Assembly (NCBI RefSeq): GCF_018398335.1
Contig: NZ_JAHBRX010000001.1
Coordinates: 3,464,001 to 3,528,000 of the forward strand
Source of the DNA: Chelatococcus sp. HY11
GTDB taxonomy: Bacteria; Pseudomonadota; Alphaproteobacteria; Rhizobiales; Beijerinckiaceae
DNA length: 64,000 nucleotides
Direction: 5' to 3'
The notes under the pieces are model-generated. The model searched no databases. It was not told where the DNA came from and worked only from the letters and a program-made list of their open reading frames with translations. Below, one piece after another: positions 1-64,000 of this stretch; within the stretch, counting starts at the first letter, position 1, and each line of letters begins with the position of its first letter. Made by a program: the position numbers and the translations under genes.

Positions 1-648
1 CGAAACATTTTTGCAAATCGCGTGGGCGAGTATGTGTATGCTTGGACTCTGGCCGAGGGAAAGCCTTCGTCCGGGGTACGTGCATGCGTTATATCAACGC
101 ATGGAGCGAGATTTCACGGCGGGTATTTCTCGTGGCCAAATGTTGAGCTTGTTTTCTATGGTCCTGAAGGTGCCTCGCTCGTGCAGCCCATCAGCACGGA
201 CATCATCGGCGTGCTAACCGAGACCTATCCAAACTACGAGACGATGAAACGCGGCCCTTACCCGGACTACTTTCTCAGCAAATATCAGGGGCCGGACGAG
301 ACCTATGAGTTTCTTGGCGACCTGCCGGTCCATGTCGCCCATCGCTATTCGATCCGGCGGCCGGAGGAGCGCCCGGCGAGCCCGCCGCATCCCGAGGCTG
401 TCGCGCTTTACGCGGATTCCGGTATCCCCGCATACAAGGACCTCGTCTCCCGGCATGGGGTGTGGACCATGGACGTAATCACCGTGAGACGGCGTGGTCT
501 GAAAGTCGCAACGCGTCTGTCAACACTGATCAAGACCTTGCACAGACACGGTTATCACTATCACACGATCCACTGCGATTTTTGTCGGAGCCCGCTGTTG
601 CCTTTTCGCGAACCGAGCTATTCACCCCGGCGCCGCCACACTTTTTGA
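1..648 (+). CDS. Partial orphan protein resembling the putative-adhesin Stv domain
   Basis: The reading frame is already open at base 1, so the 5' end is probably outside the window; GTG at 22 is the first visible start-like codon. About 215 residues are visible. The segment HGGYFSWPNVELVFYGPEGA near the visible N-terminus and the Cys/His-rich end containing HTIHCDFCR resemble the small Stv domain (putative adhesin), which is found near toxin or effector genes. This match is from memory and tentative. No signal peptide or membrane segment is visible. The next gene, 95 bp downstream, is a housekeeping lipid enzyme with no obvious link. A short, basic C-terminus ends at TGA. Confidence 0.45.
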   Translation, partial: RNIFANRVGEYVYAWTLAEGKPSSGVRACVISTHGARFHGGYFSWPNVELVFYGPEGASLVQPISTDIIGVLTETYPNYETMKRGPYPDYFLSKYQGPDETYEFLGDLPVHVAHRYSIRRPEERPASPPHPEAVALYADSGIPAYKDLVSRHGVWTMDVITVRRRGLKVATRLSTLIKTLHRHGYHYHTIHCDFCRSPLLPFREPSYSPRRRHTF

Positions 649-745
649 GCGCGGCGGCCCGCCCGGACCATACTTGGCGCCAACCGGGGTGACACTTTTG
701 CTTCCAATGCTCTAACGTCGCGCGCGAACGGAATAGGAAAGCGTG

Positions 746-2101
746 ATGACGAGCGGGAAGACTGGTGAGGGCGGGGACAAGCGTCTCGCTGCGGTGAAAC
801 GTGTGCTACGGCAGGCGGCGGAGCATATCAACGCCGATTTCGGAATCAGACTGTGGGACGGCGAGGTGATTCCACTCGGCGCCGACGCACGCACTGATTT
901 GCTCGTGGCTCTCAACAGCCCGGCCGTGTTGAGCCGCCTCATTCGCCAGCCGCGTCTGACGACCGTAGTCGACCTCGTCGCCTCGGGCGATGTCGATATC
1001 ATCGGCGGAACGCTGCTTGATCTCGCCGCGCGGCGCGGCAGTGGCACCAAGGGTATCTGGAAGAAGATCGGCAAATTGTCGCTGGCGCGGGCGCTCTGGC
1101 CCTTCCTGTTTTCCGCCAAGGCCGATGCCGCGGCGAACCCGCTCAAAAGCGAGGCTTACCAGGGCGAGCAGATCGACAAGGACGCGGGCGGGCGTGACAA
1201 CAAGGCCCTGGTGCAGTTTCATTACGATCTCTCGAACACCTTCTACCAGCTCTTCCTCGACCCCGAGATGCAGTATTCCTGCGCCTATTTCCCGACCTGG
1301 GAGAGTTCGCTGGAAGATGCCCAGCGCGCCAAGCTCGACATGATCTGCCGGAAGCTCAGGCTGCAGCCCGGCGAGCGTTTCCTGGATATCGGCTGCGGCT
1401 GGGGCGGCCTTGTCTGCCATGCCGCCCAACACTATGGGGTGGAGGCCCATGGCGTGACCCTGTCGGAGGCGCAGCTCGCCTTCACCAAGGAGAAGATCGC
1501 TCGTCTTGGCCTCGAAGGGCGTGTCCACGTCGAGCTGCGGGATTATCGGGACATCTCCGGAACCTTCGACAAGATCGCCTCGATCGGCATGTTCGAGCAT
1601 GTGGGGCTCGATAACCACGCGGCCTATTTCAACAAGCTGCGAGAGCTGCTGAAGCCGCGCGGCATCCTGCTCAACCATGCGATCACGCGCCCGGCCAAGA
1701 AGGATGCCCGCGCCTTCCGTCGCAAGCGGCCGGAATATCAGGCTATCGTGAATTACATCTTCCCGGGATCGGAGCTCGACCATATCGGCGGCTCGGTCAC
1801 CAGCCTGGAGCGTCATGGCTTTGAGATCCACGACGTCGAGGCGTGGCGGGAGCACTATGCCTTGACCACGCGGCGCTGGTGCGAGCGCCTCTATGCGGAG
1901 CGCGAGGCGGCCGTGCGCGAGGTCGGCGAGGCCAAGACCCGGCTGTGGCTGCTCTATCTCGCCGGCGTTTCGCTCGGATTTGAACGCGGCACGATCGGCA
2001 TTTTCCAGACGGTGGCGACGCGCCGGGCACGCGGGCTATCCGGCCTGCCGCCGACACGGGCCGATCTTTATGCCGGCGCGGACGTCACGGGACAACGATA
2101 A
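746..2101 (+). CDS. cfa: Cyclopropane-fatty-acyl-phospholipid synthase
   Basis: This enzyme transfers a methylene group from S-adenosylmethionine to the double bond of unsaturated acyl chains in membrane phospholipids. The 451-residue protein has a variable N-terminal domain (to about residue 135), then the class I methyltransferase fold with the SAM loop LDIGCGWGGL near residue 210, and the downstream motif GMFEHVG typical of this family. The start is taken as ATG 746, with AGGA at 735-738; GTG 743 directly before it is an alternative. The stop overlaps the convergent L,D-transpeptidase gene by 17 bp. Membrane cyclopropanation is usual in Hyphomicrobiales. Confidence 0.93.
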   Translation: MTSGKTGEGGDKRLAAVKRVLRQAAEHINADFGIRLWDGEVIPLGADARTDLLVALNSPAVLSRLIRQPRLTTVVDLVASGDVDIIGGTLLDLAARRGSGTKGIWKKIGKLSLARALWPFLFSAKADAAANPLKSEAYQGEQIDKDAGGRDNKALVQFHYDLSNTFYQLFLDPEMQYSCAYFPTWESSLEDAQRAKLDMICRKLRLQPGERFLDIGCGWGGLVCHAAQHYGVEAHGVTLSEAQLAFTKEKIARLGLEGRVHVELRDYRDISGTFDKIASIGMFEHVGLDNHAAYFNKLRELLKPRGILLNHAITRPAKKDARAFRRKRPEYQAIVNYIFPGSELDHIGGSVTSLERHGFEIHDVEAWREHYALTTRRWCERLYAEREAAVREVGEAKTRLWLLYLAGVSLGFERGTIGIFQTVATRRARGLSGLPPTRADLYAGADVTGQR

Positions 2102-2636
2102 CAGGCGTGCCGACGCGCACCCGCTGATAAAGGTCGATGATGTCCTCGTTCAGCATGCGGATGCAGCCGTAGCTCGCGTAGGTGCCGATGCTGCGTCGCA
2201 TGCTGCGCGTTGTTCCGTGGATCGCGTAGAGATCGCCCGAGAGCGTCAAGGCGCGCGCTCCCATCGGATTGTCGCGCGCGCCGCCGGCGATGTAATCGGG
2301 AAGCTGCGGATTGTCGCGCTTCACATCCGGCGGCGGCATCCACGCCGGTTCAACATATTTGCCATCGATGTGGACCGTGCCATGCCATTGCTTGCCCGGC
2401 TTGGCGACGGCGACGGGATAGCGGATCGCCTGGCCCTCGCCAAGCACGAGATAGAGCCTGCGTTCACGGGTGCGAACCAGCACGGTGCCGGCAGGCGGCC
2501 CTTCGAATGGGGCGAGACTGGGTGCCGCTGCCACATCCGCCGGTAGAATTGCCAGGCCCGCCGGTAAACCCAGCGCGGGCAGGCCAATGACGAACCGCCG
2601 CGTCCAGCCGCGCGATCTTGAAAACTCTCCACCCAT
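2085..2636 (-). CDS. L,D-transpeptidase (YkuD domain), exported
   Basis: This is a periplasmic enzyme of the family that cross-links peptidoglycan 3-3 or attaches lipoproteins to it. The 183-residue protein begins with an arginine-rich segment containing TRRFVIG followed by a hydrophobic stretch ending near AAAP, which could be a Tat-type signal. The YkuD catalytic block has His in YAIHGTTR and the nucleophile Cys in ASYGCIRML. The usual His before Gly-Cys is Tyr here, a variant that I recall as common in alphaproteobacterial paralogues. It converges on cfa with a 17 bp overlap of the 3' ends. Confidence 0.9.
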   Translation of the reverse strand: MGGEFSRSRGWTRRFVIGLPALGLPAGLAILPADVAAAPSLAPFEGPPAGTVLVRTRERRLYLVLGEGQAIRYPVAVAKPGKQWHGTVHIDGKYVEPAWMPPPDVKRDNPQLPDYIAGGARDNPMGARALTLSGDLYAIHGTTRSMRRSIGTYASYGCIRMLNEDIIDLYQRVRVGTPVIVVP

Positions 2637-2807
2637 GATCCCGTTCCATCACGCACAGTCTTGCGGTGAACGGCATTCAACGCGGGTGGTGCTGAAGCAA
2701 TCCTTGCTGACGATCAGGAATACTGCTGGTTGATGGGCGGATCGGTGCACCAATTGCAATTAGATTTAATGATTCTCAAATGCGGCCCTATCAGCGTGTC
2801 TTGGCGT

Positions 2808-2852
2808 CATGAAGCTTGGCACCATGAAAACTTGGCTCATGAAAGCTTGGCT
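2808..2852 (+). repeat. Three tandem copies of a 15 bp unit
   Basis: Three adjacent imperfect units read CATGAAGCTTGGCAC, CATGAAAACTTGGCT and CATGAAAGCTTGGCT, followed by a partial CATGGGCA. The array is non-coding and lies just upstream of a palindromic element. Confidence 0.85.
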
Positions 2853-2918
2853 CATGGGCAGGCAGCACGAGTTGGACATGCTGACTTGGATAACCTGACT
2901 TGGATAACCGGCCGCCGT

Positions 2919-3065
2919 GTCATTCCGGGGCGGGTCATGGGCCCGAGCCCGGAGACCATGAACGCGACGGCAAACTAAGATAGGGAAACGTCCGACGCGT
3001 CTTCCTATCTTGCCTTGTGTTCATGGATTCCGGGTTCCTCGCTGATGCGAGGCCCCCGGAATGAC
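2919..3065. repeat. 147 bp palindromic intergenic element
   Basis: The ends are perfect 12 bp inverted repeats: GTCATTCCGGGG at 2919-2930 and CCCCGGAATGAC at 3054-3065. Inside lie CCATGAAC (2956-2963) against GTTCATGG (3019-3026), and AAGATAGGGAA (2977-2987) against TTCCTATCTT (3002-3011). The right arm contains its own hairpin, ATTCCGGG..CCTCG..GCGAGG..CCCGGAAT. The layout suggests a REP/MITE-like dispersed element with no coding capacity. Confidence 0.75.
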
Positions 3066-3118
3066 GGCAAGATTTTCTATCCAAACTCGACATCCGGCTG
3101 GTGAAGGCCCGCATAACG

Positions 3119-3153
3119 AAAAAGCGCCTGTCCCGTTGGCATGGGACAGGCGC
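3119..3153 (-). terminator. Rho-independent terminator of the 3195-4124 gene
   Basis: A perfect 11 bp stem, GCGCCTGTCCC (3124-3134) with GGGACAGGCGC (3143-3153), has an 8 nt loop. On the minus strand it is followed by five T residues. It lies about 40 bp after the stop of the minus-strand gene. Confidence 0.92.
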
Positions 3154-3194
3154 TCTATTGAAATCAGCCGGCCGACTGGCGGAAAACTGCGGCG

Positions 3195-4124
3195 TCAGCG
3201 CAAGCTCGAAGGCAGCCGGCGCTTCCAGCGCTGACCGGGCGGCAGCGCGGCGGCTGGCTGTTTACGGCGCCGACGCACGACGGAAGCGTTCACATCCCGA
3301 CGGGGCGCCGCGTCCGCCAACGGCTGGATGTCGTGCGCGGCATCGACCGCGTCCAGGACTTCATCCGCGTCCAGGATTTCATCGTCCTCGCCCTCGTCAT
3401 CCAAGGGGAGAGAGAAAGCAAGCGGAGCCTTGGGCACCTTGGGGACGGCCGTCTGCGCCTTGCGACGCGAATTCGCCTTGGGCTTGGACGGCGCGATCTC
3501 TTCCGGCGGCAATTGGCCGGCGAAGAGATCGACGGAAAGCTTTGGCTCGACCAGGGAAGCGACGACCTCTTCGGCCTTCGGCTTGATGCTCCAGCCGAGA
3601 GCAGCTGTCGCGTCTTCGGAACTAAGAGGCTTTGCGTCCTCCGCGAAAGCTTCCCGCGAGCGCGGGTCATCCCAAAGGCTAGCGGCAGCCGGCGCTGGTT
3701 CTGCCGGCGGTGCCATGCGCGCGGCGAGATCGGGTAGGGCAACAGCCTGTGATCTGGCCGGAGCCTTAGCCTTCGCAGAGATCTTGCGCGCGGCAGGTGA
3801 TGGCGTGCGCAGCGAGAACACGTCGTCTTCTATGCCGTGATCATCCTCCTCGACGTGGTCGCTTGTGGCGGCTCGTTCCAGGACGGGTGTTTCATCGGCA
3901 AGAAGGCTCGGCAGAATACGCGGTGTGGCGCTAGTATTGCCGGCCTGTTCTGGCGCTTGCGTCGGTGACTTCTTGAAGAGACCTTCCAGACTTGCCGATG
4001 CCGCGCCAGCGCGGTTGGTTGGCGCTTCCGCATCATCAAAAATGGAAGAAGATCCCCAAATATTGGTCGGAGCCTTCCGCGTGCGCTTAACCTCGACCAC
4101 AAACGGTCGCGACTGTCGTCTCAT
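3195..4124 (-). CDS. Hypothetical low-complexity protein with RRQSRPFVVEVKRTRK start
   Basis: This is a 309-residue protein of unknown function. The N-terminal block RRQSRPFVVEVKRTRK followed by IWGSSSIFD resembles small conserved Hyphomicrobiales proteins that are sometimes labelled SyrB-like regulators; this recollection is uncertain. The rest is low-complexity sequence rich in Ala, Pro, Glu and Asp, with acidic runs such as DDEGEDDEILDADE and a basic tail RRRRKQP, and is probably disordered. There is no signal peptide, membrane segment or known domain. It stands alone and ends in a strong terminator, so it is probably a real, separately transcribed gene. Confidence 0.7.
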   Translation of the reverse strand: MRRQSRPFVVEVKRTRKAPTNIWGSSSIFDDAEAPTNRAGAASASLEGLFKKSPTQAPEQAGNTSATPRILPSLLADETPVLERAATSDHVEEDDHGIEDDVFSLRTPSPAARKISAKAKAPARSQAVALPDLAARMAPPAEPAPAAASLWDDPRSREAFAEDAKPLSSEDATAALGWSIKPKAEEVVASLVEPKLSVDLFAGQLPPEEIAPSKPKANSRRKAQTAVPKVPKAPLAFSLPLDDEGEDDEILDADEVLDAVDAAHDIQPLADAAPRRDVNASVVRRRRKQPAAALPPGQRWKRRLPSSLR

Positions 4125-4915
4125 AAGTCCTCTTGAGTGTTATCTTTAGTCTTATAACTGTTTAGCGATCCATTCACGGGTGTTTGCACGGCATTCATCG
4201 CCGCAGCCACCAGAATGATCGACGACAAATTTCGTGCCCCCGCACAAACTTGCTCAATAGCTAGCGCTGATTCGCATTCCCCACTGGACTATAGCGAATT
4301 TTCTCGCGCGAACCCAGCCCTTCTTCCTCTTCGTGACAGGAAACCCCGGCACGATGGTGTCGAAGCCGACATTGCGTTCAGCAAGAGCCATTGGACAGTG
4401 AGCGAGTAGCAAGTCTGTCGCCAATACGCAAGAGATATAATGGTTGGCGAAATCAAGCTTTTCCAGGGGTAGGCGAAAAAAAGCCTTGCGGCATGCTGTC
4501 CCGTGGTCCCGCTGCTCACGCCAATGTTCATGAATGACGGAAATGCCGCTTGCCGTATCACTGGTAGATATATGCTTCAAATGTTAAAATGGCGTATATA
4601 TCAGTATATATGATCGATGACCTGACATTGATAGCCGATATTTTGATTATTTTTTGAGCAAACAGACGATCATTTATGGGATTTGACGATATATTTCACC
4701 GGGGAGCTTATAACATCAGTATTCTTATGGCGATGATGCGCCGCTGCTTCTTGGGTGAGGCCCGATATCATTGCGCGTCGCGCCTTGTGAATAGAGCCGA
4801 ACGAATTCTTCGACACGCCTCGCCCTACCCAGAGTTCCTGGAGATGGAGGGGCTGGCCCGCCGCACGGGCGCAGCGGGCGCCATGGTCGCAGCCGGGCCA
4901 GGGGTACCATAACCC
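4125..4915. other. AT-rich gap with no convincing gene
   Basis: This 791 bp gap separates the start of the hypothetical gene from the end of the RND pump gene. The middle (about 4550-4680) is much richer in A and T than the surroundings, with runs such as GCGTATATATCAGTATATA. Frames at 4254-4580 (minus, 108 codons) and 4676-4912 (plus, 78 codons) are open but show no recognisable domain or good ribosome binding site. It may be a decayed or horizontally acquired remnant. Confidence 0.5.
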
Positions 4916-7900
4916 TCAGGCTTCGGACGCCGATCCGGCTTCGGGCGCCGGTTTGGCGGAACGGCGCGCGCGCCATTCCTCGAACCGCTGCAAGACGGTG
5001 AAGAACGAGGGAACGAACAGCACGGCAAGGCAGGTCGAGGCGAGCATGCCAGAGAAGACGGCGATGCCGATGGATTTGCGCGCCGACGCGCCGGCGCCTG
5101 TCGCCAGCACCAGCGGCAAGACACCCAGAATGAAGGCGAAGGACGTCATGATGATGGGGCGGAAGCGAAGACGCGCCGCCTCGACCGCCGCCTCGGCGAT
5201 TTCCATGCCCTCGGCCCGCTTCTCGCGCGCATATTCCACGATCAGGATAGCGTTCTTACTCGCCAGCGCTATGAGCAGGATCAGGCCGATCTGCGTATAG
5301 AGGTTGTTGGCGATGCCGAGCCCGACGAGGGCGCCGACCGTCCCGAGCAGTGCCAGCGGTACGGCGAGCAGCACCGACAGCGGCTGGATCCAGCTTTCAT
5401 ATTGCCCGGCGAGGACGAAATAGACGAGCAGGATGGCGAGCCCGAAGACGACATAGATCTGCGAGCCGACCGCCATCTCCTGGTAGGACATGGCGGTCCA
5501 TTCATAGCCGGTTCCGGGCGGCAGGACGCTGGCGGCGATCTGGCCCATCAGGTCCAGCGCCTGGCCGGACGAGAAGCCGGGCGCCGGCGTGCCGACGATC
5601 GTCGCGCTCGGATAAAGATTGTAGAGACTGATGAGGGCCGGGCCGGTCATCGGTTCGACAGTAACCATCGTGCCGATCGGCACCATCGTGCCATTGCCGG
5701 CGCGGACCTTCAGGCTCAAGAGATCCTGGGGACTGACGCGGTACTGCGATTCCGCCTGCGTATAGACCTGGAAGGTCATGCCGAAGGCGTTGAACTGCGT
5801 CACGTAGCTCGATCCGACATAGCCCGAAATAGTGGAGAAGAGCTGCCCGACGGTCACGCCGAGCGTCTCGGCCTTCACACGGTCAACCCTCACCTCGAAC
5901 TGGGGCACACCCGCGCGGAAGGAGGTGTTGAGATGCTGCAACCCGGACTGGCTCGATCCGGCCTCGACGATCTGGCGTGTCACGGCCTCGAGCAGCTGAT
6001 AGTTGAAGCTGCCGTCCTTCACCTGGGTCTGCATGGTAAAGCCGCTGGCGTTGCCGATACCCTGGATGGGCGGCGGCACGAGCACGAAGGTGGTCGCTTC
6101 CGGCACCGCCTGCAGCGCGCGGTTGAGATGCTCATAGATGCTGAGAAGATCCTCGCCCTTGGCCTTGCCGCGCGTGTCCCAATCCTTGAGGACGACATAA
6201 GCGACGCCAGCGTTCGCGAGCGTTGCGCTGTTGTCGAGAATCGAGATGCCGCTGATGCCGATGACATTCTCGACGCCGGGGGTTTCCTGCGCGATCTGCG
6301 ACACCTTGGCGAGGACGGCGTTAGTGCGCTCCTGGGAGGCGCCGTCGGGGAGCTGCGCGCCAATGAGGACGTAGCCCTGATCTTCCGTTGGCAGGAAGGA
6401 TGTGGGCACGCGCGTCAGCGCCCAGCCGGCAAAGCCGATCAGCACCAAGGCAATCGCCACCATGAAGCCGCTGCGATGCACCATGTGGGCGATGAGCCGG
6501 GAATAGGCACGTTCGCAGCGATCGTAGATGGCATTGAAGCCGCGATAGAAGGCGTTGCGCTTCTCGGGCGGCACGGGCTTGCGGAGCCACAGCGCGCACT
6601 GGGTCGGCTTCAGCGTCAAAGCGTTGACGGCACTGATCAGGGCGGTCGCGGCGATCACCAGCGCGAATTGCTGGAAGAGCTGGCCTGTCAGGCCCGGCAG
6701 GAAGGCGGCCGGAATGAACACGGACATCAGGACGAGGGTGATGCCGATGATCGGGCCGAACAGTTCATCCATGGCCTTCTCAGCGGCGGCCTGGCCCGGC
6801 ATGCCGGCCTCGACGTGGCGTGACACGCCTTCGACGATGACGATGGCATCGTCGACGACGATGCCGATCGCGAGCACGATGGCGAAGAGCGTCGACAGGT
6901 TGACGGTGAAGCCCATCGCCGACATCGCCGCGAAGGCGCCGATGATCGTGACGGGGACGGTGGTCGCCGGCACGAGCATGGCCCGCCAGTCCTGCAGGAA
7001 CAGCAGGATGACGACGAGCACCAGGATGCCGGCCTCGAACAGGGTCTTGTAGACTTCCGTGATCGAGGCGTTCACGAACATCGTGGTATCGAAGGGTACG
7101 CCATAAACGAGACCCGGCGGGAAGCTCTTCGACAATTCCTCCATCTTGCCGCGGACTTCCTCCGCCACCGCGATGGCGTTGGCTTCCGGGAGCTGGAAGA
7201 TGCCGATGCCCGCCGCCGGCTTTCCGTTCAATGTGAACGTCTGGCTGTAGGTCTGCGCGCCGAGCTCGACGCGGCCGATGTCGCGGACGCGGGTGATCTG
7301 GCCGCCGTTGGCATTGTCGACCTTGACGATGATGTTCTCAAAGTCCGGCGCGTTGTCGAGCCGGCCATTGATGTTGATGGTATATTGGAAGTTCTGGCCA
7401 GCGGGCGCCGGGGGCATGCCGACCACGCCCGCCGTGACCTCCTGGCTCTGCTGCTGGATGGCGCTGATGACGTCCGACGGTGTCAAGCCGCGGGCCTGCA
7501 TCTGCTGAGGGTCCATCCACACGCGCATGGCATATTCGCCGGCGCCGAACACGTTGACGTTGCCGACGCCGGGCAGGCGGGCGAGCTCGTTCTGGAGATT
7601 GATGACGCCGTAGTTCGCAAGGAAGAGACTGTCATAGCGCGCGTCTGGCGAGGACAGGGTCACGAACTGCAGGATCGAGGTGGACTTCTTCTGCGTCGTC
7701 ACGCCCTGCACCTGTACCGCCTGCGGCAGGGAGGACATGGCGATGCTCACGCGGTTCTGCACCAGAACCTGCGCGAAATCCGGATCCGTGCCGATGGCGA
7801 AGGTCACCGTCAGCGTGTAGGAGCCGTCGCTGGCACTGGTCGACTGCATGTAGATCATCTTGTCGACGCCGTTGACCTGCTGCTCGATGGGCAGGGCAAC

Positions 7901-8083
7901 CGTATCGACGACGGTCTTGGCGCTGGCGCCGGGGTAGCGCGTCGTTACTTGCACGGTCGGCGGCGTGACGTTGGGATATTGCGCGACCGGCAGATTGAAG
8001 AGCGCCACCGCGCCGATCAACACCATGACCAACGCCAGGACGTTGGCGAGGACCGGACGCTCGATGAAGAAGCGGGAAATCAT
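4916..8083 (-). CDS. RND multidrug efflux permease, HAE1 (AcrB/MexB) type
   Basis: This is the inner-membrane proton/drug antiporter of a tripartite efflux pump. Its 1055 residues match the usual HAE1 size. It begins MISRFFIERPVLANVLALV, the typical TM1 start. Two large periplasmic loops alternate with two sets of six membrane helices. The paired aspartates of the proton relay are in TM4 (GIVVDDAIVIVEG), with a Lys-bearing TM10 segment (LIALASKNAILIVEYA). The gene lies 25 bp after the membrane fusion protein gene and is surely co-transcribed with it. No outer-membrane channel or TetR regulator gene is adjacent, so a TolC-like partner must be encoded elsewhere. Confidence 0.96.
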   Translation of the reverse strand: MISRFFIERPVLANVLALVMVLIGAVALFNLPVAQYPNVTPPTVQVTTRYPGASAKTVVDTVALPIEQQVNGVDKMIYMQSTSASDGSYTLTVTFAIGTDPDFAQVLVQNRVSIAMSSLPQAVQVQGVTTQKKSTSILQFVTLSSPDARYDSLFLANYGVINLQNELARLPGVGNVNVFGAGEYAMRVWMDPQQMQARGLTPSDVISAIQQQSQEVTAGVVGMPPAPAGQNFQYTININGRLDNAPDFENIIVKVDNANGGQITRVRDIGRVELGAQTYSQTFTLNGKPAAGIGIFQLPEANAIAVAEEVRGKMEELSKSFPPGLVYGVPFDTTMFVNASITEVYKTLFEAGILVLVVILLFLQDWRAMLVPATTVPVTIIGAFAAMSAMGFTVNLSTLFAIVLAIGIVVDDAIVIVEGVSRHVEAGMPGQAAAEKAMDELFGPIIGITLVLMSVFIPAAFLPGLTGQLFQQFALVIAATALISAVNALTLKPTQCALWLRKPVPPEKRNAFYRGFNAIYDRCERAYSRLIAHMVHRSGFMVAIALVLIGFAGWALTRVPTSFLPTEDQGYVLIGAQLPDGASQERTNAVLAKVSQIAQETPGVENVIGISGISILDNSATLANAGVAYVVLKDWDTRGKAKGEDLLSIYEHLNRALQAVPEATTFVLVPPPIQGIGNASGFTMQTQVKDGSFNYQLLEAVTRQIVEAGSSQSGLQHLNTSFRAGVPQFEVRVDRVKAETLGVTVGQLFSTISGYVGSSYVTQFNAFGMTFQVYTQAESQYRVSPQDLLSLKVRAGNGTMVPIGTMVTVEPMTGPALISLYNLYPSATIVGTPAPGFSSGQALDLMGQIAASVLPPGTGYEWTAMSYQEMAVGSQIYVVFGLAILLVYFVLAGQYESWIQPLSVLLAVPLALLGTVGALVGLGIANNLYTQIGLILLIALASKNAILIVEYAREKRAEGMEIAEAAVEAARLRFRPIIMTSFAFILGVLPLVLATGAGASARKSIGIAVFSGMLASTCLAVLFVPSFFTVLQRFEEWRARRSAKPAPEAGSASEA

Positions 8084-8108
8084 GGGGGACCGCCTTCTGG
8101 ACGGAGCG

Positions 8109-9401
8109 TCAGGGCTTCGTGGGGGCAGGCGCGGCAGCCGGCGCAGGCACCGGGCTGGCGGGTGGCGGGCTGTTGGTCGCCGGGCTGTTGGTGGCCATGG
8201 TGCCGGTCTGAGGATTGACCTTGTTGCCGGGCACGGCGCGTTGGAGACCGTTGATGATCACCTTGTCCCCGGCTTCAATGCCCTTCTCGATAACCCGAAG
8301 CTGGCCTTCCAGCCGGCCCGTCGTCACGGGACGCTGCTGGACGACGCCGTCGGCGCCAACGACGAGCACGTAGCTGCCGAGCTGGTTCCGGCCGATGGCG
8401 GTATCATCCACGAGCAGGGCGTTCTGCGGCGGCCCGACGGGAATGCGAACCCGCACGAACAAGCCCGGTATCAGCGCCAGCTCCTTATTGGGGAAGACGC
8501 CGCGCACTTCGAGGGTGCCGGTGCTCGGATCGACCTGCGGGGCGATGTAATCGATCGTGCCGCGATACGGAAAGTCCGTCTGATCCTGCAGGCCGATCTC
8601 GATCGGAACATTGTGGATCTCGGTGAGATTGCGGCCAAGGCGGGCGAGTTCCGCCTTGATCTGGAGCACGATCTGCTCGCTGACCGTGAAATAGGTGTAG
8701 ATCGGGTCGACCTGCACGATCGTCGCGAGCTTGGTGGGGCCGGAATAGCCGACGAGCGCGCCGACATCGACCAGATGGCGCGTTACAATGCCGTCGAACG
8801 GCGCGCTCACCTGAGTATAGCCCAGGGTGATCGTCGCAAGCTGGATATTGGCCTGATCGGCCGCAATCTGCGCGGTTGCCTTGTCCAGGTTGGTCTTGGC
8901 GTCGTCGATGGCGCGCTGGGAGGCGAAGTCCTGCTTGCCGAGCTGCGCCTGTCGGTTGTACTCGGTTTGCGCGTTCGCCTGCGTCGCCTGCGCCGAGGCG
9001 AGCTCGGCCTTCTGCAGGTCAAGCTGTGCCTGGTACTGGTCACGCTGGATGGTGAACAGCAGCGTGTCCTTTTTGACGAGCGCGCCGTCCTTGTAGCTGA
9101 TGGCATCGAGGAAGCCCTGGACGCGAGCCTCCAGATCAACGGAGTTCACGGCCGCGGTGTTGCCGGTGAATGAGAGATAGCGCTGCACCGGCTGCTGGAC
9201 GGGCGTTGCGACATAGACTTGTGGCGGCGGCGGCGGAACATAGGTATTTTTGTCGTTGCAGGCCGCCAGTGTCAGAAGCATCAGCGCGACAGCGCCGACG
9301 CCCGGACCAGCCATGCGATGAGGCTGAGCGCTCGCGATACCGCGAAGACCCGGAACCTCGGCATGTTGGCCGGTTTGTGTGACAAGCCTCTCAAACGCCA
9401 T
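8109..9401 (-). CDS. RND efflux periplasmic adaptor (membrane fusion lipoprotein)
   Basis: This AcrA/MexA-type adaptor links the RND permease to an outer-membrane channel. A lipobox LTLAAC precedes Cys, so the mature protein is probably a lipoprotein. Then come the biotinyl-lipoyl half motif (LEARVQGFLDAI), an alpha-hairpin rich in Ala/Gln/Lys (QLDLQKAELASAQATQANAQ), the second lipoyl half (APFDGIVTRHLVDVGALVG) and beta-barrel/proximal domains. The C-terminus is a Pro/Ala-rich tail. The start is uncertain: ATG 9401 follows a G-rich stretch, GTG 9416 lies upstream, and ATG 9314 would give a shorter signal peptide. It is the first gene of the operon with the permease. Confidence 0.93.
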   Translation of the reverse strand: MAFERLVTQTGQHAEVPGLRGIASAQPHRMAGPGVGAVALMLLTLAACNDKNTYVPPPPPQVYVATPVQQPVQRYLSFTGNTAAVNSVDLEARVQGFLDAISYKDGALVKKDTLLFTIQRDQYQAQLDLQKAELASAQATQANAQTEYNRQAQLGKQDFASQRAIDDAKTNLDKATAQIAADQANIQLATITLGYTQVSAPFDGIVTRHLVDVGALVGYSGPTKLATIVQVDPIYTYFTVSEQIVLQIKAELARLGRNLTEIHNVPIEIGLQDQTDFPYRGTIDYIAPQVDPSTGTLEVRGVFPNKELALIPGLFVRVRIPVGPPQNALLVDDTAIGRNQLGSYVLVVGADGVVQQRPVTTGRLEGQLRVIEKGIEAGDKVIINGLQRAVPGNKVNPQTGTMATNSPATNSPPPASPVPAPAAAPAPTKP

Positions 9402-9625
9402 GCGAACCCCCAACACTGCCCGCGACTGCAGATTCCCGCCGCGCGGGCGGAATGCTCAAACCAAACAACTCCGAGCCCGCACTTCCTGCGGTCACGGAGG
9501 TCAAGAAGTCCAGGAGGCCGAGATACTTGGTCCCGGCCTGTTATTTCGCCACAGCTCGGGACCGCCGCGCAGCCGGCCGAGCATTTCTCGTGAAGCGAAG
9601 CAGCGTTCCCGCTTTCGGAAACGCT

Positions 9626-10222
9626 TTAGAATGGGTTGGCGACAACCTGATAAACGGCACGGCCATTGGAGTAGTAAGGCCTGTAGAACGTCGAACCGCA
9701 ACGATAGTAGCGCACGCCGCTTACCGTCGCCGATGTGCAGCCACCCGGCAGGCTGGCAAACATGGCGCCGATCGGTGCAGCCGTTGTGACAGGCGGTGGC
9801 GCATAATAGACAGGCGGTGGCGCCGCCGCGGCTGCCCCGAGCGCCGCTCCCGCCGCGAGCCCCGCCGCCGCGCCAACCGCGGCCGCGGCACCCGGTGATG
9901 GGCCGCCATAGCCCCAGCCATAACCCCAGCCCGGCCGAACGACCGGACCACCCCAGGCGGCTCCCCCATGCCAGGCGTGAAAGCCTCCGGCTGGCCCCCG
10001 CCAGACGCCACCACCGTGATAGGCAACCCAAGCCGACGCCGGCGACGTCGCTGAGACGACCGCAATGGCGGCTCCGGCCGCGGCGATTGCCAGTGCAAGG
10101 CGCCGCTTCAGCTTGCGTCGCGGGGAAGCGCCGCTGGTCACTATCGCGTCCTGACCAGTCATTTCACACCGCATCGGACATCTCTCTTCGCTTGAAACAG
10201 AAGGTCGTGGCATGTCGATCAT
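9626..10222 (-). CDS. Exported Gly/Trp/His-rich hypothetical protein
   Basis: This 198-residue protein has a signal peptide (basic KLKRR followed by a hydrophobic Ala-rich segment and SPASA). A Gly/Trp/His-rich segment (GWGYGWGYGG) is followed by a small-residue helix of glycine-zipper type (GAAAGLAAGAALGAAA). The C-terminal Cys-pair domain contains GCTSATVSGVRYYRCGSTFY. Similar short secreted proteins are common in Hyphomicrobiales and have no assigned function. Its start overlaps the stop of the upstream DUF2092 gene by 4 bp (ATGA), so the two are translationally coupled and may act together in the envelope. Confidence 0.8.
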   Translation of the reverse strand: MIDMPRPSVSSEERCPMRCEMTGQDAIVTSGASPRRKLKRRLALAIAAAGAAIAVVSATSPASAWVAYHGGGVWRGPAGGFHAWHGGAAWGGPVVRPGWGYGWGYGGPSPGAAAAVGAAAGLAAGAALGAAAAAPPPVYYAPPPVTTAAPIGAMFASLPGGCTSATVSGVRYYRCGSTFYRPYYSNGRAVYQVVANPF

Positions 10223-11064
10223 TGCGAGGCTGGCAGAAAGTCGATCTTCGCATCAGACTTGCCCGGCGAGAAACGGAACCGTGAGTCAGGGCGGTCGCGG
10301 AATTCCCAGTCCTTGAAGGACACCGCGAAACGCGGCGACTTCGGCACGTCGAGGTAAGTCACAGTCATCAGGCGCGGCAAGTTGGACTTCGTATCGAGCC
10401 AGAGCTGGTACTCAATGCCCGGCTTGGCAAAGACCAGATGGCGGACAGCCTTGCCGTCGACGGTGGTCTGGCCCGCCTCATAGGCGTTCGTCAGGCCGCT
10501 CGCGAGCTGGCTGTAGGGGTCGCTCACGAGGAAGTCGGCCATGGGGAAGTGGATGCCCCGCTTCTGCGCGGCATCGGTGAGGAAGGCGTCGAGCGTGGCC
10601 GGCGCTTCCGCGACGGCATAGAGCTTGGCCTTGTCGTCGAAGATCGTTACGGACTTTCCGTCGTAATAAACGTCGACTTCGCTATTGCCACCCCTGATTT
10701 CGGCCTTCAACTTATTGGGCCGCTTCACATCGACTTCGGCGGTGTCGAAGAAGGTGAGCATCTGGCCCTGGCTGGAGGGAACCTCCCGCGAGCCGGATGT
10801 CTCGACCGAGAAGGCCTTGGCATCGGCGATGCGTGCTGTCGCTTTCTTCAGGAGGTCGAGAACCGCCTGGTCGAGGATCGGCTTGTTGCCATCCGCGGGC
10901 GCGGCTGCGGGCCCGGGAGAGGCCGGGGGAGTTGAGGCCGGGGGAGTTCCCTGCGCGTTCTGGGCATATGCGGTGATTGTCAGCGGTGGCAGGAGAAGTG
11001 ATACGCCGATGGCGAGCACCGCCCCCAAACGCACGCGGCCCGGCCGATTCAGCTCAAGCGCCAT
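10219..11064 (-). CDS. DUF2092 periplasmic protein (LolA-like fold expected)
   Basis: This 281-residue protein has a clear signal peptide (hydrophobic core, cleavage near AYAQ) and a Pro/Ala-rich linker. The domain then follows a pattern I recognise as DUF2092: helix LLKKATARIADAKAFSVETS, then strands including VDVKRPNKLKAEIRGG, DVYYDGKSVTIFDDK, HLVFAKPGIEYQLWLDT and LPRLMTVTYLD. These resemble the half-barrel of LolA/LolB-type lipoprotein carriers, but the function is unknown. It is the first gene of a two-gene operon and diverges from the IlvD-type dehydratase gene. Confidence 0.85.
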   Translation of the reverse strand: MALELNRPGRVRLGAVLAIGVSLLLPPLTITAYAQNAQGTPPASTPPASPGPAAAPADGNKPILDQAVLDLLKKATARIADAKAFSVETSGSREVPSSQGQMLTFFDTAEVDVKRPNKLKAEIRGGNSEVDVYYDGKSVTIFDDKAKLYAVAEAPATLDAFLTDAAQKRGIHFPMADFLVSDPYSQLASGLTNAYEAGQTTVDGKAVRHLVFAKPGIEYQLWLDTKSNLPRLMTVTYLDVPKSPRFAVSFKDWEFRDRPDSRFRFSPGKSDAKIDFLPASQ

Positions 11065-11382
11065 TGAAGCGAATCCCTGTCCGTATTCGGATGATTTTGC
11101 TTACGGCGAAGCCTTCGTCTTTCACCATTGTCCTGTCAATAGCCGATAGCCTCGTGTGGTGAATTTCCGATCCGATGGTTGTTAATCCGCAAAGAGCCCT
11201 GCGTTCGACAGTCAACCGTCAGTTTTCATTGCCGGCGAAGAGGCGCGTGCGGATCGGGGTCTGCGGCGCATTGTATCGTTTCCAATCTCGATCCTTGCGA
11301 GCGGGTCGGCAGCTTTATAACCTGCTCGTTACAACAAAGCGTGGCGCTTGCGATTTGGTGGTGCGGCGCGAGGGAGAAACGC
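11065..11382. other. Divergent promoter region, no gene seen
   Basis: This 318 bp lies between two divergently read genes and should hold the promoters of both. A frame is open through it ahead of the dehydratase, but it lacks similarity to that family, and a much better ribosome binding site (AGGGAG, 11371-11376) precedes GTG 11383. I could not pick a confident promoter. Confidence 0.5.
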
Positions 11383-13161
11383 GTGAGCAAGACGAGCGAC
11401 GAAGACGTTCCGGCCGCGCCGGGCAAGGCAGGGACCCGGCCACGGCGTGCCATTTCCGAGCTGCGAAGCCAGCGTTGGTATGGTGATCCCGGCCTCCGGG
11501 CTTTCGGCCACCGCTCCCGCACCTTCCAGATGGGCTATACGCGCGCCGACTTCATGGGCAAGCCGGTGGTCGCGATCGTCAATACCTGGAGCGACATCAA
11601 CCCCTGCCACAGCCATTTCAAGCAGCGTGTGGAAGAGGTGAAGCGCGGCATCTGGCAGGCTGGGGGATTTCCCGTGGAGCTGCCGGCAATGTCCCTGAGC
11701 GAGCCCTTCGTCAAGCCGACGACGATGCTCTATCGCAATTTCCTCGCCATGGAGACCGAGGAACTCCTGCGCAGCCATCCCATGGATGGCGTCGTGCTGC
11801 TCGGCGGTTGCGACAAGACCACGCCGGCGCTCCTCATGGGGGCTATCAGCATGAACCTGCCCGCCATCTTCGTGCCCGCCGGACCGATGCTGCGCGGCAA
11901 CTGGGCCGGCAAGGTGCTGGGCTCCGGCAGCGACACCTGGAAATACTGGGCGGAGAAGCGTGCCGGCAACCTGAGCGAGCAGGCCTGGCAGGAGATCGAG
12001 GAGGGCATCGCCCGCTCGCCCGGCCATTGCATGACCATGGGCACGGCCTCGACGATGACGGCCATCGTCGAGACAATGGGGATGACGTTGCCGGGCGCCT
12101 CGTCAATTCCCGCACCCGATTCGGGCCATGCCCGCATGGCGTCGGAAAGCGGGCGCAGGATCGTCGACATGATCCTGGAGGACCTTAAGCCGAGCGATAT
12201 CCTGACGCCGGCCGCCTTCGACAACGGCATCACCGCCGACATCGCGCTGTCGGGCTCGACAAATGCCATCATCCACCTCGTGGCGATGGCGGGCCGCGTG
12301 GGGATCGACCTGCCGCTCGAGCGCTTCGACGAGATCGCCAAGCGCACGCCGGTGCTGGCGGACGTCCGTCCCTCCGGCCGCTTCCTGATGGAGGACTTCT
12401 ATTACGCCGGCGGCCTCCGGGGATTGCTCAGCCGCATCACCGACCACCTCGACCTGACCACGCTCACGGCCAATGGCCGCACGCTCGGCGAGAATCTCGC
12501 GGGGGCTGAGGTCTACAATGACGAGGTGATCCGCCCGCGCGACAATCCGCTGACGGCCTCGAGCGGCCTTGCCGTGCTCCGCGGCAATCTCGCCCCCAAC
12601 GGCGCCGTCATCAAGCCACCGGCGGCGGAGCCGCGCCTGCATGTACACACCGGCAAGGCACGGGTCTTCCGCAACTACGATGACATGGCAGCGCGCATCG
12701 ACGATCCGGCGCTCGATATCGACGAGACCTGCGTGATCGTGTTGCAGAACGCCGGGCCGCTCGGCGCCCCCGGCATGCCCGAATGGGGACAGCTGCCGAT
12801 CCCGCAGAAGATCCTTGCCAAGGGCGTGCGCGACATGGTGCGGATTTCCGACGCGCGCATGAGCGGCACGAGCTACGGCGCCTGCGTGCTCCATGTCTCG
12901 CCGGAATCCTACCTCGGCGGCCCGCTGGCGCTTGTGAAGGACGACGATCTCATCACACTCGACATTCCTGGCCGCCGGCTGGAACTGCATGTGGACGACG
13001 CCGAACTCGCCCGCCGCAAGGCGGCGTGGGTGCAGCCGAAACCCCACTACGAGCGGGGCTATGGCGCGATGTTCGCCAAGCATATAACGTCAGCCGACAA
13101 GGGCTGTGACTTCGATTTCCTGCACGCTGGCGCACCGACGGCGGAGCCGGAAATCCATTAA
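11383..13161 (+). CDS. IlvD/Edd-family sugar-acid dehydratase
   Basis: This is a Fe-S dehydratase of the IlvD/Edd family, 592 residues from GTG 11383 (AGGGAG six bases upstream). The cluster-binding Cys motifs read GGCDKTTPALLMGA and PGHCMTMGTASTM. These match the pentonate/aldonate dehydratase branch (arabonate, xylonate) rather than dihydroxy-acid dehydratase. The C-terminal swivelling domain ends with MRISDARMSGTSYG-like sequence, standard for the family. Expected chemistry is sugar acid to 2-keto-3-deoxy sugar acid plus water. It heads the 11-23 kb island, 459 bp before the transporter genes. The exact substrate cannot be assigned. Confidence 0.9.
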   Translation: MSKTSDEDVPAAPGKAGTRPRRAISELRSQRWYGDPGLRAFGHRSRTFQMGYTRADFMGKPVVAIVNTWSDINPCHSHFKQRVEEVKRGIWQAGGFPVELPAMSLSEPFVKPTTMLYRNFLAMETEELLRSHPMDGVVLLGGCDKTTPALLMGAISMNLPAIFVPAGPMLRGNWAGKVLGSGSDTWKYWAEKRAGNLSEQAWQEIEEGIARSPGHCMTMGTASTMTAIVETMGMTLPGASSIPAPDSGHARMASESGRRIVDMILEDLKPSDILTPAAFDNGITADIALSGSTNAIIHLVAMAGRVGIDLPLERFDEIAKRTPVLADVRPSGRFLMEDFYYAGGLRGLLSRITDHLDLTTLTANGRTLGENLAGAEVYNDEVIRPRDNPLTASSGLAVLRGNLAPNGAVIKPPAAEPRLHVHTGKARVFRNYDDMAARIDDPALDIDETCVIVLQNAGPLGAPGMPEWGQLPIPQKILAKGVRDMVRISDARMSGTSYGACVLHVSPESYLGGPLALVKDDDLITLDIPGRRLELHVDDAELARRKAAWVQPKPHYERGYGAMFAKHITSADKGCDFDFLHAGAPTAEPEIH

Positions 13162-13620
13162 CGCGGGAAGGGCGCGGGCGCTGGGGTCCGCGCCGCTTCT
13201 ACGGCTTTCGTCGAACATGAGCATGTCGCGCTGGCGTTCCAGTTGTATCGATGTAAGATGACATACGAGATAGGCTCCTGTCCGGTGCGTTGAACGGAGG
13301 ACTTGAGACGCGGCTTGATTGGCCGAACACCCTGGCGGAACGGCCCCGTCCCTGAGCCGGCAACTTGTCCTGTCAGGAGATGGTGAGTGAAGCCGGCGCA
13401 ATAGACGACCGCGGGGAACGGTCGCGTGGCAGATAATAGAGAGACAGCCGACACTGATCGATCCTGAAATCGAACGGTATTCGGACAAGTTCTTCGAGCA
13501 AGTCTTGCGTATGCGCGAGACCGTCTGGTTTTGACGATCTATAAAGTCAATATTTTTCTATGAAGACGTATAAATCGTCGTTGTCGTAAATAAGAATAAT
13601 TCACTGGGGAGTGAAAAGAG
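13162..13620. other. Gap before the transporter operon; likely promoter region
   Basis: No coding frame is convincing in this 459 bp. The last 100 bases are AT-rich and end with GGGGAG (13606-13611) nine bases before the ATG of the binding protein. A palindrome at 13531-13550 is listed separately. A second short inverted repeat, GACG-TATAAAT-CGTC, lies at 13565-13579. Confidence 0.55.
13531..13550. promoter_or_regulatory. Candidate operator TTGAC-N10-GTCAA
   Basis: A 5-10-5 inverted repeat overlaps a TTGACG hexamer that could act as a -35 box, about 80 bp before the binding-protein start. The position suits an operator for a dimeric regulator of the transporter operon. No regulator gene is adjacent. 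This is inference from symmetry only. Confidence 0.35.
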
Positions 13621-15540
13621 ATGATCTTTACGGCGAGAGCATTATTGCATTCTTGCGCGGCGGGGGCATTCCTGGTGGCCGCGCTGCCGGTCCTTGCGGC
13701 TGACTACAAGGAGGCGCCGACGCTGGCAACGTCCGTCAAGGCTGGCCAACTGCCATCGGTCGACAAGCGCCTGCCGGAGCATCCTGAGGTGGTGAAGCCG
13801 CTGAATGCCATTGGCACCTATGGCGGGCAGCTGCGGTTCGGCCTGCGCGGCTCGTCGGACCACAACCACATTCTGCGCATGGTCGGCAACCAGGGCCTGG
13901 TCCGCTGGGATCCGGAATATACGAAGATCGTGCCGAATGTCGCGGAGAAGGTCGATGTCAGCCCGGACGGCAAGGTCTTCACCTTCACCTTGCGCAAGGG
14001 CATGAAATGGTCGGATGGCAAGCCCTTCACGGCCGACGACATTCTCTTCAACGTCAATGATCTCATCCTGAATGCCGAATTCGCCGCGCCCCAGCCCCGC
14101 TACATGACGGGCGGCGTGCCGATGAAGGTCGAGAAGATCGACGATGCCACCGTGAAGTTCACTTTCACGGAGCCCTATGGCGACTTCCTGGCGGAACTCG
14201 CGAGCCCGCTCGGGCAGCATCCGGTGCTCTATGCGAAGCATTATTGTTCGCAGTTCCACCCCAAGTACAACGCCAATATCGCGGATACGGTCAAGGCGAA
14301 CAACGCTTCCGACTGGAAGAACCTGTTCCTGCAGAAATGCGGCGACATCGAAATCCCGGCGCGCTGGGGCAATGTCGATCGCCCGACACTTGACCCCTGG
14401 GTGGTGAAAGACGCCTACACCGGCGGGGCCACGCGTGTGATCATGGTGCGCAACCCCTATTTCTGGCAGGTCGATACGGACGGTAACCAGCTTCCCTATA
14501 TCGACGAGCTCAATGCGCCGATCGCGCAGGATGTGGAAAGCCTGATCCTGGCGGCCATCGGTGGCCGCATCGATTTCGGCCTTCGCCATCTCGACGCCCC
14601 GGCCAACCGCGCCGTGCTCGCGGAGAACCGCACCAAGGGCGGCTACGAGATGTTCGAGGCTTCGGCCGTCGGCGGCACCAATATGGTGATCAATCTCAAC
14701 CTGATGTCGAAGGACAAGGAGCTGAGGGAGCTCTTCAATAAGAAGGATTTCCGCATCGCCCTGTCGCACGGCATGAACCGCAAGGAAATCATCGATACCG
14801 CGCTACTTGGCGACGGCGAGCCCTGGCAGAACGGACCGTTCGAGAACCATCCCAATTTCCACAAGCGCATCGCAACGCAGTATCTGGAGTATGACGAAGC
14901 CAAGGCGAATGCGTTGCTTGACGGTCTCGGACTGACCAAGCGCGGCCCGGATGGCACGCGCCTTCTTCCGAGCGGCAAGCCGATCAAGTTCAAGATCGAC
15001 GTCATTCCCACGCTGCAGCCCGAGCAGGTGGACATGCTGCAGCTGATCGAGCGCCAGTGGGCCAAGATCGGCATCGACATGGATGTGAACTCGCTGGAGC
15101 GCACGTTCTTCTATGAGCGGACGTCCAACAGCAACGACCATGACGCGGCGGTCTGGGGTGGCCAGGCGAGCTGGGTGCCGGGAGAGATTCCGCAGCAGAT
15201 CGTGCCCGTGCACCACGACTCGCGCTGGGGCATCCCGTGGGTGCAGTGGTACAAGACGGGTGGCAAGCAAGGCGAGGAGCCGCCGGCTTCGGTGAAGGAG
15301 CGCATGAAGCTCTATGACGAGGCGCGCGCGACGACGGACCCGGAAAAGCGGCGGGCGCTGATGCTCAAGATCGCGGATATCGCCGCTGACGAGTTCGAGG
15401 TGTTCTCGGTGACCAAGGCCTTGCCGACTTACGGTATCGCCAAGACGAACCTCAAGAACGTCCCGGCCACGATGCCGAGCTCCTGGTACTATCCGACGCC
15501 CGCGCCAACCCTGCCGCAGACGTGGTTCTGGGCCAAGTAA
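13621..15540 (+). CDS. ABC transporter substrate-binding protein, peptide/oligosaccharide family (SBP_bac_5)
   Basis: This is the periplasmic binding protein of an Opp/Dpp-type importer: 639 residues with a signal peptide ending at VLAADYK. Just after it comes the segment YKEAPTLATSVKAGQLPSVD and then RLPEHPEVV, which marks a long subclass that I associate with sugar-derived ligands (for example AgpA of Sinorhizobium). The typical SBP_bac_5 block is VSPDGKVFTFTLRKGMKWSD followed by GKPFTADDI. It is the first gene of a transporter operon whose permeases and ATPase follow, and its sugar-acid enzyme neighbours suggest an oligosaccharide or uronate-containing ligand rather than peptides. Confidence 0.92.
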   Translation: MIFTARALLHSCAAGAFLVAALPVLAADYKEAPTLATSVKAGQLPSVDKRLPEHPEVVKPLNAIGTYGGQLRFGLRGSSDHNHILRMVGNQGLVRWDPEYTKIVPNVAEKVDVSPDGKVFTFTLRKGMKWSDGKPFTADDILFNVNDLILNAEFAAPQPRYMTGGVPMKVEKIDDATVKFTFTEPYGDFLAELASPLGQHPVLYAKHYCSQFHPKYNANIADTVKANNASDWKNLFLQKCGDIEIPARWGNVDRPTLDPWVVKDAYTGGATRVIMVRNPYFWQVDTDGNQLPYIDELNAPIAQDVESLILAAIGGRIDFGLRHLDAPANRAVLAENRTKGGYEMFEASAVGGTNMVINLNLMSKDKELRELFNKKDFRIALSHGMNRKEIIDTALLGDGEPWQNGPFENHPNFHKRIATQYLEYDEAKANALLDGLGLTKRGPDGTRLLPSGKPIKFKIDVIPTLQPEQVDMLQLIERQWAKIGIDMDVNSLERTFFYERTSNSNDHDAAVWGGQASWVPGEIPQQIVPVHHDSRWGIPWVQWYKTGGKQGEEPPASVKERMKLYDEARATTDPEKRRALMLKIADIAADEFEVFSVTKALPTYGIAKTNLKNVPATMPSSWYYPTPAPTLPQTWFWAK

Positions 15541-15610
15541 GGCTTCGAAGCGACACTTCGGAGTGAACGGTTTCGGTCGCGTAGCACGATGTTCTGGCCA
15601 TGTGCCGGTC

Positions 15611-15641
15611 AAGCCCCCCGGTTCCGCGGAGCCGGGGGCTT
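15611..15641 (+). promoter_or_regulatory. Intercistronic hairpin after the binding-protein gene
   Basis: AAGCCCCC (15611-15618) pairs with GGGGGCTT (15634-15641), with further GG/CC pairing inside and a TTCCGCGGAG loop. No U tract follows. Such hairpins between a binding-protein gene and its permease genes commonly protect the upstream mRNA or reduce read-through, so that binding protein is made in excess. Confidence 0.7.
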
Positions 15642-15741
15642 TCCGGGGCCAGCACATCTCCGATCTGTCACAGGAACGCCCGCAGCCGATAGCGGCAGTC
15701 AATCGGGCGTGCCAGAAGCCGATCGCTGGAGATGATCGCTG

Positions 15742-16728
15742 ATGCTCATCACCTATATCATTCGCCGCATCTTGTGGTCCGTGCCGTTTCTCTTCGTCGT
15801 GTCGCTGATCGCCTTTGCGCTCATCCAGGCGCCGCCCGGCGACTATTTGACGACATTCGCCGCGACGCTCGCGCAATCGGGCGATGTGGTCGACCAGGAG
15901 CGCCTCGAGCTCCTGCGGGAACGCTACGGCCTCGATCAGCCGTTCATCGTCCAATACTGGAAATGGATCACCGGCGTTCTCGTCGGCGATTTCGGCATCT
16001 CCTTCGAGTGGCAGCAGCCGGTCTCCAATCTCATCTGGGAGCGCATGGCCTTGTCCGTGACGCTGGCGCTCTCGACGCTGCTGTTCACCTGGGCGGTCGC
16101 CTTTCCCATCGGGGTCTATTCCGCCGTCAAGAAATACACGCTCGGCGACTATGTCATCACGGCGGTCGGCTTCATCGGCCTCGCCATGCCGAGCTTCCTC
16201 GTGGCGCTCGTGCTCATGTATATCGCCGTCGTCTTCTTCGGCAGCGATGTCTCGGGCCTGTTTTCGGAGGAGTTCGAGAAGGCGCCCTGGTCGCTGGCAA
16301 AGATTGGCGACCTCATGTCCCACCTCTGGCTGCCGGTGGTCATCCTCGGGCTTGGCTCCACCGCCAGTCTCACGCGCATCATGCGCGCCAATCTGCTGGA
16401 TGAACTCCACAAGCCCTATGTGACGACCGCCCGCGCCAAGGGGCTGTCGGAACTCCGGCTCATTCTCAAATACCCCGTGCGTATGGCGCTGAACCCCTTC
16501 GTATCGACCCTGGGCTGGGCATTCCCACAGCTCATCAGCGGCGCGGTGATCACCGCCTTCGTGCTCTCCCTGCCCACGTCGGGGCCGCTCCTGCTGCAAG
16601 CTCTGCTCGCGCAGGACATGTATCTCGCCGGTGCCTTCATCCTGCTGCTCTGCTGCCTGTCGGTCGTCGGCATGCTCGTCTCGGACATCCTGCTCGCGGT
16701 CATCGACCCGCGCATCCGCTACAGGTGA
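15742..16728 (+). CDS. ABC transporter permease, DppB/OppB type
   Basis: This is the first inner-membrane permease of the importer, 328 residues. It opens with the family signature MLITYIIRRILWSVPFLFVV (TM1) and has LIQAPPGDYL, the periplasmic loop with YGLDQPFIVQYWKWI, and about six membrane helices. The cytoplasmic EAA-like coupling loop reads YVTTARAKGLSE. Start ATG 15742. The next permease gene starts 15 bp after its stop, so the two are co-transcribed and should form the heterodimeric channel. Confidence 0.94.
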   Translation: MLITYIIRRILWSVPFLFVVSLIAFALIQAPPGDYLTTFAATLAQSGDVVDQERLELLRERYGLDQPFIVQYWKWITGVLVGDFGISFEWQQPVSNLIWERMALSVTLALSTLLFTWAVAFPIGVYSAVKKYTLGDYVITAVGFIGLAMPSFLVALVLMYIAVVFFGSDVSGLFSEEFEKAPWSLAKIGDLMSHLWLPVVILGLGSTASLTRIMRANLLDELHKPYVTTARAKGLSELRLILKYPVRMALNPFVSTLGWAFPQLISGAVITAFVLSLPTSGPLLLQALLAQDMYLAGAFILLLCCLSVVGMLVSDILLAVIDPRIRYR

Positions 16729-16743
16729 GGGGAGATCGCATCG

Positions 16744-17901
16744 ATGAGTGTCGTCGCCGATCCACATATCGATCCGAACGCCGATCCCCGGGCCATCGCC
16801 GGCGAGGACAGCGCGTCGCAATGGCGGTTGATCTGGGGCACCTTCCGTCGTCATCGTCTTGCGATGACCGGCGCGGTGGTGGTCATAGCCTTCTATCTCG
16901 TCGCGCTATTCACGGAGTTTCTGGCGCCGTTCGATCCCGACGCGCCGTCGTCGCGCGATGTCTACCATCCGCCGCAGATGATCCACCTGTTCGACACCAC
17001 CGCTGACGGAAGCTGGACCTTTCGACCTCATGTGAATGGCATGAAGCTGTCGCGGGACCGCTTCACGCTCAAGACGACCTTTGCACCAGACCCGGACAAG
17101 AAGATCTATCTCACCCTGTTCGGCAACGGCTCACCCTACAAGCTGTGGGGTTTGATCCCGATGGAGAAGCGCCTGATCGCCGCGGTCACGCCCGGCGAGC
17201 GCTTCTATCTTCTCGGCGCGGACCGGCTTGGCCGCGACATGCTGAGCCGAATCATCGCCGGAACGCGCGTCTCGATGTCGATTGGTCTTGCCGGCGTCGC
17301 CGTCAGCCTGTTGCTCGGCCTCGTGCTGGGCGGGTTGTCCGGCTATTACGGCGGCTGGGTCGATACCGGGGTCCAGCGACTCATCGAACTCAAGCTGTCC
17401 CTCCCGACAATCCCCATCTGGCTGGGGTTGAGCGCCGCCCTGCCGCAGGACTGGGCGCCGCTGACCCGCTATTTCGCCATCACCCTGATCCTGTCGCTCG
17501 TCGGCTGGACGGAGCTGGCGCGTGTGGTGCGCGGGCGTTTCCTGGCCCTGCGGACGGAAGATTTCGTCGTCGCCGCGCGGCTCGACGGGGGCAGCAAGGC
17601 GCGCGTCATCTTCCGCCATATGATGCCGTCGATGGTCAGCCATATCATCGCCTCGGTCAGCCTCGCCATCCCGGTCATGATCATCGCCGAGACGTCCCTG
17701 TCGTTCCTCGGCCTCGGCCTCCTGCCGCCGACGATTTCCTGGGGCGTGCTTCTCAAAGAGGCGCAGAACGTGCGCAGCATCGCCCAGGCGCCCTGGCTGT
17801 TCGCGCCAGGCGTGGCCGTCTGCGTCGCGGTTCTCGCTCTCAATTTCCTCGGCGACGGCCTGCGTGACGCGGCCGATCCCTATGCGCAGGAGGGCCGCTG
17901 A
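16744..17901 (+). CDS. ABC transporter permease, DppC/OppC type
   Basis: This is the second permease, 385 residues. It has an N-terminal cytoplasmic arm, TM1 (MTGAVVVIAFYLVALFTEFL), a long periplasmic insert (about residues 60-140, longer than in classic DppC) and then the membrane domain containing GADRLGRDMLSRIIAGTRVS, a signature of the OppC/DppC family. The coupling loop reads FVVAARLDGGSKARVIFRH. The stop TGA shares its final A with the ATG of the ATPase gene (TGATG), indicating coupled translation. The long insert resembles those of sugar-related members of this family. Confidence 0.94.
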   Translation: MSVVADPHIDPNADPRAIAGEDSASQWRLIWGTFRRHRLAMTGAVVVIAFYLVALFTEFLAPFDPDAPSSRDVYHPPQMIHLFDTTADGSWTFRPHVNGMKLSRDRFTLKTTFAPDPDKKIYLTLFGNGSPYKLWGLIPMEKRLIAAVTPGERFYLLGADRLGRDMLSRIIAGTRVSMSIGLAGVAVSLLLGLVLGGLSGYYGGWVDTGVQRLIELKLSLPTIPIWLGLSAALPQDWAPLTRYFAITLILSLVGWTELARVVRGRFLALRTEDFVVAARLDGGSKARVIFRHMMPSMVSHIIASVSLAIPVMIIAETSLSFLGLGLLPPTISWGVLLKEAQNVRSIAQAPWLFAPGVAVCVAVLALNFLGDGLRDAADPYAQEGR

Positions 17902-19685
17902 TGAGCGGGACCGCCGATCGTCTCCCCGGCTCGCCGAACGGCGCCGGAGGCTCGGGGCGTGAGCCACTGCCGGTTCTTGAGGTCAGGAACCTCGTCACCG
18001 AATTCGCCACGCGACGCGGCGTGTTCCGCGCGGTGGACGATGTGACATTGTCGCTCTATCCTGGCCGCACGCTGTGTGTCGTGGGGGAAAGCGGCTCCGG
18101 CAAGAGCGTGACGGCCCGGTCGATCCTTCAGATCGTCGATCCGCCCGGCAAGGTCGCCTCCGGGCAGGTTCTGCTGCACCGCCATCTCACGGCGCGGGGG
18201 CGCGGCGCCGAGAACACGGTGGATCTCGTCAGCCTCGATCCGCGCTCGTCGGCGATCCGCTCCATTCGCGGGCGCGACGTCGCGATGATCTTCCAGGAGC
18301 CGATGAGCTCATTGTCGCCGGTGCATCGCATCGGTGACCAGATCGGCGAGGTCATCCGCCTGCACGAGCATGTCTCGAAGAAGGAGGCGCGGGCGCGGAC
18401 CATCGAACTCCTGCGCAAGGTCGAGATTCCCCGGCCGGAGGTGGCGATCGACCGCTATCCCTTCGAGTATTCCGGTGGGATGCGCCAGCGCGCGGTCATC
18501 GCCATGGCATTGGCCTGCAATCCGGCGGTTCTGATCGCCGATGAGCCGACCACGGCGCTCGACGTGACGATTCAGGCCGAGATTCTGGCGTTGATCCGCC
18601 AGCTCCAGCGCGACAGCGACATGGCCGTGATGTTCATCACCCATGACATGGGGGTCGTCGCCGAGATCGCCGACGACATCGCCGTGATGCGTTTCGGCAA
18701 GATGGTGGAGCGCGGCGACGTGTTCTCGATCTTCGAGAGGCCACAGCACGACTACACGCGCCATCTGCTCAATGCCGTGCGGGAACTCGACCGGCCATCG
18801 GAGCGGCGCCTCGCCATGCGGGCGAAGGCGGCGCCCGGCAAGCCGATCCTCGTCATGGCGGACATGCGCAAGGAGTTCCCTTTCGCCACCGGCTTTCTGG
18901 GGTTGAAGCACGATTCCATCGTCGCGGTGGCGGACGCGAGCCTTGAGCTGAAGGCCGGTGAAAACCTCGGCATCGTGGGCGAGTCCGGGTCGGGCAAGAC
19001 GACGCTCGGCCGTTGCCTGCAGCGCGTTCATCCCGTCACATCAGGCCGCATTCTTTATACGGATCGCCACGGCAAGACGATCGATCTGGCGCCGCTGTCG
19101 GACAACCAGCTGAAGGAGCCCTGGCGCGACATTCGCATGGTGTTCCAGGATCCGTTCTCATCGCTCAATCCGCGCATGACCGTCGGGCAGATCATCGGCG
19201 AGCCGCTGCTCGTCAACGGCAGCTTGAGTGGCGCGGCTCTCAAGGCGCGCGTCGCGGAGCTTCTCGGGCTCGTCGGCCTGCCGGCCTCGGCGGCGGAGCG
19301 TTACCCCCATGCCTTCTCGGGCGGGCAGAGGCAGCGCATCTCGATTGCGAGGGCAATCGCGCCTGACCCGCGCATCATCATCGCCGACGAAGCGTCGTCG
19401 GCGCTCGATGTGAGCCTGAGGACCCAGATCCTCGATCTGATGCTCGACCTGCAGGAGCGGCTCGATCTCAGTTTCATCTTCATCAGCCACGATATCGCGG
19501 TGATCCGCTATTTCTGCGATCGCATCGCGGTCATGCACCGGGGCCGCATCGTCGAGACGGGCGAGACGGAGACGGTCTGCTCCAACCCCCAGCATGCCTA
19601 CACGCAGTCCCTGCTCTCGGCTGTTCCGGTCGCCGACCCGCGCCGGCGCGGCATGACGCATCGCTTTCGCTATCGTGAACCGTAA
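17901..19685 (+). CDS. ABC transporter ATP-binding protein, fused DppD-DppF type
   Basis: Both nucleotide-binding subunits of the importer are fused in a single chain of 594 residues. The first half has Walker A GESGSGKS, signature YSGGMRQR and Walker [13 protein letters not shown]. The second half has Walker A GESGSGKT, signature FSGGQRQR and Walker [13 protein letters not shown]. Each half ends with an oligopeptide-type C-terminal extension (for example [15 protein letters not shown]). The first half has an insertion between Walker A and the Q-loop ([18 protein letters not shown]). The gene overlaps the second permease by one base and lies 18 bp before the enolase-superfamily gene, which ties transport to catabolism. 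Confidence 0.95.
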
Positions 19686-19703
19686 AGTTGGATTAGTCGT
19701 CCC

Positions 19704-20963
19704 ATGAAGATCACCGCCGTCAAAACCTATCTGATGCAAGTCGGCTCGCGCCCGACAACGACGAGTGCCTCGAAGGAGGGAGCAGCCCAGGACAGTGCGG
19801 GAAAAGATAGCGCGGGACTTGGGGCCGATGCCGACTTCCGCGGATCGCGCAACTGGCTATTCGTGAAGATCTTTACCGACGAGGGCATCACCGGCGTCGG
19901 CGAATGCTCCGGCTGGCCGCGCGTCATCGAAACGGCGGTCAAGGACTATGCCTCGATACTCGTGGGTGAGGAGGCCAGCGACATCGACCGGCTGTGGCAT
20001 CGCCTCTACGTGGCCTCGATGGGCCACGGCGTGCTCGGCACGGTCGGTGGCGGTGCCCTGACCGGGATCGAGATGGCTTTGTGGGACATCAAGGGCAAGG
20101 CGCTCGGCCAGCCGGTCTGGAACCTGCTCGGGGGGCGCTTCCGCGATCGCATCCGCGTCTACGGCCATGCCAAGACACCGGAGCGCGCACGCGACCTGAT
20201 GGCACGCGGATATACCGGCGTGAAGGTCGGCTTCACAGGCGCCGTTGATGTTGATTGCGTGGCGGCGGTGCGTGACGCCGTCGGCGCTGATGTAGACGTG
20301 ATGGTCGACGCGCATGGCCCGTCCTGGATGACACCCCAGGACGCGATCATCGTCGGCCGCGCCCTCGAGCCGCTCGATCTTCTCTTCTACGAGGACCCGG
20401 TCGCACCCGAGAGCCTGGACGCGCTGGCGCGGGTGCGCGATTCCGTGGATATTCCGCTGGCCGCCGGCGAGCGTGTCAGCACGATCTGGGGCATTCGGCC
20501 CTACATCGAGCGTGATCTCGTCGATGTCATCCAGCCCGATACCGGCCGCGCCGGCGGCATCACGCAGATGCGCAAGATGGCGGCCATGGCGGAGGGACAT
20601 TTCATCACCATGGCTCCCCATTCCGGTTCGCTCGGACCGGTGGCGGAATTCGCGGCGCTCCATGTCATGGCGACCATTCCCAACGCGTTGATGCTGGAGC
20701 GTGTCGAGTTCGACTGGCCGGGCCGCTACGAGGTGGTTACGCCGGTGCTGAAGGTCGTCGACGGACATCTGCCGGTGCCGACCGCCCCCGGCCTCGGCGT
20801 CGACATCGTCGAGGAGGAAGTGGCGCGCTATCCGAGCCGCCGCAACGTCGCCGACATGCCGCCCGAGGACGGCTGGGCCTATGAGACGGGCACGGTCGGC
20901 GAGAACGTCTATTTCCAGACGCGCCTGCGACGGCGGGCGAAGCTGACGCGCACGGGCGGGTGA
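19704..20963 (+). CDS. Mandelate racemase/muconate lactonizing enzyme family protein (probable sugar-acid dehydratase)
   Basis: This enolase-superfamily enzyme has 419 residues: an N-terminal capping domain and a TIM barrel. Metal ligands are visible as Asp in VDAHGPSW, Glu in YEDPVAPE and Glu in AAGERVST. A His that can act as base is in APHSGSLGP. The position of the usual KxK motif reads GVKVGF, so only one Lys is present. The pattern is closest to galactonate/aldonate dehydratases of the mandelate racemase group. The capping domain carries an unusual low-complexity insert of about 25 residues (ASKEGAAQDSAGKDSAG). It is the last gene of the transporter operon. Confidence 0.88.
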   Translation: MKITAVKTYLMQVGSRPTTTSASKEGAAQDSAGKDSAGLGADADFRGSRNWLFVKIFTDEGITGVGECSGWPRVIETAVKDYASILVGEEASDIDRLWHRLYVASMGHGVLGTVGGGALTGIEMALWDIKGKALGQPVWNLLGGRFRDRIRVYGHAKTPERARDLMARGYTGVKVGFTGAVDVDCVAAVRDAVGADVDVMVDAHGPSWMTPQDAIIVGRALEPLDLLFYEDPVAPESLDALARVRDSVDIPLAAGERVSTIWGIRPYIERDLVDVIQPDTGRAGGITQMRKMAAMAEGHFITMAPHSGSLGPVAEFAALHVMATIPNALMLERVEFDWPGRYEVVTPVLKVVDGHLPVPTAPGLGVDIVEEEVARYPSRRNVADMPPEDGWAYETGTVGENVYFQTRLRRRAKLTRTGG

Positions 20964-21068
20964 GAGGGCTTTCGCCGCTTTGATCCTGCTCCCCGTTTCA
21001 TCCCCGGCGGCCGGCAAAGCCGGCCGGGAAGGGGATCCAGCTGGCTGCGACGCCATCGGCCGCTTCTT

Positions 21069-21116
21069 ACCTCTCCCGGTGGGGAGAGGTCGGGCGCGTA
21101 GCGACCGGGTGAGGGG
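21069..21116 (-). repeat. Dispersed palindromic repeat, copy 1
   Basis: ACCTCTCCCGGTGGGGAGAG at 21069 onward, ending GGGTGAGGGG, is the reverse complement of the pattern seen at 25230 and 46291 (CCTCACCC, GC-rich core, GACCTCTCCC, then GGGAGAGGT). A related block, CTTCTCCCCGCCGGGGAGAA, lies at about 21152-21171. It is non-coding and sits between two convergent genes (20964-21226). Confidence 0.75.
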
Positions 21117-21226
21117 CTTTTGACCCTGGAGCGCATACCCCTCATCCTGTCCTTCTCCCCGCCGGGGAGAAGGGACGCTCACGATGACGGGCCGCGTTCA
21201 ATGAGCTGCCCCAACAGTCCCGCCTT

Positions 21227-22234
21227 TCAATCGCGCGGCGCTGCCTCAGGCCCATGCGGATCGAGCCCGAGCGCCTGCATGGCGCCGATGATGTAGCCGT
21301 AGCAGAAGGCGAAGGCCGTGCCGCTTGGATCCGGGCCGGACACCTTGGGCGCATGATCCGGCATGATCATGTATTTGTAGCCGACCTCGGCATAGAGCTT
21401 GAGCGCGGCGACCATATCCATGTCGCCCTCGTCCGGGAAGGTCTCCATGAAATCGAGGCGCCTCCCCCGGATATTGCGGAAATGCACGTTGAAGAGCTTG
21501 CCGCGTTCGCCAAACCACCTGATGACATCGCCGATTTCGCGAGCGGGATCTTCCAGCATCTCGCCGACCGTGCCTTGGCAGAAATTGAGCCCGTGATACG
21601 GGCTCTCATGCATCGTCACGAAGCGCTTCAACCCCTCGACCGTGCCGAGCACACGCGTGACGCCGCGATAGCCCGGCGGGGTGTAAGGATCGTGCGGATG
21701 GCAGGCGAGCCGCACCTTCACGGCGGTGGCCACGGACACGACGCGCGCCAGGAAATAGTCGATCCGCTCCCAGTTCTCCTCCTCCGGGAGAATGCCGGCG
21801 CGTCCGGGCGCGGCTTCATGATCAGCCTTGTCCCAGCGGAAGGCTTCGTTGACCGAGCCGCCGCGCCCGGCCTCCGGCGCGGTGCGCGGAATGCCGATGA
21901 TGTTCATGTTGTATTTGACGGCGGGGATGCCGGCACGCGCCACGCGGTCCAGTAGAGCGCAGATCGAATCGATCTCCCGGTCGCGCTCTGGGCTTTGCCC
22001 GAGCAGGATATGCGGGCTGCGGCTCTCTTCGATCGGATGGGATTTCAGGGGCAATTCCACCATGTCGAGCACGAGACCGAAGCTCTCGATATGAGCGCGG
22101 TGCCGCTCGAGGTCGTCGAGTGTCCAGTCATGCGGGTTGCCGGGCGGATCGGCGCAGACGTGGCGGACGCCCAATTGCGCCATGACCCGGTAGTCGTCAT
22201 CCGTGCGGGCCTTGAACTGCGTGCCTACAAACAT
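21227..22234 (-). CDS. Mannonate dehydratase-like (UxuA family) protein
   Basis: This 335-residue TIM-barrel protein is of the UxuA type. It starts at ATG 22234, preceded by GGAGTGGAG. Recognisable blocks are VRLACHPHDPYTPPGYRGV, GLNFCQGTVGEM, FNVHFRNIRGRRLDFMETF and MIMPDHAPKV, which carry the His, Cys and Asp residues expected around the metal site. It is about 60 residues shorter than Escherichia coli UxuA (394), so the exact substrate may differ. UxuA converts D-mannonate to 2-keto-3-deoxygluconate. It follows the uronate dehydrogenase-like gene on the same strand and is convergent with the enolase-superfamily gene. Confidence 0.85.
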   Translation of the reverse strand: MFVGTQFKARTDDDYRVMAQLGVRHVCADPPGNPHDWTLDDLERHRAHIESFGLVLDMVELPLKSHPIEESRSPHILLGQSPERDREIDSICALLDRVARAGIPAVKYNMNIIGIPRTAPEAGRGGSVNEAFRWDKADHEAAPGRAGILPEEENWERIDYFLARVVSVATAVKVRLACHPHDPYTPPGYRGVTRVLGTVEGLKRFVTMHESPYHGLNFCQGTVGEMLEDPAREIGDVIRWFGERGKLFNVHFRNIRGRRLDFMETFPDEGDMDMVAALKLYAEVGYKYMIMPDHAPKVSGPDPSGTAFAFCYGYIIGAMQALGLDPHGPEAAPRD

Positions 22235-22302
22235 TCTCCACTCCTTAGTCGCGCCACGGCGGCCTGGCTGTCCCGCCGGCCTCGCGGGCAAGGCTCCACC
22301 GA

Positions 22303-22356
22303 CATCCAAGGCTCTAGTGGCATCCAAGGCTCAAGGGACATCCAAGACTTAAGGGA
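22303..22356 (-). repeat. Three tandem 18 bp units at the end of the Udh-like gene
   Basis: Units at 22303-22320, 22321-22338 and 22339-22356 read CATCCAAGGCTCTAGTGG, CATCCAAGGCTCAAGGGA and CATCCAAGACTTAAGGGA. The last unit spans the stop codon of the Udh-like gene (22349-22351). The unit length is a multiple of three. Confidence 0.85.
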
Positions 22357-23158
22357 CGTCATTGGGATCGGCGGTGAATTCCGTCGACACGAAGCGTGAT
22401 CCCTGGAACTCTTCCGCTATGGGATCGTCGCCCCGGATATGGCCGACCTCGGCAGCATAGGCTTCCGACTCATCCTGTGGATCGTAGCCGAGCCGGTAGG
22501 CGTTGCTGTTGTCCCACCAGGCCCGCTTGTTGCGTGAGATGCCGAAGACTATCTCGTTGGTATAATCGGCGGTCAGGCCAACGCTCACCAATTGCGCCAT
22601 GTCCCGGTGGGAAATCCAGGTCGAAAGCGCGCGTGCATCCGTCGGTGTTGGCGTGAAGGAGCCTATGCGCATGCCGAAGCCGCGCACGCCGTATTTATAG
22701 GCGTAGAGGTAGGCGAGATCCTCCATGAAGGCCTTTGACAGCCCATAGCGGCAGTCAGGCCGGTGCGGGCCGCGATGGTCCAGCGTTTCGCTGCGCCGAG
22801 TGAAGGCGATCGCGTGGTTCGAACTCGCATAGATGATGCGGTCGACGCCTTCGTGGCGCGCTGCCTCCCAGACATTGATCGAGCCGATGATGTTGGGCTC
22901 CAGGATCTCCGGCCAGGGGCTCTCGCGCGGGTTGCCGCCGCAATGGATGATGGCATCCACATCGCGGCAGGCGTGCCTGACGGCCTCAGCATCCTTGAGG
23001 TCGCATGTGACGCCTTCCTCATGCGACTGAACGTCTTTCAGTGGAATGATGTCAGACAAGATAAGGCGCTCATATCGACCCTGGAGCGCGGTCCGCAACA
23101 TCCCGCCGATGCGGCCGCCCGCGCCAGTGATGAGCACGCGATTGATGGTACGCGCCAT
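22349..23158 (-). CDS. Uronate dehydrogenase-like NAD-dependent epimerase/dehydratase
   Basis: This 269-residue extended short-chain dehydrogenase starts at ATG 23158, directly behind a strong ribosome binding site (GGAGGGGGAGGA). The NAD-binding loop is LITGAGGRIGG and the catalytic Tyr-Lys pair is in RYGLSKAFMEDLA. Several blocks match uronate dehydrogenase (Udh): EILEPNIIGSINVWEAAR, IIYASSNHAIAF, RIGSFTPTPTDARALSTWIS and a later WWDNS. Udh oxidises hexuronates to aldarolactones using NAD+. It is the first gene of the minus-strand pair with the UxuA-like gene. The match is strong for the family but not for a specific substrate. Confidence 0.85.
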   Translation of the reverse strand: MARTINRVLITGAGGRIGGMLRTALQGRYERLILSDIIPLKDVQSHEEGVTCDLKDAEAVRHACRDVDAIIHCGGNPRESPWPEILEPNIIGSINVWEAARHEGVDRIIYASSNHAIAFTRRSETLDHRGPHRPDCRYGLSKAFMEDLAYLYAYKYGVRGFGMRIGSFTPTPTDARALSTWISHRDMAQLVSVGLTADYTNEIVFGISRNKRAWWDNSNAYRLGYDPQDESEAYAAEVGHIRGDDPIAEEFQGSRFVSTEFTADPNDVP

Positions 23159-23571
23159 TCCTCCCCCTCCAGATCCGCCGTTCTGTGCAACGGTCAAGCC
23201 GCTCCGGGTCTCGATGCCCGGTCACGGTATGTCTGACGGAATACCTGTCTCGCCGATTGGCCAGTCTCTCCATTCTGCTAGGAGGTCGGCCGAATGTCGA
23301 CGGGAAAGACGTGAGGCCAGATGAAAAGCGTCGCCCACGACCGGATGCTGGCCGTGAAGCGTTTGTTGTGTCCATCGGCGGACTGCGGCTCACCACGCGG
23401 TATTAAGCCATCGCTGGCGCAGCGCAAGCCCGGCAGTATTCGTCGCCGCCATCGGAATTATTTCGGAACAGGCTTTAACGGAGAACGTTATTCGCTGGAG
23501 CCTCGGGAGAAATTTCGCCTAAGCCTTAAAAGCTGGGGCTTGTCCATTTTCCATATATTGTGGAGGGTATA
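23159..23571. other. Divergent intergenic region, no gene seen
   Basis: This 413 bp gap lies between the Udh-like gene and the YciF-like gene, which are read away from each other. A 5-10-5 inverted repeat, GGTAT-N10-ATACC, lies at 23226-23245, about 70 bp upstream of the Udh-like start, and is a possible operator. The last 100 bases before 23572 are AT-richer and should hold the ferritin-like gene's promoter. Confidence 0.45.
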
Positions 23572-24078
23572 ATGGGTTTTTTCGCGAAAGACATAAAGTC
23601 AATGGACGATCTGTTTGTCCATACGCTGCAGGACATTTACTACGCTGAGAAGAAGATCGCCAAAGCTTTACCGGACATGGTGAAGAAGGCGAGCAACGCT
23701 GAACTCAAGAAGGGGTTCGAAACCCATCTCGGTGAAACGAAGAATCACATCGCCCGTGTGGAGGAAGTCTTCCGCATGCACGGCGCTCAGGCGAAAGCCG
23801 TGGAGTGTCCGGCGATTGACGGAATCATCGAGGAGGCCGAGGAAATTGCCGGTGATGTCGATGATCCGCGCGTTCTTGACGCGGCCTTGATCGCGGCGGG
23901 CCAAGCTGTCGAACACTATGAGATGACACGCTATGGCACGCTTGTGGCCTGGGCGAAGGAACTTGGTCGCGACGACTGCGCGAAGGTGCTCCAGCAGAAC
24001 CTTGATGAGGAGAAGGCGACGGATCAGAAGCTGACAAAGCTGGCCGTCGGCACCGTCAATATGCAGGCGGCGGAGTAG
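23572..24078 (+). CDS. Ferritin-like DUF892 (YciE/YciF) family protein
   Basis: This 168-residue four-helix protein contains the family start FFAKDIKSMDDLFVHTLQDI followed by YYAEKKIAKALPDM. Acidic and His residues of the helical bundle are visible (ETHLGETKNHIARVEEVF, AVEHYEMTRYGTL, DEEKATDQKLT), consistent with a di-metal ferritin fold. These proteins are often induced by general stress; their substrate is unclear. ATG 23572 follows GGAGGG at close spacing; a GTG twelve bases upstream is less likely. It is single, with no partner gene. Confidence 0.92.
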   Translation: MGFFAKDIKSMDDLFVHTLQDIYYAEKKIAKALPDMVKKASNAELKKGFETHLGETKNHIARVEEVFRMHGAQAKAVECPAIDGIIEEAEEIAGDVDDPRVLDAALIAAGQAVEHYEMTRYGTLVAWAKELGRDDCAKVLQQNLDEEKATDQKLTKLAVGTVNMQAAE

Positions 24079-24625
24079 CGCGGGCGGATTGTCTTGAAGG
24101 GTGGACCGCCTTGAAGGACAGTCCGCGGCGCGAGCTCTTTTCCGGCAGCGCAGTTCAAAATTCATCTGGACGCTCGTTCCCGCCATGGTCCAAAAGGCGA
24201 ATGGTCATGAAGCGGTGAGTTCTTCTTGGCCTTTGCGATTTTGAAGCGGTCGCGAGGGGGCTGGCTCCGTGAAGAAGCGACGGGCGTTGGGGCGGCTCTT
24301 CTTTCGAGCGCTCTCGGCGGGACGGCGATTGTCGCGTCCCGCCATACCGCCGCCGTTGGCGCGTTGATGCTCGGGGTCATCCGTTTTGGCGTCGGTTTTT
24401 GCCGCGTTTCTTCCCGTCGCCGTCCTGCGGCAGGAGCGCTGGCCACCGCCGCCGGACCGGTCTGCCGTGATTTGGCGACGACGCAGGGCGCGTCTAGTCA
24501 AGGCTGAGGGCGCGTCAACGTTAATGTGACGTTTTCCAAGGCGTATGAACAATATTCGCCTTTGGATTGCATTGCGGCGTATAAGATAATATCTGCACGT
24601 TCAAATGAACCGCAGGATGTAAGCC
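24079..24625. other. Intergenic region, no convincing gene
   Basis: There are open frames on both strands in this 547 bp (for example 24205-24552 minus and 24226-24507 plus), but they overlap, are rich in Arg, Ala and Gly as expected of random GC-rich DNA, and lack ribosome binding sites or known domains. The AT-rich stretch at about 24520-24600 probably holds the promoter of the exported peptide gene. Confidence 0.45.
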
Positions 24626-24940
24626 ATGCGCTCCCAGTCACTCGCCTTGACGGCAATCACACTCGCGGCGGGTCTCGTCGTATCGGCTGCAGCCGAGGCT
24701 CAAAACCGCCAGCCGCGGACAATCCGCGTTCAGCCTCGCAGCTTCCTCGATCCTGGCACGGTCGTGCCGGTCGGCTCGCTTTCAGGCTATGTGACAGCCG
24801 GCAGCATTTTGAGCTCCCCGGCGCCCACGCTCGCCGCGCAGCCCCAGTATGAGGCGCTACCGCCGCGCATCGGCGCGGGTCGCAATCCCTTCCCCAAGGT
24901 CTATCTGACGCCGCCGCTGGCTGATCCGGCAGCTCGCTGA
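24626..24940 (+). CDS. Small exported hypothetical protein
   Basis: This 104-residue protein has a signal peptide (MRSQSLALTAITLAAGLVVS, predicted cleavage after AEAQ). The mature part is Pro-rich, with TIRVQPRSFLDPGTVVPVGS, and ends PFPKVYLTPPLADPAAR. The pattern is familiar from short unannotated Hyphomicrobiales proteins, but I can assign no function. The ribosome binding site GCAGGA is eight bases upstream. A strong terminator follows at 24997-25024, which supports a real monocistronic gene. Confidence 0.8.
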   Translation: MRSQSLALTAITLAAGLVVSAAAEAQNRQPRTIRVQPRSFLDPGTVVPVGSLSGYVTAGSILSSPAPTLAAQPQYEALPPRIGAGRNPFPKVYLTPPLADPAAR

Positions 24941-24996
24941 TCTGGCCCGAAGCGTAATCCGGCGATCGCCCGGCCTCCGGTTCGCATCCGGTGTGA

Positions 24997-25024
24997 AAGC
25001 CTGTCCATTCGGACAGGCTTTTTT
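24997..25024 (+). terminator. Rho-independent terminator of the exported peptide gene
   Basis: A perfect 10 bp stem, AAGCCTGTCC with GGACAGGCTT, has a tetraloop ATTC and is followed by TTTT. Confidence 0.95.
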
Positions 25025-25229
25025 ATGGGCCGGCGGGGGCGAGGCTGGATCGGCATTGAGCGCTTCGACTGAAACGTGGGTTCAGCAACCGCTGTGGTAT
25101 CGAGGCAGCCGCGGTGTGCAGAGCCGCGCCTTTCCCGTCCGATTGGATGTGAGCGGCCACCGGCGCTCCGGCCTCTCCCGGAGGGACAGGATTGGGGTGA
25201 GGGGGATCATCGCTTCCTTGAGGGAGTTC

Positions 25230-25277
25230 CCTCACCCACACCTTCGGCGCGACCTCTCCCTCCAGCGAGAGGTGCGC
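25230..25277 (+). repeat. Dispersed palindromic repeat, copy 2
   Basis: CCTCACCC, then CACCTTCGGCGCGACCTCTC, CCTCCAGCGAGAGGTGCGC; nearly identical to 46291-46337 and inverted relative to 21069-21116. It is non-coding. Confidence 0.85.
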
Positions 25278-25314
25278 AGCGGCAACCGTCGTCATCCCTG
25301 AATGTCGATCGCTC

Positions 25315-25962
25315 CTACCGCGCCTGGACGGTCAGCATCTTGATGGCGAACGCGCCGAACAGGCTCGCAAAGCCGTAGTCGATCGCCCGCATGACGCGGG
25401 GACGGCGCTTCAGTGCCCCGACCACCTTGTCCGCGGCCAGCACTAGCGCGATCGAGAGGGGCGTGGCGACCACGACGAAGTAAAGCCCCAGGAACCAGAG
25501 CTTACCCGAGGCATGGGGGTCGCTCGCGTCCACGAATTGCGGAAGGAACGTCACAAAGAACAGGACGACCTTCGGGTTGGTGAGATTGATGCCGAGTCCG
25601 ACGAGAGCCGTGCGCCATAGCGGCATAGGCTTTCCCTGCCGCTTCGCGTCGACACTCAGCGCGGAGCCATGGCGGATGGCTTCGAACGCAAGCCACAACA
25701 GATACAGCGCGCCGACGACCTTCAGGATCGTGAAGGCTGTGACCGATGCGGCGAGAAGGGCGGACACGCCGAGCGCGGCGAGCATGGTCTGCACGCAGCA
25801 ACCCGCGGTGGTTCCAAAGAGCGCCGCGAAGCCCTGGCGGCGACCGCCGGACAGGGTCTTGGCGAGCATCAGGCTCATGTCGGGCCCTGGGGTCACGAAC
25901 AGGACGATGCAGGCAAGCGTGTAAGTCAGGATGATCGTGGTGGATGGCAGGAACGTCATCAT
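25315..25962 (-). CDS. LysE/RhtB family amino-acid exporter
   Basis: This inner-membrane exporter has about six helices in 215 residues. The family signature after TM1 is VTPGPDMSLMLAKTLSGGRR with the following QGF, and the conserved block GINLTNPKVVLFFVTFLPQF is present. Members export lysine, homoserine, threonine or related molecules; the substrate cannot be told. ATG codons at 25962 and 25959 are the likely starts; the frame extends to 25995 without better support. It is a single gene facing away from DUF1223, with the repeat block downstream. Confidence 0.92.
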   Translation of the reverse strand: MMTFLPSTTIILTYTLACIVLFVTPGPDMSLMLAKTLSGGRRQGFAALFGTTAGCCVQTMLAALGVSALLAASVTAFTILKVVGALYLLWLAFEAIRHGSALSVDAKRQGKPMPLWRTALVGLGINLTNPKVVLFFVTFLPQFVDASDPHASGKLWFLGLYFVVVATPLSIALVLAADKVVGALKRRPRVMRAIDYGFASLFGAFAIKMLTVQAR

Positions 25963-26021
25963 CGTCGCGGAATCCGCACTGGAACGGCCCTGCAAGAAGG
26001 AGGCCCGCAGCCCCCTGGTCG

Positions 26022-26789
26022 CTAAAGGCCGTCGCTTTTGGCCGCGCCGAGAATCACGCTTGGGCGGCCGTTGTCAACTGCCTGCAGCAGCACGACGTAA
26101 CCGTCCGTGCCCGGGGGCTTGGCCGCCTCCGGTGAAACATCGATCGTCATCGCTTGCCCGGACCAGTCACCGAGCTTCGTGATGCGCCTGACGACATTCG
26201 TGTAAACGACGGTGCGACCCGTGTTCTCGCCGCGCCCGATGGCCACGTTGTGGCTGCGCGAGACCGCCAGAATCCACAGCGCCGCGGTTTGGCCAGGCTG
26301 ACCCTGCGGCACCGCTATCTTGAGCGTCCCCGCGTTATCGCTGACGTCGAGCGGGATTGTCAGCGCGGTCTTGGCAAGGCTCTTGTCGATATTCCCCTTC
26401 TCGCCCTCACCCTTGTTGGCGATGGCGGCCTCGATGCTCTTGCGGTCAGATCCGAGCGCATGCCGCGATCCGTTGATCACTGCTTGCGGCGTGTAGATCT
26501 GGCCATCGCCACGCGTCTCGGCATAGGCGCGCTGGCGTTTGCTGAAGGCCTTCTCGGCGAGCGTATCCTTCCAGCCGAGATAGTCCCAGTAGGTCACGGG
26601 GAGGCTGATCGCCACGATGCTCGTGTCCTTCGCGAGCTCGCGCAGAAGGGCATCGGCCGGCGGGCAGGACGAGCAGCCCTGGCTGGTGAAGAGTTCGACG
26701 ACGCCACGTGGCGCATTCCCGGCAAGAGCGGGGAATGAAATCGCCATCAGGCAGGTAAGGGTGGGGACGAGGGCAAATCTTTTTGTCAT
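26022..26789 (-). CDS. DUF1223 exported thioredoxin-like protein
   Basis: This 255-residue secreted protein has a signal peptide ending at FPALAG. A thioredoxin-like start, GVVELFTSQGCSSCPPADAL, carries the CxxC pair CSSC, and the conserved DUF1223 blocks VTYWDYLGWKDTLAEKAFS and YTPQAVINGSRHALGSD follow. It is probably periplasmic; redox activity is plausible, but the function of the family is unknown. ATG 26789 gives a compact signal peptide; a GTG at 26810 would add seven residues. It is in line with, but separate from, the lpxXL gene upstream (28 bp beyond the alternative start), so it might be read from the lipid A operon. Confidence 0.9.
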   Translation of the reverse strand: MTKRFALVPTLTCLMAISFPALAGNAPRGVVELFTSQGCSSCPPADALLRELAKDTSIVAISLPVTYWDYLGWKDTLAEKAFSKRQRAYAETRGDGQIYTPQAVINGSRHALGSDRKSIEAAIANKGEGEKGNIDKSLAKTALTIPLDVSDNAGTLKIAVPQGQPGQTAALWILAVSRSHNVAIGRGENTGRTVVYTNVVRRITKLGDWSGQAMTIDVSPEAAKPPGTDGYVVLLQAVDNGRPSVILGAAKSDGL

Positions 26790-26838
26790 GGAGGCTGTTT
26801 CCACGATCACTGAAACGCAAATTTGCCGCCGGCGATAC

Positions 26839-27846
26839 TCACGTTGCCTTGAGCGCGACGACAGGCGGGCGCCAGCGACGATGCATCCACAGCCATTGGC
26901 CGGGATCCTCTCGCACCCAAGTCTCGACGACGGCCGTCATGGCGGCCATGGCGCCCTCGACATCGACCAGTCCCTCGCTGTCGCGCGGTAGATCAAGCGG
27001 AGGCGTCAACTGCAGGCGGAAACGCCCTCCGGGCAGCCGCTGGACCCGGACGCCATGCACCGGACAGTCGAATCGCCGCGCGAATTTGCCGAGGATCGGA
27101 TTTGTCCGTGCCGGCCGCCCGAAGAACGGCACTGTCACCCCGCGTGTGAAGTGCTGGTCGATCAACATCCCGAGATGACCGCCGTCCTCGAGGACGCGGG
27201 CCATGGCGAAGGCCGCCCCCTGGCGCGCGGCCTCGAGCCCGCCCATGGTCTGGCTGCGCACCTCATGCACCACATGGGCGATGCCGGGATCGTTGGGCGC
27301 GCGGAAGACCGCCGTCGCCGCCAGCCCGTAGCGCGCCGCGCAGATCGCGGGGAGCTCCCAGTTGCCGAGATGCGCGGAGAATATAATGCCAGGCTTGCCA
27401 TCGTCACGCAGCGCCATGAAGTGCTCGATGCCATCCACTTCCACACGTGCATCAAGTTGCGGGTTGTCGTGGTCATAGTCGAACAGGACCGAGAGATGGG
27501 CATATTCCGCGCCGGTGCGGCCGAGATTGTCCCAGGCGCTCCGCGCGATCGCGCGCCGCTCCGCCTCGCTCTTGTCGGGAAAGGCTTCGCGCAGATTGGT
27601 CATCGCGGTGCGATGGGCGGGGAAGAGTGGCCCGATGGCGCGGGCGACGGCGCCGCCCAAGGCGCTCGAGCGGTCCGGACCCAACGCGCGGAACAGTGCG
27701 AAGACAGCGCGGACGAGCCCGATCATGGTCACTTCCGCGACCCGCGCGGCCAATCGCCGAACGATCCCGCCAAGCGAGATCTGACGTCGTGCTGTCAAAG
27801 TCGTCCTGCTCCAAGCATTACGCGGCAGGACGCATGCGCCGTCCAA
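26839..27846 (-). CDS. lpxXL: Lipid A very-long-chain acyltransferase LpxXL-like
   Basis: This inner-membrane acyltransferase of the LpxL/HtrB family is 335 residues with one N-terminal membrane segment. The catalytic HX4E motif lies in SAHLGNWELP, followed by RAPNDPGIAHVV and DQHFTRGVTVPFFGRPA. In Rhizobium, LpxXL transfers the 27-hydroxyoctacosanoyl chain from AcpXL to lipid A. The assignment rests on its place as the last gene of the acpXL cluster, since the family alone includes other LpxL types. The start may lie downstream of 27846, as the first 30 residues are poorly conserved-looking. Confidence 0.85.
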   Translation of the reverse strand: MDGACVLPRNAWSRTTLTARRQISLGGIVRRLAARVAEVTMIGLVRAVFALFRALGPDRSSALGGAVARAIGPLFPAHRTAMTNLREAFPDKSEAERRAIARSAWDNLGRTGAEYAHLSVLFDYDHDNPQLDARVEVDGIEHFMALRDDGKPGIIFSAHLGNWELPAICAARYGLAATAVFRAPNDPGIAHVVHEVRSQTMGGLEAARQGAAFAMARVLEDGGHLGMLIDQHFTRGVTVPFFGRPARTNPILGKFARRFDCPVHGVRVQRLPGGRFRLQLTPPLDLPRDSEGLVDVEGAMAAMTAVVETWVREDPGQWLWMHRRWRPPVVALKAT

Positions 27847-27905
27847 CCCACTCTTGCCTGCCTACTTCCCCGAAGCGGGCTGCCGGGTCAAGAGCATGGA
27901 CCGCG

Positions 27906-28943
27906 TTACAAGGTCACGATGACCTTGCCGAACACCTTGCGGCTTTCGAGCCGCTCCAGGCCCTCAGCGTAGTCGGCGACATCGAAGACGGTATCGATCA
28001 CCGGCGTGAGGCCTGTCGCCATCTTGTGCAGCGACTGCTCGATGTTGCGCAGCGTGCAGCCGAACGATCCGAAGATCTTGTACTGCTGCTGGAAGAGCTG
28101 CATCAGGTTCATCGTGGTCGATACGCCGGAGGTCGACCCGCAGGTCACCAGGCGGCCGCCACGCTTCAGGCAGAGCAGGGAGCCGTTCCAGGTGTCGACG
28201 CCGACATGCTCGAAGACCACGTCGACGCCCTTGCGGCCTGTGAGCTTGCGCACCACCCCCTCGAAGCGGTCGGTGCGGTAGTTGATCACATGGTCGGCGC
28301 CGAGCAGCTTGGCCTTGGCGCCCTTGTCATCATCGCCGACCGTGGTGATCACGGTGCAGCCGATGGCCTTGGCCATCTTGATCGCCGCGGTGCCGATGCC
28401 GGAGCCGCCGGCATGGACGAGGATCGTCTCGCCGGGTTCGAGCTTGGCGTTGTCGAAGAGCATGTGCTGCACGGTGCCGAAGGCAACCGGCGCGCAGGCG
28501 GCTTCCTGGAAGCTCACGCCATCGGGAATCTTCACCATGAGCCGCTGGGGCATATTGACGAAGTCGCGGGCAAAGCCGTCGATATGGAAGCCGAGCACCC
28601 CGCCGACATTCTCGCAGAGATTGTCGCGGCCTTCGCGGCAAGCCTTGCAATGGCCGCAGGTCATCGCGCCATACATGGCGACGCGATCCCCGACATCCAC
28701 ATGGGTGACGTCCTCGCCCACCGCGACCACGGCACCGGAGGCCTCCGCTCCAACGGCGAGCGGCAGCTTGCGCTTGGCAAAGGCCATGCCACGGAAGCCC
28801 CAGACATCGATGTGGTTGAGGCCGACGGCGTGGACACGCACCTGGACCTCGCCCGGGCCGGGAGGTGGCGGTGCGGCCACCTCTTCCAGTCTGAGGTCGC
28901 GGTCACCAAAAAGCTGCAGCGCGCGCATGGAATGCATCGTCAC
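27906..28943 (-). CDS. Zinc-type alcohol dehydrogenase of the lipid A VLCFA cluster
   Basis: This 345-residue medium-chain dehydrogenase has the structural zinc Cys set CGHCKACREGRDNLCEN, the NAD(P) loop VHAGGSGIGTAAIKMAKAIG and a GroES-like N-terminus with GAEASGAVVAVGEDV. It corresponds to the gene called adh2XL in rhizobial very-long-chain acyl clusters. Its exact step is not established in my knowledge; reduction of an enoyl or keto intermediate is the common proposal. It may start at GTG 28943 (AGGTAG upstream) or ATG 28937/28928. It lies between the fabG-like and lpxXL genes with small gaps. Confidence 0.88.
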   Translation of the reverse strand: MTMHSMRALQLFGDRDLRLEEVAAPPPPGPGEVQVRVHAVGLNHIDVWGFRGMAFAKRKLPLAVGAEASGAVVAVGEDVTHVDVGDRVAMYGAMTCGHCKACREGRDNLCENVGGVLGFHIDGFARDFVNMPQRLMVKIPDGVSFQEAACAPVAFGTVQHMLFDNAKLEPGETILVHAGGSGIGTAAIKMAKAIGCTVITTVGDDDKGAKAKLLGADHVINYRTDRFEGVVRKLTGRKGVDVVFEHVGVDTWNGSLLCLKRGGRLVTCGSTSGVSTTMNLMQLFQQQYKIFGSFGCTLRNIEQSLHKMATGLTPVIDTVFDVADYAEGLERLESRKVFGKVIVTL

Positions 28944-29020
28944 AATCTACCTGATTTTTGAGTGACGCGATCCGTAGCAGGGCACACCGCCGGCATCAAC
29001 CACCACGCCCGGATTAGGGC

Positions 29021-29782
29021 TCAGCGATGGACACCGAGCTGTGCGGTCAGGCCGCCGTCGATCGGAATGACCGCGCCGGTGATATAGGCCGCAGGCGGGC
29101 TCATCAGGAAGGCGACAAGACCGGCGATCTCGTCCGGCGCCGCGAAACGGCCCGCCGGGATCTGCTTTTCCATCTGCGCGCGGTAGGCCGCATAGGGGGT
29201 CATCATGTCGGTATCGATGAAGCCGGGCGCGATGTAGTTAGCGGTGACACCACGCTTGGCGCTCTCGATCGCGAGCGTCTTGAGATAGCTGAGCAGCGCG
29301 CCCTTGGAGGCGGCATAGGCCGCATTTCCGGCATTCGCCTGAAGCGCGGTCACGGAGCCGATCACGGCGATGCGCCCCGCGCGAGCGCGGATCATCGGCC
29401 GGATGAAGGTCTTCACCAGCCGCGTCACGGACCAGAAATTGACCTGCATGGCCGCCTCGGCCTTGTCCTGCGACATCACGGCGGTCAAGGCGTCATAAGG
29501 CTGGCCGGCGTTGTGCACGAGCCCGTAGTAGACAGTGTCTTCCTGCGCCACGCAGAAGGCCTCTATCGCGGCCGTGTCGGCGAGGTCGAGCGCCAGCGCG
29601 TTGACAGCCACGCCGTGGGCGTCCGACAGCTCACGCGCCAGGGCGTGAGCGGCGTCGCCGGAGCTGCGATAGGTGAAATCGACGGCATAGCCGCCGGCGA
29701 CGAGCGTCCGCACGATGGCGGCGCCGACGCCCTTGGCTCCGCCGGTGACGAGAATGCGTTGCGGTTCGACGGAGGCTGTCAT
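29021..29782 (-). CDS. Short-chain dehydrogenase, FabG-like 3-oxoacyl-ACP reductase
   Basis: This 253-residue classical SDR has the cofactor loop VTGGAKGVGAAIVR, followed by NAG in LVHNAGQPYDAL and the catalytic Ser-Tyr-Lys in IGSVTALQ and YAASKGALLSYL. Its place inside the cluster, 10 bp after fabF1XL, points to the keto reduction step of very-long-chain elongation on AcpXL. I do not recall a fabG in the original six-gene Rhizobium cluster, so this may be a lineage variant that makes the elongation set more complete. Confidence 0.9.
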   Translation of the reverse strand: MTASVEPQRILVTGGAKGVGAAIVRTLVAGGYAVDFTYRSSGDAAHALARELSDAHGVAVNALALDLADTAAIEAFCVAQEDTVYYGLVHNAGQPYDALTAVMSQDKAEAAMQVNFWSVTRLVKTFIRPMIRARAGRIAVIGSVTALQANAGNAAYAASKGALLSYLKTLAIESAKRGVTANYIAPGFIDTDMMTPYAAYRAQMEKQIPAGRFAAPDEIAGLVAFLMSPPAAYITGAVIPIDGGLTAQLGVHR

Positions 29783-29792
29783 CGTATCTGCG

Positions 29793-31097
29793 TCAGGTCA
29801 CCGGTTCGGCCGTGAACAGCAGGCAGGTGTTCTGACCGCCGAAGCCGAAGGAATTGGAGAGCACGCGGGTGACGGATGCGTCACGCGCCTCGTTGGGTAC
29901 CACATCAAGCGGGATCGCGGGATCGGGCACCTGATAGTTGATCGTGGGCGGCAGACGGCCATTGGCGATCGTCATCAGCGACACGACCGCCTCGATGGCG
30001 CCGGCCGCCGTCAAGGTATGGCCGATCATCGACTTGTTGGAGGAGATCGGCACCTGCGCCATGCGCTCGCCGAGCACGGTCGTCAGGCCGAGCGCCTCCA
30101 TCTTGTCATTTTCCGGCGTCGCCGTGCCATGGGCGTTGATATAGTCGACATCATCCGGCGTCAGCCCCGCGTCGGCGATGGCCTCGCGGATGGCGGCGAT
30201 GATCGGCGCCCCGCCGGGGCTCGAACGGGTGCGGTGAAAACCATCGCCCTTCTCGCCGACGCCCGCCACGATGCCGAGGATGGTCGCGCCGCGCGCGATC
30301 GCGTGGTCGTAATCCTCGAGGACGAGTGCCGCGGCGCCTTCGCCCATGACAAAGCCGTCACGGTTCTTGGAGAAGGGCTTCGCGGCCTCCTCGGCCGGGT
30401 CGTTCTGGGTTGACAGGGCCGAGAGCAGCGAGAAACGGATCAAGGCTTCCGCATGCACCGAGCCGTCGGTGCCGATGGCGAGCACGGCCTTGTTCTCGCC
30501 GCGACGGATCGCCTCGACGCCAAGCTGAATGGCCGTCGCGCCGGAAGAACAGGCCGTCGACAGCGAGATCGGCGAGCCCTTGGTGCCGAAGCGCTCGCGG
30601 ATGCGATCCGCGACGGTTCCGAACAGGAAGAGGTTGTGCCAGGCCCTGAAATCGCCGGAGCCGGCCGCCTTGAGCAGGTCGGCATAAGTGATGTCGCCCG
30701 CCTGGCCGGATGCCTTGGCTAGCGCCTCGCGCTGCGGCCATTCCATTTCCACGGGCGGCACGGCGATGAAAAGGCTGCCGGGAAAATCGCCGGCCGAACC
30801 GATGGCCGCCTGGCTCACGGCCTCCTCGGCGGCGAGCGTCGCGAGCTGCTCGGAAAGAAGAGGAGCGCAGAACGGTTCGACGGGAATGAAATCGACCGTG
30901 CCCGCGATGGTTGTGCGCAGGCCCTCGATCGGGAAGCGGCTGATGGTGTGGATGCCGGAGCGGCCCGCCGTCAGGGCGGCCCAGTTCTCGTCCTTGCCGG
31001 CGCCGAGCGAGGTGACGACGCCCATGCCGGTGACGGCAACGATCGGCCGTCCATGGCTGTCGCGGTGTTCATGACTGTCGCGGTGTTGCTGTGCCAT
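29793..31097 (-). CDS. fabF1XL: Beta-ketoacyl-ACP synthase FabF1XL, catalytically complete
   Basis: This is a 434-residue condensing enzyme of the FabF type. The full catalytic triad is present: Cys in STACSSGATAIQLG, His in YINAHGTATPEND and His in SNKSMIGHTLTAAGA. It should carry out chain elongation on AcpXL for the lipid A very-long-chain acyl group. The N-terminus has a small duplication (HRDSHEHRDSHGRP) coded by a direct repeat near 31052-31085. It lies 12 bp downstream of the degenerate partner FabF2XL, and the two probably form a heterodimer. Confidence 0.93.
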   Translation of the reverse strand: MAQQHRDSHEHRDSHGRPIVAVTGMGVVTSLGAGKDENWAALTAGRSGIHTISRFPIEGLRTTIAGTVDFIPVEPFCAPLLSEQLATLAAEEAVSQAAIGSAGDFPGSLFIAVPPVEMEWPQREALAKASGQAGDITYADLLKAAGSGDFRAWHNLFLFGTVADRIRERFGTKGSPISLSTACSSGATAIQLGVEAIRRGENKAVLAIGTDGSVHAEALIRFSLLSALSTQNDPAEEAAKPFSKNRDGFVMGEGAAALVLEDYDHAIARGATILGIVAGVGEKGDGFHRTRSSPGGAPIIAAIREAIADAGLTPDDVDYINAHGTATPENDKMEALGLTTVLGERMAQVPISSNKSMIGHTLTAAGAIEAVVSLMTIANGRLPPTINYQVPDPAIPLDVVPNEARDASVTRVLSNSFGFGGQNTCLLFTAEPVT

Positions 31098-31109
31098 CGT
31101 GCTCCCGCC

Positions 31110-32249
31110 TCAGACCGACGTCAGGAAGGCCAGGCCTTCGCCGCGCATGTGACCGACGCTGGTGACCGCGGCCTGCCTGAGATAGCTGTCGCGGATCGCT
31201 GCCGCCGCGATGGCCACGCTCAAGGGGAACTGCGCCTCGATCGTGTGACCGATGAAATCGCCCATGGCATGGACCGTCGTGCCCGGCATAAGCTTGGCGA
31301 GCGCGCCACGCTCTTCCTCGGTGATGCCGGTTATACCCGTCGCGCCGGAGAGAATGGCGCCGCCCGTCGGCCTGAAGTCGCTCGCCGCTTGCTGCCACAG
31401 GTTCTCGACGCTGGCGCCCACCGCGCCGATGCCGCGCGTCACCTGGTCCGCCGCGACCGCCTGCAACGTCGCGACCGGTGTGGCTCCGCGCGCCTCGGCT
31501 GTTTCCCGCGCTTCGAGCACCAGGAAGCCAGCAGCGCTGCCGGGAATGAAACCACCGCCCTCGCCGGGCCGGTCCCAGACCGACGCATAAGGCTTCTTCC
31601 AGAGAAGCTGGCCCATTTCGTAGATCAGGAGGACGTCCGGTCGCTCGGCGTTGTAGGCGCCGCCCACGAGGAACGTGTCGCCCTGTCCCGCCGCAATCCG
31701 CGCATGGGCGATGCGCAGGGCGTCGACGCCGGACTGCTCCTCGCCCATGAAGGTACGGGTGGCACCGGTGACGCCATGAACGATGGAAATGTTGCCGGCC
31801 AGAAGGTTGGACAACTGCGCTAGGAACAGGGTCGGCCGGATGTCGCCCATCAGATGTTCGTTGAGAAACACACCGGGCTTTTCGGCCGTGCGCAGCCCGG
31901 TCAGGATCTGGCCGTCGACCGCGTAGTCGCGCTCACCACCACCCGCCGCAACGATGAGCTGCATGGCCGCAAGCCTTTCGGCGTCGCCCTTCAGGCCCGC
32001 GTCTTCGAGCGCGAGACCCGCGGCATAGACGCCGAGGCGCTGCCAGGGTTCCATCTGGCGTTGGTCGGCCTTCTTCGGAATCTGCCGGTCCAGCTCCAGG
32101 GGAATGGCGGGATGGACAGAGAACGGCGCGAAGCGCTCGCTATCGATGACCGGGTCCGTGTCTCCGTCGAAAATGCCGAGATGGGCTTTCGCGCCTTCAC
32201 CCAGGCTGGAGACGAGCCCGAGGCCGGTGATCCAGACCTCACGCGTCAT
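31110..32249 (-). CDS. fabF2XL: Degenerate ketosynthase FabF2XL (chain-length-factor-like)
   Basis: This 379-residue protein has the thiolase/ketosynthase fold and starts at ATG 32249, with GGAGGA upstream; it overlaps fabZXL by 11 bp. It begins TREVWITGLGLVSSLGEG like a FabF. The active-site block reads NISIVHGVTGATRTFMGEE, where a catalytic Cys should stand; in fact I see no Cys anywhere in the protein. The NAHGT block is also missing; only the late GH motif (DFIGHTIEAQ) remains. It therefore cannot condense on its own and resembles the KS-beta or chain length factor of type II polyketide systems. Confidence 0.9.
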   Translation of the reverse strand: MTREVWITGLGLVSSLGEGAKAHLGIFDGDTDPVIDSERFAPFSVHPAIPLELDRQIPKKADQRQMEPWQRLGVYAAGLALEDAGLKGDAERLAAMQLIVAAGGGERDYAVDGQILTGLRTAEKPGVFLNEHLMGDIRPTLFLAQLSNLLAGNISIVHGVTGATRTFMGEEQSGVDALRIAHARIAAGQGDTFLVGGAYNAERPDVLLIYEMGQLLWKKPYASVWDRPGEGGGFIPGSAAGFLVLEARETAEARGATPVATLQAVAADQVTRGIGAVGASVENLWQQAASDFRPTGGAILSGATGITGITEEERGALAKLMPGTTVHAMGDFIGHTIEAQFPLSVAIAAAAIRDSYLRQAAVTSVGHMRGEGLAFLTSV

Positions 32250-32712
32250 TCTGCGATTCCTCCACTTCGAGGCCGAGGGATGCTGCCTGTTCACGCATGC
32301 GGGCCCCGAGACCGTCCGGGAAGGGCATCGTGCGGAACATCAGCTCTGCATCACAGATGGCCTTGCCGCCCGACGCAATGCGCGCCTTTGTCACGGCGTA
32401 GCCTGAGCCTTCGTGAAGACGGGTGGCGGTGATGTCGAGCGGCGCGCCGGGGCCGACAAAGGTGCGGAACTTCGCCTTCTCGACGCCGCAGAGAAACGGC
32501 ATATGGGAGAAACGGCAGAGGCCGAGGATGAGATAGCCGGATGCCTGGGCCATCGTCTCGGTGAGAAGGACGCCCGGCATCAGCGGGTGACCGGGGAAAT
32601 GGCCTTCAAAAACCGGGCTCTCCGCAGGAACGGTGGAGCGGGCCTCAAGCCGCAAAGCCGCCTCGTCGAAAGCGACGACGCGGTCGATCATCTGGAAATA
32701 TTCAAGGCGCAT
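32239..32712 (-). CDS. fabZXL: Beta-hydroxyacyl-ACP dehydratase FabZXL
   Basis: This hotdog-fold dehydratase has 157 residues. The active-site His and Glu are in FEGHFPGHPLMPGVLLTETM followed by AQASG, the FabZ pattern. It is expected to dehydrate 3-hydroxyacyl-AcpXL during very-long-chain elongation. It lies 97 bp after acpXL and overlaps the start of fabF2XL. Confidence 0.93.
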   Translation of the reverse strand: MRLEYFQMIDRVVAFDEAALRLEARSTVPAESPVFEGHFPGHPLMPGVLLTETMAQASGYLILGLCRFSHMPFLCGVEKAKFRTFVGPGAPLDITATRLHEGSGYAVTKARIASGGKAICDAELMFRTMPFPDGLGARMREQAASLGLEVEESQNDA

Positions 32713-32809
32713 ACGGTGAGCTACCGGAGCCAGACAGCAGCGCCGGGGAGACCGGCGCCTGTCGTTTCATCAAGCCCGGACGGGCTCGAAGGCCCATTGT
32801 CAGGGCGCG

Positions 32810-33091
32810 TCACGCGGTTTTCGCCGCCACGAGATCGTCGATGCGGGCGCAAAGGTTCTTCAGAACGAAATACTGGTCGGCCGGGACCTTCCCGTCGTTG
32901 ACCTCCTGCGTCCAGGTCTCAAGAGGCAACTTGATGCCGAACGCCTTGTCGATCGCGAAGGCGATGTCGAGGAAGGCCAGCGAATCAATACCGAGATCGT
33001 CGATGGCGTGGCTTTCCGGCGTGATCTGATCGCGCGGAATGTCAGCGGTTTCGGCGATGATATCGGCGACGGTCTCGAAGGTAGATGCCAT
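32810..33091 (-). CDS. acpXL: Acyl carrier protein AcpXL
   Basis: This 93-residue specialised acyl carrier protein serves the lipid A very-long-chain fatty acid. The phosphopantetheine Ser is in [19 protein letters not shown], and the sequence IPLETW-like ([20 protein letters not shown]) matches rhizobial AcpXL in length and wording. ATG 33091 follows AGGAG. The frame extends far upstream to 33325, but that part shows no ACP similarity. It is the first gene of the cluster. Confidence 0.96.
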
Positions 33092-33399
33092 CGCTTGGCT
33101 CTCCTGTCCGTGAAGTGTGCAACCCTTAAGGGCGCAACAGAAAAAATGCCCAGGCACGTGGGGCGTGCGCGGGGCCTTGATGCGTTTCCCTATACATGAG
33201 CGCCGGCTCTTGTCCAAGCGCGGGTGACGGTTCGGTGACCGATCTTCGCCGCAAAATCGCAGATTGTGCGGCAGCGCACGCCATCGGTGCAAGCCGCTGC
33301 TCCTTCCTGAAAGCCAGGCTGACATTCAGAAAGCGGGCAGGCGTCCCGCGCCGTGGTCGTGGGAGAAGGAGGCGGCCTCGAGGGCCGCCCCGTTCATCA
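33092..33399. other. Intergenic region between acnA end and acpXL start
   Basis: No gene is seen in these 308 bp. It should hold the promoter of the acpXL operon and the 3' end of the acnA transcript. A GGCGGCC-TCGAG-GGCCGCC hairpin lies at 33371-33389, just after the acnA stop on the minus strand, without a clear T tract. Confidence 0.5.
33371..33389 (-). terminator. Possible terminator hairpin after acnA
   Basis: A 7 bp perfect GC stem with a five-base loop lies about 10 bp after the acnA stop. The following minus-strand bases are TCCTTCTCCC rather than a T run, so termination would be weak or need Rho. Confidence 0.45.
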
Positions 33400-36087
<2,688 letters not shown>

Positions 36088-36330
36088 CGCGTGATCCTTC
36101 GGGGATGGACGGCACAAATGTCTGGTGAGACGGACATGCCAGCCTGTTGCGCAAAAGCGCGCGCCGCCCCGGGGGTGCCCAGGTCCCCGCGCGTCACGCG
36201 CGCGGCGCAGCCTGCGCTCTATATAGAGAGTTTCGTGCCGGACTTCTAGACGAATGATAGTGATTCTAAACTGACCGTGAAGCCCTCACGGTCATTTCGC
36301 CCTCCCTTCCCGCCCAGAGGTTCGCCCATC

Positions 36331-37044
36331 TTGCGCCTTGAGATCGATCGTCTCTCCTGCCGCCGTTCTGGACGGCTGCTGGTCGAGCACCTTACGCTCA
36401 CGGTCGCCGGTGGCGAAGCGCTTGTGGTGAGGGGACAGAACGGCGCGGGAAAGTCGACGCTGCTCGCGACCCTCGCCGGGCGGCTGAAGCCCGCCAGTGG
36501 CACGATCCGCCTGATCGGGGACAGCAGCTCGACCGAGCGACGCGAGGGAGAGGAGGATGCACCGCTCGCCGAACGGGCGGTCTTGGTGGGGCATCGCGAC
36601 GGGCTCAAAACGGCGCTGACGGCGACGGAGAACCTCGTTTTCGCCGCCGCGATGCTGGGGGTGCCGGCGACACCGCCGCAGGCGGTTGCGGCCCTTGATG
36701 ATCTTGGTCTCGTTCATGTGTCCGATATTCCTGTCGGATATCTCTCGGCGGGCCAGCGGCGGCGTGTGGCCCTGGCGCGGCTCATCCTTGTTGATCGGCC
36801 CGTATGGCTGCTCGACGAGCCCACGGCGGCGCTGGATGCCACGGCGCAGGAGGATCTCGCGCATCTGATGCAGCGGCAGCTCGCGCGTGGGGGCCTCATC
36901 GTCGCGGCGACACATCTGCCGCTGGGGCTCGACGGCGCGCGCGTGCTCACTCTCGGTGGCAAGAGTGACGGGCATGACAATAGCTCTGGCGATAGCCCAA
37001 GTGATGGGCCTGGCGATCTGGACGCCTGGGAGTTCAGCCGATGA
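36331..37044 (+). CDS. ccmA: Heme exporter ATP-binding protein CcmA
   Basis: This is the ATPase of the CcmABC heme-handling complex for cytochrome c maturation. Walker A is RGQNGAGKSTLL, signature LSAGQRRRVALARL and Walker B VWLLDEPTAALDATA. I chose TTG 36331 because the protein then begins like other CcmA (RLEIDRLSC...); the frame extends to GTG 36277 without a ribosome binding site. It has a C-terminal Asp/Gly/Ser-rich tail. The stop overlaps ccmB by 4 bp (ATGA), typical of the operon. Confidence 0.93.
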   Translation: MRLEIDRLSCRRSGRLLVEHLTLTVAGGEALVVRGQNGAGKSTLLATLAGRLKPASGTIRLIGDSSSTERREGEEDAPLAERAVLVGHRDGLKTALTATENLVFAAAMLGVPATPPQAVAALDDLGLVHVSDIPVGYLSAGQRRRVALARLILVDRPVWLLDEPTAALDATAQEDLAHLMQRQLARGGLIVAATHLPLGLDGARVLTLGGKSDGHDNSSGDSPSDGPGDLDAWEFSR

Positions 37045-37709
37045 TGGCCGCTCTCCGCGCTCTTCTCGTCAGGGACCTGAAGCTCGCGGCGCGGGTCGGC
37101 GGCTCCGGCTTGCTCGGCGTCGTGTTCTTCCTGATGCTCGTCACGCTTATCCCCTTCGCGCTCGGGCCGGATCTCAACCTTCTGCGCCGCATCGGCCCGG
37201 CCATCCTCTGGATCGCGGCGGTGCTGGCCACGCTCATCGGCCTCGACCGGCTTTTCCAGGGCGATGAGGAGGATGGTTCGCTTGATCTCATGCTGATGTC
37301 GCAGGTGCCGCTCGAACTCACTGTCGTCGTGAAGGGCTTCGCCCATTGGCTCACAACGGGCTTTCCGCTGGCGCTGCTCTCGCCGCTGTTCGGCCTACTC
37401 CTGGCCCAGGAGCCCGATGCGATGCTTTCGGTCATGGCGACGCTGATGGTCGGCACGCCGGCCCTGACCTTCATCGGCGGCATCGGGGCAGCGTTGACGG
37501 CGACCCTGCCGCGCGGGGGGCTCATTCTGGCCGTCCTTGTGCTGCCGTTGATGATCCCCACGCTGATCTTCGGCGTCTCGGCGGCGCAGGCGGCGCTGGG
37601 GGGAACGGTGCCGTTCCTCACGCCCTTCCTCGTGCTCGCCGCGCTCAGCCTTGTCGCGATCGTGACCGGGGCGGTGGCGTCCGCGGCAGCGTTACGCGGC
37701 GGCGGATAG
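37041..37709 (+). CDS. ccmB: Heme exporter permease CcmB
   Basis: This is a 222-residue integral membrane protein with six expected helices, a partner of CcmA and CcmC. The N-terminal block LLVRDLKLAARVGGSGLLGV and the loop LDRLFQGDEEDGSLDLMLMS are typical of CcmB. It overlaps ccmA and lies 60 bp before ccmC. Confidence 0.95.
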   Translation: MMAALRALLVRDLKLAARVGGSGLLGVVFFLMLVTLIPFALGPDLNLLRRIGPAILWIAAVLATLIGLDRLFQGDEEDGSLDLMLMSQVPLELTVVVKGFAHWLTTGFPLALLSPLFGLLLAQEPDAMLSVMATLMVGTPALTFIGGIGAALTATLPRGGLILAVLVLPLMIPTLIFGVSAAQAALGGTVPFLTPFLVLAALSLVAIVTGAVASAAALRGGG

Positions 37710-37769
37710 CAGGAGACCGTTGCGGGCGAGACTGTCGGCCGCTACATCACGATGATGCGGAGGAGCACC

Positions 37770-38564
37770 ATGCCGACCAGCCTTCTATGGGGGCTCGCCA
37801 ATCCCACGCGTTTCATGGCTCTCTCGGCCCGCGTTCTCCCTTGGATGGCGGGGGTGAGCGCCATTGTCACCGCCACCGGGCTCTATCTCGCGCTGTTTTC
37901 GTCGCCTACGGACTATCAGCAGGGTGAGACGGTCCGCATCATGTACATTCACGTGCCGGCGGCCTGGCTCGCGCTTGCCCTCTACACGATCATGAGCGCA
38001 TCGGCGCTCGGCACGCTGGTCTGGCGTCACCCCCTGGCCGACGTCTCCCAGAAGGCAGCGGCACCGATCGGGGCAGCCTTCACGCTGCTGTGCCTCGTCA
38101 CCGGCTCCCTCTGGGGCAAGCCCATGTGGGGTACCTGGTGGGTATGGGACGCGCGCCTGACCTCCGTGCTCGTGCTCTTTCTCATCTATCTCGGCATCCT
38201 CGCGCTCTGGCGCGCCATCGAGGAGCCGGGACAGGCGGCGCGTGCCGTTGCCATCCTTACCCTGGTCGGCTTCGTCAACATCCCCATCGTCAAGTTCTCG
38301 GTGGATTGGTGGAATACCCTGCACCAGCCGGCCTCCGTCATCCGCATGGACGGCGCGACGATCGACGCCAGCATGCTGTGGCCGTTGTTCATGATGGCGA
38401 TCGGCCTGACGTTGCTCGCCCTCACGCTGCACGTATCCGGCATGCGCAGCGAGATCCTGGCGCGGCGGGTCCGCAGCCTCACCCTGAAGGCGGCCGATCA
38501 GTCCGCGGACCATCGCCGCCCGCTTCCGCTCGGTGCCGGCTCGGCCGGCGCGGGGCCGGCGTGA
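37770..38564 (+). CDS. ccmC: Heme exporter/handling protein CcmC
   Basis: This membrane protein of 264 residues presents heme to the chaperone CcmE. The tryptophan-rich WWD motif reads WGKPMWGTWWVWDARLTS. Heme-ligand His residues lie in IMYIHVPAAW and WWNTLHQPAS. Start ATG 37770 has GGAGGAG immediately upstream; an upstream ATG at 37752 is less supported. It lies 10 bp before ccmD. Confidence 0.96.
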   Translation: MPTSLLWGLANPTRFMALSARVLPWMAGVSAIVTATGLYLALFSSPTDYQQGETVRIMYIHVPAAWLALALYTIMSASALGTLVWRHPLADVSQKAAAPIGAAFTLLCLVTGSLWGKPMWGTWWVWDARLTSVLVLFLIYLGILALWRAIEEPGQAARAVAILTLVGFVNIPIVKFSVDWWNTLHQPASVIRMDGATIDASMLWPLFMMAIGLTLLALTLHVSGMRSEILARRVRSLTLKAADQSADHRRPLPLGAGSAGAGPA

Positions 38565-38574
38565 GGTTCCGGTG

Positions 38575-38907
38575 ATGATCGCGCTCGATGCTCCCCATAT
38601 CGGTTTTGTGCTCGCCGCCTATGGGGCGGCTGCCGTCATCGTGACAGGTCTTGTGCTACGCGCCGTCATGGACAGCCGGATGCAGCACAAAGCCCTCGAC
38701 GCCCTGGCCGCACGCGGGGTGGCGCGCAACCGTATGCCATCGTCCGGCCATCCTCCGGGTGCAAGTGCCGTGCGGGATATCGGCGATAGCGGTGGCGGCG
38801 CCGGACATACATCATCGGCACGCGATGCCGCGAACCAGGATTCAAACGAGGGCAAAGAGCGTGGTGCTGCGCGATCCCACAACGACGGACGGAGCGATCG
38901 TCACTGA
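38575..38907 (+). CDS. ccmD: Heme exporter protein CcmD, unusually long
   Basis: CcmD is a small single-helix protein that helps release holo-CcmE from CcmABC. The first 50 residues fit the family: APHIGFVLAAYGAAAVIVTG (membrane helix), then a basic stretch with DSRMQHKALDALAARG. Family members usually stop soon after this, but here the frame continues to 110 residues with a Gly/Ser/Asp-rich hydrophilic tail. The tail's last 47 bp overlap the chosen ccmG start. The tail may be real or may reflect a lost stop codon. Confidence 0.82.
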   Translation: MIALDAPHIGFVLAAYGAAAVIVTGLVLRAVMDSRMQHKALDALAARGVARNRMPSSGHPPGASAVRDIGDSGGGAGHTSSARDAANQDSNEGKERGAARSHNDGRSDRH

Positions 38908-39490
38908 CGAGGCGTCGCTGCGGAGGCGTCGCATCCTGCTCGCAGTTCCGCTCGTCATCTTCCTGGCGCTGGCCGTGCTGTTCGTGGTGCGGTTGTTCGC
39001 CGGCGATCCGGCCCGCATTCCGTCAGCCCTCATAGGACGGCCGGTTCCCGTCTTTTCCCTGCCGCCGCTCGAGGGCCTCGTGCGCGATGGCCAGCCCGTG
39101 CCGGGGTTGACCAACGAGAGCCTGCTGGCATCAGGGCCGAATCAGGTGACGGTCGTGAACATCTGGGCGTCCTGGTGCGCGCCCTGTCGCGAGGAACATC
39201 CACTCCTGATGAGCTTGGCGCAGGATCCGCGCGTCAAGGTCGTTGGAATCAACTACAAGGACAACGCTGAGAACGCCCGGCGCTTCCTGGGCGCGCTCGG
39301 CAATCCCTTCACGGCGGTCGGCGTGGATGCGGCTGGTCGCGCCTCGATCGACTGGGGGGTGTATGGCGTGCCTGAGACCTTTATCGTCAGCCGCGACGGA
39401 CGCATTCAGCATAAACATATCGGGCCGTTAACCCACGAGGCTCTGCAAACGAGTATCAACGCAGCGATCGACAAGGCGGCCAAGCCCTGA
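38861..39490 (+). CDS. ccmG: Thiol:disulfide interchange protein CcmG/DsbE
   Basis: This membrane-anchored periplasmic thioredoxin reduces apocytochrome c before heme attachment. It has an N-terminal helix (RRILLAVPLVIFLALAVLFV), then GRPVPVFSLPPLEG, the active site NIWASWCAPCREEHP (WCxxC) and the cis-Pro loop YGVPETFIV. The start GTG 38861 has GAGGG eight bases upstream and gives 209 residues; ATG 38825 is possible. Final gene of the ccmABCDG run. The other ccm genes (E, F, H) are not in this window. Confidence 0.93.
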   Translation: MVLRDPTTTDGAIVTDEASLRRRRILLAVPLVIFLALAVLFVVRLFAGDPARIPSALIGRPVPVFSLPPLEGLVRDGQPVPGLTNESLLASGPNQVTVVNIWASWCAPCREEHPLLMSLAQDPRVKVVGINYKDNAENARRFLGALGNPFTAVGVDAAGRASIDWGVYGVPETFIVSRDGRIQHKHIGPLTHEALQTSINAAIDKAAKP

Positions 39491-39572
39491 CGATTCGCTT
39501 CCCACCCGGCTGGCCGATCCTAGCGAGCGGTCACCGGCACCAGCAGGTTCCACCCCCGGACCACGGCCATCC

Positions 39573-40925
39573 ATGATCGCCCGCTCCTTCAAGCTCCCTA
39601 AGGAAAGTGACGTCCTGCTGCTCAGCGCCGAGCTGAGCGCGGAGCGGACGGCGAGCCTCGTGCGTATGATCACGGGTATCGTTCTCCTGGCGGCGATCGC
39701 CTTCGTGGATCGCAAGAGCGACTTCTCGCCGATCGGTGAGCGGCAGGTTTTATACGCCCAGCTTACGGTGCTGACGTTGTTCCTGTCAGGGCTTCTCAGC
39801 TACGGGCTGGTGCGCGTCCGCCTCTGGCGGTGGTGGATGAGCTTTGGGACGGCGACGATCGACATGTTCATCGTCGCGTTCAACATCTGGCTCAACGTCT
39901 GGGTTACCGGGCTGACCGGCCAGTATATCCTGTCGTTTCCGATCATCGCGGCCCTGCCGCTGGTCTTTGCGAGCAACGCGCTGCGCCTGCGGCCGAGCGT
40001 CCAGATCTACACGACGGTTCTGCTCGTCCTGTCGATGGTCGCCGTGGGCATTTTCGCCGCGCCCGCGCAAATGACGTTCCCCCGTCCCCCCGAACTCATG
40101 GTGCAGGACCAATTCGGCTGGCAGCCGAATTTCGCGCGCGTCGTCATTCTGCTCCTCACTGGCGGAATCCTCATTCTGGCGGCTGCACGTGGCCGCAAGC
40201 TCCTGGTGCGCGCGGTTGAGGAAACAACGATCCGTCTCAATCTCGGCCGCTATCTGCCGGCCGAGCTCGCGCCGGTGCTCGCGGAAGGGCGCATCAGCGA
40301 GCTGAAAGCCGGTCGCCGTAGCGTCGTGACGCTCATGTTCGTCGACATTCGCGGCTCGACCGCCATGGAGGAGAGCCTGTCGCCCTCGGCCGTCGTGGAG
40401 CTGATCGGCACGTTCCGCGAGCATGTGATGGCGGCGGCGGCCGAGCATGGAGGCGTCATCGACAAGTTCATCGGCGATGGCGCCTTCCTCGTCTTCGGCA
40501 TGCCCGAGCCCGGCGAGGATGACGCGGCGCGGGCGCTGGCGTGCGGGCGCGCCATTCTCGACCGCATGGACAAATGGAACCTGGAGCGCGGCCGGAATGG
40601 GTTCGATCCCATCCGCATCGGCATCGGTGTGCATAGCGGCGAGGCGTTCATCGGCGCCATCGGCAACGACATGCGTCTCGACTTCACGGTGCTGGGGGAT
40701 GCGGTGAACGTTGCCTGCCGGCTCGAACAGGCGACGAAGCTGCACCAGGTCGCGTTCCTCGTATCGGAGGAAGCGCTTGACGCCGCGCACGCCGACCGCT
40801 CCGGATGGCGCCATATCGGCGAGCAATCCCTGCGTGGCCGGGCGGAACCCATCGAGCTGTTCACCCCTGCCGATCTCGCGAGCTGGGAGACCGCCGAAGC
40901 CGAGCCCGCCAGCCAGGCGTCCTGA
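39573..40925 (+). CDS. Membrane class III adenylate/guanylate cyclase
   Basis: This 450-residue protein has an N-terminal membrane region of about five or six helices (residues 25-215), then a cyclase catalytic domain (about 250-440). Metal-binding Asp residues are in LMFVDIRGSTAMEE and KFIGDGAFLVFG. The substrate Lys is in IDKFIGDG, and the transition-state Asn/Arg pair is in DAVNVACRLEQA. A Thr stands in the second base-specifying position (DFTVLGD), as in many bacterial adenylate cyclases. It probably makes cAMP in response to a membrane or periplasmic cue; no sensor domain is recognised. It starts 82 bp after ccmG on the same strand. Confidence 0.9.
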   Translation: MIARSFKLPKESDVLLLSAELSAERTASLVRMITGIVLLAAIAFVDRKSDFSPIGERQVLYAQLTVLTLFLSGLLSYGLVRVRLWRWWMSFGTATIDMFIVAFNIWLNVWVTGLTGQYILSFPIIAALPLVFASNALRLRPSVQIYTTVLLVLSMVAVGIFAAPAQMTFPRPPELMVQDQFGWQPNFARVVILLLTGGILILAAARGRKLLVRAVEETTIRLNLGRYLPAELAPVLAEGRISELKAGRRSVVTLMFVDIRGSTAMEESLSPSAVVELIGTFREHVMAAAAEHGGVIDKFIGDGAFLVFGMPEPGEDDAARALACGRAILDRMDKWNLERGRNGFDPIRIGIGVHSGEAFIGAIGNDMRLDFTVLGDAVNVACRLEQATKLHQVAFLVSEEALDAAHADRSGWRHIGEQSLRGRAEPIELFTPADLASWETAEAEPASQAS

Positions 40926-41007
40926 CCGGACCGTCCGGCCGCGATGACTGCCGAAATCCAGGCGGCCGAAACCCGGAGTTCCTAAGTCAGGATTGCCGGA
41001 TTTGGCC

Positions 41008-41589
41008 CTATGCCTCGGGCTGGTCTTTCTCGGGCAGGGAATGGCGCATGATCAGCGGTGTCTGTGCCAAAGCAAAGACGATGGTGATCGGCATCGTCGC
41101 GAAGACCTTGAAGTTCACCCAGAAGTCGGTGGACTGGGTCCGCCAGACCACTTCGTTCAAAATCGCCAGGAAGAAGAAGAACAGCCCCCAGCGTAGCGTC
41201 AGCTTCCGCCAGCCCTCATCATCCAGGTGAAACACGCTGTCGAAGACGATGGGCAAGAGCGGCTTGTTGAAGGCCAGCCCGCCCAGGAGCACGCCGCCGA
41301 ACAGGCAGTTCACGATCGTGGGCTTCAGCTTGATGAACAGCTCATCATGCAGCACGAGCGTCAGGCCGCCGAAAACCAGCACCACGACGCCAGAGACGAT
41401 CGGCATGATGGGCAGATGCCGGACGAGCGCGTAGTGGACCACAAGCGCGATGGCGGTCGCGACCATGAACACGGCCGTCGCCGTGAAGAGACCCTCGCGC
41501 TGGTTCGCGAAAAAGAACAGGACGAGGGGCCCAAGCTCAAGGGCCAGCTTGAGCATGGGGTTGAGCGGCTGTCGCTTGGTATCGGTCAT
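41008..41589 (-). CDS. yciB: Inner membrane septation protein A family (YciB)
   Basis: This 193-residue protein has five or six membrane helices. Recognisable blocks are [35 protein letters not shown] and [20 protein letters not shown], followed by [12 protein letters not shown]. YciB/IspZ homologues take part in septation and cell envelope integrity. ATG 41589 is chosen by similarity; the ribosome binding site is not obvious. It is convergent with the cyclase gene. In several alphaproteobacteria it lies near ftsY, which is 2 kb away here. Confidence 0.94.
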
Positions 41590-41689
41590 GGGATGATGTC
41601 TGCCCGTTCCGCCACAAGCCGTCAACTCTAGTGGCTGGAGCCGCCTATCACGACACCGGGATCATCGGCTCGGATTTTTTTCCGGTTCA

Positions 41690-41716
41690 TGTCACAGTCC
41701 GGGAACCTCGCTCGTC
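41690..41716 (+). promoter_or_regulatory. Probable ECF41-type promoter
   Basis: TGTCACA (41690-41696), a 16 bp spacer, then CGTC (41713-41716), followed by the AhpD-like start 42 bp downstream. This matches the promoter pattern that I recall for ECF41 sigma factors (TGTCACA-N16-CGTC), and an ECF41 gene is the second gene downstream, so autoregulation is expected. Confidence 0.85.
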
Positions 41717-41757
41717 AACGCACCGACATGTTCCCAAAGTTGGAAACGGAGTGAGAC

Positions 41758-42219
41758 ATGAAGCCGAGATTGAACCCCTACACCGCCGCTCCCGACACCA
41801 TGAGCGCCATGTTCGACCTGGAGAAGCGGGCCTTCGGCAGCGGGCTCGAGCACAGTCTGCTCGAACTGGTGAAGACGCGGGCCTCGCAGATCAACGGCTG
41901 CGCCTTCTGCATCCACATGCACACCCGCGATGCCCGCGCCGCCGGTGAGACGGAGGAGCGGCTCTATCTGCTGGACGCCTGGCGGGAGTCGCCCCTCTAT
42001 ACGGACCGCGAGCGTGCCGCGCTGGCCTGGACCGAGGCCTTGACGCTGGTGTCCAAGACCCATGCGCCCGATGAGGACTACGAGGCGCTGAAGCGCGAGT
42101 TTTCCGATGAGGAGCAGGTGAAACTCACACTGATGATCGCCACGATCAATGCCTGGAACCGTTTCGCCATCGGCTTCCGGGCCATCCATCCCGTGTCGAA
42201 GCGGCAAGACCGTGAGTGA
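41758..42219 (+). CDS. Carboxymuconolactone decarboxylase/AhpD-like protein
   Basis: This 153-residue protein of the AhpD fold has a redox CxxC and downstream His in NGCAFCIHMHTRDARAAGE, the standard AhpD-like proton-relay site. The sequence LEHSLLELVKTRASQ is typical of this subfamily. It is probably a peroxidase-like or detoxification enzyme of the cytoplasm. It is read from the ECF41 promoter and overlaps the sigma factor's likely GTG start by 8 bp. An AhpD-like gene next to ECF41 is the usual arrangement for that sigma group. Confidence 0.93.
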   Translation: MKPRLNPYTAAPDTMSAMFDLEKRAFGSGLEHSLLELVKTRASQINGCAFCIHMHTRDARAAGETEERLYLLDAWRESPLYTDRERAALAWTEALTLVSKTHAPDEDYEALKREFSDEEQVKLTLMIATINAWNRFAIGFRAIHPVSKRQDRE

Positions 42220-43126
42220 CGGTATCGTGAGTGATCGCGGCCCCGACCAGGATGCCATGTTGACGGAGGCCTTCTCGGCGGCGCGCCCACGCCTGATCCG
42301 CCTTGCCTATCGCATGCTTGGATCGATCGCGGAGGCCGAAGACATGGTGCAGGAGGCCTTCATCCGCCTGCACCGCGCGGATGCGGCCACCATCCGCGAG
42401 CCGGCCGCCTTCCTGTCGCGGGTGGTCACCAATCTCTGCCTCGACCAGCTCAAGTCCGCCCGCGTCAAGCGGGAGAGCTATGTGGGGCCATGGCTGCCGG
42501 AGCCCGTAGTCGATCCGCTCGAGGACGAGGGCACTGACGATATCACGACCGCGCTGATGGTGGCGCTGGAGCGTCTGTCGCCGCTCGAACGGGCCGCCTT
42601 TCTCCTGCATGATGTGTTCGGCGTCGGCTTCGACGAGATTGCGGCATCCCTGCAGCGCGACCCGGCCGCCTGCCGGCAGCTGGCCCGCCGTGCCCGCGCG
42701 CATGTGCAGGCCGCCCGCCCACGCTTTCCCGTCTCGCCCGAGAAAGGCCGCGACCTGGCTGAGGCCTTTCTCGCCGCCTCCGCGACCGGCAACATGGCCG
42801 GCCTGCAGGCGCTGCTGGCCGAGGACGTGGTGCTCTATGGCGACGGCGGCGGCAAGGTCGCCGCGACGTTCAACCCGATCTTCGGGCAGGACAAGGTGTC
42901 CCGCTTCTTCTGGGGCCTGAGCCGCAAGAAGGACTACAAGCCGGCCACCGTGCTAAGGCGCTGCGTCATCGACGGCCTGCCCGGCTTTGTGACGGTCGAC
43001 GGCCATGGCCATCTGCAGACGACCGCCCTTGCGATCGACAATGGGCGGATCACGGCGATCTATGTGGTCCGCAATCCGGACAAGCTCGCCCATGTCGTCG
43101 AGGGGCTGTCGCCCTTTGCTTCCTGA
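42212..43126 (+). CDS. ECF41-family RNA polymerase sigma factor with SnoaL-like C-terminus
   Basis: This 304-residue sigma factor has region 2 (RLIRLAYRMLGSIAEAEDMV followed by QEAF), region 4 (LSPLERAAFLLHDVFGVGFD) and a long C-terminal SnoaL-like domain that regulates activity. The three ECF41 hallmarks are visible: WLPEP in the linker, DGGGK in the C-terminal domain and NPDKL near the end. No anti-sigma factor gene is adjacent, as expected for ECF41. The start is GTG 42212 (overlapping ahpD-like) or ATG 42257, which has AGGA upstream. Confidence 0.93.
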   Translation: MSDGIVSDRGPDQDAMLTEAFSAARPRLIRLAYRMLGSIAEAEDMVQEAFIRLHRADAATIREPAAFLSRVVTNLCLDQLKSARVKRESYVGPWLPEPVVDPLEDEGTDDITTALMVALERLSPLERAAFLLHDVFGVGFDEIAASLQRDPAACRQLARRARAHVQAARPRFPVSPEKGRDLAEAFLAASATGNMAGLQALLAEDVVLYGDGGGKVAATFNPIFGQDKVSRFFWGLSRKKDYKPATVLRRCVIDGLPGFVTVDGHGHLQTTALAIDNGRITAIYVVRNPDKLAHVVEGLSPFAS

Positions 43127-43178
43127 GGTCAGTCGACATCTGTGCTTCGTTCAGGGGAGGCGCGGGAGCCTCCGCGTC

Positions 43179-43322
43179 ATCCCGGAAGCCGCAAAGCGGC
43201 TGTCCGGGATCCATGAACACTACTGATTCAGAAAGACGGCACCTTGCGCAAAGGCTGACAGCCACTCGCGGACCGTATCGGTTCTGGATCCCCGGCCCGA
43301 GCTTGCGCTCTTCCCGGGATGG
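43179..43322. repeat. Palindromic intergenic repeats
   Basis: The first hairpin is ATCCCGGA-AGCCGC-AAA-GCGGCT-G-TCCGGGAT at 43179-43210. A second, imperfect one pairs GATCCCCGG near 43288 with CCCGGGAT at 43313-43320. The CCGGGAT-type ends resemble the element at 2919-3065. They lie between the ECF41 gene and the YnfA-like gene and are non-coding. Confidence 0.7.
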
Positions 43323-43415
43323 CCCGCGTGGAAATCGACGCCGGCCTTTGACATTGGCATGGAACCGGTGCCACGAAGGCGGGAGCCCTTGACCCGTCCT
43401 CAACCCATCTCGCCG

Positions 43416-43748
43416 ATGCCCATTCCCGCCCTCGCGATCTATATACTCGCCGCGCTCGCGGAGATTGCCGGCTGCTTCGCCTTCTGGGCGTGGCTGCGCC
43501 TTGGCCAGAGCGTGCTATGGCTCATCCCCGGCGTCGTCTCGCTGGCCGCCTTCGCCTATTTCCTCACGCTGATCGACACGGCAGCGGCCGGGCGCGCCTA
43601 CGCGGCCTATGGCGGCATCTATATCGTGATGTCGCTGATCTGGCTGTGGCGGGCCGAGGGTGTCACCCCCGACCGTTGGGACCTTGCTGGCGGCGCCATC
43701 TGCCTTGCCGGGGCGGCGGTCATCCTGCTGGGGCCGCGGGCCGCCTGA
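43416..43748 (+). CDS. YnfA/UPF0060 family membrane protein
   Basis: This 110-residue protein has four membrane helices, matching the usual YnfA length. Signature blocks are [38 protein letters not shown] and [20 protein letters not shown]. The fold is related to small multidrug resistance transporters; function is unsettled. ATG 43416 is the start by similarity. It is convergent with ftsY, with only 12 bp between the stops. Confidence 0.93.
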
Positions 43749-43760
43749 GCGGCCGGCGGC

Positions 43761-45053
43761 TCAGGCGTCGAGGCCGGCGATGGCCCGCGCGAAATCGCGC
43801 GCCGTGAAGGGTTCGAGGTCGTCCACCCCCTCGCCGACGCCGATGAAATGCACCGGCAGGCCTGTCTTGTCGGCGAGAGCCACGAGGATGCCGCCGCGCG
43901 CGGTGCCATCGAGCTTGGTCATGACGAGGCCGGTGACGCCGGCCGTCTTGCCGAAGATCTCGGCCTGGCTCAGCGCGTTCTGGCCCGTCGTCGCGTCGAG
44001 CACGAGGAGCACCGCATGCGGCGCCTCCGCATCGAGCTTGCGCATGACGCGGACGATCTTCTCGAGCTCGGCCATGAGGCCCGCCTTGTTCTGCAGCCGG
44101 CCGGCGGTATCGACGATCAGCACGTCGGTGCTCGCGTCACGGGCGGCTTGGAGGGCGTCGAAGGCGAGGCCCGCCGCATCCGCGCCCTGGTCACGCGCGA
44201 CGACGTTGGCGCCCGTGCGCGTGCCCCAGACCTTGAGCTGCTCGACGGCAGCCGCGCGGAAGGTGTCGCCGGCCGCGAGCATCACCGAGCGGCCCTCGGC
44301 GCGATATTTGGCGGCGAGCTTGCCGATGGTGGTCGTCTTGCCGGAGCCGTTGACGCCGACCATCAGGATCACGAAAGGCTTCTTGTCCGCCGCGACGACG
44401 AGGGGCTTGGCTACCGGCGCCAGCACCGCCTCGACCTCCCGGGCGAGCACGCCCTTGACCTCTTCCGGATCGATCGCGCGGTCATGCCGGCCCTTGCCGA
44501 CGGCTTCCGTCACCCGCGCCGCCATCGCGACCCCAAGGTCGGCCTGGATGAGAATGTCTTCCAGTTCCTCCAGGGTCGCGGCGTCGAACTTCCGCTTGGT
44601 GAAGAGATCTGTGATGCCCGCGCCGATCGACGACGACGTGCGTTTCAGGCCCGCCGTCAGCCGCTGCCACCAGTTTTGGGGCTTCTGCGCGGACGGGGAG
44701 GGCAAGTCCGGTTCAGGCTCCGGGGGCCCGGGTGGCGCGACCGGAGCGGCATGGCCGCCATCCGTGTCACCGATAGTCGGTGGCAGCGCCTCGGGCGCGG
44801 GCGGCGTGACGGGTTGAGGCTCGGCGACGTCCGTCGCCGCCGGAGGTGGGACAGGCGCCGGCTCGGGAGCGGGCAGGGCCGGGGCCTCCGGTTGGGACGC
44901 GACGGGTTCGGCCGCGGGCAGCGGTGACTCGAAAGGGGGTGACTTGAAAGATTCCGACTGGGAAGGCTTGGGTTCGGAAGGCGCCGGCTCTGTCTTGTCC
45001 CTGCGACGGCCGAACAGCCGGTCCAGCATCGTCCGTTTCTCGTTCTCAGCCAT
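43761..45053 (-). CDS. ftsY: Signal recognition particle receptor FtsY
   Basis: This SRP receptor GTPase has 430 residues. The long N-terminal A domain is rich in Pro, Glu and Ala (about residues 20-120) and likely disordered. The NG domain follows with P-loop VGVNGSGKTTTIGKLA, DTFRAAAVEQLKVW, DTAGRLQNK and TKLDGTARGG. It binds Ffh (encoded at 53.7 kb) to deliver ribosomes to the membrane. ATG 45053 gives AENEKRTMLDRLFGRRRDK at the start. Confidence 0.97.
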   Translation of the reverse strand: MAENEKRTMLDRLFGRRRDKTEPAPSEPKPSQSESFKSPPFESPLPAAEPVASQPEAPALPAPEPAPVPPPAATDVAEPQPVTPPAPEALPPTIGDTDGGHAAPVAPPGPPEPEPDLPSPSAQKPQNWWQRLTAGLKRTSSSIGAGITDLFTKRKFDAATLEELEDILIQADLGVAMAARVTEAVGKGRHDRAIDPEEVKGVLAREVEAVLAPVAKPLVVAADKKPFVILMVGVNGSGKTTTIGKLAAKYRAEGRSVMLAAGDTFRAAAVEQLKVWGTRTGANVVARDQGADAAGLAFDALQAARDASTDVLIVDTAGRLQNKAGLMAELEKIVRVMRKLDAEAPHAVLLVLDATTGQNALSQAEIFGKTAGVTGLVMTKLDGTARGGILVALADKTGLPVHFIGVGEGVDDLEPFTARDFARAIAGLDA

Positions 45054-45196
45054 CGTCGCCTTCAATCCCCGGGGCACAATCCCGAAAAGCCGTTCGACTT
45101 CCCGGAGCCGATCATGCGTTCAAACACTGCATTGCCTCAGCCACCGCTGGGTGGCCAGCCGCAGATGAGCCTTGCCGCCCGATCCCGCAAGGCATA

Positions 45197-45249
45197 GAGC
45201 AAAATCCGACTTGGATTGCATTGTACGATCCAAGTCGGTGAATTTGCTC
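45197..45249. repeat. Long palindrome upstream of the pseudouridine synthase gene
   Basis: A perfect 11 bp stem, CCGACTTGGAT (45206-45216) with ATCCAAGTCGG (45228-45238), is extended outward by GAGCAAAAT (45197-45205) and AATTTGCTC (45241-45249) with one mismatch. The right arm's GCTCGC can instead pair with GCGAGC at 45292-45297. Confidence 0.8.
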
Positions 45250-45264
45250 GCCTCTTTTCAGAGA

Positions 45265-45289
45265 GCAAGTCCGCAACAGACGGACTTGC
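45265..45289. repeat. Second hairpin in the ftsY-pseudouridine synthase gap
   Basis: GCAAGTCCG (45265-45273) and CGGACTTGC (45281-45289) form a perfect 9 bp stem with loop CAACAGA. It shares the GCAAGTCCG-like wording with the preceding palindrome and ends 36 bp before the start of the plus-strand gene. Confidence 0.8.
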
Positions 45290-45325
45290 CCGCGAGCGGT
45301 TCTATCGCGTCGGCAGGATGAGGGC

Positions 45326-46042
45326 ATGACACAGGACAGGCCGAAGGGCCATATCTCCAGGTCGGATATTCTGACGCGCCTTCTCTATCGCGACGCGCTC
45401 ATGCTCGTCATCGACAAACCGGCCGGACTGCCGGTGCACCCCGACGCGAAGGGCGGCGAGACGCTCGCGGACCACCTCGATGCCTTGCGTTTCGGCCTGC
45501 CGCGCCGGCCTGAACTGGCGCATCGCCTGGACAGGGACACGTCCGGATGCCTTGTGCTCGGACGTCATCGCAAGGCGCTGGAACGGCTGAGCCGCCTGTT
45601 CGCTGACAACAAGGTGTCGAAGACCTACTGGGCTGTCGTCGTCGGTGGGCCGGAGGCCGACGCGGGCGAGATCATGCTGGCGCTCAGCCCGCGCGATCCC
45701 GCGCAGGGGTGGCGCATGCAGGTGGATCCCGCCGGCCTGCCGGCCCTGACGCGCTGGCAGGTTCTTGGCCGTGGCGGCGGCCTCACCTGGCTCGCGCTCG
45801 AACCCGTGACCGGCCGTACCCACCAGCTTCGGGTGCACTGTGCCAGCATGGGCTGGCCGATCCTGGGCGACCGCGTCTACGGGCGTGGCGGAGCCGGGCA
45901 GGGCCTTCATCTGCATGCGCGCGCGGTGACAGTCCCGCTCTACCCGAAACGCGATCCGATCACGGTGGAGGCGCCTGCGCCGGCGGGCATGCAAGAGACG
46001 CTGGCGATGCTCAAAGGAAGAGAGGGGCATCCGTCAGGATGA
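45326..46042 (+). CDS. RluA-family RNA pseudouridine synthase
   Basis: This 238-residue enzyme isomerises uridine to pseudouridine in rRNA or tRNA. The catalytic Asp lies in ELAHRLDRDTSGCLVLG, preceded by LVIDKPAGLPVHP. The binding block VTGRTHQLRVHCASMGWPIL is typical of the RluA group. There is no S4 domain, as in RluA/RluC-short forms. It sits alone on the plus strand between ftsY and mtaB, interrupting a cluster that is otherwise on the minus strand. The target site cannot be told. Confidence 0.93.
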   Translation: MTQDRPKGHISRSDILTRLLYRDALMLVIDKPAGLPVHPDAKGGETLADHLDALRFGLPRRPELAHRLDRDTSGCLVLGRHRKALERLSRLFADNKVSKTYWAVVVGGPEADAGEIMLALSPRDPAQGWRMQVDPAGLPALTRWQVLGRGGGLTWLALEPVTGRTHQLRVHCASMGWPILGDRVYGRGGAGQGLHLHARAVTVPLYPKRDPITVEAPAPAGMQETLAMLKGREGHPSG

Positions 46043-46391
46043 ACGACACCAATGTGATGGTTTGTGACCGGAAACGCGGTGTCATCAAGTCAGTCGCGAC
46101 GCGCCGATCCCTCCCCTGAGGGGAGGGTGGCGCCGCAGGCGCCGGGTGGGATCCACCTGCCGCTGGCCCGGCTGGAAGAAGAAGATGCGAGCTGGCCGGG
46201 ATGGCCGCGGAGGCGCGGCCACCAGCGTTTCTCCCTCTCCCCGGCGGGGAGAGTGCCGGGAGAGGGGGATGCTTCCGGAGCGGGCGCTCCCCTCACCCGC
46301 GCCTTCGGCGCGACCTCTCCCTGCGGGAGAGGTGCGCGGTTGAAACCGTCGCGCGTGATTCCTGGCCTTGCGCCGGAGATCCTGATTGGTT
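46043..46391. other. Intergenic region made of dispersed repeats
   Basis: No gene is seen in this 349 bp. It holds CCCTCCCCTGAGGGGAGGGT at about 46109 with GCGCCGCAGGCGCC-like hairpins, then CTCTCCCCGGCGGGGAGAG near 46234, and copy 3 of the dispersed repeat at 46291-46337. Confidence 0.65.
46291..46337 (+). repeat. Dispersed palindromic repeat, copy 3
   Basis: CCTCACCCGCGCCTTCGGCG, CGACCTCTCCCTGCGGGAGA, GGTGCGC; nearly identical to 25230-25277. The core GCGCCTTCGGCGC and the arm CTCTCCCTGCGGGAGAG both form hairpins. Confidence 0.85.
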
Positions 46392-47639
46392 TCAGGCTGC
46401 CAGCAGCTCGTGCCCGTCGTGGCCGGCGATGGTGACGTCCAAGATGCGGCCGGGGACGGCGGCGGAGGCGAGGCGCACCAGCGTGAAACCCTCGGTGCGG
46501 CCAAGCTCGGCGTTTTCGGTGAGCACCGGCACCTGACGGCCGACCTCGCGCGCGAGATGGCGGGCGAGCGCCTCCGCGCCCTTCTCGCGCAGGCGGCGGG
46601 CGCGGTCCTTGATGAGCGCCCGATCGACCTGCGGCATGCGCGCGGCCGGCGTGCCGGGGCGCGGCGAGAAGGGGAAGACATGGAGGTGGGTGAGGTCGCA
46701 TTCGTCGATGATGGCGAGCGAGCGTGCGAACATATCCTCGGTCTCTGTCGGAAAGCCGGCGATGATGTCGGCGCCGAACACCACATCGGGCCTCAGCTTG
46801 CGGACATCCTCGCAGAAGCGGATGGCGTCGTCGCGCAGGTGGCGGCGCTTCATGCGCTTCAGGATGAGATCGTCGCCCGCCTGCAGCGAGAGATGCAGGT
46901 GCGGCATCAGACGCGGCTCGGTGGCCAGCGCGTCGAGCAGATCGTCGTCGGCTTCCACGGAGTCGATCGACGAGATGCGCAGGCGCGGCAGCTCCGGAAC
47001 ATGCCTGAGGATCTGCTTGACCAGTCTGCCGAGCGTCGGCGTGCCGGGCAGGTCGCGGCCGTAGCTCGTGATGTCCACGCCCGTGACGACGACCTCTCCG
47101 CAACCGTTCTCCGCGAGCCGTCGCACCTGATCGACGACGGCGCCCATGGCGACGGAACGCGAATTGCCGCGGCCATAGGGAATGATGCAGAAGGTGCAGC
47201 GGTGGTCGCAGCCGTTCTGCACCTGCACGAAGGAGCGGGGGAGCCCGCCGTAGCCATCGACGAGATGGCTCGCGGTTTCCTTCACCGCCATGATGTCGCC
47301 GACGAGGATGCGCTCGGCGGGCGCGGCTCCGGCGATGGCGGCCCAGGTCCCGGCCTGCATCTTCTCGGTGTTGCCGATGACGTGGTCGACTTCCGCCATC
47401 GCGGAGAAGGTCGCCGCCTCGATCTGGGCGGCACAGCCGGTAACGACGATGCGCGCCTGCGGCCGCTCGCGGCGAAGTCTGCGGATGGTCTGGCGGGCTT
47501 GCCGGCTAGCCTCGGCGGTCACGGCGCAGGTGTTGATGATGACGAGGTCGTCGGCGCCGGCTGCATCGGCATGGCGCTTCATCGCCTCCGATTCGTAGGT
47601 GTTCAGCCTGCAGCCGAAAGTGACGACGTCGATCGCCAT
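46392..47639 (-). CDS. mtaB: tRNA t6A37 methylthiotransferase MtaB
   Basis: This radical-SAM enzyme, 415 residues, adds a methylthio group to t6A at position 37 of tRNAs. The N-terminal UPF0004 domain carries Cys in TFGCRLNTYESEAM, INTCAVT and TGCAAQIE. The radical-SAM Cys set is QNGCDHRCTFCIIPYGRG. The TRAM domain is at the C-terminus. ATG 47639 shares its A with the dapF stop (TGATG), so translation is coupled. The order dapF-mtaB-ftsY is typical in Hyphomicrobiales. Confidence 0.95.
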   Translation of the reverse strand: MAIDVVTFGCRLNTYESEAMKRHADAAGADDLVIINTCAVTAEASRQARQTIRRLRRERPQARIVVTGCAAQIEAATFSAMAEVDHVIGNTEKMQAGTWAAIAGAAPAERILVGDIMAVKETASHLVDGYGGLPRSFVQVQNGCDHRCTFCIIPYGRGNSRSVAMGAVVDQVRRLAENGCGEVVVTGVDITSYGRDLPGTPTLGRLVKQILRHVPELPRLRISSIDSVEADDDLLDALATEPRLMPHLHLSLQAGDDLILKRMKRRHLRDDAIRFCEDVRKLRPDVVFGADIIAGFPTETEDMFARSLAIIDECDLTHLHVFPFSPRPGTPAARMPQVDRALIKDRARRLREKGAEALARHLAREVGRQVPVLTENAELGRTEGFTLVRLASAAVPGRILDVTIAGHDGHELLAA

Positions 47640-48508
47640 CAGGCGGCGCCCGCGAAAATTTCCGGCGGGAAGCGGGCTTCCCATTCGAAGGCAACGGCGC
47701 CCGTCATGAGGACATGACCGTCGCTTTCCCGCCAGGTGATGGTGAGATCGCCGCCGGGCAGGCTGACGACCACCTCGCGATCGGTGAGGTTCTTGCGCGC
47801 GGCCGCGACAGCCGCTGCGCAGGCGGCGGAGCCGCAGGCGCGCGTGATGCCGGCCCCGCGCTCCCATACCCATAGATCGATGTGCCGGCGATCCTTCACG
47901 GCCGCGAGCGAGATATTGGCGCGCTCGGGAAAGATCGGGTGGTTCTCGAGCAGCGGGCCGATGGCCGGCAGGTCATAGGCCTTCACGTCATCCACCCAGA
48001 AGATGGCATGGGGGTTGCCCATGTTGACGGCGGATGGCGAATGCAGGATGGGCGCATCGATCGGACCGATCTGCAGCTCGATCGCGCGGGTGTCGCGGAA
48101 TTCTTCCGCCAGCGGGATCTGGTCCCAGCCGAAGCGTGGCGCCCCCATGTCGACGGTGAAGGTGAGCGCGTCGACACGCGTGCAAGGCAAGACGCCGGCA
48201 GAGGTCTCCAGCGTCAGGCTGTCGCGGTCGCCATCCTTCATGAGGTGCCAGGCCACGCAGCGCGTGCCGTTGCCGCAGGCCGCCGATTCCGAACCGTCGG
48301 TGTTGTAGATGCGCATGAAGGCATCCGTGCCAGGCGTCACGGGCGCATGCAGCACCATCAGCTGATCGAACCGGGAATGCGGATCGCCAGCGATGGCACG
48401 CGCTTCCGCCGGTGTCACGACGTGGTCGCAGCCGCGCAGGTCGAGAACGACGATCTCGTTGCCGATGCCGTTCATCTTGGCGAAGGAGTGGTTGGCGAGC
48501 GTGCTCAT
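47639..48508 (-). CDS. dapF: Diaminopimelate epimerase DapF
   Basis: This lysine/peptidoglycan biosynthesis enzyme converts LL- to meso-diaminopimelate. The 289-residue protein has both catalytic Cys residues: [15 protein letters not shown] and [15 protein letters not shown]. It begins [20 protein letters not shown], the usual DapF start. ATG 48508 is chosen; the frame runs upstream to 48646 without similarity. It is the first gene of the pair with mtaB. Confidence 0.97.
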
Positions 48509-48891
48509 GGTTTCGGCCGGTGGTGCAAACGTCTGGACAGATGGGGGCCTTTTAGAATGATTGCGAGAGGGTGCCAATCCGTCAAAGACATCACGGCTTT
48601 CAGTTATTTGCGCGCCATGGCGCGCTTTGCCGCAAATAAGCGCCAAATCGCGATGAACATCCCTTAAAGCATCTCTCGCTCACGGACGCCGAGAATCGTA
48701 TCGTCGCGATAGCGAAAAGATAGCGATTCGCGGCTGTGGCGAGGAGCCAGGCAATGAGGGAGAGCCGGGCGTTGGGAGAAGTCGCAATCCTGCAAGACGT
48801 GCCGCGTCGATCCGTGCCTCGTCCGGATGCGCGTCGCAAGGCGCGTGGCTTGAATGGGCCCCGGGGCTCTGGGCCGGTCGCAACGCGGATC
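48509..48891. other. Divergent intergenic region
   Basis: This gap of 383 bp lies between dapF and the exported GyrI-like gene, which are read apart, so both promoters should be here. An in-frame extension of the GyrI-like gene to ATG 48736 exists, but it would bury the signal peptide. No other feature is seen. Confidence 0.45.
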
Positions 48892-49569
48892 ATGTCAGGG
48901 CTGGTCATCTCAAGATTGGTTGTCTCTCGACTGATCCTGGCCGCCCTGTTTGCCGCCGGCCCCGTCGTGGCATCCAAGGCTTTCGCGCAGGAAGCCGCGC
49001 AACCCCCCGCCGCCTCGTCCCCCGCGCCTGCGGAAGGCGCCCAGCCTTTGCCGCGGACTGCCGAGGAATTGCCGGCTCTCGTGCCTTCCACGGGCAACAG
49101 CGGCGACGCGGAGGACGTAACCCTTCCCGAGAAGCCGGCGGCGGTGCTGAAGGGCGGTGAAAGCTCGTGGGACGATGGCTTCAAGAACCTGACGGAGAGC
49201 TTCACCCGCATCCAGGACGCGCTGGCGAAGGCGGGATTGAAACCGGCCGGACGGCCCATAGCCATCTTCCTGTCGGCGGATGACACCCATTTCCGGTTCG
49301 AGGCCATGGTACCGCTCGCCGCGCCGTTTCCCGGCGGCGGCGAGATCGCGCCTGGCATCACAGCCGGCGTGACCCCATCCGGGAGGGCCTTGCGCTTCGT
49401 GCACAAGGCACCTTACGACGAAATCGACACGACCTATGAGGCGATCACCGCCTATCTCGACTCAAAGAACATGGTCGCGAAGGACACCTTCATCGAGGAA
49501 TATCCATCGCGCACGATGGACCCGGATGATCCGGAGCTCGAGATCAACGTCTACGTGCAGCCCAAATAG
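48892..49569 (+). CDS. Exported GyrI-like effector-binding domain protein
   Basis: This protein has 225 residues from ATG 48892. A signal peptide (VVSRLILAALFAAGPVVASK, then AFAQ) is followed by a Pro/Ala-rich linker and a C-terminal domain similar to the GyrI/AraC effector-binding fold: FRFEAMVPLAAPFPGGGEI, HKAPYDEIDTTYEAITAYL, FIEEYPSRTMDPDDPELEI with the final NVYVQPK. Such domains usually bind small molecules in regulators, but here the protein is periplasmic, so it is not itself a transcription factor. It is convergent with the methyltransferase gene (14 bp apart). Confidence 0.82.
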   Translation: MSGLVISRLVVSRLILAALFAAGPVVASKAFAQEAAQPPAASSPAPAEGAQPLPRTAEELPALVPSTGNSGDAEDVTLPEKPAAVLKGGESSWDDGFKNLTESFTRIQDALAKAGLKPAGRPIAIFLSADDTHFRFEAMVPLAAPFPGGGEIAPGITAGVTPSGRALRFVHKAPYDEIDTTYEAITAYLDSKNMVAKDTFIEEYPSRTMDPDDPELEINVYVQPK

Positions 49570-49583
49570 AGATTGCGCTCCGC

Positions 49584-50675
49584 TCACCGTGCCAACTTGC
49601 GCACCATGCGCAGACTTCCTCCCGCGATCCCGCGAAGCAGCCGCAGCATCCGCGCCACGAGGCCATCGCCACTCGCGTAGCGGATATAGGCGGCGGCGAT
49701 GCGGTGGGCACGCGAATGGAAGGCGACGTCGCGGAAATACCTAAGCTCCGTGACTTCGGCGACAAGCGTGTCCTTCTCAAAGGTCGCGATGCGCCTGATT
49801 TCCCGGGCGCGCTCCTCCGACAACAGGGCGAGTTCGCGATAATGGGCGACATCCCCTGCCGGGTCATCAGCCGCGCTCTTCAGGCGTTCAATCTCAAGCC
49901 AAGGCGCGATATAGGCAGTGCGGGACAAGGGGGTAGAGACCGCGGCCGGCGCGACTGTCGCGTTCCAGACGCCCACGAAGAAAGTCGCACTCTCCGGTGT
50001 AACGCTGTGCTCCTTCTCAGCCGGCAGGAGAAGTGACTGAGCAATGGTCTCCGCATTCAGGCTGAGATCCATGGCATCGTCATGCGTGGCGAGCCGCGCG
50101 TTGCCCTCCTCGAGGATCGACAGGCCGGTCAGGGGGGCGCCCAGGAGCCATTGCGATGCCGGGCCTAGAACGGCAACGGTGGTGTCCTTGAATTCCTGAA
50201 GGCTGTAGGTTTTCTGGTGGAAGGGGTTTTGAATGCCCCGGCGCGTGTCGATGGCATCATTGGGGCAGCTGATGATGATCGCGCCGCCTGGCGCCAGCTG
50301 GGCGCGAAGGTTTTCCAGCAACCGGCTCGCGCTCGATACATGCTCGATCGTCTCGAAACAGGTGATGAGATCGAATGGTCCATGCCCATGAAAAGTCGCG
50401 GGGGAAAGCGCATCACCCGCGATAAACGTGATGCCGGGCTTGGCGAAACGTGTGTTGGCGGCCTCGATCGCTTCCTTGGCGATGTCTATGCCGACGACCG
50501 TGGTGGCTCCGCTCGCACGGAGGAAGCTTGTGCCGTAGCCTTCGCCGCAAGCGACATCGAGCACGCGCTTGCCGGTGCAGAGGGGCCTTGCGAGCAGATA
50601 GCGCGCGACATGCTCGGCAGCGAGCATTGCATCGTAAGGCATGGTGCCGGGGGAGAAGCTGATCCGCTCAGCCAT
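49584..50675 (-). CDS. SAM-dependent methyltransferase with helical C-terminus
   Basis: This 363-residue protein has a class I methyltransferase domain: KRVLDVACGEGYGTSFLRAS (SAM motif I), then VVGIDIAKEAIEAA, DLITCFETIEHVSS and GGAIIISCPN. The last 100 residues are helical and charged (EIERLKSAADDP, LALLSEERAREIRRIATFEK), possibly a coiled coil, ending in a basic tail. It is related to enzymes that methylate sugars or cap surface glycans. ATG 50675 overlaps the glycosyltransferase stop by 8 bp, so the pair is coupled and probably works on the same glycan. Confidence 0.85.
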   Translation of the reverse strand: MAERISFSPGTMPYDAMLAAEHVARYLLARPLCTGKRVLDVACGEGYGTSFLRASGATTVVGIDIAKEAIEAANTRFAKPGITFIAGDALSPATFHGHGPFDLITCFETIEHVSSASRLLENLRAQLAPGGAIIISCPNDAIDTRRGIQNPFHQKTYSLQEFKDTTVAVLGPASQWLLGAPLTGLSILEEGNARLATHDDAMDLSLNAETIAQSLLLPAEKEHSVTPESATFFVGVWNATVAPAAVSTPLSRTAYIAPWLEIERLKSAADDPAGDVAHYRELALLSEERAREIRRIATFEKDTLVAEVTELRYFRDVAFHSRAHRIAAAYIRYASGDGLVARMLRLLRGIAGGSLRMVRKLAR

Positions 50676-52842
50676 GACAGAGGACCTTGGGGGCGACCGT
50701 AGGGAATGGCGAGGCGTGACGCGGCCTCTGGCCGAACAGCTGGGCGACGCGCGCGCGGTATACCGCATGGGAATGCTGCCGCGCGACCAGCTCCAGCGCA
50801 GCTTGGCTGAATGTCTGCAGCAGTGCGGGATCGCGATGGAGCCGAACCAAGGCTTCCACATAGGCGTCGGCCATTGCGTCGTTGTCCCACAGCGCTGGCA
50901 ACAGAATGCCCGTCTTCCCATCGATCACGACTTCAGAAATGCCGCCGACATCAGACGCGACCACGGGGAGCCCATGACTCATGGCCTCCAGTATCGTGTT
51001 TGGAACGCCGTCATAGTGGCTCGTATACATCAATGCCAGGTATGTATTCGGCGACAGGGACTCGAAGCCGTTATAGGGGCCGTGAAAGGTGAGGTTCTTA
51101 TACCCATCGAGCTGCGTCGCGCTGAAGCCATTGAAGACAGCTCCGCCGAATGCGTGAATATGCACATTTGGAAGCCGGCGCTGCAGCCGCTCGGCAACGA
51201 GTGGCAGAAGATCCGGACGTTTCTCGGAATCGAGCCGTGACGCCCAGAGAATGCGGGACTGTGCCTCCGGCGTTTGCGGGGCAATCACGGCCGGCCGCTG
51301 CACCGGCGCGTAGAGGCATTCCCATTTTTCGGTCTGAGTGCCGACACGGTGGCGGTCACGGTCTATCATTGCCTGGCTGTCGCAAATAATTTTTGAAAGA
51401 GAATCAATATTCTCCACGATAAGATTCAGGGGTGAATAGTAAATGAACTTGCGGCCGTCCTGAATAAGCTCCGTTTCGCAGAAATGATAATAGACGCATT
51501 CGTGTTGACCCATAATGGGGCCGAACGCCGTCAGGAAGCGCTCGGTAAATACGGAATCGCGCAGATGGATGCGCGCGTCCGGCGTGCGCGACTGGATGAG
51601 CTTGAGCGTGAGGAGGCACCGCTTGTCCATCGGCAGTCCCCCGCAGAGGCTGCCGAAGTCGACGATGCTTGCATTGGGCGGCACGCGATCCTCCCAGGAC
51701 GGGCCCGCACGATTCTCCCCGAAAATCAGCAGCGTGTCGGAAAGAGGTTCGTTCTGGTACATGGCCTCGAGCAGTTCGAGAAAATACTTCTCGGCGCCAC
51801 CGCGCGGCATGAAGGGCAACAGGAAGACATCCGTGAAATCCGCGTCGCCGATGGCTTGGCAGACCTTGTAGTAGGCCACGCCCGCCGAGAGGTCCTGCAT
51901 GGAATTCGAGATGAGATCACAGTGCTCATATTTCGGTGTCGAGATAAGAGGCTCGATCGCGTTGGCAGCGTCGATCGCACGGCGAATATCGCCGCGTGCG
52001 AGAAGGTCTCGCGATGGCGGATCCATCGGCTTGACTGCGCCGGGGGCTTTCGCGACGCGATCGTAATAGGGGGCGCAGATCTTGAGATAAGTTTTCGGCA
52101 CGAACAGGGGGTTGGGCGGGATCTGGCATGTCGACGCGGACTCCGCGCTATCGAGCAGACTTCCCCGGCGCTTGCGATAGAACAGGAGCGTCCCGGGGGC
52201 GATGCGCATGTCGAAACCGGCGGCGACCGCCGCGCAATTGAGATCCCAATCCTCGAAGGCGTAACCTGAGGAAAGCCTGAGATCGGAATAGCGCAGCTCA
52301 GCGAAGGCGTCACGATGGGCGCAGAGCCGCGATGTGAACGGGTGCATGTCGATGAGGGCGAACGGCGTCACCGTGGCGAGATCGCGATAGGCCCAGATGT
52401 GGTAGGTCGCCCCGAAGGCGAAGAGATATTCCGGAAACACGAGGCAGCGCGGTCCAGCGCCACGCGCGGTCCGGATGGTCTCCTTCAGAAAATTGGGCGA
52501 GACAAGGTCGTCCGCGTCCGCTGTCAGAATGAATTCGCCACGCGCTCGTGCAATGCCGTCGTTGCGTGATAGGCCGAGCGAGCCGTTGTCGACATCGAGC
52601 ATTTCGACATGGGCATAGCCGTTGAGGTCGTGTCCCGCCAGAACGGCGCGCGTCGCATCATCGCTGCGGTCGAATACCGCTACGAGTTCGATGGCAAGGC
52701 CATCGTCGTGAGCCACAGCAAGCGCCTCATCCAGTGAAAGGAGCGTGCGCTTCAGGAAGACCGCTTCGCGATGTATGTTGAGGATGATGGATGCGTGAAA
52801 AGTCCGCGACGCTTCCACTTCGACGCCCCCCAGCGTGGTCAT
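50668..52842 (-). CDS. Two-domain glycosyltransferase (GT2-like plus GT4-like)
   Basis: This protein is about 724 residues from ATG 52842; TTG 52899 is an alternative. The N-terminal GT-A domain begins FHASIILNIHREAVFLKRTL and carries the DxD-like FILTADADDLVSPNF and the later FEDWDLNCAAV (an ED motif). The C-terminal GT-B domain (from about residue 360) has FLLPFMPRGGAEKYFLELLE and the retaining-enzyme end YDGVPNTILEAMSHGLPVVA. Two glycosyl transfers in a single chain suggest synthesis of a surface polysaccharide or glycosylated appendage. It is co-transcribed with the methyltransferase. No transport or other sugar genes are adjacent. Confidence 0.87.
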   Translation of the reverse strand: MTTLGGVEVEASRTFHASIILNIHREAVFLKRTLLSLDEALAVAHDDGLAIELVAVFDRSDDATRAVLAGHDLNGYAHVEMLDVDNGSLGLSRNDGIARARGEFILTADADDLVSPNFLKETIRTARGAGPRCLVFPEYLFAFGATYHIWAYRDLATVTPFALIDMHPFTSRLCAHRDAFAELRYSDLRLSSGYAFEDWDLNCAAVAAGFDMRIAPGTLLFYRKRRGSLLDSAESASTCQIPPNPLFVPKTYLKICAPYYDRVAKAPGAVKPMDPPSRDLLARGDIRRAIDAANAIEPLISTPKYEHCDLISNSMQDLSAGVAYYKVCQAIGDADFTDVFLLPFMPRGGAEKYFLELLEAMYQNEPLSDTLLIFGENRAGPSWEDRVPPNASIVDFGSLCGGLPMDKRCLLTLKLIQSRTPDARIHLRDSVFTERFLTAFGPIMGQHECVYYHFCETELIQDGRKFIYYSPLNLIVENIDSLSKIICDSQAMIDRDRHRVGTQTEKWECLYAPVQRPAVIAPQTPEAQSRILWASRLDSEKRPDLLPLVAERLQRRLPNVHIHAFGGAVFNGFSATQLDGYKNLTFHGPYNGFESLSPNTYLALMYTSHYDGVPNTILEAMSHGLPVVASDVGGISEVVIDGKTGILLPALWDNDAMADAYVEALVRLHRDPALLQTFSQAALELVARQHSHAVYRARVAQLFGQRPRHASPFPTVAPKVLCHG

Positions 52843-53450
52843 GTGAGCCACGGTCCGTGGCGCTCGGCGCGATCTAACGTGAATTGGAAGATGGGTCAAT
52901 GTAATGGCAGCAAATCTTGGGCGCGATTGCAGGTCCTGATTTCATGGAACGACGGCGCGGCTACTTGTGTGACGCTGCCGGGGCAGCATAAGGACTCACG
53001 TAAAATTGGACGCAATTTCGCCATCTTTTATTCAAATCGACATTCTGACGCTTTCGTCTCGCGCCGTGATGAGTTGTCCAGACGCGAGATATTGCCCGCT
53101 TTAAATTTTATCTTTTGTATATACAAGCCTAGCCTTGATCTCGCGGCACGCTTCTCCATATGTGCGGCGTTGCTCGCGGAAAGGGCGCGGTTGCAGCAAT
53201 CAGCACGCGCGGTGCACGAGTTGCCGGCGAGGCGCTATGGAGATCCGGGCAAAACATGGGTCGCTCGGCAAACCTTGACTCATCAAGCCCTGTGGCTCAT
53301 AAGGCGCGGATATTTGCCCGAACCCTGCCGTGTTCGAGAGCCGCCGACTGGTCCGAGAGACCGGAGGTCAACGTCCGACAGCGCTGTGCGCCCTCGGGCG
53401 TGATCGCGCTTGAAGACGACGTGCGTGGGGGAGGGCTATCAGGAGTGACT
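52843..53450. other. Large intergenic region, no convincing gene
   Basis: This 608 bp lies between the divergent glycosyltransferase gene and the small gene before ffh. The part at about 53020-53130 is AT-rich (ATTTTATCTTTTGTATATAC), which suits a promoter. Open frames cross the region but show no domain or ribosome binding site. Confidence 0.5.
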
Positions 53451-53672
53451 ATGGCATTGGCTGACACGCCTTTGAGGATTGAGGACGCGATCAACGAGCT
53501 CTGCCCATGGTCCGGGCGGCCGATCGCGGCTGACAGCCTCACGCGTTACAAAGGGGCGGTCGTTGGCTTCTGCAATCCCGGATGCCGGGACAAATTCGAG
53601 ACGGCCGTCAAGCATTTCGAGGCCGCGCTGGTCGTCCGTCGGGCGACGCGGGCCGGACAAGTCGAGGAGTGA
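53451..53672 (+). CDS. Small zinc-ribbon-like protein (often annotated glutathione S-transferase-like)
   Basis: This 73-residue protein has AGGAGTG as ribosome binding site just upstream of ATG 53451. Two Cys-containing motifs, INELCPWSGRPI and VVGFCNPGCRDKFETAVKHF, look like a YHS-type or TRASH-like metal-binding fold. Homologues in Hyphomicrobiales, as I recall, lie just upstream of ffh and carry a misleading glutathione S-transferase label; the size rules out a full GST. The function is unknown. It ends 3 bp before the ffh start codon and is surely in the same operon. Confidence 0.85.
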   Translation: MALADTPLRIEDAINELCPWSGRPIAADSLTRYKGAVVGFCNPGCRDKFETAVKHFEAALVVRRATRAGQVEE

Positions 53673-53675
53673 ACT

Positions 53676-55247
53676 GTGTTCGACAATCTCTCCGATAAGC
53701 TCTCCGGCATTTTCAACGCGCTGACCAAGCGCGGCGCGCTCTCCGAGGAGGACGTCAACGCCGCGCTTCGTGAAGTGCGCCGCGCACTGCTCGAGGCGGA
53801 TGTCGCACTGGAAGTCGCGCGCAGCTTCATCGACAAGGTGCGCAGCCGCGCCGTCGGCGCCGAGGTCATCAAGTCGGTGACCCCCGGTCAGATGGTCGTG
53901 AAGATCGTTCACGACGAACTTGTTGCGATGCTTGGCGCGGAAGCAGAGAGCATCGATCTCGAGGCTCCTGCGCCCGTCGGTATTCTGATGGTCGGCCTGC
54001 AGGGCTCGGGCAAGACCACGACGACGGCGAAGATCGCCAAGCGCCTCACCGACAAGGCCAAGCGCCGCGTCCTTCTGGCGTCGCTCGATACGCGCCGTCC
54101 CGCCGCCATGGAGCAGCTCGCCGTGCTCGGCAAGCAGGTGGGTGTCGAGACCTTGCCGATCATCGCCGGCCAGTCCGCCGTGCAGATCGCTCGCCGCGCC
54201 ATGGAGGCCGCGCGCCTTGGTGGCTTCGACGTGGTCATGCTCGACACCGCGGGCCGCGTCACCCTCGACGAGGCGCTGATGCTCGAGGCGGCCGAGGTGA
54301 AGGCCGTCGCGCAGCCGCACGAGGTGCTCCTGGTCGCCGACAGCCTCACCGGCCAGGACGCGGTGAATACGGCCAAGGCCTTCGATGGCCGGCTGGGGCT
54401 CACGGGCATCGTGCTGACCCGTATGGACGGCGACGGCCGTGGCGGCGCGGCGCTCTCCATGCGCGCCGTCACCGGCAAGCCGATCAAGCTCGTCGGCACC
54501 GGCGAGAAGGTCGACGCGCTGGAGGACTTCCATCCGGCCCGTGTCGCCAACCGCATTCTCGGCATGGGCGACATCGTCTCCCTGGTGGAAAAGGCGGCGG
54601 AAAGCTTCGACGCCGAGCGCGCCCAGCGCATGGCCGAGAAGATGCGCAAGGGCTCCTTCGATCTGGAGGACCTGCGTGATCAATTGGCCCAGATGGAAAA
54701 GCTCGGCGGCATGGGCGGCCTGCTCGGGATGCTGCCGGGCATCGCCAAGATGAAGTCCCAGATCGCCAGCGCCAATCTCGACGACAAGGTGGTGAAGCGC
54801 CAGACCGCCATCATCGATTCGATGACGGTGAAGGAGCGCCGCAATCCGGACATCCTCAAGGCCAGCCGCAAGAAGCGCATCGCCGCTGGCTCCGGCACCA
54901 AGGTCGAGGACGTCAACAAGCTCCTGAAGATGCACCGGACCATGGCCGACGTCATGAAGTCCATGGGCAAGGGCGGCCGGGGCGGTATCGCGGGCGCGCT
55001 TGGCAACATGTTCGGCCTTGGCGGCGGCGGCATGCCCAACATCGATCCCTCCAAGGTGACGCCGGAGATGCTGGAGCAGATGAAATCGCAACTGCCCGGC
55101 GGGCTTGGCGGTGGCGGGCTGCCTGCCCTGCCGCCCGGCGGCTTCGGCGGAGGCTCCAAGCTTCCCGGCATGGGTGGCGGGCTTCCCGGCCTCGGGCCAA
55201 AACTGCCCGGGCTCGGTGGGTTTCCCGGATTGGGGAAGAAGAAGTGA
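53676..55247 (+). CDS. ffh: Signal recognition particle protein Ffh
   Basis: This SRP GTPase, 523 residues from GTG 53676 (GAGGAG upstream), binds signal sequences and the 4.5S RNA. The NG domain has VGLQGSGKTTTTAKIAKRL, DTRRPAAMEQLAVL, DTAGRVTLDE and TRMDGDGRGGAALS. The M domain follows with Met-rich helices (MEKLGGMGGLLGMLPGIAKM) and RRNPDILKASRKKRIAAGSG. The C-terminal tail of about 60 residues is Gly/Pro-rich and repetitive, as in other alphaproteobacteria. The partner FtsY is at 43.8 kb. The stop shares a base with the next start. Confidence 0.97.
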   Translation: MFDNLSDKLSGIFNALTKRGALSEEDVNAALREVRRALLEADVALEVARSFIDKVRSRAVGAEVIKSVTPGQMVVKIVHDELVAMLGAEAESIDLEAPAPVGILMVGLQGSGKTTTTAKIAKRLTDKAKRRVLLASLDTRRPAAMEQLAVLGKQVGVETLPIIAGQSAVQIARRAMEAARLGGFDVVMLDTAGRVTLDEALMLEAAEVKAVAQPHEVLLVADSLTGQDAVNTAKAFDGRLGLTGIVLTRMDGDGRGGAALSMRAVTGKPIKLVGTGEKVDALEDFHPARVANRILGMGDIVSLVEKAAESFDAERAQRMAEKMRKGSFDLEDLRDQLAQMEKLGGMGGLLGMLPGIAKMKSQIASANLDDKVVKRQTAIIDSMTVKERRNPDILKASRKKRIAAGSGTKVEDVNKLLKMHRTMADVMKSMGKGGRGGIAGALGNMFGLGGGGMPNIDPSKVTPEMLEQMKSQLPGGLGGGGLPALPPGGFGGGSKLPGMGGGLPGLGPKLPGLGGFPGLGKKK

Positions 55248-55546
55248 TGGATGCGCATCCCGAATTGCTGCGCTTGCGCGGCAGCATCGACAATATTGAC
55301 GCGGCGCTGGTGCATCTTCTGGCGGAGCGCTTCAAATGCACCCAGGCGGTCGGCGAATATAAGGCAACCCATGATCTGCCGCCTGCCGATCCCAGCCGCG
55401 AGGCGAGGCAGATCACCCGCCTGAGGGCGCTCGCCGCCGACGCCCATCTCGACCCAGACTTCGCCGAGAAGTTCTTGAACTTCATCGTCAAGGAAGTGAT
55501 CCGGCATCACGAAACCATCAAGAGCCGGCAGAACCAGGGCGCCTGA
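55247..55546 (+). CDS. Chorismate mutase (AroQ type)
   Basis: This 99-residue helical enzyme converts chorismate to prephenate in Phe/Tyr synthesis. The AroQ pattern is visible: LLRLRGSIDNIDAALVHLLA, ERFKCTQAVGEYKATHDLPP, SREARQITRLRALA and FLNFIVKEVIRHHETIK. ATG 55247 overlaps the ffh stop by one base (TGATG). Chorismate mutase between ffh and rpsP is a known alphaproteobacterial arrangement. Confidence 0.93.
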   Translation: MDAHPELLRLRGSIDNIDAALVHLLAERFKCTQAVGEYKATHDLPPADPSREARQITRLRALAADAHLDPDFAEKFLNFIVKEVIRHHETIKSRQNQGA

Positions 55547-55582
55547 GGCGCCCCTATCGTTAGACCTGAGGAGTAGTCTTTT

Positions 55583-55939
55583 ATGTCCCTGAAGATCCGT
55601 CTGACCCGTGGCGGCGCCAAGAAGCGTCCTTACTACCGCATCGTGGTGGCCGACGCCCGCGCTCCGCGTGACGGCCGCTTCATCGAGAAGATCGGCGCCT
55701 ATGATCCGATGAAGCCGAAGGATGACGCGGCTCGCGTCGTGCTCGACATCGAGAAGGCCAAGTCCTGGCTCGCCAAGGGCGCCCAGCCGACCGACCGCGT
55801 GCTGCGCTTCCTCGATGCCGCCGGCGTCGTCAAGCGTCCGGCCCGCAACAACCCCAAGAAGGCCGAGCCGGGCAAGAAGGCCCAGGAGCGCGCGGCTGAG
55901 CGCGCCGCCGCCGCCGGCGCCGAAGCTGCCGAGGCGTAA
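55583..55939 (+). CDS. rpsP: 30S ribosomal protein S16
   Basis: This 118-residue protein begins [20 protein letters not shown], followed by [20 protein letters not shown], the S16 signature. The C-terminal tail of about 35 residues is Ala/Glu/Lys-rich, an extension common in alphaproteobacteria. The ribosome binding site GAGGAG is just upstream. It is in the ffh-rplS operon. Confidence 0.98.
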
Positions 55940-55967
55940 GCCACGCAACGCAGGGGCAGGATCCTGA

Positions 55968-56657
55968 ATGGCAAGAAAGCCCTCTCGTCCGGCCCCGGCA
56001 CGTCCGGCGTCCTCCCGTCCGCGGAGGGAGGATGACAAGCGCCTGCCCGTCGCGCGCGGATCTCACGCCCCGAAAGGGCGGGAGAAGCCGCGCCCGGGGC
56101 TGGTGCAGGTCGGTGAATTCGGCCGCGCGCATGGCGTGCGCGGCGAGGTCCGCCTCAAGTCCTTCACGGGTGAGCCAGGGGCGATCAAGGGGTACTCGCC
56201 GCTTGAGACGGCTGATGGCTCAATGAGCTTCGTCCTGAACCATGTGCGACCGGCCGCCGGCCCAGCCGGCGATATGCTGGTGGCCCGTGTCGCGGGCATT
56301 GACAATCGTGATGCCGCCGAGGCGCTGAACCGCGTCGCGCTTTATATTCCGCGCGAGCGACTGGCGAGCGATCTCGAGGAAGAAGAGTTCCTCCAGGCCG
56401 ATCTCATCGGCCTGGCCGTCCTGGCCGAGGATGGTGCGCGTCTCGGCACGCTGGTCGGCTTCCACGATTTCGGCGCTGGCGATATCATCGAGGTCCGCAA
56501 GGCCGACAGTCCCATCACCGCAATGGTTCCTTTCAGCAAGGCCGCGGTTCCCGTCGTCTCGGTGAAGGACGGGCATGTCGTCGTGGCCGACAAGCGTCTG
56601 TTCGATCCGGTGGAGCCTGTTGATCCCGATGAGGACGGCCGGGCCGCGCGGGATTGA
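55968..56657 (+). CDS. rimM: 16S rRNA processing protein RimM, with basic N-terminal extension
   Basis: This ribosome maturation factor (229 residues) binds S19 on the 30S subunit. The RimM domain starts [20 protein letters not shown] and includes [20 protein letters not shown] and a PRC-barrel. Residues 1-43 are a Pro/Arg/Lys-rich extension ([20 protein letters not shown]) not found in classic RimM; a later start is not obvious. TGA shares its A with the trmD start. Confidence 0.95.
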
Positions 56658-57349
56658 TGGCGATGACCTGGCGCGCCACGATACTCACCCTCTATCCCGA
56701 GATGTTTCCCGGCCCGCTTGGCACCAGCCTGTCGGGAGATGCGCTGTCGCGCGGGCTCTGGAGCCTCGAGGCGCGCCAGATCCGCGACCATGGCATCGGC
56801 CGCCACGCCAAGGTGGACGATACCCCTGCCGGGGGTGGCCCGGGCATGGTGCTGAGGGCCGATGTGCTGGCCGCCGCCATCGATGCGGCGGCGGAAGAAG
56901 GTGACATCAGGCCGCGTTTGCTGATGAGCCCGCGCGGGCGCCCCTTTACGCAGGCGGATGCGCGCCGGCTGGCGACGGGGCCAGGGCTCGTCATCGTCTG
57001 CGGCCGGTTCGAGGGTATCGATGAGCGGGTAATCGCCGGGCGTGATCTCACCGAGGTGTCGATCGGCGATTATGTGCTCTCCGGCGGCGAGATTCCGGCG
57101 ATGGTGCTGACCGACGCCTGCGTGCGGCTGCTGCCGGGCGTGATGGGCGCCGACGCATCCGGAGACGACGAGAGCTTCGAGAATGGGCTGCTCGAATATC
57201 CGCAATATACGCGGCCGCGTGAGTGGGAGGGGCGTCCCATTCCGGATGTGCTCCTCTCGGGCGATCATGGCGCCATCGCGCGCTGGCGGCGCCAGGAAGC
57301 GGAGCGCCTGACGGCCGAGCGCCGGCCGGATCTGCTCAGCGCGCGCTGA
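56657..57349 (+). CDS. trmD: tRNA (guanine-N1-)-methyltransferase TrmD
   Basis: This SPOUT enzyme methylates G37 of tRNAs. The 230-residue protein has [20 protein letters not shown], then [25 protein letters not shown] and the knot region [20 protein letters not shown], which bind SAM. ATG 56657 overlaps the rimM stop. Confidence 0.97.
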
Positions 57350-57550
57350 GGCCAATCCAGGGCGGGCGCAACGCGCTTCCAATTGTCGCAAAATGAACGC
57401 CCGCCGCGCCTTGCGCCTCGACAGGGCTGTCTGGCTGGTGTATAGCGCGCCATCCTCGGCTGCCCGTTTGGTTCGCTGCGGAAACCCAATTCAAAACAGC
57501 GTCGCCGAAACGCTGGCGCCCGCGAGGGCGTCTCGGCAGGAGTTGAACCG

Positions 57551-57952
57551 ATGAACATCATTGAAGCCCTTGATAAAGAGCAGATCGCCAAGCTCACCGA
57601 AGGCCGCGAGCTTCCCGATTTCGAGCCCGGCGACACCGTGCAGGTGAACGTGAAGGTCAAGGAAGGCGAGCGCACCCGCGTCCAGGCCTATGAGGGTGTC
57701 TGCATCGCCCGTGACGGCGGCGGCATCAACCAGAGCTTCACGGTCCGCAAGATTTCCTACGGCGAAGGTGTCGAGCGTGTGTTCCCGCTCTACTCGCCGA
57801 ACATCGATTCCATCAAGGTCGTCCGCCGCGGCAAGGTGCGTCGCGCCAAGCTCTACTATCTGCGTGACCGTCGTGGTAAGTCCGCCCGTATCGCCGAGCG
57901 CACCGATCGCGCGTCCAAGACCAAGGGCGCCGCGGCAACCGCCGCCGAGTAA
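57551..57952 (+). CDS. rplS: 50S ribosomal protein L19
   Basis: This 133-residue protein has the L19 signature: [60 protein letters not shown] and [18 protein letters not shown]. The CAGGAG ribosome binding site is eight bases before the ATG. About 200 bp separate it from trmD, so it may also have its own promoter. Confidence 0.98.
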
Positions 57953-58480
57953 TCGCACGTTCCATTCCGGCCGTCGCGCCGGGGTGTTGAGGGCGGGCCT
58001 GCCTGTCTTTCCGCTGATGGTCCCTTGGGATGATCCGGAAGGCACGCGGTTCCCGCCTTTTTTCTTGAAGAGCGCCATCTTCCGCGGTTACGGCCGCGGG
58101 ATGCGTCATCCCGCCCGCTGGAACGACCGGAGTCGGCTGTCTCCACCTCTATCGTGGTATTGATTGTCGGATCTTTTTGGATCTGCTAAAAACTAGACAT
58201 TATGACCATGCAATGCTCACAGGATCGGCTGTTACCGGCCTTGTCGCGCGCCTTGAGGGCGCGACCGGTGGTGACGACCCATGAGTTTGCTGCGCTGCAT
58301 GATCACGCGCGTCTGCCGGGACGTTTTTTTGGACGCCTGACCACGGCCGCGAACGCGCAACTTACGGTGATCTGACGCCGGCTCCGCCGGCTCACATGTC
58401 GCGAGCGGAAATTTTCCGCGCGCGCGGCCGTTACCGGTGGCTCCAGGAACAGCCATCTTCTGAGTTGAGATCATCACGCC
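57953..58480. other. Gap between rplS and leuC
   Basis: This 528 bp region should contain the rplS transcript end and the leuC promoter. I found no strong terminator. A 57-codon frame (58202-58375) is listed separately. A small GCCGGC-TCC-GCCGGC hairpin follows that frame at about 58378-58392. Confidence 0.5.
58202..58375 (+). CDS. Possible 57-residue leader peptide or small protein upstream of leuC
   Basis: The open frame runs from ATG 58202 (MTMQCSQDRLLPALSRALRA...) to TGA, 105 bp before leuC. Eight of 57 residues are Leu, but there is no run of Leu codons as in classic attenuators. The hairpin GCCGGC-TCC-GCCGGC just after it could be part of a control element. No ribosome binding site stands out. 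It may be chance. Confidence 0.25.
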   Translation: MTMQCSQDRLLPALSRALRARPVVTTHEFAALHDHARLPGRFFGRLTTAANAQLTVI

Positions 58481-59884
58481 ATGAAGCCTCGCACTCTCTA
58501 CGACAAGATTTGGGACGACCATCTGGTCGACGAACAGCCCGATGGCACTTGCCTGCTCTATATCGACCGCCATCTCGTGCACGAGGTGACCAGCCCGCAG
58601 GCCTTCGAGGGCTTGCGTGTCGCCGGTCGTAAGCTGCGCGCGCCGCAGAAGACGCTTGCCGTCGTCGATCACAACGTCCCCACTAGCGACCGCTCCAAGG
58701 GCATCGACGACCCGGAGGCGGCGACGCAGGTTGCCGCGCTGGCCGAGAACGCCCGCGATTTCGGCGTGGAATATTATGACGAGCGCGACGTTCGCCAGGG
58801 CATCGTCCACGTCATCGGTCCGGAGCAGGGCTTCACGCTGCCGGGCACGACGATTGTCTGCGGCGACAGCCACACCTCGACTCATGGCGCTTTTGGCGCC
58901 TTGGCCCATGGCATCGGCACGTCCGAGGTGGAGCATGTGCTCGCCACACAGACGCTGATCCAGAAGAAGGCCAAGAACATGCGCGTGACGGTGGACGGCC
59001 AGCTGCCGCCCGGCGTCACCGCCAAGGATATCGTGCTGGCGATCATCGGTGAGATCGGCACGGCCGGCGGCACCGGCCATGTCATCGAATATGCGGGCGA
59101 GGCAATCCGCGCGCTGTCCATGGAAGGCCGCATGACGGTCTGCAACATGTCGATCGAGGGCGGCGCCCGCGCCGGCCTCGTCGCGCCGGACGAGAAGACC
59201 TACGAGTATCTCAAGGGCCGGCCCAAGGCACCGACGGGCGCCGCATGGGACGAGGCGGTGCGCTTCTGGGAAAGCCTGAAGACGGACGAGGGCGCGTTCT
59301 TCGACAGCGAGATCCGGCTCGACGCCGCCAGCCTGCCGCCGATCGTGACCTGGGGTACGAGCCCGGAGGACGTCGTTGCGGTGACCGGTGTCGTTCCCAA
59401 CCCGGACGATATCCAGGACGAGAACAAGCGCAACTCCAAATGGCGCGCGCTCGAGTACATCGGCCTGAAGCCCGGCACCAAGCTGACCGACGTAACCATC
59501 GACCGTGTCTTCATCGGCTCCTGCACCAACGGCCGTATCGAGGACATGCGCGCGGCCGCTGCCGTGGTGCGGGGCAAGAGCGTGCATCCGGGCGTCAATG
59601 CCATGGTCGTTCCCGGCTCGGGTCTGGTGAAGCTCCAGGCCGAGGAGGAAGGTCTGGACGTCATCTTCCGTGAAGCGGGCTTCGACTGGCGTGAGCCGGG
59701 CTGCTCCATGTGCCTTGCCATGAACGCCGACAAGCTGAAGCCGGGCGAGCGCTGCGCGTCGACCTCGAACCGCAATTTCGAGGGGCGCCAGGGCTTCAAG
59801 GGCCGCACGCATCTCGTGTCGCCAGCGATGGCGGCGGCCGCGGCGATCGCCGGGCACTTCGTTGACATCCGGGACTGGAAATGA
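58481..59884 (+). CDS. leuC: 3-isopropylmalate dehydratase large subunit LeuC
   Basis: This Fe-S aconitase-family subunit has 467 residues. The cluster-binding residues are in [20 protein letters not shown] and [10 protein letters not shown]. The N-terminus reads [20 protein letters not shown], as in other LeuC. With LeuD it converts 2- to 3-isopropylmalate in leucine synthesis. The stop overlaps the GNAT gene by 4 bp (ATGA), so the two are co-translated. Confidence 0.97.
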
Positions 59885-60411
59885 CCGTGGACGGGCGGCC
59901 GTCGCCGGTTGGCGCGGCCGCTTCCGCGGCAACGCCCGGCCTTGTGCTGCGGGAGCTCGATCCGGCTGACGCGACCGGGCTCTTGCCGTTGATCGCGGCC
60001 TATGGCGAGGCGCTCAGCCACGGCGAGGACAACGGCGACAAGCCTGACCTCGCTTATGTCGAGCGGCTGTTGGCTGAGTCCGGCGTCATCATCCGTGGTG
60101 CTTTCGCGGGCGATGACATGAACGGCAAGCTCGTCGGCTTTGCCCTGTTCTATGACCTGCCGGAGGCGATCTCGCGGCGGCGGGCCGGGCAGATCGATGA
60201 CCTCTATGTTCTTCCCGAGGCGCGCGGTCAGGGGGTTGCGGGGGCGTTGATCGCCGATATCGTCGCGGAGGGACGCAAGCGTGGCTGGATCCAGTTGCGC
60301 TGGATGGTTCCTCACGACAATCTTGGCGCGCAACGGCTTTATGACCGCATCGCCGAAGCCGCCCCCTGGAAGAACTATGTGATCTGGCTCGAGCCGGGCG
60401 TTTCCTGGTGA
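59881..60411 (+). CDS. GNAT-family N-acetyltransferase
   Basis: This 176-residue protein has the GNAT fold: [20 protein letters not shown], the acetyl-CoA loop [20 protein letters not shown] and the terminal [20 protein letters not shown]. The acceptor is unknown. It overlaps leuC by 4 bp, inside the leu region; an amine or amino acid target is possible but unproved. Confidence 0.92.
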
Positions 60412-60466
60412 GGCGGTAACGCGAAAGCCAGCGGGGCCGGGCTTGAGGCGGTTATCATGGTGGGTC

Positions 60467-60718
60467 ATGACGAAAGGTGATGACGAGCGGGAGCGGGAAG
60501 CCAAGGAGACGCTGGAGCGCGTGTCCCGCGACAGCGAGGCGATCGCGGATTCCGGCGTCGCGCGTGTCGTTCGCCATATGACCGGCGCGGATGCGCCCCT
60601 GTTGCCGGACGGTCGTCGCGATCCCATCGAGGTCTGGGGACGGCGCATCGGACGGGCAATCGGTGTGGTGATCGTCATCTACCTCGCGGTGTCGCTGTTT
60701 ACCCAGCTGCGGGGCTGA
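60467..60718 (+). CDS. Small membrane-anchored hypothetical protein
   Basis: This 83-residue protein has a charged N-terminus (TKGDDEREREAKETLERVSR), a middle part with GADAPLLPDGRRDPIEVWGR and a single C-terminal helix (AIGVVIVIYLAVSLFTQL). It is a tail-anchored type. The sequence pattern is familiar from unnamed alphaproteobacterial proteins. It lies 55 bp after the GNAT gene and 146 bp before the metallopeptidase gene. Function unknown. Confidence 0.78.
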   Translation: MTKGDDEREREAKETLERVSRDSEAIADSGVARVVRHMTGADAPLLPDGRRDPIEVWGRRIGRAIGVVIVIYLAVSLFTQLRG

Positions 60719-60864
60719 GGAGAACAGCTTTCGCGACTGAGCGTTTTCGAGCGGAGTGGAAACCGGTTCGTGTGAAGGAAATGCGTGGAAGCAAAGACCT
60801 GAAGCGTTCCTGGTGAACTCCGGTTCATAGGGAAAGCTCCAGGCTTTGAACGGAGAGTGACGGC

Positions 60865-61305
60865 GTGGCATCTGTGCACAATCTCGCGGAGGAACTGCCT
60901 CTGGCCTGGGGCAGGCGGATGGCCCCTACCTTGGCTGACGTCGAGGTTCTGGCCGAGCGTGCCCTGGCGCAGCTGCCTGATACGTTCCGCGCATTGTGCA
61001 GCGGCGTGGTGCTCACGATCGAGGATTTTCCGGACGAAGAGACAATCGAGGAAATGGATCTCGAAAGTCCTTTCGATCTGCTCGGCCTGTTCCGCGGGCA
61101 TGGCCTGGCGCAACAGGGCGCGGGTCCCTTGAGCGGGCAGATGCCGAATATGGTTTTCCTCTACCGCCGGCCCATCCTCGACTATTGGGCGGAGCACGAG
61201 GAAACGCTGGGTTCGATTGTGACGCATGTGCTCGTGCATGAGATCGGGCATCATTTCGGTCTGTCCGATGAAGATATCGAGGCGATCGAGCGCGAAGCCG
61301 GTTGA
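60865..61305 (+). CDS. Metallopeptidase family protein (HExxH)
   Basis: This 146-residue cytosolic protein has the zinc motif [18 protein letters not shown] near the C-terminus; a Glu/Asp downstream could be the third ligand. The rest contains [19 protein letters not shown]-like ([12 protein letters not shown]) and [14 protein letters not shown], which match a small family of predicted Zn proteases found in many bacteria near unrelated genes (old name DUF1025). It starts at GTG 60865. The stop and the longest leuD frame overlap, but leuD proper starts 63 bp later. Confidence 0.9.
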
Positions 61306-61367
61306 TGGAAATCTGCGGAGCCTTTGAGCTCCTGTTGCTTGAGAATTTGGGTGGAAGGACTGGACGG

Positions 61368-61973
61368 ATGGACAAATTCACAACCCTGACGGGGGTCGCG
61401 GCTCCGCTGGAGATCGTCAATGTCGATACCGACATGATCATCCCGAAGCAGTATCTGAAGACGATCAAGCGCACGGGTCTCGGCGCTGGCCTCTTCGCCG
61501 AGATGCGCTTTAAGGAAGATGGCTCGGAAAATCCCGACTTCATCCTGAACAAGCCGGCCTACCGTAACGCGCAGATCCTCGTCGCGGGTGACAATTTCGG
61601 CTGCGGCTCCTCGCGCGAGCACGCGCCCTGGGCGTTGCTCGACTTCGGCATCCGCTGCGTGATCTCGACGTCCTTCGCGGATATTTTCTACAACAACTGC
61701 TTCCAGAACGGCATCCTGCCGATCAAGGTCTCGCCGGAAGATCTCGACAAGCTGATGGATGACGCACGCCGCGGGGCCAATGCGACGCTCACGGTCGATC
61801 TGGAAAGCCAGACCATCAAGGGCCCCGACGGTGGCAGCATCAGCTTCGACCTTGACCCCTTCCGCAAGCATTGCATGCTCAATGGTCTCGATGGCGTGGG
61901 ACTGACCATGGAGAAGCGCGACGCCATCTCGAGCTATGAGACCAAGACGAAAGAGACGCATCCCTGGCTTTGA
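61368..61973 (+). CDS. leuD: 3-isopropylmalate dehydratase small subunit LeuD
   Basis: This partner of LeuC has 201 residues. It begins [20 protein letters not shown] with the swivelling-domain motif [23 protein letters not shown] 61368 follows GGAAGGACTGGACGG. The frame extends upstream to 61302, but that part is not LeuD-like. The gene is followed by a terminator hairpin. Confidence 0.96.
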
Positions 61974-62026
61974 TCGCGCGGGCCTCGTGCCCCGGCTGAT
62001 CGGCTCATAATTTGCGACTTGAAATG

Positions 62027-62056
62027 CGGCGGGAGCCTCCAAGAGGTTTCCCGCCG
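62027..62056 (+). terminator. Terminator after leuD
   Basis: CGGCGGGA (62027-62034) pairs with TCCCGCCG (62049-62056). An inner stem, CCTC with GAGG, makes a compact hairpin. TTATTGTTTT follows. It marks the end of the leuC-leuD transcript. Confidence 0.88.
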
Positions 62057-62124
62057 TTATTGTTTTCGATGAATGTATTTATGTATATTGCAAGTTATTG
62101 TGATGTTTGTTTCGCGATCAGGGC

Positions 62125-62826
62125 ATGACGTATACTAAATCAATTTCGGAAATTGGGAGTTTCAGCGTCTATTTGAGCCATATCTATGTTGGTGGAGTGA
62201 TCGTGCACTCCAGCTTCAACAGGATGGCAGGTTTTCATAGTGACAAGATGGGCTGTGTGAACAACGCGATCCGTTTCATCATGGAGCGATTGCCCGATCA
62301 TCTACCGCGCATTTCACCGCTGAATGTGATGTTGCATCCTCGCATTGCTTGCGAGGCCTGCTGGTGGCCGGAGGGGCCGGGCGGCAAGCGCACCATGTTC
62401 GTGGGAGACAAGATCTTTGACGTGAATGACCATTACCCCGGCCAGAGTCCGATCTTCGGGGAAGGTCCCAAAGGCAAGCGCGGTATTCCCGACCAGTTGC
62501 GCGATGCTGGTATCATGAACCAGATAACAGGGTTGACGCCGGTGCCGAAACGGAGCGCCTCGGAAGCGATGCGTGGGATCGCGGCTGTCGTCCATGAATT
62601 CGGCCATTTCCTGCATGAGGCTAACAGGCCCGCCATGTTCTGGAGCCTGAAGATGATATCAAGCACGGCATGTGTCGCGCCTGACATCGGCATCCAGGTG
62701 AGCGGCTATGCAACCATCAACCCGCTGGAGTTCGTCGCCGAGGTCTTCACCGGTCTGGTGTTCGGCCTGCGTTACTCCGAGGCTGTGATCGCGCAGTATC
62801 ACGCCTTTGGTGGGGTCGATCTCTAG
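62125..62826 (+). CDS. Orphan HExxH metallopeptidase-like protein between leuD and leuB
   Basis: This protein has 233 residues from ATG 62125; TTG 62107 would add six residues. A zinc motif HEFGHFLHEANRPAMFW is followed about 35 residues later by NPLEFVAEVFTGLVFG, where Glu could be the third ligand (gluzincin-like). An early part has YVGGVIVHSSFNRMAGFH and ACEACWWPEGPGGKR. There is no signal peptide or membrane helix. I recognise no named family. The AT-rich upstream region and its position, which breaks the leu gene order, suggest recent acquisition. Possible roles include an effector or a housekeeping protease. Confidence 0.7.
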   Translation: MTYTKSISEIGSFSVYLSHIYVGGVIVHSSFNRMAGFHSDKMGCVNNAIRFIMERLPDHLPRISPLNVMLHPRIACEACWWPEGPGGKRTMFVGDKIFDVNDHYPGQSPIFGEGPKGKRGIPDQLRDAGIMNQITGLTPVPKRSASEAMRGIAAVVHEFGHFLHEANRPAMFWSLKMISSTACVAPDIGIQVSGYATINPLEFVAEVFTGLVFGLRYSEAVIAQYHAFGGVDL

Positions 62827-62944
62827 AGGAGTTTACCCTCGGCCCATGTGGTGATCGTTCGCCAAGTCCTAAAGCTTGCCAAGTCCCCGCGGAACGTCTT
62901 AAACCTCCGGCACAATCCATCTCGGCGTAGTCTCGCGAGGCATC

Positions 62945-64000
62945 ATGGCATCCTTCAATCTCCTTCTCCTCCCCGGTGACGGGATCGGCCCCGAAGTCAT
63001 GAGCGAAGTGGAAAAGCTCGTTCGCTGGTTCGACAAGGAAAGCGGCAACCGTTTCGAGACGGAGCGTCAGCTCGTAGGCGGTTCCGCCTATGACGCGCAT
63101 GGCGTTGCCATCACCGACGAGGCGATGGGGCTAGCCATGGCGTCGGACGCCGTGCTGTTCGGTGCGGTCGGCGGACCAAAGTGGGACAAGGTCCCCTATG
63201 AGCACCGTCCCGAGGCAGGCCTGCTGCGCCTGCGGAAGGATCTTGGGCTTTTCGCCAACCTGCGCCCCGCCATCTGTTACCCGGCGCTGGCCGACGCGTC
63301 GTCCCTGAAGCGTGAGCTGGTCGAAGGGCTCGACATCCTCATCGTGCGCGAGTTGACGGGCGGCGTGTATTTCGGCGAGCCGAAGGAGATCGTGACGCTG
63401 GAGAACGGCGAGAAGCGCGCCGTGGATACCCAGCTCTACACGACCCACGAAATCGATCGCATCGCCCGCATCGCTTTTGATCTCGCCGGCAAGCGCCGCA
63501 GCAAGGTGGCCTCCGCTGAGAAGCGCAATGTCATGAAGTCCGGGGTGCTGTGGAACGAGGTCGTCACCCGCGTGCATGGCGACTATCCCGGTATCGCGCT
63601 GGAGCATGTGCTCGCCGATAACTGCGCCATGCAGCTGGTGCGTAATCCCAAGCAGTATGACGTCATCGTCACCGACAACCTCTTCGGCGACATCCTCTCG
63701 GACGTGGCGGCGATGCTGACGGGCTCGCTCGGCATGCTGCCATCGGCGGCGCTCGGCGCGGTCGACCCCGTGACGGGTAAGCGCCGGGCCATGTATGAGC
63801 CGGTGCACGGCTCAGCCCCCGATATCGCCGGCCAGAGCCTTGCCAATCCGATCGCCATGATCGGCTCTTTCGCCATGGCATTGCGGTATTCCTGCAACCT
63901 CGTCGAGGAAGCCGATCTCCTTGAGAAGGCGGTTGCCAACGTGCTGGACAGTGGCCTGCGCACGCGCGATATCGCCGCGCGGGGCTCCAACGCGACCAGC
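62945..64000 (+). CDS. leuB: 3-isopropylmalate dehydrogenase LeuB (3' end beyond window)
   Basis: This NAD-dependent decarboxylating dehydrogenase forms 2-ketoisocaproate. The 352 visible codons begin [20 protein letters not shown]. Active-site blocks are [48 protein letters not shown] and [20 protein letters not shown]. About 18 residues appear to be missing at the C-terminus because the window ends. Start ATG 62945. Confidence 0.98.

Follow-up and report, generated by a model that had tools for sequence, protein, structure and literature searches.

A Chelatococcus gene cluster predicted to serve hexuronate uptake and oxidation, with a UxuA-like protein as candidate hexarate dehydratase

The oxidative hexuronate pathway of Agrobacterium and Pseudomonas comprises uronate dehydrogenase (Udh), a lactone step, an aldarate dehydratase or Gci, KdgD and alpha-ketoglutarate semialdehyde (alpha-KGSA) dehydrogenase (PMC6353982, PMC5114784). 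The D-glucarate dehydratase of A. tumefaciens (1rvk/4hch) belongs to the enolase superfamily, and the UxuA D-mannonate dehydratases, with structures from S. suis (3ban), E. faecalis (1tz9) and E. coli (4eac), have a different fold. On the uptake side, the closest described system is that of SPH1118 from Sphingomonas sp. A1, a pectin-binding protein. Its reported ligands are pectin, polygalacturonate and an unsaturated trigalacturonate (PMC7055323, PMC9314435), with free GalUA bound only at high concentration (PMC9314435).

In the present work, we examine a cluster at 11383-23158 of a 64,000-nucleotide stretch of Chelatococcus sp. HY11 (contig NZ_JAHBRX010000001.1, positions 3,464,001 to 3,528,000), here called the window. 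The initial annotation had described eight genes there, and all eight were found intact in the arrangement described, with Pfam backing each assignment (Table 1). We will argue, with moderate confidence, that the cluster serves to take up and oxidise hexuronates by a variant of the known oxidative pathway, in which the UxuA-like protein would act as a hexarate dehydratase.

Table 1. Features of the cluster, in window positions.
Feature	Position	Strand	Basis
IlvD/Edd dehydratase, L-arabinonate dehydratase type, loosely associated	11383..13161	+	NCBIfam NF009559
Candidate promoter region of the SBP-permease-ATPase-enolase operon, intergenic	13162..13620	.	sequence read
Periplasmic solute-binding protein (SBP) SBP_bac_5, SPH1118-type, probably uronate-binding	13621..15540	+	7ver/SPH1118 relative
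Permease B, Opp/Dpp-family	15742..16728	+	PF00528, PF19300
Permease C, Opp/Dpp-family	16744..17901	+	PF00528, PF12911
ABC ATPase, fused two-domain	17901..19685	+	two PF00005 stretches
Predicted acid-sugar dehydratase, enolase-superfamily (mandelate racemase subgroup)	19704..20963	+	PF13378, PF02746
UxuA-like TIM-barrel enzyme, proposed aldarate dehydratase	21227..22234	-	PF03786
Uronate dehydrogenase (Udh)	22349..23158	-	solved relatives

The SBP, permease, ATPase and enolase genes form one run, with a gap of 201 bp after the SBP gene and at most 18 bp elsewhere; the ATPase gene overlaps the permease C gene by a single base. A gap of 459 bp separates ilvD from the SBP gene, and udh and the UxuA-like gene are convergent to the importer-enolase run. 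The true start of the UxuA-like gene is probably at 22234, where its homologues begin. Promoter and terminator scans gave no more matches than in shuffled sequences, and no motif shared by the upstream regions of the SBP operon, udh and ilvD rose above shuffles. The intergenic region before the SBP gene is partly conserved in one related locus, L009.

The co-conservation proposed for these genes holds in part: sub-sets recur in other families, but the complete set was seen in only one of 80 related loci, and only in Chelatococcus. This is C. asaccharovorans, which carries all eight genes at 90-98% identity. Five of the eight are found in L012, on a 9.3-kb contig that ends inside the ATPase gene. 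Since the whole set is kept in C. asaccharovorans and sub-sets recur elsewhere, the association goes beyond chance.

The best solved relative of the SBP is SPH1118 (7ver; 566 bits, 44.5% identity). Five of the seven contacts to the first (reducing-end) galacturonate are kept, namely N53, R57, E216, R466 and W594 of SPH1118, and so are the pocket residues R47 and R294; the other two contacts are altered (R496 to Q, E505 to D). The contacts to the second and third sugar, on the other hand, are lost: none of the six alignable ones is kept (L295, S298, N324, D483, V484 and F592 are changed, the residues here being H323, A326, G351, W512, G513 and S620), and R438 falls in an alignment gap. Of 16 close SBPs, 14 have all seven conserved residues unchanged, and the remaining two differ by R57K only. 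One importer near a UxuA-like gene, in L210, has nevertheless lost N53 and E216 in its SBP. The permeases are Opp-type as in the SPH1118 system, and the permease B gene keeps its place beside the SBP gene in relatives. By homology, the SBP, the permeases and the fused ATPase are thus shown to be of the SPH1118 type, with most of a putative one-uronate pocket conserved, which lends support to the earlier proposal that a uronate-type ligand is taken up.

An importer of this kind has a match in 266 plasmid records, of which five were examined. Around it, Udh, lactonase, aldarate-dehydratase-type and KdgD-type genes occur in differing combinations. In R. binae the neighbours are a DHDPS-family gene, SMP-30, Udh, FadR and two enolases; in Bosea, a glucarate-dehydratase-family gene, Udh, two enolases and a lactonase; in Ensifer, Udh, FadR, an enolase and SMP-30; in A. 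tumefaciens, a DHDPS-family gene, SMP-30 and an enolase that bears the name galactarate dehydratase, with no Udh seen; and in Rhizobium N621, only the enolase and FadR. The DHDPS-family genes in R. binae and A. tumefaciens score below the KdgD cut-off. Regulators of the FadR/GntR or IclR type adjoin the importer in several relatives. The single 19.1-kb contig of L211 carries kdgD, Udh, FadR, the importer, SMP-30 and a UxuA-like gene together, and L010 has Udh, SMP-30, a UxuA-like gene, three enolases, an RraA-like gene, ALDH and the importer, along with a kdgD that is truncated where the stretch ends. The enolase gene lies directly 3' of the ATPase gene in L009, L010, L012, L196, L202, L230, L231 and L232. 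It is in view of these neighbourhoods that we consider it most improbable that an oligopeptide transporter operon has unrelated sugar-acid genes next to it by coincidence. The Opp-family annotation speaks for that explanation, as does the raised transcription of SPH1114-1118 in yeast-extract medium containing oligopeptides, reported in PMC7055323; the recurrence of the enolase and Udh/lactonase neighbourhood in several families and the kept uronate pocket residues speak against it.

The short-chain dehydrogenase/reductase (SDR) protein of the cluster is probably a uronate dehydrogenase, matching a characterised one. Its solved relatives are 3ay3 (223.6 bits, named NAD-dependent epimerase/dehydratase), 6mfh (Mutated Uronate Dehydrogenase, 218.6) and 3rft (Uronate dehydrogenase, 192.6), and this closeness agrees with the uronate oxidation proposed initially. 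No NCBIfam model is passed, the best being Azf (151.9 bits vs a cut-off of 400). Udh lies within 10 kb of the UxuA-like gene in just four of the 80 loci. For the cluster enolase, the closest model is galactonate dehydratase, at 255 bits below the cut-off of 311.

The IlvD/Edd protein passes the equivalog cut-off of NF009559, L-arabinonate dehydratase, with 994.5 vs 882 bits. It is the loosest and least conserved member of the cluster, found within 10 kb of the UxuA-like gene in two of the 80 loci (L009 and L012), and additionally in L208. It probably acts on a pentonate or another aldonate, and may be merely a neighbour of the system. The L-arabinonate assignment would fit a scenario in which an oligosaccharide with a uronate residue (an aldobiouronate or a pectic or xylan fragment) enters through the importer and is cut inside the cell, with Udh serving the uronate and IlvD the released pentose after its oxidation. 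The polymeric and oligomeric ligands of SPH1118 point in the same direction, as do GH28 genes that adjoin UxuA-like relatives on A. tumefaciens and Pannonibacter plasmids. We nevertheless find this scenario unlikely: the residues that contact the second and third sugar are lost from the SBP, IlvD is seldom conserved with the rest, the cluster has no glycoside hydrolase, and GH28, the family searched for, has no match in the genome.

For the favoured hexuronate module, the following sequence of events can be envisaged. The importer would take up a uronate-type ligand, such as plant uronic acids available to a soil bacterium, and Udh would, from what is known of its family, convert free D-glucuronate or D-galacturonate to the aldaro-lactone, which would open spontaneously or by a lactonase. 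The UxuA-like and enolase-superfamily enzymes would then dehydrate the aldarate to 5-dehydro-4-deoxy-glucarate; the earlier suggestion that several enzyme folds share in the dehydration is supported. Finally, a distant KdgD would form alpha-ketoglutarate semialdehyde and an aldehyde dehydrogenase alpha-ketoglutarate.

A complete pathway within the cluster was rejected, as the window has no lactonase, kdgD or semialdehyde dehydrogenase; nor was any regulator, aldolase or kinase found in it, in agreement with the initial annotation. The genome does, however, encode a KdgD (TIGR03249, 407.9 bits vs a cut-off of 373.95) at C1:3221782-3222675, ca 253 kb from the cluster, and the enolase adjoining it shares 76-79% identity with 1rvk and 4hch of A. 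tumefaciens, the latter entered as D-glucarate dehydratase. The model of this enolase (6 sequences, mean pLDDT 50.4) served for entry titles and identities and not for the fold. With these two enzymes elsewhere in the genome, no aldolase or kinase is needed. There are 21 ALDH matches in the genome, the best at 518 bits, and none exceeds the NF042993 (alpha-ketoglutarate semialdehyde dehydrogenase) cut-off of 770. Compared with the known pathway, Udh is shared, lactonase and kdgD are absent from the cluster (some relatives have SMP-30 or beta-propeller lactonases), and an SPH1118-type importer, an extra enolase and the UxuA-like protein are added. The view of the locus as an undescribed pathway with an unusual end does not stand, as it fits the route from Udh through the lactone step and a dehydratase to KdgD and alpha-ketoglutarate semialdehyde. 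What stands out as odd is the UxuA-like enzyme rather than the gene combination as a whole.

Structural alignments and residue comparison place the UxuA fold and metal ligands in this protein, at 18-25% identity to the solved UxuA enzymes. The ligands H179, C219, H251 and D293 and the adjacent H294 are kept in 35 of 35 sequences. The Tyr of the C-terminal PGY motif, which we take to be catalytic in UxuA, is present in 28 of 28 canonical sequences but is Phe (F308) in all 35 UxuA-like ones, where R124 is a new invariant residue and Y314 is also new. The protein scores below both UxuA NCBIfam cut-offs (101.9 vs 191 and 66.8 vs 199.55 bits), which leaves the name mannonate dehydratase unsupported; of the earlier assignment, the fold and metal ligands stand and the mannonate dehydratase identity does not. 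An ordinary mannonate dehydratase was thus rejected, and the protein probably represents a separate subfamily, misnamed in public records. This bears on the classical isomerase-type glucuronate route, in which it would be such an enzyme and the SDR protein some other dehydrogenase. Membership of PF03786, the public naming of relatives as mannonate dehydratase and the sub-threshold Azf match (glucose-6-phosphate dehydrogenase) favour that route; the scores, the changed Tyr, the three canonical UxuA genes elsewhere in the genome and the kdgD neighbourhood described below make it very improbable.

The subfamily has at least 248 confirmed places, many in Rhizobiaceae and others scattered over the Alphaproteobacteria, and occurs in 10 of 297 genomes of the order. 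In 43 of the 80 related loci kdgD lies within 500 bp of the UxuA-like gene, and 42 of these 43 showed no homologue of the enolase superfamily or of IlvD up to 10 kb away; the kdgD-adjacent loci are mostly from Rhizobiaceae with common ancestry. Genomes of the order with a UxuA-like gene have KdgD in nine of ten cases, our own included, vs 45 of 287 without; one (G067) lacks KdgD, and another (G187) lacks Udh. As canonical UxuA is likewise enriched with KdgD at the genome level (41 of 123 vs 13 of 174), only adjacency discriminates. Among the matches listed, compared by eye, no canonical UxuA lies less than 10 kb from KdgD, the nearest being at ca 12 kb in G217.

From the kdgD adjacency and the lack of an enolase or IlvD homologue nearby in 42 loci, we infer that the UxuA-like protein is an aldarate (hexarate) dehydratase, with D-glucarate as first candidate. 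Read from C6, D-glucarate equals D-mannonate at C2-C4, in parallel to galactarate and D-altronate. The reaction would be that of the A. tumefaciens D-glucarate dehydratase, on a different fold. The more specific proposal, that the subfamily consists of separate C6-aldarate dehydratases on the UxuA fold, acting on D-glucarate (or D-mannarate) from the C6 end and feeding KdgD, we put at even chances. Isomerisation or epimerisation of an aldarate, aldaro-lactone or keto-acid at the same metal site, in place of dehydration, appears rather improbable.

We know of no prior assignment of the UxuA fold to aldarate dehydration. If true, UxuA and its relative would mirror the pair of UxaA (altronate) and GarD (galactarate), with one aldonate and one aldarate dehydratase per fold. 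Aldarate dehydration would thereby gain a fold, the annotation of at least 248 public-genome members, many plant-associated, would be corrected, and the importer family would gain a testable ligand class, uronates in place of "oligopeptides". The interest of D-glucarate and galactarate for biotechnology makes the enzyme an easy and useful one to test. The open-access literature, including the accessible parts of PMC6353982, PMC5114784 and PMC4495286, yielded no aldarate role for this family; the hexuronate regulon study of Bouvier et al. 2018 could contain part of it. Four loci (L010, L011, L012 and L037) combine the UxuA-like gene with two kinds of enolase, the glucarate-dehydratase type and the one named galactarate dehydratase, which means that the UxuA-like protein may carry out a third reaction there.

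The eight-gene cluster (IlvD, importer binding protein (SBP), two permeases, fused ATPase, enolase, UxuA-like protein and uronate dehydrogenase, Udh) is a real, partly conserved module for uronate uptake and oxidation. Although the initial annotation knew of no described pathway with exactly this combination, it is a variant of the known Udh-KdgD route, as KdgD and a glucarate-dehydratase-type enolase are also encoded in the genome. That route runs from Udh through the lactone to glucarate dehydratase or Gci, and then to KdgD and α-ketoglutarate semialdehyde dehydrogenase (a review and a KdgD study, PMC6353982 and PMC5114784, each in part). Since it uses neither a kinase nor an aldolase, neither is expected here. 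The suggestion that, lacking these among other genes, the pathway must end elsewhere or act on an unusual substrate is not supported as regards an unusual end: an enolase-kdgD unit lies elsewhere in the genome, and the known route needs neither enzyme.

The window Udh agrees with solved uronate dehydrogenases in a sequence match to the structure database. The window spans C1:3464001-3528000 of a genome of 6.95 Mb in 6 contigs, which contains exactly one KdgD over the cut-off. The kdgD gene lies immediately 3′ of an enolase gene; among solved structures this enolase is closest to 1rvk and to 4hch, which is entitled D-glucarate dehydratase from A. tumefaciens. This two-gene unit is probably the lower part of the uronate pathway. 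Eight SMP-30-family matches are lactonase candidates, and none of the 21 aldehyde dehydrogenase matches exceeds the equivalog cut-off. The window enolase scores 255 bits against the galactonate dehydratase model, below the cut-off of 311. The acid-sugar repertoire of the whole genome is very large, with 33 enolase-superfamily, 8 IlvD/Edd and 19 DHDPS-family matches.

Chelatococcus asaccharovorans DSM 6462, the nearest named relative found, carries the complete set of eight genes in unchanged order, with identities of 90-98%, and the right-hand flank is collinear too. The UxuA-like gene is absent from all 11 other family genomes searched (E ≤ 1e-60), and the cluster is therefore patchy within the family. 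The genes from SBP to enolase (+) likely form one transcription unit, and udh and the UxuA-like gene (−) likely a second, convergent to it; 459 bp separate the end of the IlvD gene from the SBP gene.

The best solved relative of the SBP is SPH1118 of Sphingomonas sp. A1 (566 bits in a search of solved structures; 268 of 602 aligned residues identical), which binds pectin and polygalacturonate and was crystallized with GalUA and with unsaturated trigalacturonate (PMC9314435 and PMC7055323, in part). Its first galacturonate is contacted by N53, R57, E216, R466, W594, R496 and E505, while R47 and R294 touch MES ligands in the same pocket (PMC9314435, in part). The first five of these seven contacts are identical in the window SBP, and R47 and R294 are kept, whereas R496 is replaced by Q and E505 by D. 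Where residues that contact the next two sugars can be aligned, all six are changed; R438, another such contact, falls in an alignment gap. Among 21 aligned SBPs, 16 are at least 47% identical and five more distant. Fourteen of the 16 have every one of R47, N53, R57, E216, R294, R466 and W594 unchanged, and in the other two R57K is the sole change among these seven; of the 16, R496 is kept in 11 and E505 in none. N53 and E216 are lost in four of the distant proteins, including that of L210, a locus near a UxuA-like gene, and both are kept in the fifth (contig L211). Our reading of these alignments is that the window SBP would recognise one uronate residue, the rest of the ligand being unlike oligogalacturonate or absent.

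Matches to this SBP occur in 12 of 385 class-level genomes (E ≤ 1e-120). Eight genomes other than its own have it at ≥ 50% identity: the UxuA-like gene is in the same cluster in five (L197-L201), the enolase occurs with an RraA-like gene in two (L196, L202; one also with Udh), and L203 has neither arrangement. Contig L211 brings together kdgD, Udh, FadR, an importer with a 38%-identical SBP, an SMP-30 lactonase and the UxuA-like gene. Five plasmid records were inspected of 266 with a match (see table). Of these, the DHDPS-family genes tested do not reach the KdgD cut-off, nor do the 'galactarate dehydratase' proteins exceed that of any NCBIfam model; both names therefore depend on the database records.

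The neighbourhoods of UxuA-like relatives were sampled as the best 80 of 248 confirmed, a choice that biases the sample to close, mainly Rhizobiaceae, sequences. A kdgD gene (≥ 50% identity) lies within 500 bp in 43 of these 80 loci and within 10 kb in 49. FadR-type regulators are found in 51, Opp-type importers unlike the window's in 57, lactonases in 13, the window-type SBP in 7 and the window-type enolase in 3; 12 have neither kdgD nor importer SBP, some being short contigs. Co-conservation of the eight genes holds in part: C. asaccharovorans has the full set and relatives have sub-sets. Udh occurs in 4 and IlvD in 2 of the same best 80 loci.

Searches with four enolase queries and IlvD gave no homologue within 10 kb in 42 of the 43 loci with adjacent kdgD, and no GarD/UxaA-type dehydratase is listed beside the UxuA-like gene in the annotated loci L089, L090 and L092. 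In a Fischer comparison, D-glucarate numbered from C6 agrees with D-mannonate in its configuration at C2-C4, as galactarate so numbered does with D-altronate. Galactarate dehydratase GarD is homologous to altronate dehydratase UxaA; by analogy, a UxuA-fold glucarate dehydratase would make a second such pair, and D-mannarate would suit the argument equally well. The current name of the UxuA-like subfamily is probably wrong, and its likely activity would be new for the UxuA fold, as far as the literature was checked. Against glucarate, GH28 neighbours of two more distant relatives point towards galacturonate. In L010, L011, L012 and L037 the UxuA-like gene co-resides with both a glucarate-dehydratase-type enolase and the enolase kind recorded as 'galactarate dehydratase', and it may therefore have another role there.

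Positions and gene content of the loci discussed (G000, own genome)
Feature	Position	Content
DUF892 protein gene	window 23560-24075 +	just past udh; collinear in C. asaccharovorans; no evident link to cluster
AcrB-type RND pump and HlyD-type adaptor genes	window 4919-9416 −	adjoin cluster; ordinary
Enolase-kdgD unit	G000:C1:3220558-3222684 (L137:7559-9685)	enolase sharing 76-79% identity with 4hch/1rvk of A. tumefaciens, then kdgD
Possible second uronate or aldarate locus (L214)	G000:C1:1771000-1790900	second Udh-like gene (47% to L010 Udh), Opp-type permeases, RraA-like gene, enolase
Own-genome enolase	L141:3845-10627	63% to L010 enolase of the 'galactarate dehydratase' kind; adjoins another Opp-type importer
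Likely separate oxidative pentose operon	G000:C1:3994440-3999040	consecutive aldehyde dehydrogenase, IlvD-type dehydratase (60% to window IlvD), DHDPS-family gene
Rhizobium binae plasmid		DHDPS-family, SMP-30, Udh, FadR divergent from importer, enolase, 'galactarate dehydratase'
Bosea plasmid importer locus		glucarate-dehydratase-family gene, Udh, IclR, two enolases, lactonase
Ensifer plasmid importer locus		Udh, FadR, enolase, SMP-30
A. tumefaciens plasmid importer locus		DHDPS-family, SMP-30, 'galactarate dehydratase'; Udh not seen
Rhizobium N621 plasmid importer locus		enolase and FadR only
GH28 genes by UxuA-like relatives (55-59%)	L091:9131-12518; L093:10001-12774	one locus also with SMP-30 lactonase
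UxuA-like match (L145)	G100:C1:1351541-1352560	inside 944-aa open frame with one internal TAG
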